A stretch of 29,919 bases of DNA from a virus, in the IMG/VR virus record IMGVR_UViG_3300024324_000057, positions 1 through 29,919 of that record; one strand, 5' to 3'. The position numbers and the translations under genes were made by a program. This document shows positions 1 to 29,919 of the stretch, one piece after another; position 1 is the stretch's first letter; each line of letters starts with the position of its first letter. Below the pieces are notes generated by a model. The model worked only from the letters and a program-made list of their open reading frames with translations, ran no database searches and was not told where the DNA came from.

Positions 1-5
1 TTTAT

Positions 6-16
6 TATGATATAAT
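6..16 (+). promoter_or_regulatory. Possible -10 element at window edge
   Basis: TATGAT (6-11) runs into TATAAT (11-16), just upstream of the first ATG at 23. The -10 sequence TATGAT is also used by other promoters in this window. The -35 region would lie outside the window, so this stays a half-seen promoter. Confidence 0.3.
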
Positions 17-22
17 GGTACC

Positions 23-817
23 ATGAAATATGAAATAAAAGAGACTCATAAGAACACATGCACCGATTTTGTGCAAGAATACCATTACTCTCCTGTTATG
101 CCCCACTTGACCAAGAAATGGTTAGGCGTATATCGGGAGGGTATTCTTGTTGGCGTTATCACCCTGGGTTGGGGAACGCAGCCTTTACAGACAATCAACA
201 AAATGTTTCCTGGGTTGACCTCGGCTGATTATTATGAAATCGGCAAAATGTGTATGCGTGACGACGAGCCTAAAAACTCTGAAACCCAAATGCTATCGGC
301 TGTAATGAAATGGTGCAGAGACAACACCAACATCCGGTTGCTCTATACGCTAGCCGATGGTATCATGGGCAAGTGTGGATATGTCTATCAGGCTTTCAAT
401 TTCAAATATGGTGGCTCGTTCCGCACTCAAGTCTATAGGAGCGACAAGGGCGAAAAGATACACCCCCTTGCCGCAAGACACTTGTTGGCGGAAAACGCAG
501 AATTCCTTGGTAAAGAGAAAATGTTTTGGCTAACACCAGATTTTATGGAGGCAAAAGGGATCGCAAAATACGATGGGCTGATGTTCCGCTATATTTTACC
601 CATGACCAAACGTGATAAGAAGTTACTGAAGACCTCACCATTGAATTGGGAGCAACCATACCCGAAAGATAAAGACTTGGTGTGGCGTAAAATGGTCGGT
701 CCTAAACAATACGAAATTTGCGATATGCCTGAATTTGACTTGACACAGGTCGAATATAATGGTAGAAACATAACAGCCCATAAGGCGCAGGGAGCAACGC
801 TTGCCTCGTTCTTATAA
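23..817 (+). CDS. Mom-like GNAT-fold DNA modification protein (putative)
   Basis: A 264-residue protein that resembles the phage Mu Mom family. Mu Mom has a GNAT (acyltransferase) fold and converts adenine in phage DNA to a methylcarbamoyl form, protecting it from restriction. What I see: an N-terminal EYHYS segment (residues 19-23), a central strand-helix core (YYEIGKMCM, then a run ending in LLYTLADG) and an aromatic-rich second half. Recognition is by overall pattern, not a decisive active-site motif, so substrate and reaction are inferred. The start at 23 is the first ATG after a -10-like sequence. The TAA stop lies inside a T4-type late promoter at 813-820, so expression of this gene is probably separated from the genes that follow. 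Confidence 0.5.
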   Translation: MKYEIKETHKNTCTDFVQEYHYSPVMPHLTKKWLGVYREGILVGVITLGWGTQPLQTINKMFPGLTSADYYEIGKMCMRDDEPKNSETQMLSAVMKWCRDNTNIRLLYTLADGIMGKCGYVYQAFNFKYGGSFRTQVYRSDKGEKIHPLAARHLLAENAEFLGKEKMFWLTPDFMEAKGIAKYDGLMFRYILPMTKRDKKLLKTSPLNWEQPYPKDKDLVWRKMVGPKQYEICDMPEFDLTQVEYNGRNITAHKAQGATLASFL

Positions 818-820
818 ATA
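813..820 (+). promoter_or_regulatory. T4-type late promoter TATAAATA
   Basis: Exact match to the T4 late promoter consensus, followed by GAGAGAGGAG. It overlaps the stop codon of the upstream gene and lies about 17 bases before the ATG at 837. In T4 this element is read by host core polymerase with gp55, gp33 and the gp45 clamp. Those genes are not in the window. Confidence 0.65.
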
Positions 821-836
821 GAGAGAGGAGAAGCAT

Positions 837-1190
837 ATGAAATCGTTCAAAGAATATCTAATAGAAGGACTACCGCATCACGGCGATGGCGACATTATAT
901 CTTTTACAGACGATGGTAAAAAAGAAAAAGGTATCGTATCGAAAGTAATTAGCCAAGGTCCCAACAGGGGTATGATTGATGTGCGATTGATAAACAACTT
1001 GGTCATTCGTGATGATCGTGGATATGCGTTCATGGGGCCTGTATATTGGAGAATTAATCAAGATGATATTCTGAAGGTCTTGGCTGTATTACCACCGACG
1101 TATCGTGGAACGGATAAAGATTTTGAAAAATACAACAAAGTTGCAAAAAAGCATTTTGATATAATTGACCAGAGGAAAAAGAAGAAATGA
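837..1190 (+). CDS. Small protein with capsid-targeting leader, function unknown
   Basis: 117 residues. The N-terminus MKSFKEYLIE|G closely resembles the T4 internal-protein capsid-targeting sequence (MKTYQEFIAE|A). A gp21-type cleavage site L-x-E falls after residue 10. This predicts packaging inside the prohead and removal of the leader. The remainder is small and beta-rich, with a lysine-rich tail (final QRKKKK); I do not recognise the family. It has a good ribosome-binding site (GAGAGGAG) directly downstream of a T4-type late promoter. Its stop overlaps the next start as ATGA, so it should be co-translated with the kinase-like gene, which carries the same leader. Confidence 0.75.
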   Translation: MKSFKEYLIEGLPHHGDGDIISFTDDGKKEKGIVSKVISQGPNRGMIDVRLINNLVIRDDRGYAFMGPVYWRINQDDILKVLAVLPPTYRGTDKDFEKYNKVAKKHFDIIDQRKKKK

Positions 1191-1939
1191 AATCATTCAA
1201 AATCCACCTAGAGGAAGCCAAGACTCCCAAGCCCTCGGCTGTATGGGTTGTAGGTGGTGCTGCTTCTGGTAAATCAACGATAGCCGAAGACGCTATCGTA
1301 AAGCAACTCGGTTTTGAATTGATTGATGTTGACCAGCCCTTCGAGGCTATGCTGAAGAAATTCAAGCTATCGCCCGTTATCGAAAAGCCTCCCGCTAAGA
1401 CAGCCGCGCAAAAGGCTGCCGACAAACTAAAACCCAAAGTTACAATGTCTGATCTAAAAGACCCTATGGATTTCTTCAATGGCAAGAAACCCAGCACTCT
1501 TGGTGCGTCTGCGGTAGCCCGCGAAATCACCAAACGTAAAAACGAAAGTGTGATGGCGGCTAAAAAGAATATTTGCTTTGTGGAAACCGGTGGTCAAATC
1601 GGTGCTATCAAAAACAAAAAGAAAGACTTAGAAGACCTCGGATACAAAACCTTCGTCGTCTATGTGGGCGTTCACCCTAAAAAGAATTTAAGCAACGAGA
1701 AAGAGTTTCAAGTTGTTCTAAATACACTGAAAGAGCGTGGTAATAAGCGGCTCAAAGGCGGTGGTCGTGGACTCGATCCTAAAATCCTTGAGTCTTCATT
1801 GCGCCAACAAATCAAAGTTCGTGACCAGTTACTACCTATCTTCAGCCGAAATCAATTGCTGATAGATACTACCGATGGCGATCCTCGTAAGAATATCGCC
1901 AAAACGAAGAAAACCATCCAAACCTGGATGAAGAAATAG
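1187..1939 (+). CDS. P-loop kinase (zeta-toxin-like) with capsid-targeting leader
   Basis: 250 residues. The leader MKSFKIHLEE|A carries an L-E-E|A prohead-protease site after residue 10. A Walker A motif GGAASGKST (residues 23-31) follows at once, with hydrophobic strands on both sides (AVWVV; ELIDVD with D47 and D49; NICFVETGG). Length and layout suit the zeta-toxin/polynucleotide-kinase class of P-loop kinases, which phosphorylate a nucleotide-sugar or nucleic acid. I cannot tell which substrate applies. The insert at residues 62-105 is lysine/alanine-rich and looks disordered. If packaged and injected, it could act on host metabolites at the very start of infection; that is inference. Confidence 0.7.
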   Translation: MKSFKIHLEEAKTPKPSAVWVVGGAASGKSTIAEDAIVKQLGFELIDVDQPFEAMLKKFKLSPVIEKPPAKTAAQKAADKLKPKVTMSDLKDPMDFFNGKKPSTLGASAVAREITKRKNESVMAAKKNICFVETGGQIGAIKNKKKDLEDLGYKTFVVYVGVHPKKNLSNEKEFQVVLNTLKERGNKRLKGGGRGLDPKILESSLRQQIKVRDQLLPIFSRNQLLIDTTDGDPRKNIAKTKKTIQTWMKK

Positions 1940-1948
1940 GAGATTACT

Positions 1949-2116
1949 ATGGAAAAAGATTTTGGTTTTATTGACGGCTGGGGCTTATTCGGTGCTGACC
2001 AATGGATTGACGGCTCCCGTGGCTTTATCGGCGGCGGCGGTCATGGTGTTATTGAAGGTACCGAACGGTCTGGCGTAAACAGTCATATTGACGGCTCGGG
2101 AGGTTTCAAACCATGA
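1949..2116 (+). CDS. Small glycine-rich protein with IDG repeats
   Basis: 55 residues, preceded by AGGAG seven bases before the ATG and overlapping the next gene as ATGA. The sequence contains three short units: FIDGWG (residues 7-12), WIDGSRGF (19-26) and HIDGSGGF (46-53). A GGGG run lies between the second and third. There are no membrane segments or cysteines. It is not a family I recognise. The strong ribosome-binding site and tight spacing to both neighbours make it a likely gene rather than chance. Confidence 0.6.
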   Translation: MEKDFGFIDGWGLFGADQWIDGSRGFIGGGGHGVIEGTERSGVNSHIDGSGGFKP

Positions 2117-2325
2117 ATAGTTTCGCATATAAAACATCTATGTTTCAAGGCTTGGCAGCCTATGAAAAAGTCTCCGATGTTTTTCTCGCCATGTACATTA
2201 GGGATGATTTTGTGAAAGAGTATCTAATGGGCTTCAGAAAGGTCAATGTAGAAACAGCGAAAACTTTAACACATGCAATTGGTGATTACACTACCAAAAT
2301 ACGTAATCACTTAACAAGTCATTGA
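2113..2325 (+). CDS. Hypothetical 70-residue protein
   Basis: Begins MNSFAYKTSMFQ and is predicted to be mostly helical, with no recognised motif. Its start overlaps the stop of the glycine-rich gene. It sits between packaged-protein candidates, but its own N-terminus lacks a capsid-targeting leader. Confidence 0.6.
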   Translation: MNSFAYKTSMFQGLAAYEKVSDVFLAMYIRDDFVKEYLMGFRKVNVETAKTLTHAIGDYTTKIRNHLTSH

Positions 2326-2387
2326 ACAACCCTACACAGCGATCATAACACGCTGTCAAGTAGTTGTCAATACAAAAAGAGAAATAA

Positions 2388-2531
2388 ATGGAAAATATCG
2401 TAACACAATATTGGCCTCAGCTTACGGCCTTTGTTATGGTTGTTATTGTACTAGCGAGAATGAAGACCGACATTGATATACTGAAGGACAAGGTAAAAAC
2501 CCTGTTCGACTTGTGGAATAAAGAAAAATGA
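2388..2531 (+). CDS. Small single-span membrane protein
   Basis: 47 residues. One hydrophobic segment (about residues 12-23, LTAFVMVVIVLA) is followed by a charged amphipathic helix (RMKTDIDILKDKVKTL). This layout, membrane anchor plus short coiled-coil-like tail, is common in small phage membrane proteins of the XhlA/holin-accessory kind. The sequence alone does not prove a lysis role. An AAAAGAG sequence precedes the ATG. Its stop overlaps the metallopeptidase start (ATGA). Confidence 0.55.
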   Translation: MENIVTQYWPQLTAFVMVVIVLARMKTDIDILKDKVKTLFDLWNKEK

Positions 2532-3232
2532 AAACATTCACCGACATAGCCGAGGGTATCACAAAACCAGTACCAAGAAACACTATCGTTTCTACCGTGC
2601 AGAAAGCACGTAAGGCTATTGTTGGGAATGAACTTTCACCGAGACAAATCGCGCAAGCGATGGGCAAAGCCCTCAAAACGAAGTTCGATATAGAGGCGAC
2701 CTTCCGCACAGTACAACTCGGACAAGGCATGGACCAAGGCGATATGAACATAAACGCCTTCTATTCATGGGCAGACGACGAGGACGGCGACACCGCGATC
2801 GAACTAGAATTCATGTTTAGCGCCGCTGACAAGAAATTGACGATTGGTAAAGAAGGCTGGGAATTCCTTATGAACGCCACGGTTGCCGCCCTTCAGCATG
2901 AACTACTCCACCAAAACCAGTTTCGGTTAAGGGGATTCAAGCATCAAAAAGACTTCACCAAATTTTCCAGTGAAATTCCTAAGGTCATGAAAGCCCAGAA
3001 GTACCTTGGAAACGACGACGAGATAGAAGCATTCGCCCTAAACATATCAAGAGAACTGGTCTCTTTCTATGGAAAAGACGGCGCACTCAATAAACTCCGC
3101 AATATCAAGAGTATCAAGCCCAACGAAAGCGTGAATATGTTCGCATATCTAGCAGCCTTTGGCTACGATACCAAGCATACGGTCATAAAAAAGCTACTCC
3201 GCAAGATCGTTTTGTTTATAAATAAGAGATAG
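2528..3232 (+). CDS. HExxH metallopeptidase-like protein with capsid-targeting leader
   Basis: 234 residues. The leader MKTFTDIAE|G has an I-A-E|G prohead-protease site after residue 9. The zinc-binding motif HELLH is at residues 124-128. A downstream helix DDEIEAFALNISREL (163-177) could supply the third ligand, as in gluzincins (E165 or E167). Between leader and motif lies an acidic region with beta strands. HExxH can occur by chance, but here it sits in a hydrophobic helix (VAALQHELLHQNQ) followed by the expected Glu helix, which supports a real peptidase. It would be a late, packaged enzyme delivered with the DNA; target unknown. A T4-type late promoter overlaps its end. Confidence 0.65.
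   Translation: MKTFTDIAEGITKPVPRNTIVSTVQKARKAIVGNELSPRQIAQAMGKALKTKFDIEATFRTVQLGQGMDQGDMNINAFYSWADDEDGDTAIELEFMFSAADKKLTIGKEGWEFLMNATVAALQHELLHQNQFRLRGFKHQKDFTKFSSEIPKVMKAQKYLGNDDEIEAFALNISRELVSFYGKDGALNKLRNIKSIKPNESVNMFAYLAAFGYDTKHTVIKKLLRKIVLFINKR
3217..3224 (+). promoter_or_regulatory. T4-type late promoter TATAAATA
   Basis: Exact TATAAATA inside the last codons of the metallopeptidase gene, about 78 bases before the ATG of the basic head protein. The transcript would begin with a roughly 70-base leader containing a strong hairpin. Confidence 0.6.
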
Positions 3233-3241
3233 AACACGTTA

Positions 3242-3281
3242 GGGTACGCCAAACCGGTTCGATATTGATGCCACCGTACCC
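3242..3281 (+). promoter_or_regulatory. Leader hairpin upstream of basic head protein
   Basis: GGGTACG (3242-3248) pairs perfectly with CGTACCC (3275-3281) around a 26-base loop. No U-tract follows, so it is not a terminator of the usual type. It lies between the late promoter and the GAGGA ribosome-binding site at 3291-3295. It may stabilise the transcript or regulate translation. Confidence 0.45.
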
Positions 3282-3301
3282 ATGATATAAGAGGATTACC
3301 G

Positions 3302-4051
3302 ATGGCAGACGATAACGAAACAGAAATTGAAGAAGTCCGTACCTTAAAAGTAGGTGACCTTCTGAAAATGCGCCGTAGATTCAAGGGCGTCAATAAAGCA
3401 AAAATCAAACGTGGCGCTAAAAAAGCAGCCCGCAATCCCGTAAGAAACATAGCCGCTCGTTCCGAGAAACTGGCCAAACGTCATGCAAGAAACGCAGCGG
3501 CTGAACGTCTATCTGGTGGTAAGAAGAAAGCAGACCAGTCATTAGCCGACCGCGTTCGCATTTCAAACCGTATCAGCAAATCCACAGCCATTAAGAAACG
3601 CATCGACCGCGAAGCCAAGAAGGGCAAGCGTATCGTTCGCCGTGAACTTATCCAATCCCGCCATAAGAAGAAGACCAACGAAGCACTTGAAGCCAAGTCG
3701 GCTAAGTGGGATATCTCGTTTGAGATCCTGGAGCAAGTTTTCAGCCGTGGTCTAGACAAGCACCATGAATTGGAAATCGATCACTTGACAGCCGAGCAAT
3801 ATGCCTTCGCAAGAGTGAATTCTTTTCTAGCCGGTGGGGCAGCATTACAAGAAGACATAGATTTGGTTGAAGAAGGTGGCGCAGGAGAATTCGGCACTAA
3901 AAAGTTGCGTGATAAATACCTCAAGGATACACCACACGCTTCTATGGAGCATATGTATTCGGCTGACAAACCTGAGCCTGTTGACACATATTTGAACCAG
4001 ACCGAGGGCTTCAATCTTATGCAGACTATCAAAGGTTTAAAAAAAAAATAA
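3302..4051 (+). CDS. Basic head/virion protein with ARVNSFLAGG domain
   Basis: 249 residues. After an acidic start, residues 20-125 are extremely rich in Lys, Arg and Ala, fit to bind packaged DNA. The second half has WDISFEILEQVFSRG followed by a segment ending FARVNSFLAGGAA. I recognise this arrangement from virion or head-core proteins of cyanophages, pelagiphages and other distant T4 relatives. A final block (EEGGAGEFGTKKLRDKYL and GFNLMQTIKGLKKK) is also typical of these phages. Exact virion position is unknown. It has its own late promoter and leader hairpin, suggesting high late expression. Confidence 0.6.
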   Translation: MADDNETEIEEVRTLKVGDLLKMRRRFKGVNKAKIKRGAKKAARNPVRNIAARSEKLAKRHARNAAAERLSGGKKKADQSLADRVRISNRISKSTAIKKRIDREAKKGKRIVRRELIQSRHKKKTNEALEAKSAKWDISFEILEQVFSRGLDKHHELEIDHLTAEQYAFARVNSFLAGGAALQEDIDLVEEGGAGEFGTKKLRDKYLKDTPHASMEHMYSADKPEPVDTYLNQTEGFNLMQTIKGLKKK

Positions 4052-4083
4052 ACTATCCGTCTAGTTTTCAGAAATCACTTGAA

Positions 4084-4272
4084 ATGTTCATCAAGATTCG
4101 GAAAACCAGTACAACGAAAACTATCGGCGCCCAAGCGGCAATGGCTGCAAAGGCGACGAACCTTGGACCAAAGGAATTTTTAGAGTGGCTTCACCAACAA
4201 GACAAAGAAGGCAATCTACCTAAGGGACTACTAGACACAAAACAAGCGAAATTTTTCAAAGGAACTACATAA
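4084..4272 (+). CDS. Hypothetical 62-residue basic protein
   Basis: A small basic protein with a conserved-looking middle (FLEWLHQQDKEGNLPKGLL). No strong ribosome-binding site is visible before the ATG. The TAA stop overlaps the next ATG (TAATG), which suggests translational coupling. Function not recognised. Confidence 0.5.
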   Translation: MFIKIRKTSTTKTIGAQAAMAAKATNLGPKEFLEWLHQQDKEGNLPKGLLDTKQAKFFKGTT

Positions 4273-4490
4273 TGACTAACCCATGGCACAACAACAAAAA
4301 CGACCCACTTGTAAACGCAGTACGCGACGTGGTACAAAAAGGCATGGTAAAACGTGAAGCTGATATGAATGAAATCGGGGCTGCTATGAATGCAGGCACA
4401 ACGGAACGCATCCAGGGTTTGAAAGCCTTAGAAGCGTTACATGCAACGCCTATGGAAGTCCAAACCGCACTAGGAACTAAAGATGATTAA
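4272..4490 (+). CDS. Hypothetical 72-residue protein
   Basis: Begins MTNPWHNNKNDPLVNAVRDVV; a small helical protein found between head-type genes. Overlaps the previous stop and, by 8 bases, the next start. The DPLVNAVRDV segment resembles small phage head/neck-region proteins, but I cannot name a family. Confidence 0.55.
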   Translation: MTNPWHNNKNDPLVNAVRDVVQKGMVKREADMNEIGAAMNAGTTERIQGLKALEALHATPMEVQTALGTKDD

Positions 4491-6882
4491 AGTCACCAAG
4501 AATGGTATCGTCAAGGAAGTAACCCTTGCAAGTATCTGGCTCAAAAAGGGTTGGGAACTGGCTGAGGGCGTCAACAGCGAAAAAGAAGGTGCGAAAGCCC
4601 CTGTTGGTAAAAAGAAGACTACCGACGACGACACCTCTGTTGACACCCAAAATCCAGAGATCGAAGGCGACAAGGGCGATAAGAAAAAGAAGGCTAAAAA
4701 AGAGCCTATCGAACTGAACCCAAAGTTAGAAGAAGAAACTCTTGACGAACGCAACTATGCCCTTGAGCGCAAGAACTATCATGGTACGCCAGAACAAATG
4801 GCCAAGAACCGTGCAAGAAAGCGCGCCCGCTATGCTATGGAGAAACTTGGTAAAGTCAAGCGCGGTGACAAAATGGATGTTCACCACAAAGACAACAACC
4901 CAGAGAACAACGACTCAAAGAACTTAGCCGTACAGACACAAGCGGTCAATCGCTCTGAGCCTAGACACCGTGACGACGCAGGGTCTGCTGGTCTTGGTGA
5001 AAGTATCAATGAGGGTGCTGTAAAAATAAGTAAAGCCCGCCTGATAAACAAATGGAATGTTACATGGCCCGCAGACACACCTAGGTCAGCCCATGTAAAA
5101 TCATTCAATGACGAAAAAGAAGCAAAGAAATTCGCCAAGGATAAAAGAAAAGAATTGGGTGAAGCCACACAGTATGACATAGATATGATGGGCACATTGG
5201 GCACCCGTGGTACACATAAAGTCACAGCCCGCACAGAAAAAGAAGCACACTATAAGGTCCGTCGCAAAGAAGGCCTTGGAAAACAGGACGTTCATTCCAT
5301 GAAAACAACAGAAACACCCGCCGACGAAATGACAGAAGATTCTGCTAGTCGTGCTTTCCGTGACGCCCGCCGTGGCATGAAAGCATCTGGTATGCTATCG
5401 AAGCGTGATAAGGCTGACCAGGACAATGATTCAGAAGAAGCCATTGATGGTAAAGAAGACAATATCATCATGCAACTCCGCAAGGCTGTTTCACTCCGCA
5501 ACGTCCAGAAGCCTGTTAAATTCCGTGACGGTAAGAAAGTCAAAGTGAATTCTGCACTAGCACAACAAGCAATGGATATGTTCAACTCTCTCCGAGGCGC
5601 AGATCGTAAAGAAGCGTTTATGAAGAAAATCTGGGCTTCCCATTCCGCTTTGCAGAAGGCTGTTCAAGAGGAAGTTGACTTGACGCCAGAAGAAATGGAT
5701 ATTTTCCTTGAGGCTATTACAATTACAGAGCGCACCAAGCAAGAGCCAGTCAAAGATGATAAGGATACCATTCTTGTCGTCAAGCGTGGTACTCAAAAGG
5801 TACAGCGTGTGAAAGCCTCCGAATGGAAAAAGTTGGAAAAGCAAGGCTATGTCCAGGCTGAAGAAACTGACCTCGAGGGTGAAATCATCTTTGAAGCAAA
5901 ATTCAAAATTCATGTTGAATTGGGTTCTGTTGATCCTACAGAGAAAAAAGAAAAGGTCACAGCAAAAACTAAAAGAGAAGCCGAACAGAAAATCATCAAA
6001 AAATACGAAACGACAACCCGTCGGGTGATGTTCCATTCGGTTATTGAAGAAGGCGCAATGCACGCGGCACTTGGCGCCGCCGTACCTCTCCTCACAGTAG
6101 GCACAGCTTTTGCTGTAAGTAAGATTGCTAAAGCCATGAAAGATCGTAAGAAGGGCAAAACAAAAGCCGCGAAGACCATCAAAAGTAAGAAGATGAAAGA
6201 AGAAGTTGACCTTGAGGGAATTGTGCTTGATGAAGGCAACAAGGTTCCTGACCAAACAGACGATACCCTTAGAAGTCTTATGGCAACTGCCAAAAGCCTT
6301 GCAATGAACCCTAAGAACAAGGGTAATAAAATTCTTGCTGGTAGAACCAAGCAACTCCGCGACGAAATGAAAAAGCGTGGTCTCAAAGAAAATGACGAGG
6401 GGTCAGAAGATACCTGTTCATGTGGTCACGTTGTTGGTGAATGCAAGTGCCCAGCCGATTGCAAATGCTCTTGCAACACCGAAGTTGAAACCACAGAAGA
6501 AACAGAAATGGTTACCGAAAGAAAGCAGAATTATCAAATCTATCATAATTCATATTCTTCGGCTGTTCAACACGGTCGCGAACATGCTGAAAAGCAAGGG
6601 TTTGAGGTCAGTGAAGATGATTGGTGGCATAAAGTTTCCACCGGACCTAAGAAGCCAAGCGAAGGTAAGACAAATTCCATTCGCATTCCAGTAAGCAAAG
6701 CAGGCAAGCCAACCAAAAAAGCCTTGTCTATGCAAGTCTTCGGTATGCCAAGTGGTAAATATGAATTGAACATGTATATCGAACACAATGACCATGAAAA
6801 TGAAACCGTGATTCGTGAAGAAACCAAGCCGAAAAAGAAGTCGCTTGAATCTTCAATCCGCGAGGTTATGTCGAAACGATAA
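4483..6882 (+). CDS. 799-residue lysine-rich virion protein with multiple prohead-protease sites
   Basis: A large modular protein. Residues 91-165 form an HNH-like module (KNYHGTPEQ, then DVHHKDNNPENN and KNLAV). Two similar modules share KVTA-R/K-T-x-x-EA (residues 246-255 and 491-500). A hydrophobic segment (about 527-547) could enter or cross a membrane. A Cys-rich knot (DTCSCGHVVGECKCPADCKC, 643-662) probably binds zinc. Sites matching T4 gp21 specificity, (L/I)-x-E before Ala/Gly, occur after E28, E177, E227, E471, E523 and E584. This suggests a packaged precursor cut into several basic peptides, like T4 internal proteins but joined in one chain. Function of each piece is unknown. Its start overlaps the previous gene by 8 bases. 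Confidence 0.65.
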   Translation: MIKVTKNGIVKEVTLASIWLKKGWELAEGVNSEKEGAKAPVGKKKTTDDDTSVDTQNPEIEGDKGDKKKKAKKEPIELNPKLEEETLDERNYALERKNYHGTPEQMAKNRARKRARYAMEKLGKVKRGDKMDVHHKDNNPENNDSKNLAVQTQAVNRSEPRHRDDAGSAGLGESINEGAVKISKARLINKWNVTWPADTPRSAHVKSFNDEKEAKKFAKDKRKELGEATQYDIDMMGTLGTRGTHKVTARTEKEAHYKVRRKEGLGKQDVHSMKTTETPADEMTEDSASRAFRDARRGMKASGMLSKRDKADQDNDSEEAIDGKEDNIIMQLRKAVSLRNVQKPVKFRDGKKVKVNSALAQQAMDMFNSLRGADRKEAFMKKIWASHSALQKAVQEEVDLTPEEMDIFLEAITITERTKQEPVKDDKDTILVVKRGTQKVQRVKASEWKKLEKQGYVQAEETDLEGEIIFEAKFKIHVELGSVDPTEKKEKVTAKTKREAEQKIIKKYETTTRRVMFHSVIEEGAMHAALGAAVPLLTVGTAFAVSKIAKAMKDRKKGKTKAAKTIKSKKMKEEVDLEGIVLDEGNKVPDQTDDTLRSLMATAKSLAMNPKNKGNKILAGRTKQLRDEMKKRGLKENDEGSEDTCSCGHVVGECKCPADCKCSCNTEVETTEETEMVTERKQNYQIYHNSYSSAVQHGREHAEKQGFEVSEDDWWHKVSTGPKKPSEGKTNSIRIPVSKAGKPTKKALSMQVFGMPSGKYELNMYIEHNDHENETVIREETKPKKKSLESSIREVMSKR

Positions 6883-6894
6883 CAGGAGAACGTA

Positions 6895-7149
6895 ATGCCA
6901 GCACCCAACCCAGATAAGTTGGAGCGTTTGTGGTACAGTTTTTTGAAGAATGCCAATAAGTTAGGATATGTCGTAAAGCCCAGTGAAATAGTGAACTTCC
7001 AACCCTGTCAAAATACCTGTAATATGGTACGAGGTAGGGTCGAAGTTCAAGCCCCAACCAGCTTAGAGTTAGTTGATATGGGGTACAAACCACGATATTC
7101 GCTGTCGCCGTTGCAAAAAGAAGCATATGACAATCAACAGAAATTATAA
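6895..7149 (+). CDS. Hypothetical 84-residue protein
   Basis: Good ribosome-binding site (CAGGAG) before the ATG. Has two nearby cysteines (PCQNTCNMVRG) and otherwise no motif I recognise. Its stop codon TAA lies inside a T4-type late promoter, as seen for the first gene of the window, so it ends the upstream transcription unit. Confidence 0.6.
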   Translation: MPAPNPDKLERLWYSFLKNANKLGYVVKPSEIVNFQPCQNTCNMVRGRVEVQAPTSLELVDMGYKPRYSLSPLQKEAYDNQQKL

Positions 7150-7152
7150 ATA
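7145..7152 (+). promoter_or_regulatory. T4-type late promoter TATAAATA
   Basis: Exact TATAAATA followed by GAGATATG, about 30 bases before the ATG at 7183, with a strong AAAGGAG ribosome-binding site in between. It fits high-level late expression of the decoration-type protein downstream. Confidence 0.65.
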
Positions 7153-7182
7153 GAGATATGGATATATCTAAAGGAGAACACT

Positions 7183-7797
7183 ATGCCCTTGTGGAAAAAT
7201 AGAGACACCGACACCGATGGAGCCAAGCCTCTATTTGTAGCGGGTGACCCACACGTTAATACACTAAACGTGATCGCAACCAACGAAGGTTGGGTACATC
7301 GCCGTACTTACACCGATATGCACTCAAAAGCCCGTGAGAAAAACGAAGTTTTGGTTGCTATCAACCGTCTTGCTGGTGCTGAAAACATTACAGACGCTGG
7401 TACAGAAGGCCTTGCCGCTGCGACCATCGTTGATGTTCGATTCACTGGTTTGCAAGTCGCAGCTGGTGGAACATCTAACCTTATCGTGACGTATAACGAA
7501 GAAGTTTATGTTACTGGCAACCCAACACTTGCTATTGCCGCCACAGCAACTTCAGCCAACACGTCACCGATTAGTGTTACATACACTTATGCGTCTGGTA
7601 ACGGTACTAACCGACTGACATTCTCTGGTACTATGGATGCTAACCAAGCATTCTATACAATCGGTGAAAATCCTGTTGTGCTTGCTGGTGGTACTATCAA
7701 GGACAAGTTGACATTTACAGCCAACTCTGACTTGACTATTCCTGCCGCACTGGCTGGTGCTAACTCTGTTCTCGGCGTTATGTACTCTAACACATAA
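7183..7797 (+). CDS. Virion decoration/surface protein with Ig-like beta domain
   Basis: 204 residues. The N-terminus MPLWKNRDTDTDGAKPLF resembles short N-terminal domains of structural proteins in cyanophage-like T4 relatives. From about residue 80 the protein is Ala/Thr/Ser/Gly-rich and reads as alternating beta strands (LIVTYNEEVYVTGNP, ISVTYTYASG, RLTFSGTMD, LTFTANSDLTIP), in the style of bacterial Ig-like repeats. It follows a T4-type late promoter and a strong AAAGGAG site. The likely role is head decoration or virion surface; exact location is unknown. Confidence 0.6.
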   Translation: MPLWKNRDTDTDGAKPLFVAGDPHVNTLNVIATNEGWVHRRTYTDMHSKAREKNEVLVAINRLAGAENITDAGTEGLAAATIVDVRFTGLQVAAGGTSNLIVTYNEEVYVTGNPTLAIAATATSANTSPISVTYTYASGNGTNRLTFSGTMDANQAFYTIGENPVVLAGGTIKDKLTFTANSDLTIPAALAGANSVLGVMYSNT

Positions 7798-7806
7798 GGG
7801 TAAATC

Positions 7807-8127
7807 ATGGCTGACCAAAAAATAACAGACCTTACTGCGGCGTCCTCGATTGCTGGTGAAGACGTTCTTGGTTTTGTTGATGACCCTAGTGGTACACCAA
7901 CGAACAAGAAAATCACCATCAACGAGATCTTCGCAGCGGTCCCAGCAAACACCGTGTTTAGTGGAAGTGTGGCGGTCGCAGGTGCGAACCTTCAGATTTT
8001 AACAACAGCAACCCCAGCCAATTCTACTGCGGTTGGTGTTGCAGGCAGTGTCCAATGGGATACCAGTTATGTCTACGTTTGTACCGCAACCGATACCTGG
8101 AAAAGGATCACTTTGACGAGTTTTTAA
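7807..8127 (+). CDS. Short fibre- or attachment-type structural protein
   Basis: 106 residues beginning MADQKITDLTAASSIAGEDV, a pattern common at the N-termini of phage tail-fibre and other surface proteins (KITDLTA...DVLGFVDDPSG). The C-terminal part (VGVAGSVQWDTSYVYVCTATDTWKR) matches a short beta module seen at fibre ends. The complete protein is only these two pieces, so it may be a small virion accessory protein rather than a full fibre. It sits 9 bases after the decoration-type gene. Confidence 0.6.
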   Translation: MADQKITDLTAASSIAGEDVLGFVDDPSGTPTNKKITINEIFAAVPANTVFSGSVAVAGANLQILTTATPANSTAVGVAGSVQWDTSYVYVCTATDTWKRITLTSF

Positions 8128-8133
8128 TATATC

Positions 8134-8484
8134 ATGGATTTGACAGCGAACAACTTTTTATTATTTGCCGCAAGAAACTACACCAACGATTACTGTGAGA
8201 GTGTAGATGAGTTTCACGATGACTTGAAAAAGATCAAGTATATCAAGCGGCTATTCAAGAAATACAGCAACGACGGTGAGTTAAGGGAAAGACTTATACT
8301 TAACCACCTCGTTGTCTTGTATAATGTTTTTGAAAGCGAGAGTCTGACAGAAATGCTCAAACTCAAGTTATCAGAATACGATAGTTATCTGAAGACGTTT
8401 CTATTCTACCTGAATTATTGGAACGACGCAAACGACACAACACCAATGGATACCAAAATCATTGATGCTTTAAGGAAAATTTGA
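8134..8484 (+). CDS. Conserved T4-relative protein of unknown function
   Basis: 116 residues, helical, beginning MDLTANNFLLFAARNYTN. I recognise this layout (DEFHDDLKKIKYIKRLF, then LRERLILNHLVVLYNVF) as a conserved protein of distant T4-like phages with no known role. The stop overlaps the ATG of the next gene. Conservation of this pair in related phages suggests linked functions, perhaps in virion assembly. Confidence 0.6.
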   Translation: MDLTANNFLLFAARNYTNDYCESVDEFHDDLKKIKYIKRLFKKYSNDGELRERLILNHLVVLYNVFESESLTEMLKLKLSEYDSYLKTFLFYLNYWNDANDTTPMDTKIIDALRKI

Positions 8485-10022
8485 TGGCCGGAGCAGTATT
8501 AGACATTTTTCTGGTCTACCAGTTTCTGAAGCGACTGGTACAGCCATTTGATGAAACCGATGCATATAAGCAGGGTATCATTGACGAGCGCGGTAAGCGT
8601 ACAGACAAGAAAATCTCAACCAAAGAAGAAAAAGACTCATATCGAATTTTCGATAAGATGGTTTTCAATCTCAAGAAATTGATCGAAAAGGTACCCTTTG
8701 GTAAAACTCGCATTGCGACCTATGCAGCCGCACTATTGCTTATCCGCGAACACCAGAATCCAAGTTATCAAGGTGGTCTACTCGCCGAGGCTTTTGAGGG
8801 TGCTATAGACGAATTTGAGAACAACCCCGAATCACTACAAGAACTGACCGAAGAAATTCTGGTCAATGAAGCCTCTGAAAAATACAAGGGTGTAATAATC
8901 AGTACCGACACTGGTGGTATGCGCCGTGGCGAAGGTGGTGGCAGAGCATCTTATTGGATTTCATCAAGAACCAGTAATAGTGGCAAAGAACGGTTCCGCA
9001 CGAAAAAAGAAGCCAAAGCCCATATCGACAATTTGAAAGAAGAAATCGCCAACGCAGTTGGTGGTGGTAACGTCGCTGGTACTGCACCCGGAGAAGATCC
9101 ACCCGTCAAAAAGAAAAAGAAAAAAGACGGTGTGGTACTACGCCGTGGGTTCAAGTCCTTTGTCAAAGAGGAAGCCGATGGCGCTCGTAAGCTGACCAAG
9201 GCAGACCTAGATGACGTTGAAAAGTTCGCAGACATGGCTTTCGCTAAGATGAAAATTGATGTTGAATTCACCCGCCACTTTTTGGACCGTGTGAACGACG
9301 CCCGCAACAAGAAACAGATTACAGCCGATGAACTAAAGATGTTGTTCGGTAAAGTGGCCAAGAAACATGCTGGTAAAATCCGTATGCTTGGTGACAAGGC
9401 GGAGCATATTATCAATTCTCTGAATACCGATATCAATTCACCGTTTGTTCTCAAACTAGACCGCGACAAGGGCTGGCTTGATATGACCATGAAGACGGTC
9501 ATGCGTAAGAAGAATTTCCGTATTGGTAAAGACCAGAAGAAATTCACCGTCGAGCAAGACCTTGAGGAATTGCGGGTTCAGAAGCCCCAAGCGAAAGATA
9601 CCCTAGGCATCCGCCGTGAGTATATGCCTCAAGTAGCCTCAAAAGATTACCCTGAATTGTTCATATTCTTGCAAAAAGCAGGGGCGAAATTGTCTAACAA
9701 GATGGTAGCCGCCCATGAACTGAAGCCTATTCAAAAGGAATTTTCCGATCAGGGCGTGACCAAGAGTATTGGTAAGGGTTTGTCGTTGGAACAAAAGCCT
9801 CTGATTATGTCGTCTGACGGCTATATCATTGACGGTCACCACAGATGGCTTTCCGTTATCAACACGAAACCCAAGAAAAAGATTCCGGTTATTCGCGTCA
9901 ATGTACCAGTCAGAAAATTACTGGCACTTGTGAAAGCCTTCCCGGGCACAACCTATAAAGATATCTATACCGAAACTCGTTTGGAAACCTCTCTCAAAAA
10001 AATGTCAGAAAAATGGCAATAA
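8484..10022 (+). CDS. Multidomain virion-associated protein with C-terminal ParB-like domain
   Basis: 512 residues from ATG 8484; AAGGA seven bases upstream supports this start over the TTG at 8481. Domain 1 (about 1-95) is a conserved phage domain (DIFLVYQFLKRL, then TRIATYAAALLLI). An L-A-E|A prohead-protease-type site follows at residue 102. Next come a short basic module (WISSRTSNSG...RFRTKKEAKAHI), a lysine run and a module FTRHFLDRVNDARN (about 262-275) with a conserved beta region. The C-terminal part has ELKPIQKEF and DGYIIDGHHRWLS, the signature of ParB/sulfiredoxin-like domains, which bind or cut DNA. This looks like a fusion of separately occurring phage modules, possibly cut during head maturation. 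Confidence 0.65.
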   Translation: MAGAVLDIFLVYQFLKRLVQPFDETDAYKQGIIDERGKRTDKKISTKEEKDSYRIFDKMVFNLKKLIEKVPFGKTRIATYAAALLLIREHQNPSYQGGLLAEAFEGAIDEFENNPESLQELTEEILVNEASEKYKGVIISTDTGGMRRGEGGGRASYWISSRTSNSGKERFRTKKEAKAHIDNLKEEIANAVGGGNVAGTAPGEDPPVKKKKKKDGVVLRRGFKSFVKEEADGARKLTKADLDDVEKFADMAFAKMKIDVEFTRHFLDRVNDARNKKQITADELKMLFGKVAKKHAGKIRMLGDKAEHIINSLNTDINSPFVLKLDRDKGWLDMTMKTVMRKKNFRIGKDQKKFTVEQDLEELRVQKPQAKDTLGIRREYMPQVASKDYPELFIFLQKAGAKLSNKMVAAHELKPIQKEFSDQGVTKSIGKGLSLEQKPLIMSSDGYIIDGHHRWLSVINTKPKKKIPVIRVNVPVRKLLALVKAFPGTTYKDIYTETRLETSLKKMSEKWQ

Positions 10023-10026
10023 ACGC

Positions 10027-10070
10027 TTGACATTTGGTCGAAAATGGTGCATGATCAGATAGTAAGATCA
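10027..10070 (+). promoter_or_regulatory. Early sigma70-like promoter with operator-like inverted repeat
   Basis: TTGACA (10027-10032), exactly 17 bases, then CATGAT (10050-10055). TGATC and GATCA arms (10052-10070) form an inverted repeat over the -10 element and start site. The same block recurs at 22638 and 25985, and in weaker form at 26275. It drives the small broken gene at 10089. Confidence 0.75.
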
Positions 10071-10088
10071 GAAACCAAGGGGAGAGAA

Positions 10089-10293
10089 ATGGTAGTGCGA
10101 TTGAAGAAAAAAAGGTTGGACCGACGGTTCCCATGATGTAAACGCAAAAACACGTTCACAGCGTTACAACCGTAAAGACGGTGCTTACACACCAGAATTC
10201 AACGGTATTGACGAAAAGAACGATTGGGATTATGATCCTGAAACGTCAGAAGATTCTCTGTTGGGCATGATAGATTTGAATTCGGATTATTGA
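10089..10293 (+). pseudogene. Small early gene interrupted by a one-base shift
   Basis: From ATG 10089 (GGGGAGAG upstream) the reading frame gives MVVRLKKKRLDRRFP and stops at 10134. Another frame continues without a start as GWTDGSHDVNAKTRSQRYNR...LLGMIDLNSDY up to the stop at 10291. Removing one A from the seven-A run before GG at about 10114 joins both parts into a plausible protein of about 67 residues. The alternatives are a real +1 programmed shift, a true mutation or a homopolymer sequencing error. The strong promoter and ribosome-binding site argue that this is a genuine gene. Family not recognised. Confidence 0.6.
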
Positions 10294-10294
10294 T

Positions 10295-10498
10295 ATGAAC
10301 ATAATGCAAACAAGTGCCGTAATAATAAATATGGACCAGATTGCTTCTGTAGGTCGAGGCTATGACTCGGGTTCAGCATATAGCCAGATTCCATATGTTG
10401 TAGAATTATCGTCTGGTCGACTGATACCAATATCATCGGATAATGATATTGAAATGTTGTTGTTGTGGTTCCCACGCCTGGATGAATTAAGGAAATAG
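10295..10498 (+). CDS. Hypothetical 67-residue protein
   Basis: Starts one base after the preceding stop. Beta-rich start (SAVIINMDQIASVGRGYD) and a hydrophobic C-terminal helix (NDIEMLLLWFPRLDELRK). No family recognised. The sequence AAGGAAATAG at its end provides the ribosome-binding site of the next gene. Confidence 0.5.
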   Translation: MNIMQTSAVIINMDQIASVGRGYDSGSAYSQIPYVVELSSGRLIPISSDNDIEMLLLWFPRLDELRK

Positions 10499-11038
10499 AT
10501 GAAACGATTTATAGAACAAGCAATATTGTCGGAAGCGTCTGACCGCGGCTCAATGCCTGAAATATTTTTGGATATGGATGGCGTTGTGGCTGATTTTAAC
10601 CATGGCGCTGCAAGAGCAATGGACCGCAAATTCGGCGGTCGTCTTGACAACAACAAAATCACCAACGACGAATGGAAAATCATTCTCGCTACTCCTGATT
10701 TTTGGTTAACCCTACCCGTCTTAGCCGACGGCGTTCGCGTATATAAGTACGTCAAAAAGTATCGCTTGAATGTTTTGAGCGCAGCCCCTGATGGTGACCC
10801 CACTGCGGAAGCGCAAAAGAAAAAATGGTTCTTGAGCAAGATAGGAACCGTCTCTGGCAAAATCAACATTGTCAGACGTAAAGACAAAATCAAGTTTGCT
10901 GTCACTAACGGTACACCCAATATTCTCATTGATGATTTCAACAAGAATATCAAGGAATGGGAAGCAGCCGGTGGTATCGGAATCCTACATACCAGTGCCA
11001 AGAAAACTCTTGACGCATTGAAAGAATTAGGATTTTGA
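10499..11038 (+). CDS. HAD-superfamily 5'(3')-nucleotidase-like phosphatase
   Basis: 179 residues. HAD motif I is FLDMDGVVADF with nucleophile D25 and D27. Motif II is NVLSAAP (S94), and a late acidic motif NILIDDFNKN carries D145/D146. Length fits the 5'(3')-deoxyribonucleotidase group, which removes phosphate from nucleotides. The N-terminus MKRFIEQAILSE|A resembles the capsid-targeting leaders at 837, 1187 and 2528, with L-S-E|A after residue 12. It is less clear because the preceding helix differs. It may be a nucleotide-pool enzyme, a packaged enzyme, or both. Confidence 0.7.
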   Translation: MKRFIEQAILSEASDRGSMPEIFLDMDGVVADFNHGAARAMDRKFGGRLDNNKITNDEWKIILATPDFWLTLPVLADGVRVYKYVKKYRLNVLSAAPDGDPTAEAQKKKWFLSKIGTVSGKINIVRRKDKIKFAVTNGTPNILIDDFNKNIKEWEAAGGIGILHTSAKKTLDALKELGF

Positions 11039-11041
11039 ATA

Positions 11042-11419
11042 ATGCAAGGATATTTAATCATGGCCATTATTATAGCAATGATGGCTGGTATAGGCGGCCT
11101 TTACTATAAAGACTCCCAAAAAACGATAGGGATCTTGCAGGGCAACGTGGCGAAGGCCGAAGTTGCGACTAAACTAGCCAAGAGTGAAATCAAGGCTATG
11201 GCCGAGGCGCAAGCGAAGCAGGAAGTTTTGATTGCCGCATTGAACAAGGAAATGATCAAAGCCGATGAAGAAGTTGCTGGTCTCCGCAAACTCTACCGCA
11301 ATCATGACCTAACAAATCTAGCCCTTAAAAAGCCTGAGCGCATCAAAAAGATTATCAACGCAGGCACAATGAAAATATTTAAGGAGTTGGAAAATGAAAC
11401 CGCTGTTCCTTCTAATTAG
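11042..11419 (+). CDS. i-spanin (Rz-like inner membrane subunit)
   Basis: 125 residues: one N-terminal membrane segment (residues 3-20, GYLIMAIIIAMMAGIGGL), then a long charged coiled coil (about 25-85) and a basic tail. This is the layout of Rz-type i-spanins, which span from the inner membrane and join the o-spanin to fuse both membranes at lysis. The overlap with the lipoprotein gene that follows is the classical Rz/Rz1 arrangement and makes the call firm, although sequence similarity in this family is low. Confidence 0.75.
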   Translation: MQGYLIMAIIIAMMAGIGGLYYKDSQKTIGILQGNVAKAEVATKLAKSEIKAMAEAQAKQEVLIAALNKEMIKADEEVAGLRKLYRNHDLTNLALKKPERIKKIINAGTMKIFKELENETAVPSN

Positions 11420-11759
11420 TCTCTCATTGGCGTTGGCCAGTTGTTCATGGGCCACAAAGGTTCTGGAACTTGACGTTACCACAAAAAACGCGACGATAGC
11501 CAAAGCTGGCTCACCAAGACCAGTATCCATGAACCATGTGGAATTCTATGTGGTCAACGAGGAAAACCTACAAGACGTAATTGCTTTGGTCAAAAAACAC
11601 CAGGGTGAATTTGTTGTAATGGCATTCACGCCGAAGGGATATGAGAATATGTCCCTGAACCTCAAAGAGCTACAACGCTACCTACGAGAGCAAAAAAGTA
11701 TTATTATCTACTACGAAAAATTCCTGTACGATAAGAAAAAAGAACCAAAAAAAGATTGA
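11394..11759 (+). CDS. o-spanin (Rz1-like outer membrane lipoprotein)
   Basis: 121 residues. Signal peptide MKPLFLLISLSLALAS with lipobox L-A-S-C, so the lipidated Cys is residue 17. The ribosome-binding site AAGGAG is within the i-spanin gene, and the two genes overlap by 26 bases in different frames. At over 100 mature residues it is longer than lambda Rz1, with a folded-looking beta/alpha domain (HVEFYVVNEENLQDVIALVKKH). No endolysin is found in this window. Confidence 0.75.
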   Translation: MKPLFLLISLSLALASCSWATKVLELDVTTKNATIAKAGSPRPVSMNHVEFYVVNEENLQDVIALVKKHQGEFVVMAFTPKGYENMSLNLKELQRYLREQKSIIIYYEKFLYDKKKEPKKD

Positions 11760-11784
11760 CTCTCCGGTCTTATCATGCTATGAT
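11756..11784 (+). promoter_or_regulatory. Sigma70-like promoter, apparently leaderless
   Basis: TTGACT (11756-11761), 17-base spacer, TATGAT (11779-11784). Expected transcription start is near 11791, which is the start codon of the next gene (ATG 11790). The -35 hexamer overlaps the stop codon of the o-spanin gene. Confidence 0.6.
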
Positions 11785-11789
11785 CTAGT

Positions 11790-12077
11790 ATGATAAAAAA
11801 TTACACAACAGACCACGCCGTTTGGAACCTCCACAGCATTCACCCATCGAATGGCACTCTCGTTGACCGAAGAACCAAATGGGGAAACCCTTTTGAAATC
11901 GGTAAAGACGGGAATCGACGGCAGGTTATAGAGAAATTCCGCCAATCAATTACGCCTGAATTTGAACAGGAAATCAAAAACGAGTTATGTGGTAAAGATT
12001 TGCTTTGTCATTGTAAACCAAAAGCCTGTCATGGTGATGTGCTTTTTGAAATCGCTAATACTAAAACCCTCTTTTAG
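11790..12077 (+). CDS. DUF4326 family protein
   Basis: 95 residues with hallmark segments LVDRRTKWGNPF (near residues 24-35) and LCGKDLLCHCKPKACHGDVL (residues 66-85). The three Cys/His of CHCKPKACH could bind metal. DUF4326 proteins are common in phages and bacteria and have no firmly known role. No ribosome-binding site precedes the ATG and the promoter places the transcript start at the ATG, so the mRNA seems leaderless. Confidence 0.8.
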   Translation: MIKNYTTDHAVWNLHSIHPSNGTLVDRRTKWGNPFEIGKDGNRRQVIEKFRQSITPEFEQEIKNELCGKDLLCHCKPKACHGDVLFEIANTKTLF

Positions 12078-12087
12078 GAGATATATT

Positions 12088-12327
12088 ATGGAAAAACTTG
12101 GAATTGCATTTGGTGCTGGCACCGTCGGTCTTGTCCTTGGATTATTCTTGCCTATCATTTCAGCCGCTTCCGGTTGGGTAGCAGGCTGGATGGTTGAATG
12201 GGCGTTTGTTGAAACGACAGATAAGTTTTTGGTACTTCTTGGTATGCCCGATTTTTCACTTGCTGAAGTAGGCGCTGCTTTGGCTTTCTTTGCTGCATTC
12301 TTCAAACCCACACAAGTTTCAAAATGA
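12088..12327 (+). CDS. Small membrane protein, holin candidate
   Basis: 79 residues from ATG 12088, chosen because TAGGAG lies 8 bases upstream; frames extending farther 5' lack this. Two hydrophobic stretches (about 4-38 and 57-71) separated by a short charged stretch, with FFKPTQVSK at the end. Similar small glycine/alanine-rich membrane proteins are common in T4-like phages. Lying two genes from the spanins, it could be a holin, but no motif proves this. Its stop overlaps the next ATG. Confidence 0.55.
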   Translation: MEKLGIAFGAGTVGLVLGLFLPIISAASGWVAGWMVEWAFVETTDKFLVLLGMPDFSLAEVGAALAFFAAFFKPTQVSK

Positions 12328-12761
12328 AAAAATATGTTTATTTGGGCGGCCCAATGGAGGGCATGAACCAAAAACAGATTGATGATTGGCGCTGGGCTGT
12401 TTCGAAAGAATGGGAAATGGATGGACGAACGATTGTCGGCATCACCCCTAACCGCTGTGAACCAGACGAGCCTTACAGCCAACGTGGCGTCAAGGAAATC
12501 TATCATAAAAACCTGATGGACTCAAAACGCTGCGATCTGTTGTTCGCTTATCTGCCGTCTGAAATGTCTGAAGGTCGCGGAAACTATGGCACGACAATGG
12601 AATGCGCTTGGTTCATGTTTATGAATAAGCCAATTATTCTCGTCACAGACAATCCCGATATTTCTAATCACCCGTTGTTCGCATACGGCTGTGGTTGGAT
12701 TGTGAAAACACTTGATGAGGGCGTTGATATCGCCAATCAACTTTTAGGAGTTTATGAATAA
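12324..12761 (+). CDS. Nucleoside 2-deoxyribosyltransferase-like protein
   Basis: 145 residues with the family pattern YLGGPMEG at the start and SEGRGNYGTTMECAWF (about residues 82-97), where the Glu of MECAWF matches the catalytic nucleophile. These enzymes swap the base on deoxynucleosides or act on related nucleotides. Several phage members act on nucleotides in modified-base or salvage routes. It forms an overlapping run with the primase gene (TAATG), placing it in the nucleotide/DNA block. Confidence 0.7.
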   Translation: MKKYVYLGGPMEGMNQKQIDDWRWAVSKEWEMDGRTIVGITPNRCEPDEPYSQRGVKEIYHKNLMDSKRCDLLFAYLPSEMSEGRGNYGTTMECAWFMFMNKPIILVTDNPDISNHPLFAYGCGWIVKTLDEGVDIANQLLGVYE

Positions 12762-13798
12762 TGTCATTGTGGGTAGACAAGAATTTTCTGAATATACTAT
12801 CGGCCCGTCTTGATCGTTTCAAGTGGAAATCAAACACTATTGCCAACTGTCGGTGCCCTTTCTGTGGTGACAGTCAGAAAAACAAATACAAAGCCCGAGG
12901 TTATTTCTTCACCAAGAAATCGGGGATGGCATTCAAATGTCATAACTGCGAAATAGGTCACAGCCTTGGCAACGTCATTAAGTCTCTCGACCCAACACTC
13001 TACCAGCAATACGTCATGGAAAGATACAAGTCTGGTGAGGGTCATGGTAAACATGCTAAACCCCATGCCAAGGTTGAATACAAAGGTGATGCCCCGGTCT
13101 TCGCTAAAAAATCACTTATCGACACATTGATGGACAGGGTAGACAAATTACCCGAAGACCACATGGCGGTACAGTTTGTCAGGGGCCGTCAAATCCCAAA
13201 GGCCGCTTGGAGTCGTTTGTATCATATCAACGACGTTCAAGACTTGCACCAATTGTCTGACGGCTATAAAGACCGTATCATCGGCAACGAGCCACGATTA
13301 GCGATTCCGTTCTGGCATAAAAATCATAATGGTGAACATATGTTCGCACTTACTTGTCGGTCATATGAAGACGAGGCCAAAGTTCGGTACTTGATGCTTC
13401 GCATTGATGAAAATATTCCTTTGATTTACGGTTCAGAAACTATCGACCCAAAAATGCCTATGTACGTTGTCGAAGGACCGATTGATTCTCTGTTCCTTGA
13501 TAACTGTCTGGCTGTCGCTGGCTCTGACTTTAAGAAGATTCGCAAACTCTTGTCGCCCGAAAGCACGACCATGATTCTTGACAATCAGCCAAGAAACAAA
13601 GATGTAATCAACCAGATGCGGGGTTCTGCTAACGCAGGCTTCAAAGTATTCATTTGGCCTGATGCTGTCGTCGCAAAAGATATCAACGAGTGGGTTCAGG
13701 CAGGAGCCACGAAAGAATTGATGATGGACAATATCGAAGCGAGATCCAAAACAGGCGCAGCGGCCCATCTTGCAATTAATGAATGGAGTAAATTATGA
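12761..13798 (+). CDS. DNA primase, T4 gp61 type
   Basis: 345 residues. N-terminal zinc ribbon CPFCGD (C32, C35) and KCHNCE (C60, C63), as in T4 gp61 and other CHC2-type primases. A TOPRIM-like region follows: MYVVEGPIDSLFLDN (about 227-241) and MILDNQPRNKDVI (about 269-281), supplying the acidic residues for metal binding. It makes the RNA primers for lagging-strand synthesis and works with a gp41-type helicase, which is not in this window. TAGGAG precedes the start. Confidence 0.85.
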   Translation: MSLWVDKNFLNILSARLDRFKWKSNTIANCRCPFCGDSQKNKYKARGYFFTKKSGMAFKCHNCEIGHSLGNVIKSLDPTLYQQYVMERYKSGEGHGKHAKPHAKVEYKGDAPVFAKKSLIDTLMDRVDKLPEDHMAVQFVRGRQIPKAAWSRLYHINDVQDLHQLSDGYKDRIIGNEPRLAIPFWHKNHNGEHMFALTCRSYEDEAKVRYLMLRIDENIPLIYGSETIDPKMPMYVVEGPIDSLFLDNCLAVAGSDFKKIRKLLSPESTTMILDNQPRNKDVINQMRGSANAGFKVFIWPDAVVAKDINEWVQAGATKELMMDNIEARSKTGAAAHLAINEWSKL

Positions 13799-13986
13799 TA
13801 GTTGAACAAAAGCCACAGGTCGTTACAACAACCCGCTCGGTTTGTCAGTTTCACCAGGATAATCCGGGTAAACAATACGCCGGCTGTACCTGTTCTGGTG
13901 GTTATTCGACAGGGGATAAAACCTATGACGAATACACCGAAGAAGAATTGCGTGAATTATATGGCTTGGGAGGAATAGGCCGATGA
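13795..13986 (+). CDS. Small Cys/Glu-rich hypothetical protein
   Basis: 63 residues. C17, C30 and C32 lie in SVCQFHQDN and AGCTCSGG and could hold a metal with the His between them. The C-terminal half is acidic (YDEYTEEELRELYGL). Overlaps both neighbours by four bases. No family recognised. Confidence 0.55.
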   Translation: MIVEQKPQVVTTTRSVCQFHQDNPGKQYAGCTCSGGYSTGDKTYDEYTEEELRELYGLGGIGR

Positions 13987-14651
13987 AAGTAACACTAAAA
14001 TCTTACACAATGCCGAGTGAGGAGTTGATGCTAGAAGGCTTGACTTCGGTTGAAGATCTTGTGGCGTACTGTGCGAGGGTTTCTAATCCTGCCAATCAAA
14101 TCAACAAAGAAACATCGGCTAAACTTATCAAGTACCTCGTCAAACACCAGCACTGGTCACCACTTGAAATGGCTGATGCAACGATTGAGATTCAAACGAC
14201 GAGAGATATCGGTCGGCAGGTTTTGCGCCACCGTTCTTTCGTGTTTCAGGAATTTAGCCAACGCTATGCTGACCCGACCGGAATGGGTTTTGAGATTAGT
14301 GAGGCTAGACTACAAGACACCAAGAACCGTCAGAACAGTATTGAGGTTGATGATAAAATATTGAGCCAAGCCTGGGTAAAAATGCAAGAACTACACATTG
14401 AGGCGTCGAAAGTAATATACACATGGGCTATTGAAAATGGCATAGCAAAAGAACAAGCGAGAAAGATTCTACCCGAGGGGCTTACGACGACCACAATGTA
14501 TATGAAAGGATCTATCCGGTCATGGATTCACTATATATCCTTGCGCTCTGGTAACGGAACGCAGAAAGAACACCGTGAAATCGCTGTGGCTTGTGCTACC
14601 GAAATCGCTAGTATCTTTCCGTTGATGAAGGAATTTGTTGATGCCGATTGA
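13983..14651 (+). CDS. thyX: Flavin-dependent thymidylate synthase
   Basis: 222 residues. The ThyX signature RHRx7S is exact: R82 H83 R84, then S92 and R94 (RHRSFVFQEFSQR). Makes dTMP from dUMP using FAD, NADPH and methylene-tetrahydrofolate. Length is normal for ThyX. It lies just upstream of the ribonucleotide reductase and after the primase, forming a DNA-precursor block. Confidence 0.9.
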   Translation: MKVTLKSYTMPSEELMLEGLTSVEDLVAYCARVSNPANQINKETSAKLIKYLVKHQHWSPLEMADATIEIQTTRDIGRQVLRHRSFVFQEFSQRYADPTGMGFEISEARLQDTKNRQNSIEVDDKILSQAWVKMQELHIEASKVIYTWAIENGIAKEQARKILPEGLTTTTMYMKGSIRSWIHYISLRSGNGTQKEHREIAVACATEIASIFPLMKEFVDAD

Positions 14652-14883
14652 GAATGATATAGGCGATGAAGTGATTGTTTTTGTTGGTCCACAACGAACC
14701 CAATATCGGGGTTTTGTCACCGATAAAAAATACAAAAAGAAACAAGGCTTCCGTGATTGCGCCATATATCAAATAGACAAAGTTGCAGGGTGGCATTATC
14801 AAGGCGTCACTTGCGATGCCAAATTGAACGACTTTCTAAAAAAAAATAACAAGCGGATTGCAGAGGAACGAAAAAACAAATGA
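14641..14883 (+). CDS. Hypothetical 80-residue protein
   Basis: From ATG 14641, which overlaps the end of thyX by 11 bases. Begins MPIENDIGDEVIVFVGPQ, a small beta-barrel-like start (SH3- or KOW-like pattern DEVIVF-x-RGFVTDKKYK), followed by a basic tail. The stop overlaps the RNR start (ATGA). Function unknown; coupling to RNR may matter. Confidence 0.55.
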   Translation: MPIENDIGDEVIVFVGPQRTQYRGFVTDKKYKKKQGFRDCAIYQIDKVAGWHYQGVTCDAKLNDFLKKNNKRIAEERKNK

Positions 14884-16823
14884 ATAACTACCTAGCCACC
14901 CCTTACCAAGAATTTATCCACCTAAGTCGTTACTCAAGATGGCTGCCCCTGTTGAACCGCCGTGAAACTTGGATGGAAACTGTCGAGCGATACTTTGACT
15001 TTTTTCAAGAGCATCTTTATGAGAACCATAAATTTCGTCTGACCAAGCCTATGCGTGACGAGTTGATGTTTTCTGTTCTTGAACAAAAAGTGTTGCCATC
15101 TATGCGCTGTCTTATGACGGCTGGTGAAGCACTGAAACGTGAAAATGTGGCTGGGTACAATTGTTCGTTCGTTCCTATTGATAACGTCCGTTCGTTTGAT
15201 GAAATCCTTTACATTCTTATGAACGGTACTGGTGTTGGTTTTACTGTTGAACGCCAAGACGTAAACAAACTACCTGAAGTGCCAGAAGAAATTTATCCTA
15301 CAGACACCGTGATAGTCGTGGCTGATTCCAAAATGGGCTGGGCTAAATCACTCAAGGAACTTATCAGCCTTTTGTATTCTGGGGCTATTCCTAGTTGGAA
15401 CACTGACAAAGTAAGACCAGCAGGCACTGTATTGAAAACTTTCGGTGGTCGTGCATCTGGTCCAGAACCTCTTGAGGATTTGTTCCGTTTCGTTGTTGCC
15501 ACTTTTCAGGCCGCTAAAGGGCGCAAACTGAATTCCCTTGAATGCCATGATATCGTTTGCAAGATCGCAGAGATTGTGGTCGTTGGTGGTGTTCGTCGTT
15601 CTGCACTAATTTCATTGTCTAACCTTTCTGACGACCGTATGCGCCATGCAAAATCTGGTCAGTGGTGGGAGAATGACGTTCAAAGGGCTCTTGCTAATAA
15701 TTCAGCCGCTTACACAGAGAAGCCAGACATTGGTATCTTTATGGAAGAATGGCTGTCGCTCTATAATTCAAAGTCCGGAGAACGAGGCATCTTCAATAGA
15801 GCCGCTGCTGAAAGACAAGCCATCAAATATGGTCGCCGTGAGGCTGGTCATGAATGGGGTGTAAATCCTTGTGGTGAAATCATCATGCGCCCACGTGGTT
15901 TCTGTAACCTCTCTGAAATCGTGGTTCGTGCTACTGATACGGCTGAAAGCCTAAAAGAGAAAGTTCGTCTTGCTGTTATCCTTGGTACATTCCAATCTAC
16001 CCTGACCAACTTCAAATACCTTACGAAGAAATGGAAAGAGAACGCAGAAGAAGAACGCCTGTTGGGCGTGTCTATGACTGGCATCATGGATAACGAATTG
16101 ACTAACGGTAAGATGGGCATGGCAAAACTAGAAGCCTTGCTTGACGAGTTGCGTCTGGTTGCTGTTGAAGTCAATGCCGAATGGTGTAAGAAATTGAAAA
16201 TCAACCAGTCGGTTGCGATCACTACGGTCAAGCCATCTGGTACAGCCTCACAGTTGGTCAATTCTTCTTCTGGTATTCACAGCCGTCACAGCACCCATTT
16301 CATTCGTCGTGTTCGTGGTGATAAGAAAGACCCACTTACCCAAATGATGATGGAAGCCGGCTTTCCCCATGAGGATGACGTTACGAAAGCAGATTCAACA
16401 ACCGTCTTTTCATTCCCACAACAATCCCCTAAGGGTGCTATTACCCGTGACGAAATGACCGCGCTCGACCAACTTCGGTTGTGGTTCGTTTATCGCAACC
16501 ATTGGACAGAGCATAACCCATCTATCACCGTTTCTGTAAGGGAACATGAATGGATGGATGTTGGCGCTTGGGTTTATGAAAACTTTGACGACGTTGGTGG
16601 TGTTTCGTTCTTGCCGCATAGCGAACACACTTATCGGCAAGCCCCGTATGAAGATATTTCAGCCATGGACTTTATTCAAATGGAGGGCGAAATGCCAACC
16701 GGTGTTGATTGGTCAAAACTCTCTGACTATGAACAAATGGATAACACAAGTGGTAGCCAAGAATTGGCGTGTTCTGCCGCCGGCGGCGCCTGTGAAATCG
16801 TTGATATTGGTGGTAACGTCTAG
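14880..16823 (+). CDS. nrdJ: Adenosylcobalamin-dependent (class II) ribonucleotide reductase
   Basis: 647 residues, like the monomeric RTPR type. Reducing cysteines: C95 (GYNCSF) and C342 (FCNLSE). Thiyl-radical cysteine: C331 with E333 in NPCGE. Glycyl-barrel motifs such as VKPSGTASQL are present. The C-terminal redox pair is C631 and C638 (ACSAAGGACEIVD). It makes deoxynucleotides using vitamin B12, in contrast to T4's class Ia enzyme, and works without oxygen. With ThyX it allows DNA synthesis independent of host NrdAB. The host must have or import cobalamin. All key residues are present. Confidence 0.9.
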   Translation: MNNYLATPYQEFIHLSRYSRWLPLLNRRETWMETVERYFDFFQEHLYENHKFRLTKPMRDELMFSVLEQKVLPSMRCLMTAGEALKRENVAGYNCSFVPIDNVRSFDEILYILMNGTGVGFTVERQDVNKLPEVPEEIYPTDTVIVVADSKMGWAKSLKELISLLYSGAIPSWNTDKVRPAGTVLKTFGGRASGPEPLEDLFRFVVATFQAAKGRKLNSLECHDIVCKIAEIVVVGGVRRSALISLSNLSDDRMRHAKSGQWWENDVQRALANNSAAYTEKPDIGIFMEEWLSLYNSKSGERGIFNRAAAERQAIKYGRREAGHEWGVNPCGEIIMRPRGFCNLSEIVVRATDTAESLKEKVRLAVILGTFQSTLTNFKYLTKKWKENAEEERLLGVSMTGIMDNELTNGKMGMAKLEALLDELRLVAVEVNAEWCKKLKINQSVAITTVKPSGTASQLVNSSSGIHSRHSTHFIRRVRGDKKDPLTQMMMEAGFPHEDDVTKADSTTVFSFPQQSPKGAITRDEMTALDQLRLWFVYRNHWTEHNPSITVSVREHEWMDVGAWVYENFDDVGGVSFLPHSEHTYRQAPYEDISAMDFIQMEGEMPTGVDWSKLSDYEQMDNTSGSQELACSAAGGACEIVDIGGNV

Positions 16824-16837
16824 GGACATATACATAG

Positions 16838-16864
16838 TTGCAACGATAACAATATGAGTTGCAA
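16838..16864 (+). promoter_or_regulatory. Hairpin just before zinc-ribbon gene start
   Basis: TTGCAAC (16838-16844) pairs with GTTGCAA (16858-16864) two bases before the ATG at 16867. No Shine-Dalgarno sequence is seen there. The hairpin could restrict initiation or mark an RNA-processing or protein-binding site. Confidence 0.35.
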
Positions 16865-16866
16865 TT

Positions 16867-17046
16867 ATGAGCGAAGAAAAAATTGAATGCGATTCTTGCG
16901 GCAGTGAATTTACTATCATTGCTGGCAAGAATTGCGAAAATGAAGAAGTAAGACATTGCCCATATTGCGGGCATGATATTGTCTATGCTGAAGAAGTTGA
17001 AGGTTTCGCAGAGGAGTTCGGTGATGAACTGGACCCTTGGGAATAA
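16867..17046 (+). CDS. Small zinc-ribbon protein
   Basis: 59 residues with two CxxC knuckles: CDSCGSEF (C8, C11) and CPYCGHD (C31, C34), spaced as in a zinc ribbon, followed by a strongly acidic tail (EEVEGFAEEFGDELDPWE). Such small ribbons in phages bind nucleic acid or other proteins, often transcription factors. It overlaps the GIY-YIG gene by 23 bases. Confidence 0.65.
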   Translation: MSEEKIECDSCGSEFTIIAGKNCENEEVRHCPYCGHDIVYAEEVEGFAEEFGDELDPWE

Positions 17047-17476
17047 AGAGATCGAAGAAGCACCTAAGGGCTATGCGGGATTTGTCTATCTGATTACCAA
17101 CACTCAAACCGGTATGAAATATATCGGGCGAAAGTATTTCTGGAGTGTTCGTAAAGTAAAAGGCAAGTCAAGACGCCAGCGTACCGAGTCTAATTGGCGG
17201 CAATACTATGGTAGTTCAAAACCTTTACTTGAAGATCTCGCCATGTATGGTAAAGAAATCTTCAAACGTGAAATTCTTTCAATACACACGACAAATGGCG
17301 ACGTAAATTATGAAGAAGTGAAGCAACAGTTTTTGCATAACGTCCTTGAAACTGATGGTTGGTACAACGAAAATATCAACGGTAAGTGGCACAGAAAGCC
17401 ACAGCATATTATGGAAGCGAGAATTTATAATGAGAGTTGTGATTTACGCAGCATCGGCCAACCATCCGAAGTTTGA
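17024..17476 (+). CDS. GIY-YIG-like nuclease
   Basis: 150 residues from ATG 17024, selected because GAGGAG lies 7 bases upstream. The GIY-YIG core is seen as GFVYLITN, then MKYIGRKYF; R of YIGRK matches the conserved Arg, and NWRQYYGSS the next strand-helix. It resembles small GIY-YIG proteins in T4-like phages (Seg/putative endonuclease type) but lacks a clear C-terminal DNA-binding module, so it may be a resident nuclease rather than a homing enzyme. Confidence 0.65.
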   Translation: MNWTLGNKEIEEAPKGYAGFVYLITNTQTGMKYIGRKYFWSVRKVKGKSRRQRTESNWRQYYGSSKPLLEDLAMYGKEIFKREILSIHTTNGDVNYEEVKQQFLHNVLETDGWYNENINGKWHRKPQHIMEARIYNESCDLRSIGQPSEV

Positions 17477-18326
17477 AACTTTATTGCACGACTTTGGTAA
17501 TGCAATTGCTACCGTTGAAGATACGGTTGATGTTGTCTATGGCGAACAAATCACTCCATGGTGCCGCGATGGTGCTGACCTCAATATCATTTGGGGTTCA
17601 TGGAAAGATAGAAACACACCATGGCATGAAGTCAAGCGGGCTGTTGTCGCAGAAGACACGCCTTTCTTGGTCCTTGAAACCCCTGTAATGGGGCGCAAGC
17701 CAGTCAAGGATGTTATGGACGATACGTGGTACCGCGTTGGTATTAATGGCTTTCTGGGTGATACAGGTTTTCATCATACGGTCGGGTCGCCCGGCGATCG
17801 CTATCTGAAAATGTCGGAAGAGTTAGACATTGCTTACAAGCCATGGAAAACCTCTGGTGGACCAATTGTGATTTGTCTTCAGTTGCCTGGTGATGCTTCA
17901 TTGCGCGGCGCTGATATCAGCCAGTGGGCAACCATGATGGCCCACGAAGCCAAGCATTACACAGACAAGCAAATTCTGATCAGAACACCTCAATTGCCTA
18001 GACAATTCGATTTCTCTGGAATGCCCGATGGTGTTCTATACCAAGAAGGCACGGCTGAAAATCTTCAATCAACCATGGATCATGCCAGTTGTTTTGTGAC
18101 GTATTCAAGCGGCGTAGGTACGGACGCTGTTATCAACGGTACACCTACTGTTGCGTATAATTCGGCTTCGATGGTTTATGGTATCGTGCCCAATCGAATT
18201 CAATGGCTTGAAACATTTACACCTACCGACCGCCGCCAATGGATTCATGATATGTGTTATTGTCAGTGGTCGCAAGAGGAATTATTAAACGGCGAATGTT
18301 GGAAATATATTAGGAGTAAATTATGA
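17430..18326 (+). CDS. Glycosyltransferase-like protein (GT-B type, putative)
   Basis: 298 residues from ATG 17430 (MRVVIYAASANHPKF). The first half has alternating strand/helix units (VDVVYGEQITPW, DLNIIWGSW). The second has PIVICLQLPGDAS and, near the end, CFVTYSSGVGTDAVINGTPTVAY. This last segment resembles the sugar-nucleotide-binding end of GT-B enzymes, where a conserved GxGTDA..GTP pattern recurs. Substrates unknown. First gene of the glycan-like cassette; it begins inside the preceding nuclease gene and overlaps the next gene by four bases. Confidence 0.55.
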   Translation: MRVVIYAASANHPKFETLLHDFGNAIATVEDTVDVVYGEQITPWCRDGADLNIIWGSWKDRNTPWHEVKRAVVAEDTPFLVLETPVMGRKPVKDVMDDTWYRVGINGFLGDTGFHHTVGSPGDRYLKMSEELDIAYKPWKTSGGPIVICLQLPGDASLRGADISQWATMMAHEAKHYTDKQILIRTPQLPRQFDFSGMPDGVLYQEGTAENLQSTMDHASCFVTYSSGVGTDAVINGTPTVAYNSASMVYGIVPNRIQWLETFTPTDRRQWIHDMCYCQWSQEELLNGECWKYIRSKL

Positions 18327-18883
18327 CAGACAAACTTCCAGACCACCTTGGTGGGCATGTGAATTATACACATATTGACATTGGTTCATTAGAGTTCATG
18401 CAGAAGAATTTCGGCATAAAATCTATGATGGACATTGGTTGTAGTATGGGCTGGCAAATCCGCGAGGGGTTGGCTTTGGGTATCGACAGTTACGGTATCG
18501 ACGGCGATTTTACCCTGACTTGGGACGACGATATTTTTGACAGGGTTTCTCTATTTGATTTTCAAGACGGAAAGCCGGATTACATGGATGAAACTTTTGA
18601 CCTCGGTTGGTCTGTTGAATTCTTGGAGCATGTTGAAGAAAAATATATGGTCAACTATATGGATTTGTTCCGGCGCTGTAAATATGTCGTATGCACCTAT
18701 GCTCCCCCCGGCTTCCCTGGTCACCACCATGTAAACTGTCAGCCGCATGAATATTGGGTTGACAAGTTTGCGAGTTATGGTTTTGAATACGACGAGGAAG
18801 TTACCGAACGAATTCGTTCCGCTTCGACCATGGGCAAACCTTTCATAAAAGAACGCGGTATGTTCTATAAAAGGAACGACTAA
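18323..18883 (+). CDS. SAM-dependent methyltransferase
   Basis: 186 residues. Motif I MMDIGCSMGWQIREG (about 34-48) and acidic motif SYGIDGD form a class I SAM pocket; FDLGWSVEFLEHVEEK is the motif IV/V region typical of small-molecule methyltransferases. TAGGAG precedes the start. Fits methylation of a sugar or lipid in the cassette. Confidence 0.75.
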   Translation: MTDKLPDHLGGHVNYTHIDIGSLEFMQKNFGIKSMMDIGCSMGWQIREGLALGIDSYGIDGDFTLTWDDDIFDRVSLFDFQDGKPDYMDETFDLGWSVEFLEHVEEKYMVNYMDLFRRCKYVVCTYAPPGFPGHHHVNCQPHEYWVDKFASYGFEYDEEVTERIRSASTMGKPFIKERGMFYKRND

Positions 18884-18884
18884 A

Positions 18885-19946
18885 ATGTTTTTCAAATATC
18901 CTGATTTGTGCGACATTCCCGGCGTCGGAGAATCAATGTTCCCTGAAAGCGTTGACCCGTCGCCGTATTATGATTCTATGAGGGTGGCTATTGATATGGC
19001 TTACCTCGCCGGGTTTATGTCTGGCTATGATGGCATAGTAAGGAAAATTAAAGAGCATAATATCTTGACGCCCGAGGAATCTAAGATTTTGGAGTATCAG
19101 AGGGGTATCGTTCAAATGTGCGTCAATACCCATTTGTCATGGAAAAAAGACCAGACAGTCCGCCTTGATTTGCCTTCGTCGCCAGTATATGATGATTTGA
19201 AATACAAGGGCGTTCATAGTTTTACCATTGGCGAAGATGTGATTTCACGCGCAACGGAAATCTTGAGCGGTCGCATTGATTCACTATTGAATCTTACTGA
19301 CCATGTGGCAGCGCCGCATCAAATGGATCGTGCATTAGCAATTTCGCCCGGTGCTGAGCCTGAATTATTTGAATTGTTTTTGAAAGCGTTTGACGAGCAT
19401 AAAATACTTGAGGCTTTATCTAAGTCTAATGGTACGCATAAAAATCTAACAATGACTTCGATAAATCTGCATATCTCTGAACCGACGGATACCCACCATG
19501 AAAGAGTCATGCGAGATTTGCCCGCTTCGAAAACCAAATTGGGTAATCTACACAAAGACCCAAAACGAAACTTGATGAAGTCCATTATATATCTAAACAA
19601 TGTGGATTCGGAATCAGGCCCATTAATCACGGTTCCAGAATCATTTCACTGGAAGCAAGACGATTTAGATTTTATTATCGCCTCTGGTAATTCGATTGGA
19701 AATTATCTATTGTCTCCGGCTCATAGAAATGTGATGAAGATGTTTCCTGACCAGATGCGGGGAAACGCTATCTTCGGTGGATATTATGCCGATGGTTCTG
19801 GCGAAAGTGATGAGATTTTGAAAAACATGGTCGAGCATATAAGCGAAGAATCCAATTGTATGGTATTCGACCCGGTGAAAACAGCCCACATGGGCGGAAT
19901 TTGTAAATCTAAAAGAAGAATTGCTTTACAAATCTTAATGAGGTAA
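18885..19946 (+). CDS. 2-oxoglutarate/Fe(II)-dependent oxygenase
   Basis: 353 residues. The metal triad is NLHKD (H223, D225) and AHMGG (H335), with R344/R345 (KRRIAL) to bind 2-oxoglutarate. Strands on both sides are typical (MKSIIYLNNVDSESGPLITVPESFHW). The first ~150 residues are helical and unlike the usual phytanoyl-CoA dioxygenase-type core, possibly a substrate-recognition domain. It would hydroxylate or oxidise a cassette product. Confidence 0.75.
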   Translation: MFFKYPDLCDIPGVGESMFPESVDPSPYYDSMRVAIDMAYLAGFMSGYDGIVRKIKEHNILTPEESKILEYQRGIVQMCVNTHLSWKKDQTVRLDLPSSPVYDDLKYKGVHSFTIGEDVISRATEILSGRIDSLLNLTDHVAAPHQMDRALAISPGAEPELFELFLKAFDEHKILEALSKSNGTHKNLTMTSINLHISEPTDTHHERVMRDLPASKTKLGNLHKDPKRNLMKSIIYLNNVDSESGPLITVPESFHWKQDDLDFIIASGNSIGNYLLSPAHRNVMKMFPDQMRGNAIFGGYYADGSGESDEILKNMVEHISEESNCMVFDPVKTAHMGGICKSKRRIALQILMR

Positions 19947-19948
19947 TC

Positions 19949-20659
19949 ATGGAACTATCAAATGAAGTTTTGGTCCGGCGTCAATGGAAAGACGACCTTT
20001 ACCAACAACTAATGACGAAATCGATCTTGCGGGTGTTAGAACCTTTTGTTCAAAAGGATAGACTGACCATTGACGTTGGTGGAAATACAGGATATCAAAC
20101 CTATTTCCATTCTCAAATAAATGAGGTGGTTACTTACGAACCTGTGCCTGAATTGTTTCAAGTCCTGAAACAGAACATCATCGGTAAAAATCCTCCCCAC
20201 AAAGTTGAATTTATCAACGCCGCTGTGGGTGCGACCGACCACGACATTACCCTTTATGTTGATACCGACCGGTTATCTATGACTTCACAGACGCCACTGG
20301 TTAGCAACGTCAAGGAAATCATTGTGCCTTGTGTTGCTCTTGACCTGCAAGATCATAACAACGTCGGTTTTATAAAAATTGATGTTGAAGGATATGAGTT
20401 AGATGTTCTTAGGGGCGCGGAAAATATTTTAATGCGCGACCGCCCGTCCTTGATGGTTGAAATCTATGAGCCTTGGTGTAAAAAGACGAATACTCCCAGT
20501 GGTGAATATTTCAAATTCCTATTCGACAGGGGATATACGGCCTTTTATTACGACGGTTCTGATGAATTGGTCAGTATAAATACAGCCGAAGATGGTGAAC
20601 ACGCTGTTGCGAACCATCATAAATTACATGACGGCGATTTTTTGTTTATGGAGAGGTGA
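19949..20659 (+). CDS. FkbM-family methyltransferase
   Basis: 236 residues. Motif I TIDVGGNTGYQTYF (about 39-52), VVTYEPVPELFQVL, and the FkbM signature IKIDVEGYELDVLRGAENIL. FkbM enzymes methylate hydroxyl groups of polyketides, glycans or glycopeptides. A good ribosome-binding site (GAGGTAATC) overlaps the end of the oxygenase gene, so the two are likely made together. Confidence 0.8.
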   Translation: MELSNEVLVRRQWKDDLYQQLMTKSILRVLEPFVQKDRLTIDVGGNTGYQTYFHSQINEVVTYEPVPELFQVLKQNIIGKNPPHKVEFINAAVGATDHDITLYVDTDRLSMTSQTPLVSNVKEIIVPCVALDLQDHNNVGFIKIDVEGYELDVLRGAENILMRDRPSLMVEIYEPWCKKTNTPSGEYFKFLFDRGYTAFYYDGSDELVSINTAEDGEHAVANHHKLHDGDFLFMER

Positions 20660-20660
20660 C

Positions 20661-21245
20661 TTGGCGATTGAATTGAAAAATAGTATGTTTGTTCATATAC
20701 CTAAAACGGGTGGCACCTGGGCCGTTCAAATGATTACACAAGCGGTCATCGGTTATAAAACAATAGGTGATCCGGTTTATGACGGACACGCAAGCCCCGA
20801 CACCGCCAAGGAACATGTGTTTGCGTTTATAAGAGAGCCAGCCACTTTCGCCCGTAGTCTGTGGCACCAACGCGCCAAGGTCAAAAACAACAACCGAGGT
20901 CATAAATGGAACTGGCAGGAATATCTGCGGCTTGAAAGTGAATGTAAGTCAGAAGACTATGATGCCTTTTTGGAAAACTGTGCCAACTGTGAAAATGGCG
21001 TCGCTGAATACTACGACCATTACATTGGTAAATACCCAAATATTATTGTGGGCAAACAAGAAAACCTAGCCGACGATATGATAAAAATCCTCGACCAGTG
21101 CGGCGAAGATTACAACAAGCCATATATCATCGAACATGCCAACCAGATAGTTCGGCCTGGTAATGTCAACACCATGGAGCCTGATATCCGCAGAAGGATA
21201 AATGAAGCCAACAACAACTTCTCCCAGCAACACGGTTATATCTGA
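20661..21245 (+). CDS. Sulfotransferase-like protein
   Basis: 194 residues if translation starts at TTG 20661, which has GGAGAGG just upstream. ATG 20685 is an alternative start that lacks a site. FVHIPKTGGTW is the 5'-phosphosulfate loop of PAPS-dependent sulfotransferases, and FIREPATFARSLW matches the 3'-phosphate-binding segment. The family moves a sulfate from PAPS to a sugar hydroxyl. Its place among methyltransferases and glycosyltransferases suggests a sulfated glycan. Confidence 0.65.
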   Translation: MAIELKNSMFVHIPKTGGTWAVQMITQAVIGYKTIGDPVYDGHASPDTAKEHVFAFIREPATFARSLWHQRAKVKNNNRGHKWNWQEYLRLESECKSEDYDAFLENCANCENGVAEYYDHYIGKYPNIIVGKQENLADDMIKILDQCGEDYNKPYIIEHANQIVRPGNVNTMEPDIRRRINEANNNFSQQHGYI

Positions 21246-22036
21246 TGGGAGTCGGTGACGATATTATGTTTTCAGGGATCGCAAAGAACCTTGATGTAAG
21301 ACAGACCGATGGACTAATTCGACCAACGTTAAACGGCAGACCCGTCTGGTCGTCAATGTGGGATAACATCGACTTTTTGTCTAATGAGCATGGTACTATT
21401 GTCGAAACAAAACCCAACGGCAAACGATGGTACGTTGAATCATGGACTGACCATATTGAATACACCGATTGGAAAGCGATCCCGGGCGTTCTGAAATTCA
21501 CAGACGAGGAAATGGAAGTCGCCTATTCTAGGATACCAGACGAACCGTTTATTATTCTCAACCCAGATTTCAAAGGCACCACTTCGGCTGACAACAAAGA
21601 CTGGGGTTTTGAAAAGTATCAACCACTGACAGATATGTTAACCGAAGAGGGTCGCCGAGTTGTTCAGTTGGTTCCTGTGGATGATTACACCGATGTATCG
21701 GGAACAGTTACGCCATCACAAGACAAATTGAGTAACGCCTATATTATACGCACTGAAAGCGCAAGGGAAGCCTTTGCGATTCTCTCATTGGCAGAACTTT
21801 TCGTTTCGGGTGAAGGTGGAATGCATCATGCCGCTGCAGCCTTGAACATCCCGGGTGTTGTGATATTCGGTGGCTTTATCTCGCCGGATAGTACTGGCTA
21901 TGATTGTCATGTGAATATTTCATCTGGCGGAGAACCATGCGGTACGCTATATAAATCATGCCCACACTGCCGCGATGCGATGAACGATATAACACCAGAT
22001 ATGGTGATGAAAGCAATCAAGGAATTCATATTATGA
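21245..22036 (+). CDS. GT9-like (heptosyltransferase-type) glycosyltransferase
   Basis: 263 residues starting MGVGDDIMFSGIAKNL, like the GxGD start of GT9 enzymes. The C-terminal half has FIILNPDFKG, LLT-type turns and ELFVSGEGGMHHAAAALNIPGVVIFGG, the classic GT9 donor-site segment (usually GPExGxxHxAAAxGxPxVxLFG). Smaller than full-length heptosyltransferases (about 350). A cysteine pair (SCPHCRD) lies near the end. It would add a sugar to a growing glycan. Confidence 0.7.
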   Translation: MGVGDDIMFSGIAKNLDVRQTDGLIRPTLNGRPVWSSMWDNIDFLSNEHGTIVETKPNGKRWYVESWTDHIEYTDWKAIPGVLKFTDEEMEVAYSRIPDEPFIILNPDFKGTTSADNKDWGFEKYQPLTDMLTEEGRRVVQLVPVDDYTDVSGTVTPSQDKLSNAYIIRTESAREAFAILSLAELFVSGEGGMHHAAAALNIPGVVIFGGFISPDSTGYDCHVNISSGGEPCGTLYKSCPHCRDAMNDITPDMVMKAIKEFIL

Positions 22037-22623
22037 CCTTCGAACTGAACCACTGGGACGACCCAATTCAATCAATGTACGGGCGCGGAACCCACATGAC
22101 GCATTTATTCGCAGCGTTTCGCCCTGCTTTCTCCTTTATGGAAATTGTGGATAATCAGAAAATTCGTGATGAGAAACAAACGATTCTTGATTTCGGTGGT
22201 GGTACTGGGCGTGTCTCAATGTACCTCTGCCTTTACTACAACACACCGACAGTTTCCTATGACCCCAACCAGGATTGTGTCAGGGTCGGCACCATAATCA
22301 AAGACGATTTGAAAAACGACCACCTAAAAGCCAACCTTGAGATCACCAATGATATCCCAGACCAACAGTTTGATTATGTCCTGTCTCTGGCTGTCCTTGA
22401 ACATTTGTCGGGTCAAGTTTTCACAGACGCCATGAACGATATGACGAATTGCCTCAAAGATGGTGGCTATATGTTCCTTTACTTACGAGAGCATAACCGC
22501 GCACAATTTCAACAATTTGTTATGGATGAATTGCCGCCATTTTATGATGGTCATACTCTCGTATTATTAGAGAAAACTGGTGATGCACTCTACCTGAAAA
22601 AAATCTCTCCAAAACGCTATTAA
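22033..22623 (+). CDS. SAM-dependent methyltransferase
   Basis: 196 residues from ATG 22033 (overlaps the previous stop as ATGA). Motif I ILDFGGGTGRVSMYL (about 51-65), acceptor-side VSYDPN, and FDYVLSLAVLEHLSG as the central motif. Last gene of the cassette: the next 80 bases hold no gene but an early promoter, so transcription reinitiates there. Confidence 0.75.
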   Translation: MTFELNHWDDPIQSMYGRGTHMTHLFAAFRPAFSFMEIVDNQKIRDEKQTILDFGGGTGRVSMYLCLYYNTPTVSYDPNQDCVRVGTIIKDDLKNDHLKANLEITNDIPDQQFDYVLSLAVLEHLSGQVFTDAMNDMTNCLKDGGYMFLYLREHNRAQFQQFVMDELPPFYDGHTLVLLEKTGDALYLKKISPKRY

Positions 22624-22637
22624 TTTTCATTTTTCTC

Positions 22638-22681
22638 TTGACATTTGGTCGAAAATGGTGCATGATCAAATAGTAAGATCA
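22638..22681 (+). promoter_or_regulatory. Early sigma70-like promoter with operator-like inverted repeat
   Basis: TTGACA (22638-22643), 17 bases, CATGAT (22661-22666), with TGATC and GATCA arms spanning 22663-22681. Its 29-base core is the same as that at 10027. Leader AACAGAGAGAGAAAG leads to the ATG at 22703. Confidence 0.75.
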
Positions 22682-22702
22682 ACAGAGAGAGAAAGAAAAG
22701 AA

Positions 22703-23071
22703 ATGACTATTAAGACTTTTGACCGCGCCACAGTGAAGTCCACCCGCGACGAGTTAGCGGCGGCCCTCGCTGTTGTTGAAGCAAATTTGGGTGTAAAAAT
22801 TGATGTTGGGAACGCTCGTTTCACGGCTACCAACGTCACATTCAAAGTTGAATTGTCCGTTCTGAATTCAACTGGTAACGCGCAAGATAAATACCGTGTT
22901 GCCTTAGAAGCATTCTACCCTGGTTGGGCTGACAAGACTGTCAACCTCAACAACGGGCTGTCCGGCAAAGTTGTCGGCTGGAACAAACGCGCTTCCAAGT
23001 ATCCTTTCATTGTCGAAACTGCCAATGGCAAGTTCAAAGTCAATGAACGCACCGTCGAGTTTGGGGGCTGA
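22703..23071 (+). CDS. Conserved early phage protein, function unknown
   Basis: 122 residues from ATG 22703, the first ATG after the promoter and its GAGAGA-rich leader. Begins MTIKTFDRATVKSTRDELAA. Contains GVKIDVGNARFTATNVTFKVEL, a pattern I have seen in many phages without known function, and a KOW/SH3-like C-terminal half (LSGKVVGWNKRASKYPFIV). A strong early promoter suggests a host-takeover or DNA-metabolism role. Confidence 0.6.
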   Translation: MTIKTFDRATVKSTRDELAAALAVVEANLGVKIDVGNARFTATNVTFKVELSVLNSTGNAQDKYRVALEAFYPGWADKTVNLNNGLSGKVVGWNKRASKYPFIVETANGKFKVNERTVEFGG

Positions 23072-23073
23072 AC

Positions 23074-23769
23074 ATGAAAAAAGAAACATTCAAAGCGTCA
23101 GCAGCCAAAATCGCCGAAAAGGGCTCCTTGATAGTCAAGATTTCAAACTACTTTTCCACCAGTTATTACTCAAATTCGTATCATGCGAAACAAACCACAA
23201 AGTGGTCTGGGTCTGTTGTTGAAGTGACTGAAACGCGAGTGTATAACCGCCGCGACCAGTTCTTGACAAAAATCAATGGGCGCAAACAATGGTTCGATCG
23301 CTGTCTTGTCAATGTTGTTCCCCAAACCACTGACGTTATTATCGTTGACGCAAACGCGGTTGTCAAAGCTGAAGAAGAAGCCATGCCTGTCCTGAAAGAC
23401 GGCGCTGGCGTTGTCATAAAAGAAAACGACAAAATTTTCTATTCTGGTCAGTGGGGCGTTGTTACTAAAGTTTCCAAAAAGTCTGTCTCTGTTTTGTGGC
23501 TGAATAAATACAATAACGGCCATGTGAGTCATGTTAGCAACACCATCGAAATGTTGGTCGTTCCTTCCCTGCCTGATAACATCGGGCTGATAGAAATTTC
23601 TGTTGCCCAGGGCAATCTTGAAATGTATAAAGAAGCAGACCGCAACGATCGCGCAATGTGGAAAAAGCAGGAGGCTGAATTTGCCGCCGCCCGTACTGCT
23701 CAGGCTGCTAAAAAGAAAGCCGTCCTGGCCAAACTGTCAAAAGCAGACCGTGCCCTTATAGGAGTGTGA
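23074..23769 (+). CDS. Hypothetical 231-residue early protein
   Basis: Begins MKKETFKASAAKIAEKG. Two short beta domains of SH3-like character (WSGSVVEVTETRVYNRRDQF; KIFYSGQWGVVTKVSKKSVSVLW) and an Ala/Lys-rich helical C-terminus. These repeats resemble the C-terminal half of the previous gene, suggesting related folds. No enzymatic motif seen. Confidence 0.55.
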   Translation: MKKETFKASAAKIAEKGSLIVKISNYFSTSYYSNSYHAKQTTKWSGSVVEVTETRVYNRRDQFLTKINGRKQWFDRCLVNVVPQTTDVIIVDANAVVKAEEEAMPVLKDGAGVVIKENDKIFYSGQWGVVTKVSKKSVSVLWLNKYNNGHVSHVSNTIEMLVVPSLPDNIGLIEISVAQGNLEMYKEADRNDRAMWKKQEAEFAAARTAQAAKKKAVLAKLSKADRALIGV

Positions 23770-23772
23770 CCG

Positions 23773-23901
23773 ATGAAACGCAAGAACAAAATACCAAAGC
23801 GCCGTTGTGCTATGGCTATGGCTCTTGCGTCACCATTATTCCGCAAGCGTGTCGTACCTTTGAAACGTAAGTATAGCAGAAAGAACCTGAAAATTGAATG
23901 A
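23773..23901 (+). CDS. Very basic 42-residue phage protein (DUF7230-like)
   Basis: MKRKNKIPKRR start, then AMALASPLFRKRVVPLKRKYSRK. Small basic proteins with this KRR-xxMAxALxxPLFRxRV pattern are widespread in tailed phages and of unknown function; they probably bind nucleic acid. The stop overlaps the next ATG (ATGA). Confidence 0.65.
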   Translation: MKRKNKIPKRRCAMAMALASPLFRKRVVPLKRKYSRKNLKIE

Positions 23902-24113
23902 GTATCAGCACCAGAGATTATTTCGCCTGTCACGCCCCAAAAGAAGTCTATAAAGATTTGACACTCGGCGCTATCAAAATCCATTTCGGTGATAGAGTGG
24001 AGGGCCAGTATGGCAGCGACGAACAATGGCTCCAAATGAAATGCGAATTGCGCTATCAATGGGCCGACGCAATGATTAAAGCAAGCCATAAAACAAGGGA
24101 CTTCCTGAAATGA
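23898..24113 (+). CDS. Hypothetical 71-residue protein
   Basis: Begins MSISTRDYFACHAPKE and ends in an amphipathic helix (WADAMIKASHKTRDFLK). It overlaps both neighbours (ATGA). The frequent phage segment EQWLQMKCELRYQWADAM has no assigned role. Confidence 0.55.
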   Translation: MSISTRDYFACHAPKEVYKDLTLGAIKIHFGDRVEGQYGSDEQWLQMKCELRYQWADAMIKASHKTRDFLK

Positions 24114-24499
24114 AAGTTGAACTGACGGTCCTGAACCCGAACTGGAAAAACCGTAAGGCTTATGTCAAGCCTATCGCGGAGACCTACAAGTTCGTGGGTG
24201 AATTGCTGTCACCCGAGGGTGCAGCCAAAGTTCGTCTGTCTGTTGAAGGCAGGGGTGAATTTACCGAGCGTGTCATAGACCGCGAACGAGTTCTTTCCTG
24301 TAAGGCCTACTGTGAGCCTGAGCCAAAACCGGCTTACCGCTTTATGTGGGATATGGATAACTACAACAAGTGGGTCGATGGTCCCGATACGGTAGCCCGT
24401 ATCTTCGGTTATTGGTCTTGTTCTTGCTTTCCGTTTTTCAAATATCGGAAGTGCCAACACATTACACAAATGAAGGAAATTTGCCATGATGAATCTTAG
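24110..24499 (+). CDS. Protein with SWIM-like zinc motif
   Basis: 129 residues. Near the C-terminus is CSCFPFFKYRKCQH (about residues 109-122), which fits CxC-x8-CxH, the SWIM zinc-finger pattern found in proteins that bind DNA or other proteins. The upstream part is beta-rich with several cysteines (SCKAYCEPEPK). Location in the early block fits a regulatory or DNA-associated role; this is inference. Confidence 0.5.
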   Translation: MKVELTVLNPNWKNRKAYVKPIAETYKFVGELLSPEGAAKVRLSVEGRGEFTERVIDRERVLSCKAYCEPEPKPAYRFMWDMDNYNKWVDGPDTVARIFGYWSCSCFPFFKYRKCQHITQMKEICHDES

Positions 24500-24821
24500 A
24501 ATTATGTTTGAAGCCAAGCCCGGGTTCGAAGTGAACGACACAGAAGAATTCAAGGCTCTTACGGAAATGTATCTTTATGATTTCCTGGGAGATATTGAAT
24601 TCGCTGGTTCGATCTCAATGGACTGCAACCAGAAAGACTTCAAAGCCATGGAACCCGTCTGGCAATATATCGGTTTTGATATTGGCTATAAAGCCCTTGA
24701 AAAAATCTGTGATTACCTCGAGGATTATCCACCCCACGCATGGACCGTTCATACGTTCCTGAAGAATACCGAACGCAAGGACCGCGAAGGTTTCAGCAAC
24801 AACGAATATCGGGTGGCTTGA
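24486..24821 (+). CDS. Hypothetical 111-residue protein
   Basis: Starts MMNLRIMFEAKPGFEV (ATG at 24486; a second ATG follows directly). Acidic, mixed helix/strand, no recognised motif. Overlaps the previous gene by 14 bases and the next ATG by one. Confidence 0.55.
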   Translation: MMNLRIMFEAKPGFEVNDTEEFKALTEMYLYDFLGDIEFAGSISMDCNQKDFKAMEPVWQYIGFDIGYKALEKICDYLEDYPPHAWTVHTFLKNTERKDREGFSNNEYRVA

Positions 24822-25417
24822 TGATTTCTCATAACGGCTGCTTGGTAGAAAGCGACAGATTCCAGAAACTAATCAAGGAGAAAGAGGTCGATTCTCTCCT
24901 TGAGATTGGTAGTCTGTATGGGCAGAACCTTTGGCATATGGCTAATTGCCTGCCCGTGGGTTCAAAGATTACAGCGATTGATTGGCCGAACGCCTCAGAT
25001 GGCTTTGAAGATTCGAAAGAAAGCCTCGAGAATATAGCGAAGGCGTTGACAGCCAAAGGCTATGATGTTAAGTTGATTTTTGGTAATTCACATGACGAGA
25101 GTATCAAATCAATCGCAGAAGCCCGGGGTCCATTCGATTTGGTTTACATTGATGGTGACCACAGTTACGACGGGGCTTTGAAAGATTGGAACGAATACTC
25201 ACCTATGGCCAATGTTATGGTCGGTATCCATGATATATCAAACGCCAACTTCGGTGTTCATAGATTCTGGAAAGACCTGAAGCAAGTCATGGACCGACCA
25301 GAGTCTCTGGATGAATACCAGGAAATGACCCATACCCACGACGCCGATTGTTTGGAGATATTCAAAAACAAACCAGCCATGCTAGGCATCGGTGTTGTTT
25401 ATATAGAAGAAGCCTAA
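24821..25417 (+). CDS. SAM-dependent methyltransferase (Methyltransf_24-like)
   Basis: 198 residues from ATG 24821. Motif I LLEIGSLYGQNLW (about 26-38), KITAIDWPNA, then FDLVYIDGDHSYDGALKDW, the IDGDHxY signature of class I methyltransferases and of cephalosporin-hydroxylase-like relatives. It stands apart from the cassette at 17,430-22,623 and may methylate a different substrate. The gene ends 60 bases before an early promoter. Confidence 0.7.
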   Translation: MISHNGCLVESDRFQKLIKEKEVDSLLEIGSLYGQNLWHMANCLPVGSKITAIDWPNASDGFEDSKESLENIAKALTAKGYDVKLIFGNSHDESIKSIAEARGPFDLVYIDGDHSYDGALKDWNEYSPMANVMVGIHDISNANFGVHRFWKDLKQVMDRPESLDEYQEMTHTHDADCLEIFKNKPAMLGIGVVYIEEA

Positions 25418-25424
25418 AAAAGTA

Positions 25425-25453
25425 TTGACAAAAGCGGTCAGACAGAGTATGAT
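25425..25453 (+). promoter_or_regulatory. Early sigma70-like promoter
   Basis: TTGACA (25425-25430), 17 bases, TATGAT (25448-25453). It shares GGTCAGA in the spacer and GATC after the -10 with the other early promoters but lacks the full inverted repeat. Drives the basic gene at 25480 (leader ACAGGAGAG). Confidence 0.7.
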
Positions 25454-25479
25454 CGTAAAATAGAAACAGGAGAGAAAAA

Positions 25480-25695
25480 ATGTCGTCAGTAAGGAACAAG
25501 CGCACCAAGCAGGTATCGAAAGGTACCGGTCGCAACGTATCGAAGAAGACCTTGAAGTCGGTTCGGATTGCTAACAAGAATCCTATCCGTCGGGTTTTGA
25601 ACCAGATGGAAGCGCATAAAGAGCGCAAGAACACCAGCCTTGGTAAAGACGAAACCAAGAACATGGCGCCCTACATCATGGATAAAAAAGGTTGA
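25480..25695 (+). CDS. Small basic early protein
   Basis: 71 residues, rich in Lys/Arg/Ser with a conserved-looking middle (LKSVRIANKNPIRRVLNQME). Good CAGGAGAG ribosome-binding site and a strong promoter. Probably binds nucleic acid or a host protein; no family recognised. Single-gene transcription unit. Confidence 0.6.
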   Translation: MSSVRNKRTKQVSKGTGRNVSKKTLKSVRIANKNPIRRVLNQMEAHKERKNTSLGKDETKNMAPYIMDKKG

Positions 25696-25723
25696 TCTTT
25701 TTTCAAATCCCTGGTACCAAACG

Positions 25724-25731
25724 TATAAATA
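25724..25731 (+). promoter_or_regulatory. T4-type late promoter TATAAATA
   Basis: Exact TATAAATA followed by AAAGTGAAC. It is the only T4-type late promoter found in the early part of the window and heads a short unit that ends in a terminator 200 bases on. Confidence 0.55.
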
Positions 25732-25779
25732 AAAGTGAACAACAAGCCTTCGTTACTGGCTACAAATAAAGAAAAGACC

Positions 25780-25893
25780 ATGACTTCCATATTACTCGCC
25801 CATACGTCATATCTATTGTCGGAATCATTTCCGATGGTGAGTTGCGCCTGGGCGAAACGCCAAGATAATATTGGCGGAACCGGGATGGGATGA
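25780..25893 (+). CDS. Possible 37-residue late protein, or part of a structured small RNA
   Basis: ATG 25780 opens a frame reading MTSILLAHTSYLLSESFPM and ending GGTGMG. The upstream site (AAAGAAAAG) is weak, and the same bases form hairpins (CGGAA/TTCCG; GGCG/CGCC). The region may encode a small late protein or a noncoding RNA; I cannot decide from sequence. Confidence 0.3.
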   Translation: MTSILLAHTSYLLSESFPMVSCAWAKRQDNIGGTGMG

Positions 25894-25963
25894 TGAAAGT
25901 TTAAGTAGTAAAAGTAGTAACTTTCATGCCCCACCCTAGAATATAGGATGGGGCATTTTTTTT
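25893..25963 (+). terminator. Tandem hairpins ending in a rho-independent terminator
   Basis: ATGAAAGTT pairs with AACTTTCAT (25893-25927). Directly after comes TGCCCCACCCTA/TAGGATGGGGCA (25927-25955) with one C-A mismatch and eight T residues (25956-25963). This is the clearest terminator in the window and ends the late unit begun at 25724. Confidence 0.85.
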
Positions 25964-25984
25964 GAGTTTTATTGCATTTAGGGG

Positions 25985-26028
25985 TTGACATTTGGTCAGA
26001 AATAGTGCATGATCAGATAGTAAGATCA
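25985..26028 (+). promoter_or_regulatory. Early sigma70-like promoter with operator-like inverted repeat
   Basis: TTGACA (25985-25990), 17 bases, CATGAT (26008-26013), and TGATC/GATCA arms (26010-26028). Leader GAACCAAGAGAGAGATT before ATG 26047 resembles the leader at 10071. Confidence 0.75.
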
Positions 26029-26046
26029 AGAACCAAGAGAGAGATT

Positions 26047-26256
26047 ATGAAAAAGATTGTAGCGCAATTCGGAAAAACAGGAGCCTGGTTCTCTGGTGAT
26101 GCAGCCTTGATGAGTGACGTTTGGAATGATGGTGGATTAAAAAAGAGTAATAACTGGGTTCGCGTGAAATCCGCTAGAACCGAAGAAGAATTTCTTGAGA
26201 ATGTGAGTTTGGTTTTTCCTGGTAATTCGATAATCTTTTGTGAAAAGTTTATTTGA
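26047..26256 (+). CDS. Hypothetical 69-residue early protein
   Basis: Begins MKKIVAQFGKTGAWFSGDAA with AGAGAGA before the ATG. Mixed alpha/beta, no motif recognised. It is the last gene before the RNA region and has its own early promoter. Confidence 0.6.
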   Translation: MKKIVAQFGKTGAWFSGDAALMSDVWNDGGLKKSNNWVRVKSARTEEEFLENVSLVFPGNSIIFCEKFI

Positions 26257-26274
26257 AAAAAGTGAAATTAGTGC

Positions 26275-26303
26275 TTGACATTTGCCGAAAAATAGCGTAT
26301 GAT
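26275..26303 (+). promoter_or_regulatory. Early sigma70-like promoter ahead of tRNA region
   Basis: TTGACA (26275-26280), 17 bases, TATGAT (26298-26303), followed by a weakened version of the repeat. No full-length gene follows, so it may transcribe the broken minigene at 26442 and the tRNA array. Confidence 0.7.
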
Positions 26304-26441
26304 CAAATTAAGATAGAGAAACAAACGAGAGAGTTAGAGGAGAGAACGAAAGAGATTGGTCAAGAGTTAGTCCGTTAAAACTACTAGAAGCAAATCGTTC
26401 GGCTGATAGTTATGGACACAGAAAATAAATAGAGAACGATT

Positions 26442-26530
26442 ATGAAATCAGAATCCTGGGGTTTCATGTAGCAGTCAGCAAAGACGTAAAAAACCCAGAA
26501 GTAAACGAGTACAGCGACCTGCGGCTGTGA
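26442..26530 (+). pseudogene. Possible minigene broken by one base
   Basis: ATG 26442 gives only MKSESWGFM before a stop. With one more A in the AAA at 26445, the frame reads MKIRILGFHVAVSKDVK and continues to EYSDLRL, stopping at 26528-26530 (29 residues). The protein-like character of the second frame suggests a real small gene with an indel or a homopolymer sequencing error. Confidence 0.4.
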
Positions 26531-26811
26531 GTGAGGTAGGGCCTGTCTGGAGGGCAACGAAGCATCTTTGATGTGGACACCGATAGCAGAGAATTGGTTA
26601 AATAAACATTTTTGATGAAATGTGGTTCCACAATCTACGAGGAATAAACTGCTAGAGTCCGTAACAAGTATGTTTCCAGAGGTTTACATATGAGGGTCAC
26701 TAGAGGGCATATGATTAGAATTCAAAGTCGGTTGCAAACGGCGGAGAGTAATTACTAGACATATGGAGGGTGCGGAGCCCCGGATCACCTTTCTTCAAAA
26801 CTGTTTACAAT
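26531..26811 (+). other. Gene-free stretch before tRNA array
   Basis: No open frame or tRNA is supported in these 281 bases. Only short hairpins (for example CATC-TTT-GATG near 26565) and GGTG/CACC pairs around 26770-26789 are seen. It may be leader RNA of the tRNA transcript. Confidence 0.4.
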
Positions 26812-26887
26812 GAGCGTGATGCCGAATGGTAAGGTCTTCGCCTGCAAAGCGAAATTGAAGTCGGTTCGATTCCGACCATGCTCTCCA
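26812..26887 (+). tRNA. tRNA-Cys(GCA)
   Basis: Cloverleaf with acceptor GAGCGTG/CATGCTC, anticodon stem TTCGC/GCGAA, loop CTGCAAA (anticodon GCA), T-arm GTCGG-TTCGATT-CCGAC and encoded CCA. First gene of the array. Confidence 0.9.
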
Positions 26888-26893
26888 AATTAT

Positions 26894-26993
26894 AGCCTAT
26901 GCCCATTGGGGGCTGACTTTTAAGCCGCAAGTAAGAAAGTCCGGTATATCTTGCGAATACCGAATACAGGTTCGATTCCTGTTATGGCTGCCA
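26894..26993 (+). tRNA. tRNA-Leu-like gene with enlarged anticodon loop
   Basis: D-arm GCCC/GGGC, anticodon stem GACTT/AAGTC, long variable arm CGGTAT/ATACCG, T-arm ACAGG-TTCGATT-CCTGT, then G and CCA. The anticodon loop is 17 bases rather than 7; deleting ten (AAGCCGCAAG) would leave TTTAAGA with anticodon TAA. The acceptor pairs only at AGCC/GGCT, and the two bases between acceptor and D-arm are missing. Either a decayed leucine tRNA or one that needs unusual processing. Confidence 0.45.
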
Positions 26994-27150
26994 AATTAAG
27001 GGTGCGGGCGTGTTAAGAAACTTGAATGTTTCGGAAGTTAGTAAGGGGTCGACACCGAACTAATTTCTATCAAAGGGGTTCAACTCCCCTTTCTCTGAAA
27101 ATTACTGGGTTGAATTCCGCTTTTGGCGAAGCGTCGAGTTCCCCCTTTTT
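26994..27150 (+). other. Structured stretch with T-arm-like segments, no clear tRNA
   Basis: Contains GAAGTTAGT pairing with ACTAATTTC and a T-arm-like hairpin AGGGG-TTCAACT-CCCCT. A second T-loop-like GGGTTGAATTCC and a hairpin GCTT/AAGC before CCCCCTTTTT follow. No matching acceptor or anticodon arm was found. Possibly remnants of tRNA genes. Confidence 0.3.
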
Positions 27151-27154
27151 ATAA

Positions 27155-27251
27155 ACGCTTGATGTTCTACACAACAAAACTTTCCCAAGGGAATGTGTAG
27201 GCTACTGGTGTAAAGTTGGGAATAGAAACGGTTCGATTCCGTTCTAGCGTT
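27155..27251 (+). tRNA. tRNA-like gene with abnormal central part
   Basis: Normal T-arm AACGG-TTCGATT-CCGTT followed by acceptor strand CTAGCGT, which pairs with ACGCTTG; the pairing extends outward as ATAAACGCT/AGCGTTTAT (27151-27159 with 27246-27254). Between are TTCCCAA/TTGGGAA and CTACACA/TGTGTAG, mutually competing stems. A GTGTAAA near the end looks like a Tyr anticodon loop but lacks its stem. No CCA. Amino acid not assigned. Confidence 0.35.
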
Positions 27252-27261
27252 TATTTTATAT

Positions 27262-27346
27262 GCATTGGTTAGGCAGGTGGTGAGCCTAAGAGACTGTAAA
27301 TCTCCCGTTTTTTACTTTGAAGGTTCGATTCCTTCCCGATGCACCA
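27262..27346 (+). tRNA. tRNA-Tyr(GTA)
   Basis: Acceptor GCATTGG/CCGATGC, D-arm AGGC/GCCT with GG in the loop, anticodon loop CTGTAAA, enlarged variable region as in bacterial Tyr tRNA, T-arm GAAGG/CCTTC, encoded CCA. Confidence 0.85.
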
Positions 27347-27351
27347 ATCAT

Positions 27352-27428
27352 GCTTCTGTAGTCAAATGGATTTGGCACCTCCCTACGAAGGAGACATAAT
27401 GCAGGTTCGAATCCTGTCAGAAGCCCCA
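27352..27428 (+). tRNA. tRNA-Arg(ACG)
   Basis: Acceptor GCTTCTG/CAGAAGC, D-arm GTCA/TGGC, anticodon loop CTACGAA, T-arm GCAGG-TTCGAAT-CCTGT, encoded CCA. Confidence 0.85.
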
Positions 27429-27438
27429 ATTCAAATAT

Positions 27439-27512
27439 GGCGTTGCTAGTTCAGTGGCAGAATTCTTGACTGTGAATCAAGAGACCAGGGTTCGATTCCC
27501 GGCTCCGCCCCA
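27439..27512 (+). tRNA. tRNA-His(GTG)
   Basis: Anticodon stem CTTGA/TCAAG, loop CTGTGAA, D-arm GTTC/GAAT with GG, T-loop TTCGATT. A G at 27439 can pair with a C discriminator, as expected for His G-1. Two acceptor mismatches lie in the middle of the stem. Confidence 0.75.
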
Positions 27513-27521
27513 AAAAGAGAT

Positions 27522-27585
27522 GGCGTTGTGGCCTAGCTTCAAACGTTGCACTTACGGGGAACGGTGCATTAAACCTCCCGCCCCA
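27522..27585 (+). tRNA. Degenerate tRNA-like element
   Basis: Begins GGCGTTG and ends CCGCCCCA, both shared with the preceding tRNA-His, but the T-arm is not recognisable. The middle has CGTT/AACG and GCAC/GTGC in an order that would form competing stems or a pseudoknot. It reads as a decayed or rearranged copy of the His tRNA. Confidence 0.3.
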
Positions 27586-27594
27586 AAAATTAAT

Positions 27595-27670
27595 GGACCG
27601 CTTCCTAGTAGTGGCTATAGGGCAATCCTTTTAAGTTTGTTAGATCTGGGTTCGATTCCCAGGCGGTCCT
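27595..27670 (+). tRNA. tRNA-Lys(TTT)
   Basis: Acceptor GGACCGC/GCGGTCC, D-arm CCTA/TAGG, anticodon loop CTTTTAA, T-arm CTGGG-TTCGATT-CCCAG. CCA is not encoded (ends in T followed by CAT). Confidence 0.85.
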
Positions 27671-27674
27671 CATT

Positions 27675-27738
27675 CTGTAATCCTTGTTGAATATCGAACT
27701 ATTATAAAATAATAGCGAATAAACAACAAGGATTACAG
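27675..27738. repeat. Large inverted repeat between tRNAs
   Basis: CTGTAATCCTTGTTG (27675-27689) and CAACAAGGATTACAG (27724-27738) are perfectly complementary over 15 bases. Inside is another stem CTATTAT-AAA-ATAATAG plus TCG/CGA. In RNA this makes a long hairpin separating two Lys tRNAs. Confidence 0.85.
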
Positions 27739-27747
27739 CACATATAT

Positions 27748-27826
27748 GGATACGAAGGTAGTGGTGACTATACCAACGGTCTCTTAAACCGTGTATTCGA
27801 GGGTTTGATTCCCTCCGTATCCTCCA
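27748..27826 (+). tRNA. tRNA-Lys(CTT)
   Basis: Acceptor GGATACG/CGTATCC, D-arm GGTA/TACC, anticodon stem ACGGT/ACCGT, loop CTCTTAA, T-arm GAGGG-TTTGATT-CCCTC, encoded CCA. Confidence 0.85.
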
Positions 27827-27832
27827 AAGTTA

Positions 27833-27888
27833 GCGACCATCCACAAGGGACGTGTGGTAGCCAGAGGATTTCGCCTGCCTCCAGTCGC
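27833..27888 (+). other. tRNA-like fold lacking a T-arm (tentative)
   Basis: GCGAC/GTCGC close a region with two hairpins, CCACA/TGTGG and GAGG/CCTC. There is no T-loop. It could be a tRNA remnant or simply a structured spacer. Confidence 0.2.
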
Positions 27889-27905
27889 GCAATGTTTGTG
27901 ATAAA

Positions 27906-27997
27906 TTTGTTATTTCTACTGTCTACTAGGCACCAACATTCTGGACGCCGATGGTGCGGTATCCAACAAAATGCTAGTAGGCGGTAGTAATAACAAA
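27906..27997. repeat. Large imperfect inverted repeat between tRNAs
   Basis: 24-base arms (27906-27929 and 27974-27997) pair at all but one position if two G-U pairs are allowed. An inner stem GCACC/GGTGC sits in the loop. Separates the Lys and Val tRNAs. Confidence 0.8.
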
Positions 27998-28003
27998 CAC
28001 TTT

Positions 28004-28080
28004 GCCCGGTTGGCTTGATGGGGAAGCAGCACCTTTACACGGTGTGATTTATGTAGGTTCGAATCCTATCCCGGGTACCA
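28004..28080 (+). tRNA. tRNA-Val(TAC)
   Basis: Acceptor GCCCGGT/CCCGGGT, D-arm GCTT/AAGC with GGGG, anticodon stem GCACC/GGTGT, loop TTTACAC, T-arm GTAGG-TTCGAAT-CCTAT, encoded CCA. Confidence 0.85.
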
Positions 28081-28088
28081 AAGTTTTT

Positions 28089-28165
28089 TCCTGTGGGTCC
28101 CTATTGGGAGGGGAGTCGGCCTGTTAAGCCGGAAGTTACACGTTCGAGCCGTGTCACAGGAGCCA
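28089..28165 (+). tRNA. tRNA-Asn(GTT)
   Basis: Acceptor TCCTGTG/CACAGGA, D-arm TCCC/GGGA, anticodon stem TCGGC/GCCGG, loop CTGTTAA, T-arm ACACG-TTCGAGC-CGTGT, encoded CCA. Confidence 0.85.
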
Positions 28166-28172
28166 AATTCAT

Positions 28173-28260
28173 GGAGAGCAGCGCCAAGGTGGCAAAGCGG
28201 TGTTGAATACCGTGCCGGTGGTTAGTAGCCCCGATGTTTCGATTACATTGTTCTCCTCCA
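28173..28260 (+). tRNA. tRNA-Ser(TGA)
   Basis: Acceptor GGAGAGC/GTTCTCC, anticodon stem GCGGT/ACCGT, loop GTTGAAT (TGA), long variable arm, T-arm GATGT-TTCGATT-ACATT, encoded CCA. Confidence 0.85.
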
Positions 28261-28264
28261 ATAC

Positions 28265-28339
28265 CGACCCGTCTTCTAAATGAAATAGGAAACCACACTT
28301 TCAATGTGGATAATGCGAGTTTGAGTCTCGTCGGGTCGA
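28265..28339 (+). tRNA. tRNA-Glu(TTC)
   Basis: Acceptor CGACCCG/CGGGTCG, D-arm TTCTA/TAGGA whose loop lacks GG, anticodon stem CCACA/TGTGG, loop CTTTCAA, T-arm GCGAG-TTTGAGT-CTCGT. CCA is not encoded. Confidence 0.75.
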
Positions 28340-28348
28340 CATAGAGAA

Positions 28349-28395
28349 CCTCGTTTGTCTAAATAGCCATATGTAAGACTATTAGACAAACGAGG
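28349..28395 (+). promoter_or_regulatory. Hairpin sequestering the ribosome-binding site of the homing endonuclease
   Basis: CCTCGTTTGTCTAAATAG (28349-28366) pairs with CTATTAGACAAACGAGG (28379-28395), with one bulged A. The GAGG at 28392-28395, six bases before ATG 28402, is the probable ribosome-binding site and lies wholly in the stem. Confidence 0.75.
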
Positions 28396-28401
28396 TATCT
28401 T

Positions 28402-29025
28402 ATGTTCTATACGATCTATCAAACGACCGATACCAGAACCGGTAAAATCTATATCGGTAAACATCAAACAAAAAAATTGGATGATGGCTATATGGGTTCT
28501 GGTAAACTCATAAGACGAGTTATCGAAAAACATGGTAAAGAAGTCCTTGAAAAGAAAATCCTTCATGTATTTGATACCGAACAAGAAATGAATGCCAAGG
28601 AAGCGGAACTGGTTACAGAAGAATTTTGCCAACGAGAAGACACCTATAATTTATGTTCTGGTGGTCATGGTGGCTGGTCATATCTCAATAGAGAATATTG
28701 GTCGAAGTCTGAAAACTTTCATAAACGAAATTCTGGTCAAGTCAAAAATCATCCATCCAGAGTGGCCGCGGGACATAGAACATCAAAAATAAATTTTGCT
28801 AATGTTCATATAGACGGCTTGGCAAAATATAATAATTTCAAAGGCAAAAAACATACAGAAGATACTAAAAAGAAGATAAGTAAATGCCTTAAAGGAAGAA
28901 ACACAGGTGAACAAAGTTCCCAGTTCGGTTCCATGTGGATAACAAACAACCAAGAAACCAAGAAGATCAAAAAGACCGATGTTATTCCAGAAGGATGGCG
29001 CAAAGGTCGAACTATGGCGCGGTAG
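28402..29025 (+). CDS. GIY-YIG homing endonuclease with NUMOD-type DNA-binding repeats
   Basis: 207 residues. GIY-YIG core: FYTIYQTTD and KIYIGKHQ, DGYMGSGKLI, and a Glu in MNAKEAELVTEEF that suits the catalytic acid. The C-terminus has GKKHTEDTKKKISKCLKGR, a NUMOD3-type DNA-binding helix, and MWITNNQETKKI...IPEGWRKGR, a common end module of phage homing enzymes. It lies inside a tRNA array, a common target of such elements. Its start is masked by a hairpin, and its last codons overlap the following tRNA. Confidence 0.85.
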   Translation: MFYTIYQTTDTRTGKIYIGKHQTKKLDDGYMGSGKLIRRVIEKHGKEVLEKKILHVFDTEQEMNAKEAELVTEEFCQREDTYNLCSGGHGGWSYLNREYWSKSENFHKRNSGQVKNHPSRVAAGHRTSKINFANVHIDGLAKYNNFKGKKHTEDTKKKISKCLKGRNTGEQSSQFGSMWITNNQETKKIKKTDVIPEGWRKGRTMAR

Positions 29026-29086
29026 CTTAATCAAAGCAGTCCCCTAATAAGGGAAAAGATAGGGTGAAACTCCCTCCAAGCCACCA
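29016..29086 (+). tRNA. tRNA-like gene, anticodon reads AAT (Ile?)
   Basis: Acceptor GGCGCGG/CCAAGCC with two central mismatches, D-arm GCTT/AAGC with a five-base loop lacking GG, anticodon stem CCC/GGG, loop CTAATAA, T-loop TGAAACT in place of the usual TTCGANT, encoded CCA. The first ten bases are also the last codons of the endonuclease gene. The AAT anticodon is unusual for bacterial Ile. Likely decayed or specialised. Confidence 0.45.
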
Positions 29087-29090
29087 ATAA

Positions 29091-29181
29091 TACCCCTATA
29101 GTTTAACGGTAAAACACCGGTTTTATAAACCGCACAGTCTCCAGATTAGAGAGCGATGTGGGTTCGATTCCGAAGGGGATA
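29091..29181 (+). tRNA. tRNA-like gene with long variable arm, anticodon reads TAT
   Basis: D-arm GTTT/AAAC with GG, anticodon stem CGGT/ACCG and loop TTTATAA. A long variable hairpin (TCTC/GAGA) of the kind seen in Leu/Ser/Tyr tRNAs follows, then T-loop TTCGATT with a weak T-stem. CCCC/GGGG pairs form the core of an imperfect acceptor. CCA is absent. A TAT anticodon (Ile) with a long arm is not a normal combination. Confidence 0.45.
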
Positions 29182-29191
29182 ACTAATTCAT

Positions 29192-29266
29192 GTTGGTGTA
29201 GCTCAGTGGTAGAGCGTCGGTCTCCAAAACCGAGCGTCGGGGGTTCGATTCCTCTCACCTTCGCCA
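29192..29266 (+). tRNA. tRNA-Trp(CCA)
   Basis: D-arm GCTC/GAGC with GG, anticodon stem TCGGT/ACCGA, loop CTCCAAA, T-arm GGGGG-TTCGATT-CCTCT, encoded CCA. Acceptor GTTGGTG/CACCTTC has two mismatches near the end. Confidence 0.85.
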
Positions 29267-29272
29267 ATTTAT

Positions 29273-29346
29273 GTTGGTGTATTTCAGTGGTAGAATAGCA
29301 GATTCCAAACCTGCGGACCGGGGTTCGATTCCTCGCACCTTCGCCA
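29273..29346 (+). tRNA. Second tRNA-Trp(CCA)-like gene
   Basis: Shares the acceptor GTTGGTG/CACCTTC, D-loop and T-arm with the preceding tRNA-Trp and appears to be its tandem copy. The D-stem is weaker and the anticodon stem is changed (GCAGA/CCTGC, one mismatch); the loop TTCCAAA still gives CCA. Confidence 0.65.
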
Positions 29347-29351
29347 ATTAT

Positions 29352-29425
29352 GCCCGTATAGCTCAACGGTAGAACATTCGGCTGATAACCGAAATATGGA
29401 AGTTCGATTCTTCCTGCGGGTACCA
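29352..29425 (+). tRNA. tRNA-Ile(GAT)
   Basis: Acceptor GCCCGTA/TGCGGGT, D-arm with GG, anticodon stem TTCGG/CCGAA, loop CTGATAA, T-arm GGAAG-TTCGATT-CTTCC, encoded CCA. Confidence 0.85.
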
Positions 29426-29497
29426 AACACGCCCGGCGGAGCAAAATCCGTCCAAATACAGACCAGGGCAAGTCTTTAAACTGTCCCCAAAAATCAC

Positions 29498-29575
29498 GGT
29501 CTGGTATCATAAATGAACTAATGTCCTCGGTTGTCTCCCGGGTGTATGAGGGTTTGAGTCCCTTCCAGATCGCCA
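29498..29575 (+). tRNA. tRNA-Asp(GTC)
   Basis: Acceptor GGTCTGG/CCAGATC, anticodon stem CTCGG/CCGGG, loop TTGTCTC (GTC), T-arm GAGGG-TTTGAGT-CCCTT, encoded CCA. The D-arm is poor (only CAT/ATG, no GG in the loop) and base 37 is T rather than a purine. Confidence 0.65.
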
Positions 29576-29577
29576 AG

Positions 29578-29710
29578 TTTGCGATAGCTTAATAATCCCG
29601 GGTAGCTCCCGAGTGATAAAGCACCGGCGAAATGAGCCGGGGTATGGGTGACGAAAGCGCGGTTCGAAACGCAAAAGTAGTCGGTCTTAAATGAACACCT
29701 CGCAAAGCCA
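29578..29710 (+). tRNA. 133-base tRNA-like element with intact ends
   Basis: TTTGCGA (29578-29584) pairs perfectly with TCGCAAA (29700-29706), followed by G and CCA, the exact layout of tRNA ends. Inside are GCTT/AAGC with a 28-base loop, and CCGGC/GCCGG with loop GAAATGA (no T33). A separate TTCGAAA follows, then a 17-base final arm GGTCT/ACACC with loop TAAATGA. The element is about 55 bases too long for a tRNA. Decay, insertion or a novel processing route are all possible. Confidence 0.3.
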
Positions 29711-29858
29711 ATTTAAGAAAACGGGCCACGGTGGTTAATCCCTCTAGGGTCGATAGTGAATAACGATTTCCTGATGAGCCATGGACAATACAAAAAAAGG
29801 GAACCACCTGAATAACTATCCGTTGTCGGTCTGCGAAAGTGACCGAAGCTATTATGTC
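29711..29858 (+). other. Structured gene-free stretch
   Basis: No gene supported. GGTGGTT/AACCACC (29730-29736 with 29802-29808), TCGGTC/GACCGA (29826-29831 with 29841-29846), and ATAGTGAAT (29753-29761), which pairs with ATTCACTAT at 29870-29878 inside the last tRNA, suggest a folded spacer. Confidence 0.35.
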
Positions 29859-29919
29859 GGTGGAATTGGATTCACTATTCTCTCATACGGAATATGTTCT
29901 AGGTTCGATTCCTAGCTCC
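29859..29919 (+). tRNA. tRNA-Met(CAT), cut by the window end
   Basis: Anticodon stem ATTCT/GGAAT, loop CTCATAC (CAT) and T-arm CTAGG-TTCGATT-CCTAG; the 3' acceptor strand begins CTCC at the window end. The 5' half is too short for a normal D-arm if it starts at GGTGGAA (29859), so the true 5' end is uncertain. Initiator, elongator and lysidine-Ile types cannot be told apart. Confidence 0.5.

Follow-up and report, generated by a model that had tools for sequence, protein, structure and literature searches.

The window, i.e., the whole 29,919-nucleotide stretch of viral DNA analysed here, carries on its plus strand four genes whose products begin with a short leader ending in [LI]xE: a 117-aa basic protein (837..1190; leader MKSFKEYLIE at 837-866, followed by G), a 250-aa P-loop kinase of AAA_33/zeta type (1187..1939; leader MKSFKIHLEE at 1187-1216, followed by A), a 234-aa HExxH protein, putatively a zinc peptidase (2528..3232; leader MKTFTDIAE at 2528-2554, followed by G), and a 179-aa 5'(3')-deoxyribonucleotidase of the NT5C type (10499..11038; leader MKRFIEQAILSE at 10499-10534, followed by A). 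Two observations of the preliminary description were confirmed here, since all four N-termini lie where it had placed them and [LI]xE ends at residues 10, 10, 9 and 12, respectively, in agreement with a proposed cleavage site at residues 9-12. When considered against the register of the T4 leaders, MKSFKEYLIE is a complete fit (aromatic residues at 4 and 7, a hydrophobic one at 8, and E10), MKSFKIHLEE fits with H7, MKTFTDIAE is one residue shorter, and the nucleotidase leader, with its E12, is two residues longer and falls outside the tight motif described below, inside a looser one only. The mature proteins are basic, with pI values of 9.5-10.0 (9.6 for the 117-aa protein).

The remainder of the cluster, also encoded on the plus strand, includes a head-protein-like ORF (7183..7797; phrog_613 head protein, E 1e-4), whose residues 28-64 give a short match to ORF95 of phage S-SCSM1, labelled as a virion protein in GenBank (E 2.9e-6). 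It is followed by a DUF7207 gene (8134..8484; PF23837, E 5.9e-37), a syntenic marker of the T4-type cluster with 462 matching phage records, and by a 512-aa protein (8484..10022) composed of an N-terminal domain matching phrog_18642/2086, a middle domain and a C-terminal DarB-like (ParB-like) domain, the first two of which are encoded as separate genes in Melnitz. The gene order, in which DUF7207 precedes primase and ThyX (ORFs read by eye) and a class II ribonucleotide reductase, is near that of syn9, Melnitz, Cr30 and DLP6, and on this gene content the window is assigned to a T4-superfamily phage, of which it is a fragment.

The enzyme activities read from these ORFs in the preliminary description hold to different degrees. 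The nucleotidase is above the curated cut-off for NT5C (PF06941; E 1.1e-7, 32.4 bits against 24.8) and also matches phrog_2643 (E 6.8e-27). The kinase has the P-loop GGAASGKS, but its match to AAA_33 is below the Pfam cut-off of 27 (19.8 bits, E 0.001); AAA_33 is nevertheless matched by five of five aligned kinase members (best E 1.4e-14), and a fold search returned modest matches to NMP kinases, polynucleotide kinase and zeta. Relatives of this kinase could be found only with an alignment, as a single-sequence search of phages and viral contigs gave no matches. The HExxH protein carries HELLH; it gave nothing in Pfam even at E 0.5, was unmatched in the phages collection, and its model (pLDDT 77) had no fold match at E 0.001. 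Finally, searches with the 117-aa protein returned nothing from PHROG to E 0.1, a single Pfam match, to DUF2187 at E 0.13, and no relatives among the viral contigs searched.

How far these leaders are maintained differs from one protein to another. Those of the kinase and of the nucleotidase are both retained in the nearest relative, locus L001. In the kinase, E10 is invariant across 26 aligned sequences, the window's own included, the alignment being built on 22 loci hand-picked from those not behind a nicotinamide mononucleotide adenylyltransferase (NMNAT) domain, with L292 left out; this class also covers proteins of 650-890 aa in which the kinase comes first. Four kinase homologues of 23-66% identity all retain M1, F4 and E10, so that leader residues are kept while the rest of the protein diverges. 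The eight relatives of the HExxH protein all keep HExxH, as HEMIH or HEIIH, but start about five residues later and are without the leader, which is thus an extension in one genome.

The same leader was also recognized, beyond what the preliminary description had seen, on NMNAT/cytidylyltransferase enzymes, which it appears from sequence to mark across T4-type marine phages. It is present on 73 of 75 distinct N-termini, at the residues that T4 IPIII requires, in a set made up of the best 80 of at least 592 proteins ranked by similarity to the leader-bearing NMNAT of S-SCSM1; identical N-termini were merged, L216 could not be placed, and the failing forms are L217 and L253/L255. Over 71 of these leaders, M1, K2, F4, F7 and E10 reach 4.2-4.3 bits each, L/I8 reaches 3.0 and A/S11 3.1, with a fall to 1.1 at residue 12, values that are slightly flattering because L214, L216, L217, L243, L253, L255 and L256, both failing forms among them, were left out. 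In T4 IPIII, residues 4 and 7 control targeting and residues 8 and 10 control processing, and an E10D change reportedly leaves the protein packaged but unprocessed (PMC9026906).

As for the protease, a homologue of the T4 prohead protease gp21, on which the preliminary description had made its reading depend, is absent from this 29.9-kb fragment and from the four IMG/VR relative fragments first searched, but was found in all nine complete genomes compared, T4 included. Capsid proteins of complete genomes carry L/I-x-E in the cut region, with A as the next residue in 8 of 11.

From these observations we infer the following as the likely course of events. The leader, having an aromatic residue at position 4 and an aromatic or hydrophobic one near position 7, would bind the scaffold core during prohead assembly; gp21, encoded off this fragment, would then cut after [LI]xE; and the mature basic enzymes would remain in the head and reach the cell along with the DNA. 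Their purpose may be guessed to be that of an enzyme kit active before phage gene expression, be it in nucleotide/NAD supply or in host defence. As leader-bearing proteins of relatives have been found in virions, phages of this T4 type probably deliver a small set of enzymes along with their DNA. The proposal of T4-type capsid targeting in the preliminary description is partly supported, by the residues mapped in T4 IPIII, by gp21 in the complete genomes compared and by virion detection in relatives. The reading is well supported by comparative sequence evidence for the kinase, the best supported case in the window, has fair support for the nucleotidase leader and is plausible for that of the 117-aa protein, the HExxH protein appearing as the weakest member of the four; at least two of the four proteins would carry a capsid-targeting sequence of the T4 type, and probably three (kinase, nucleotidase and 117-aa protein).

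A different role for genuine, conserved leaders is unlikely, although some observations fit it; they might, for instance, bind scaffold or portal as structural or assembly parts retained in the capsid, or stabilise cytosolic enzymes at the N-terminus. Within the syntenic cluster there are genes of structural appearance, such as the head-like ORF at 7183, and in the kinase the P-loop follows the E that precedes G at a distance of exactly 14 residues in 62 of 63 loci having the site, so that this E could simply mark the start of the domain (L306, the sole locus without the site, encodes a protein cut at the locus edge). The leaderless nucleotidases seen among contigs from this phage group point in the same direction and count against the main reading: among the best 80 of 94 relatives, the motif is present in 7 of 34 distinct forms (one of them borderline, another from the window's own virus), and most homologues are without it although 34 of 40 contigs have DUF7207. 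A division between T4-type and other phages was considered as an explanation and failed, as contigs with DUF7207 are leaderless too. Four contigs encode gp21 together with a nucleotidase. Only in G040 does the nucleotidase bear the leader (MKTYNQILYE); in G027 and G028 it begins directly at the domain, and in G019 it starts with MKSLKDFIVGKELP, without [LI]xE. Against this alternative, the leader is predicted to be disordered in the AlphaFold2 model of the kinase (pLDDT 51 for residues 1-10, mean 90), it precedes unrelated proteins (NMNAT, P-loop kinase, nucleotidase, SAM hydrolase and protein kinase), and it agrees with the four residues that T4 needs for targeting and cutting (PMC9026906).

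That the resemblance reflects chance, or a common composition of phage N-termini with MK-aromatic starts, is improbable. Of 2449 ORFs from 13 T4-type sources (which include T4, the window and L001), 22 have the tight motif, in the register of the T4 leader, at their first ATG, against 0 of 8532 internal ATGs of the same sources (Fisher p 4e-15). The window contributes 3 of these, among its 43 ORFs. In the non-T4-type controls T7 (whole), N4 (50 kb) and CRP-345 (50 kb), the counts were 0/149 first and 1/970 internal ATGs. A looser motif in eight non-T4 phages gave 18/1786 first against 9/5915 internal ATGs (p 1.8e-6), with two matches doubled through tile overlap. It is important to stress that the tight motif is short and was formulated post hoc, with the sequences already known and the register taken from T4, and that the 22 matches include at least one false positive, the UvsW of C48C1, where the match comes from the protein's own N-terminal domain. 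The motif also had no match in HTVC008M or DLP6, where the HTVC008M kinase and the DLP6 cytidylyltransferase bear variant forms of the leader. Leader-like residues 16-25 of the Cas9-annotated gp12 of S-CREM2 were not counted, as codon 17 is CTG. The NMNAT leaders speak against chance, since these proteins were located via domain patterns and not leader patterns, though ranked by likeness to a leader-bearing query. Taken together, the leaders of the window are very unlikely to be a matter of chance; protein by protein, chance is strongly disfavoured for the kinase and may still apply to the 117-aa protein and to the HExxH protein, with its leader in this genome only.

Virion proteomes of relatives bear on packaging. 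NMNAT/cytidylyltransferase has been detected in the virions of several cyanophages (PMC3037559, PMC9602691, PMC10665884), while the authors of two of these reports name incomplete separation from virions in CsCl as a possible source of contamination (PMC10665884, PMC9602691). Taking S-CREM2 and S-SCSM1 together, four of five genes with a canonical leader were detected in virions, compared with 100 of 501 for all genes (one-sided p 0.006), the four being the NMNAT of both phages and the SAM hydrolase and kinase of S-CREM2; with looser motifs the counts are 4/6 (p 0.016) and 5/10 (p 0.03). ORFs 89-93, 95 and 97 of S-SCSM1, which lie in synteny with the window cluster, carry virion-protein labels. 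ORF30 of the same phage has a perfect leader, yet bears no virion label. The NMNAT of S-CBWM1, a phage called non-T4, is without the leader and is nevertheless reported in the virion (PMC10665884), which fits either leader-free packaging or contamination. That such enzymes are lysate contaminants and the leader a relic left by some ancestral internal protein is very improbable, for despite the CsCl caveat and the S-CBWM1 case just 100 of the 501 genes were detected, leader genes are over-represented (in small numbers), NMNAT detection recurs in several phages, and values above 4 bits at F4, F7 and E10 are not expected of a relic.

Beyond single enzymes, it is tentatively possible, though rather doubtful, that one leader loads multi-enzyme polyproteins into T4-superfamily heads and that gp21 separates the enzymes inside the prohead. 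To our knowledge, there is no report of enzymes cut apart by gp21. The fusion of NMNAT and kinase appears to be the clearest such case: where the kinase lies behind NMNAT, [IL]xE followed by G stands exactly at the enzyme junction in all 26 loci, and 23 of these fusions start with the leader. No NMNAT was found in the window, which has only the C-terminal part of an L001-type cytidylyltransferase fusion, a 249-aa basic protein on the plus strand (3302..4051; pI 10.0) whose residues 10-232 match 188-410 of the L001 protein (E 1.2e-96) and which matches phrog_3041 cytidyltransferase (E 1.5e-7); the L001 junction reads LDE followed by A. Another polyprotein may be the 799-aa multidomain protein (4483..6882, plus strand), with an HNH-like domain (HNH_3 below cut-off) and seven [LI]xE[AGS] sites where shuffled sequences have 1.56 (p 0.002). 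Its L001 homologue has three against 1.0 (p 0.08), and enrichment in the 512-aa protein was not significant; over the 18 proteins compared, the outcome was mixed, four having p < 0.05. Scaffold proteins are cut to several pieces by gp21 (PMC9026906). If the fusions are cut, the head protease would process enzyme polyproteins in these phages, and released NMNAT and kinase would be injected at time zero, e.g., holding NAD/nucleotide pools against an NAD-depleting defence.

The leader would provide a simple, readable signal for what T4-type phages pack and inject, applicable to abundant marine relatives in which most leader genes are annotated as hypothetical, and would offer a reason why NMNAT and kinases have repeatedly, and so far without explanation, turned up in cyanophage virions. 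Since exact new N-termini are predicted, that of NMNAT for instance at residue 11 (in Melnitz directly after E9), existing mass spectra can check it.

Among known systems, IPI, IPII, IPIII and Alt of T4 carry a capsid-targeting sequence cut by gp21. They share with the window proteins a leader of about ten residues with an aromatic residue at 4, a hydrophobic one at 7-8 and E10 followed by A or G, basic mature internal proteins and a gp21-type protease (here in complete relatives), and Alt is also an enzyme. The window cargo (P-loop kinase, nucleotidase, HExxH protein and small protein) is not that of T4, and its packaging is predicted from sequence. One paper, the only one found to join capsid targeting, T4-like phages and cyanophages, has already suggested that by means of the leader T4-like phages can acquire a variety of proteins (PMC9026906). 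The virion NMNAT/cytidylyltransferase (T4-GC190) and kinases of cyanophages have the same leader, and S-SCSM1 and syn9 share with the window the syntenic locus near DUF7207, primase and ribonucleotide reductase, whereas the window differs in its missing NMNAT. The consulted parts of the cyanophage virion papers (PMC3037559, PMC9602691, PMC10665884) do not name a packaging signal, nor did the partly consulted literature yield a paper linking the leader to enzymes of the NMNAT/kinase type. In its C-terminal domain, the 512-aa protein matches phage proteins that bear the annotation DarB-like antirestriction, recalling the DarB-like virion proteins of P1; unlike P1 DarB, it belongs to a phage with T4-type head assembly, and no leader was found on it. 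Finally, the ejection proteins of SPN3US likewise form a large packaged set cleaved by a prohead protease, although in a different head lineage. Their signal differs from the T4-type leader.

Taken together, the N-termini of the window are best read as marking at least two enzymes, a P-loop kinase (1187-1939) and a nucleotidase (10499-11038), as candidate cargo packaged via a T4-type capsid-targeting leader, a stretch of about ten residues ending in [LI]xE at which gp21 is predicted to cut (shown by a bar). The preliminary description had listed four such N-termini, all of which were found where it placed them, and had proposed that all four proteins are packaged. The kinase and the nucleotidase, then only a possible one and now assigned to NT5C (Pfam), stand, whereas the HExxH protein (2528-3232) is the least sure of the four cases: its leader is seen in the window genome alone and is absent in eight relatives, which keep HExxH and start about five residues further in. 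In L001, the closest relative, a different HExxH protein that has no leader (ILAHEMVHVKQ; 859-1323) is encoded close to the kinase. The 117-aa protein (837-1190) bears a textbook leader, and no relatives of it were found in the viral contigs searched.

The window is an entire virus record of 29,919 bases and a fragment; a second record, L114, is identical across the 5,500 bases compared. The leader genes are surrounded by a cluster that T4-type phages set between the helicase gene and the primase/ribonucleotide reductase, represented here also by DUF7207 (8134-8484; 462 matching phage records, 368 from Synechococcus phages), a class II ribonucleotide reductase, and ORFs that by eye look like primase and ThyX. 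The annotations of syn9, Melnitz, Cr30 and DLP6 give much the same gene order, and L001 shares with the window the kinase (66%), the nucleotidase (69%) and both large proteins. Immediately upstream of the leader genes, a Mom-like DNA modification protein is encoded (23-817; PF25680, E 1.7e-51). Neighbouring ORFs for a short membrane protein and a lipoprotein-like product (11042-11759) have, by eye, the look of a spanin pair, and 14 tRNA genes lie within 2.8 kb (26812-29575). A 26-base element in three copies (10044-10069, 22655-22680, 26002-26027) with at most one mismatch, none being expected from shuffles, may have a control function, for instance as a promoter.

In the ten-residue leader of T4 IPIII, residues 4 and 7 serve targeting and residues 8 and 10 processing, gp21 cleaving after L/I-x-E (PMC9026906); the two copies in T4 both read MKTYQEFIAE|A. 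Leaders exceed chance expectation: a T4-register motif, composed post hoc after the sequences had been inspected, occurs at the first ATG of 22/2449 ORFs versus 0/8532 internal ATGs in 13 T4-type sources including T4, the window and L001 (16/2143 first ATGs without these three), and at 3 of the 43 ORF starts of the window. Three control phages (T7, N4 and CRP-345) gave 0/149 first and 1/970 internal ATGs. The match in C48C1 UvsW, one of the 22, is false.

The leader also stands on the NMNAT/cytidylyltransferase of marine T4-type relatives, for which viral contigs were searched with domain-internal patterns. Among the best 80 of at least 592 matches, a ranking biased toward proteins resembling the leader-bearing query, it stands on 73 of 75 distinct N-termini, with E at residue 10 in 72. 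In 71 leaders, a set omitting both forms that failed the pattern, M1, K2, F4, F7 and E10 reach at least 4.2 bits each, L/I8 3.0 and A/S11 3.1, and conservation falls to 1.1 bits at residue 12. Judged by its sequence, the NMNAT leader is thus the T4 signal, position for position.

For the kinase, M1, F4 and E10 are kept in four homologues of 23-66% identity, and across 26 aligned sequences, the window's included, E10 varies no more than the P-loop lysine does. Its AlphaFold2 model (pLDDT 90 overall but 51 over residues 1-10) has fold matches to NMP kinases, polynucleotide kinase and zeta (best E 5.8e-6, query TM-scores near 0.4-0.5). The 64 distinct viral loci comprise 38 not behind NMNAT, 37 of which have [hydrophobic]xE|[GAS] ahead of the kinase domain, and 26 fused behind the cytidylyltransferase, all with [IL]xE|G at the junction (V at the first place in L298); shuffle rates for these sites are 0.13 and 0.22, and the loci are not independent. 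By the pattern used here, 23 of the 26 fusions also start with a leader. Since the fixed distance of 14 residues between site and P-loop fits a plain domain start too, cutting of the fusion at [IL]xE|G is only a proposal. The 249-aa protein at 3302-4051 corresponds to the C-terminal portion of the cytidylyltransferase fusion found in L001, where the junction reads VLDE|A. The 799-aa protein (4483-6882) has seven [LI]xE[AGS] sites versus 1.56 in shuffles (p 0.002), its L001 homologue three versus 1.0 (p 0.08), and the 512-aa protein (8484-10022) one; the C-terminal domain of the latter matches phage proteins annotated as DarB-like antirestriction. In Agrobacterium phage Atu_ph07, the same kinase lies within a 778-aa protein (L349, 760-3096) with VTE|G in front, and a virion-protein cluster is reported at CDS 31-76 (PMC6102473).

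The nucleotidase leader is kept in L001 (MKRFIIHAMLQE|A) and recurs in three other loci, L145 (MKSFRVYVKE|D), L149 (MKTFLEFITE|A) and L150 (MKSFRDYIQE|D). Only 7 of 34 distinct forms bear the motif, counting one borderline case and that of the window's own virus, and DUF7207 marks 34 of 40 tested nucleotidase contigs as T4-type, leaderless ones among them, so this enzyme has gained or lost the leader. The protease gp21 (PF03420) was found in 9/9 complete genomes, T4 among them, in 0/4 IMG/VR fragments and on 4 of the 40 nucleotidase contigs; one of these (G040) encodes gp21, gp23 and a nucleotidase beginning MKTYNQILYE, and the nucleotidases of the other three are without a full leader. The capsid proteins of 11 phages have L/I-x-E in the cut region, followed by A in eight and, by eye, by T in syn9, I in HTVC008M and T in C48C1; the T4 site lands at E65, in agreement with the length that PMC9026906 states for the gp23 propeptide.

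Virion proteomes of relatives point the same way. A putative cytidylyltransferase (T4-GC190) was found in S-SM1 virions by Sullivan 2010 (PMC3037559), the S-SCSM1 NMNAT, which begins MKSFLQFLKE|A, was detected in the virion (PMC9602691), and the S-CREM2 virion table (PMC10665884) contains a cytidylyltransferase (MKNFSSFLTE|A), a SAM hydrolase (MKDFDSFLEE) and a kinase ((V)KRFDAFLTE). Across S-CREM2 and S-SCSM1, 4/5 canonical-leader genes are virion-detected versus 100/501 overall (one-sided p 0.006), the 100 being 52 table entries plus 48 hand-counted GenBank labels, for which the S-SCSM1 paper itself gives 45 (PMC9602691). Looser motifs at annotated starts give 4/6 (p 0.016) and 5/10 (p 0.03). 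The sole canonical miss is S-SCSM1 ORF30, which has the leader yet no virion detection, and the virion-reported NMNAT of S-CBWM1 has no leader, which counts against the link. Contamination is kept as a possibility by both proteome papers (PMC10665884, PMC9602691). S-SCSM1 ORFs 89-93, 95 and 97, syntenic with the window cluster, carry virion-protein labels. The virion-detected S-CREM2 gp12, annotated as Cas9 (L101, 7704-10313), shows a PLRFASFMAE|A stretch (residues 16-25) behind a CTG codon.

The leader-based packaging system of T4 is already known. T-even phages vary their internal proteins behind such a leader (PMC12373910; PMC3012670), which has been suggested to allow T4-like phages to package various proteins (PMC9026906). 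In the abstracts and passages covered by a literature search, no paper was found to connect the leader to these enzymes; its enzyme cargo and breadth across marine T4-type phages, the explanation it would offer for NMNAT in virions, and the enzyme fusions carrying a candidate cut site would be new. Like T4 internal proteins, all four mature leader proteins of the window are basic (pI 9.5-10.0), a weak likeness because Mom and the putative primase are basic as well (both 9.0). T4 Alt has a possible parallel in a protein of Caulobacter phage Cr30 (L010, 12383-12703) that adjoins DUF7207, begins MKTFKQFFNE|S and weakly matches PARP/ADP-ribosyltransferase (E 0.0018, below the cut-off).

Follow-up and report, generated by a model that had tools for sequence, protein, structure and literature searches.

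In bacteriophage T4, the prohead protease gp21 cuts after L/I-x-E (PMC9026906), and the internal proteins IPI, IPII, IPIII and Alt, each with its own gene, are targeted by a leader of ~10 residues that ends in [L/I]xE, is cut by this protease and precedes delivery of the protein with the DNA (PMC9026906). The T4 core proteins gp22, gp67 and gp68 are single polypeptides with several LxE cuts that serve as scaffold; gp21 turns gp22, gp67 and a third core protein into multiple fragments, most of which are removed from the head (PMC9026906). The ejection proteins of the giant phages phiKZ and SPN3US (gp53/gp54 in the latter) also involve a gp21-related protease and x-E motifs (AXE in SPN3US), with N-terminal propeptides being cut away piecemeal to leave a single mature protein (PMC10052503). 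The so-called polyvalent proteins, P1 DarB/DdrB included, are injected proteins that each join many unrelated domains; a built-in metallopeptidase was proposed to process them, and a polyprotein analogy was drawn (Iyer et al. 2017, PMC5512222). Among the open-access papers searched this is the closest published idea, relying on a self-processing peptidase instead of a capsid protease, and no described polyprotein was found there for T4-like phages.

Here we analysed a 29.9-kb virus contig, the entire database record (hereafter the window), evidently part of a T4-like phage genome: by gene order and best matches it falls near Methylophilales phage Melnitz and other T4-like phages (Kyanoviridae). 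One ORF on its + strand encodes a modular protein of 799 aa (Table 1) that is probably a head-cargo polyprotein, whose joints would be cut by a gp21-type prohead protease and whose pieces would be injected. Leaders of the T4 internal-protein type are carried by its neighbours and by stand-alone versions of related modules, as in T4, but several modules share one ORF here, with leaders or sites between them. As in gp22, gp67 and gp68, a single polypeptide would be cut several times (the cuts here being predicted), yet the modules are exchangeable and some are enzyme-like. At least two unrelated domains were found in the protein (HNH-like, NIIMQLRK and C-terminal modules), as in polyvalent proteins; unlike in these, no peptidase domain was found among the Pfam or PHROG matches, and the proposed protease would act in trans.

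Table 1. Features of the modular locus and its neighbours in the 29.9-kb window (↓, predicted cut; residues are those of the 799-aa protein).
Feature	Position	Strand	Basis
Neighbour, CTS-like start MKSFKEYLIE↓G	837..1190	+	sequence
P-loop kinase, CTS-like start MKSFKIHLEE↓A	1187..1939	+	homologous module internal in several long ORFs
Neighbour, CTS-like start MKTFTDIAE↓G	2528..3232	+	sequence
Modular protein, proposed head-cargo polyprotein	4483..6882	+	ORF; shuffle test; modules kept in L033
Short N-terminal module, residues 1-28, ends LAE↓G	4483..4566	+	sequence; L033 IVE↓V, Glu kept
HNH-nuclease-like module, residues 89-162	4747..4968	+	phrog_4590; PF13392 below cut-off
Joint region LGE↓SINE↓GA, E173 and E177	4999..5013	+	LGE kept in L033 at first position
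Candidate cleavage Glu 227, LGE↓A	5161..5163	+	L033: MDE↓S
KVTA module copy 1, residues 228-280	5164..5322	+	conserved in L033
Joint Glu 285, MTE↓D	5335..5337	+	LTE↓A in L033
NIIMQLRK module, residues 324-416	5452..5730	+	AlphaFold2; other loci, different surroundings
Candidate cleavage Glu 471, IFE↓A	5893..5895	+	low-confidence linker; segment not in L033
KVTA module copy 2, residues 472-523, ends IEE↓G	5896..6051	+	sequence
Hydrophobic-then-basic segment, residues 524-584, ends KKMKEEVDLEGIVLDE↓G	6052..6234	+	sequence
Cys-rich cluster CSCGHVVGECKCPADCKCSC, residues 645-664	6415..6474	+	conserved in L033
Joint Glu 679, VTE↓RKQ, ahead of C-terminal module	6517..6519	+	context statistics
C-terminal YxxYHxxYSSA module, residues 684-767	6532..6783	+	AlphaFold2; IMG/VR relatives; stand-alone and fused forms
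Second modular ORF, 513 aa, ParB-like part included	8481..10022	+	profile and relative matches
Internal CTS-like GFKSFVKEEA (VKE↓E, weaker match) in ORF 8481-10022	9147..9176	+	sequence
5'(3')-deoxyribonucleotidase-like gene, CTS-like start MKRFIEQAILSE↓A	10499..11038	+	sequence

The original prediction listed six (L/I)-x-E sites followed by Ala or Gly in this protein, after residues 28, 177, 227, 471, 523 and 584, all of which are present and exceed the number expected from composition-preserving shuffles (6 vs 1.09, p=0.0003); [LI]xE alone is less enriched (13 vs 7.6, p=0.03). The list is correct in its positions and incomplete, since relatives point to two more joints, MTE↓D (residue 285) and VTE↓R (residue 679), which had been missed because of the A/G filter; a further LGE↓S ends at residue 173. 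Requiring L/I before A/G proved too narrow, the consensus of the group being [LIVM]xE↓(A,G,K,S,R), and the six sites are therefore neither complete nor of equal quality. Half of them (471, 523 and 584) lie in segments absent from the nearest relative. There is no obvious 10-residue CTS at the N-terminus, the first site being the LAE↓G at residue 28.

The shared KVTAxTxxEA core does occur in two copies (residues 246-255 and 491-500), the cluster described as a Cys knot is present as a Cys cluster, and the proposed HNH-like module is matched by phrog_4590 (E=3.7e-10) and by Pfam HNH_3 (PF13392, E=5.6e-5, although at 23.1 bits slightly below the curated cut-off of 24.8). This HNH-like module is also found within a 1043-aa ORF of a related locus (L034), the short N-terminal module is resembled by a second copy at ~429-461, and KKKMKEEVDL.E, as in the segment 524-584, recurs at joints in L001 and L002. 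Calling the modules lysine-rich was loose wording, the net charge of the predicted pieces ranging from -3 to +6. AlphaFold2 (23 sequences) modelled the NIIMQLRK module (324-416; pLDDT ~84-95 over most of it) and the C-terminal domain (684-770; pLDDT ~90-96) with confidence, placing sites 28, 177, 471, 523, 584 and 679 in low-confidence stretches and E227 at the end of a mixed-confidence helix. Foldseek found nothing significant in the PDB for this model (best E=0.065), so we give the folded modules no function.

Judging from relatives, proteins of this type are mosaics of exchangeable modules in which the sites mark the joints. A query with the whole protein retrieved only two loci. The nearest relative, in L033 (830 aa, ORF 6173-8665), shares long blocks of ~57-61% identity, whereas others have been exchanged, inserted or lost. 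In the aligned modules, the adjoining residues vary around a constant joint Glu (window/L033: LAE↓G/IVE↓V; LGE↓S/LGE↓G; LGE↓A/MDE↓S; MTE↓D/LTE↓A; VTE↓R/VLE↓K), and a module present only in L033 is flanked by LGE↓A and LTE↓A. By count, strict LxE↓A/G sites are few in related polyproteins (3 vs 0.84 expected in L033, p=0.05), and shuffles gave no enrichment for the ORF at 8481-10022. The clearest case is the 702-aa protein that L034 encodes at the corresponding position, with eight [LI]xE[AG] sites (0.8 expected), five of the form EEV(D/E)LDE↓(A/G) and one EEFDLDE↓A, that separate compact units, two of these being duplicates; the joint DNA is nearly identical, so recent duplication accounts for part of this regularity. 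A single-sequence fold of the L034 protein was discarded as a poor model (mean pLDDT 47). Longer sister ORFs of 990-1163 aa resembling polyproteins occur in L007 (10001-12973), L008 (6151-9642), L009 (7789-10869) and L034 (880-4011), and variously combine an NMNAT-like nucleotidyltransferase, DUF5824, a zeta/AAA kinase and others. Related ORFs have CTP_transf_like and zeta/AAA domains as extras. The polyprotein idea of the original prediction is supported, but its term 'peptides' was too modest, as neighbouring polyproteins contain nucleotidyltransferase and kinase domains.

Conservation of the sites relative to their surroundings had been suggested as a check, and the sites are indeed the more conserved, lying at module joints. 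For the C-terminal module, relatives amounted to 570 candidate stretches in IMG/VR, of which the best 80 loci were kept. Among these best 80 of 570, the joint carries [LIVM]xE[AGSKR] in 47 of the 49 distinct internal instances and, when independent upstream contexts are counted, in 36 of 38, whereas random positions in the same proteins gave a mean of 6.2 and a maximum of 16 in 2000 draws against those 36. P1 is Glu and P3 L/I/V/M in nearly all contexts, although the upstream sequences are unrelated. In joints anchored on Glu, P3 is L/V/I/M in 45 of 48, a figure that is partly built in, as the anchor favoured a hydrophobic P3 (the random-position test is free of this); P1' is mostly Ala, then Lys, and positions further upstream are unconstrained except for some acidic preference. 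P3 and P1' are thus less strict than in T4, with P3 widened to V and M. The motif was also found at the joint of a kinase module (17/17 distinct internal instances and 12/13 stand-alone starts) and, more weakly, of an 'HCDN' module (AEYQGK...RARHNCDNPGP...; 18/23 distinct instances, 5/8 independent contexts). When all shuffled-module joints (~650-700) were counted with coverage limits and control motifs and with no module picked, LxE[AGS] peaked at 4.3x background at module starts and 6.2x at module ends, and still at 3.5x and 5.3x after removal of the C-terminal module, while LxD, LxK and polar-x-E gave 1.0-1.9x. This count replaced an unfiltered junction analysis that was contaminated by ordinary truncated alignments.

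Modules that are internal in some phages are separate genes in others, and the stand-alone genes of the C-terminal, kinase and 'HCDN' modules begin with a T4-CTS-like leader that ends in the joint motif. For the zeta-toxin/P-loop kinase, the stand-alone genes start MKTFAELQE↓GVYDPNIFK, MDNFKEHLELME↓GVNDPSIFK and, in HTVC008M, MIPFILKE↓GLYDPGIFK, and the internal joints read FEELLTE↓GVHDKGIFK, GFKSFKQYIEE↓GVNDPAIFK and GFKEHLELEE↓GVNDPAIFK. The second of the stand-alone starts set against the last of the internal joints shows that the head-targeting leader was retained at the fusion joint. The C-terminal module likewise starts MIKLKSLLTE↓AKFDVYHN when alone, and the less uniform 'HCDN' module is found as MISFKQFITE↓AEYQGR alone and VVNE↓AEYQGK when internal. 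Stand-alone and fused modules are thus equivalent, and at the level of sequence this equivalence, together with joint conservation, favours the polyprotein interpretation.

The leading alternative, which we judge unlikely, is packaging and injection of an intact multidomain 'polyvalent' protein, with the LxE motifs being ordinary acidic interdomain linkers. Injected multi-domain phage proteins form a known class (PMC5512222), P1 DarB carries an N-terminal signal and is packaged at a size of 250 kDa (PMC9024508), and much of the sequence between folded modules is predicted by AlphaFold2 with low confidence, as expected of linkers. A linker would have no need of the entire CTS-like leaders seen at internal fusion joints, however; motifs with an altered P3 or P1 give no joint peak, and the joint Glu and hydrophobic P3 persist despite wholly different upstream sequence.

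Four genes in the window have CTS-like starts (0.59 expected, P=0.0016). In the second modular ORF, the first two modules with matches each exist as a gene of their own in Melnitz, the internal CTS-like sequence preceding a module that Melnitz has as a separate gene. A search of the Melnitz genome for clusters of N-terminal CTSs found the equivalent locus there only mildly enriched (4/11 genes at 10-20 kb), the simple pattern being too loose for that genome. As the window is a fragment, no gp21 protease gene was seen within its 29.9 kb; Melnitz encodes a Peptidase_S77 of the gp21 type (PF03420, E=1.5e-31), and in its capsid protein gp23 an LxE↓A site marks the propeptide (LSE↓A, residue 52, before the Pfam Gp23 domain), with LTE↓A at the equivalent place in gp23 of cyanophage S-SZBM1.

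Other features of the window were also noted. A Mom-type DNA modification protein (23-817; PF25680, E=1.7e-51) probably serves restriction evasion. The gene at 3302-4051 matches positions 262-416 of the cytidylyltransferase family phrog_3041 without the nucleotidyltransferase domain, a cargo that seems to have been lost or moved in this phage. The ribonucleotide reductase (RNR) large subunit (14880-16823, phrog_367) has a Pfam match that hints at the B12-dependent class (RNR-II insertion domain, E=6e-4), and its Melnitz counterpart is annotated as B12-dependent. Three copies of a 58-nt repeat containing TTGACA (22625-22682, 25972-26029 and 26262-26319) are likely a recurring sigma70-type promoter upstream of small genes. 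An array of 14 tRNA genes predicted by ARAGORN (26812-29919) includes a GIY-YIG-type homing endonuclease gene (28402-29025, phrog_314).

Published proteomes of related cyanophages show products of the syntenic locus in virions of S-CREM2, namely gp154 (a cytidylyltransferase starting MKNFSSFLTE↓A), gp155, gp156 and gp160 (PMC10665884), and of S-SZBM1, namely S-SZBM1_136, _139 and _140, of which _140 starts MRFRQFIIE↓A (PMC9146016). The list also includes an NMNAT in S-SCSM1 virions (PMC9602691) and a cytidylyltransferase in those of S-SM1 (PMC3037559). Some of the authors warn that the CsCl preparation may have carried over part of the proteins detected (PMC10665884, PMC9602691). By analogy with the S-CREM2 and S-SZBM1 products, the 799-aa protein may also be present in virions.

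These virion data bear on a further alternative, a core or scaffold protein of the prohead comparable to T4 gp22, gp67 and gp68, whose fragments would mostly exit the head and have no function after injection. Besides the fate of the T4 core proteins (PMC9026906), it draws on several modules of the 799-aa protein being small and charged, and on LEE↓A and LEE↓G sites in Melnitz gp22. We hold it to be quite improbable, given that mature virions of S-CREM2 and S-SZBM1 contain products of the locus, that sister modules are enzyme-like (kinase, nucleotidyltransferase) and one module in the window is HNH-like, and that module swapping among phages suits accessory cargo better. In Melnitz, moreover, the equivalent stretch is flanked by the primase-helicase region on one side and the gp61 primase/RNR genes on the other, remote from the head genes.

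The P3 and P1' codons at joints differ between genomes, and it is therefore the protein motif, not the DNA, that is conserved. That the joints are mere recombination scars, i.e. short repeated DNA without function at the protein level, is very improbable in spite of the nearly identical codons of the EEV(D/E)LDE joints in L034, as P3 codons are diverse across genomes (Leu, Ile, Val, Met) with a constant amino-acid class, and the motif also stands at the N-terminus of stand-alone genes, where there is no joint.

For the head-cargo polyprotein, we infer the following course from late expression to a role after injection. The 799-aa precursor, of about nine modules bound for the phage head, would be produced late and pulled into the prohead core. 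During shell maturation, a gp21-type prohead protease (Peptidase S77) would cleave after Glu at the [L/I/V/M]-x-E joints, and the small separate proteins released would stay with the DNA and pass into the host cell at infection. Related phages gain, lose and exchange cassettes that each consist of a joint and a module; a stand-alone internal-protein gene keeps its capsid-targeting leader on fusion, and this leader turns into the next joint. More generally, we lean towards the view that in T4-like marine phages protease-cleavable joints are standard connectors, by which stand-alone genes for head-packaged proteins, with their leaders, are fused and swapped to give fast-evolving multi-cargo polyproteins cut in trans by the capsid protease in the prohead.

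If this is true, phages of abundant marine bacteria tie polyprotein processing to capsid maturation, and one core-binding precursor could load many injected proteins. It would also explain the repeated occurrence of NMNAT-like enzymes in cyanophage virions. A joint motif beside a module would then be a sequence rule for spotting injected cargo among unnamed genes of the Kyanoviridae type, and the arrangement may be a natural design for bringing several proteins into a T4-type head via one gene.
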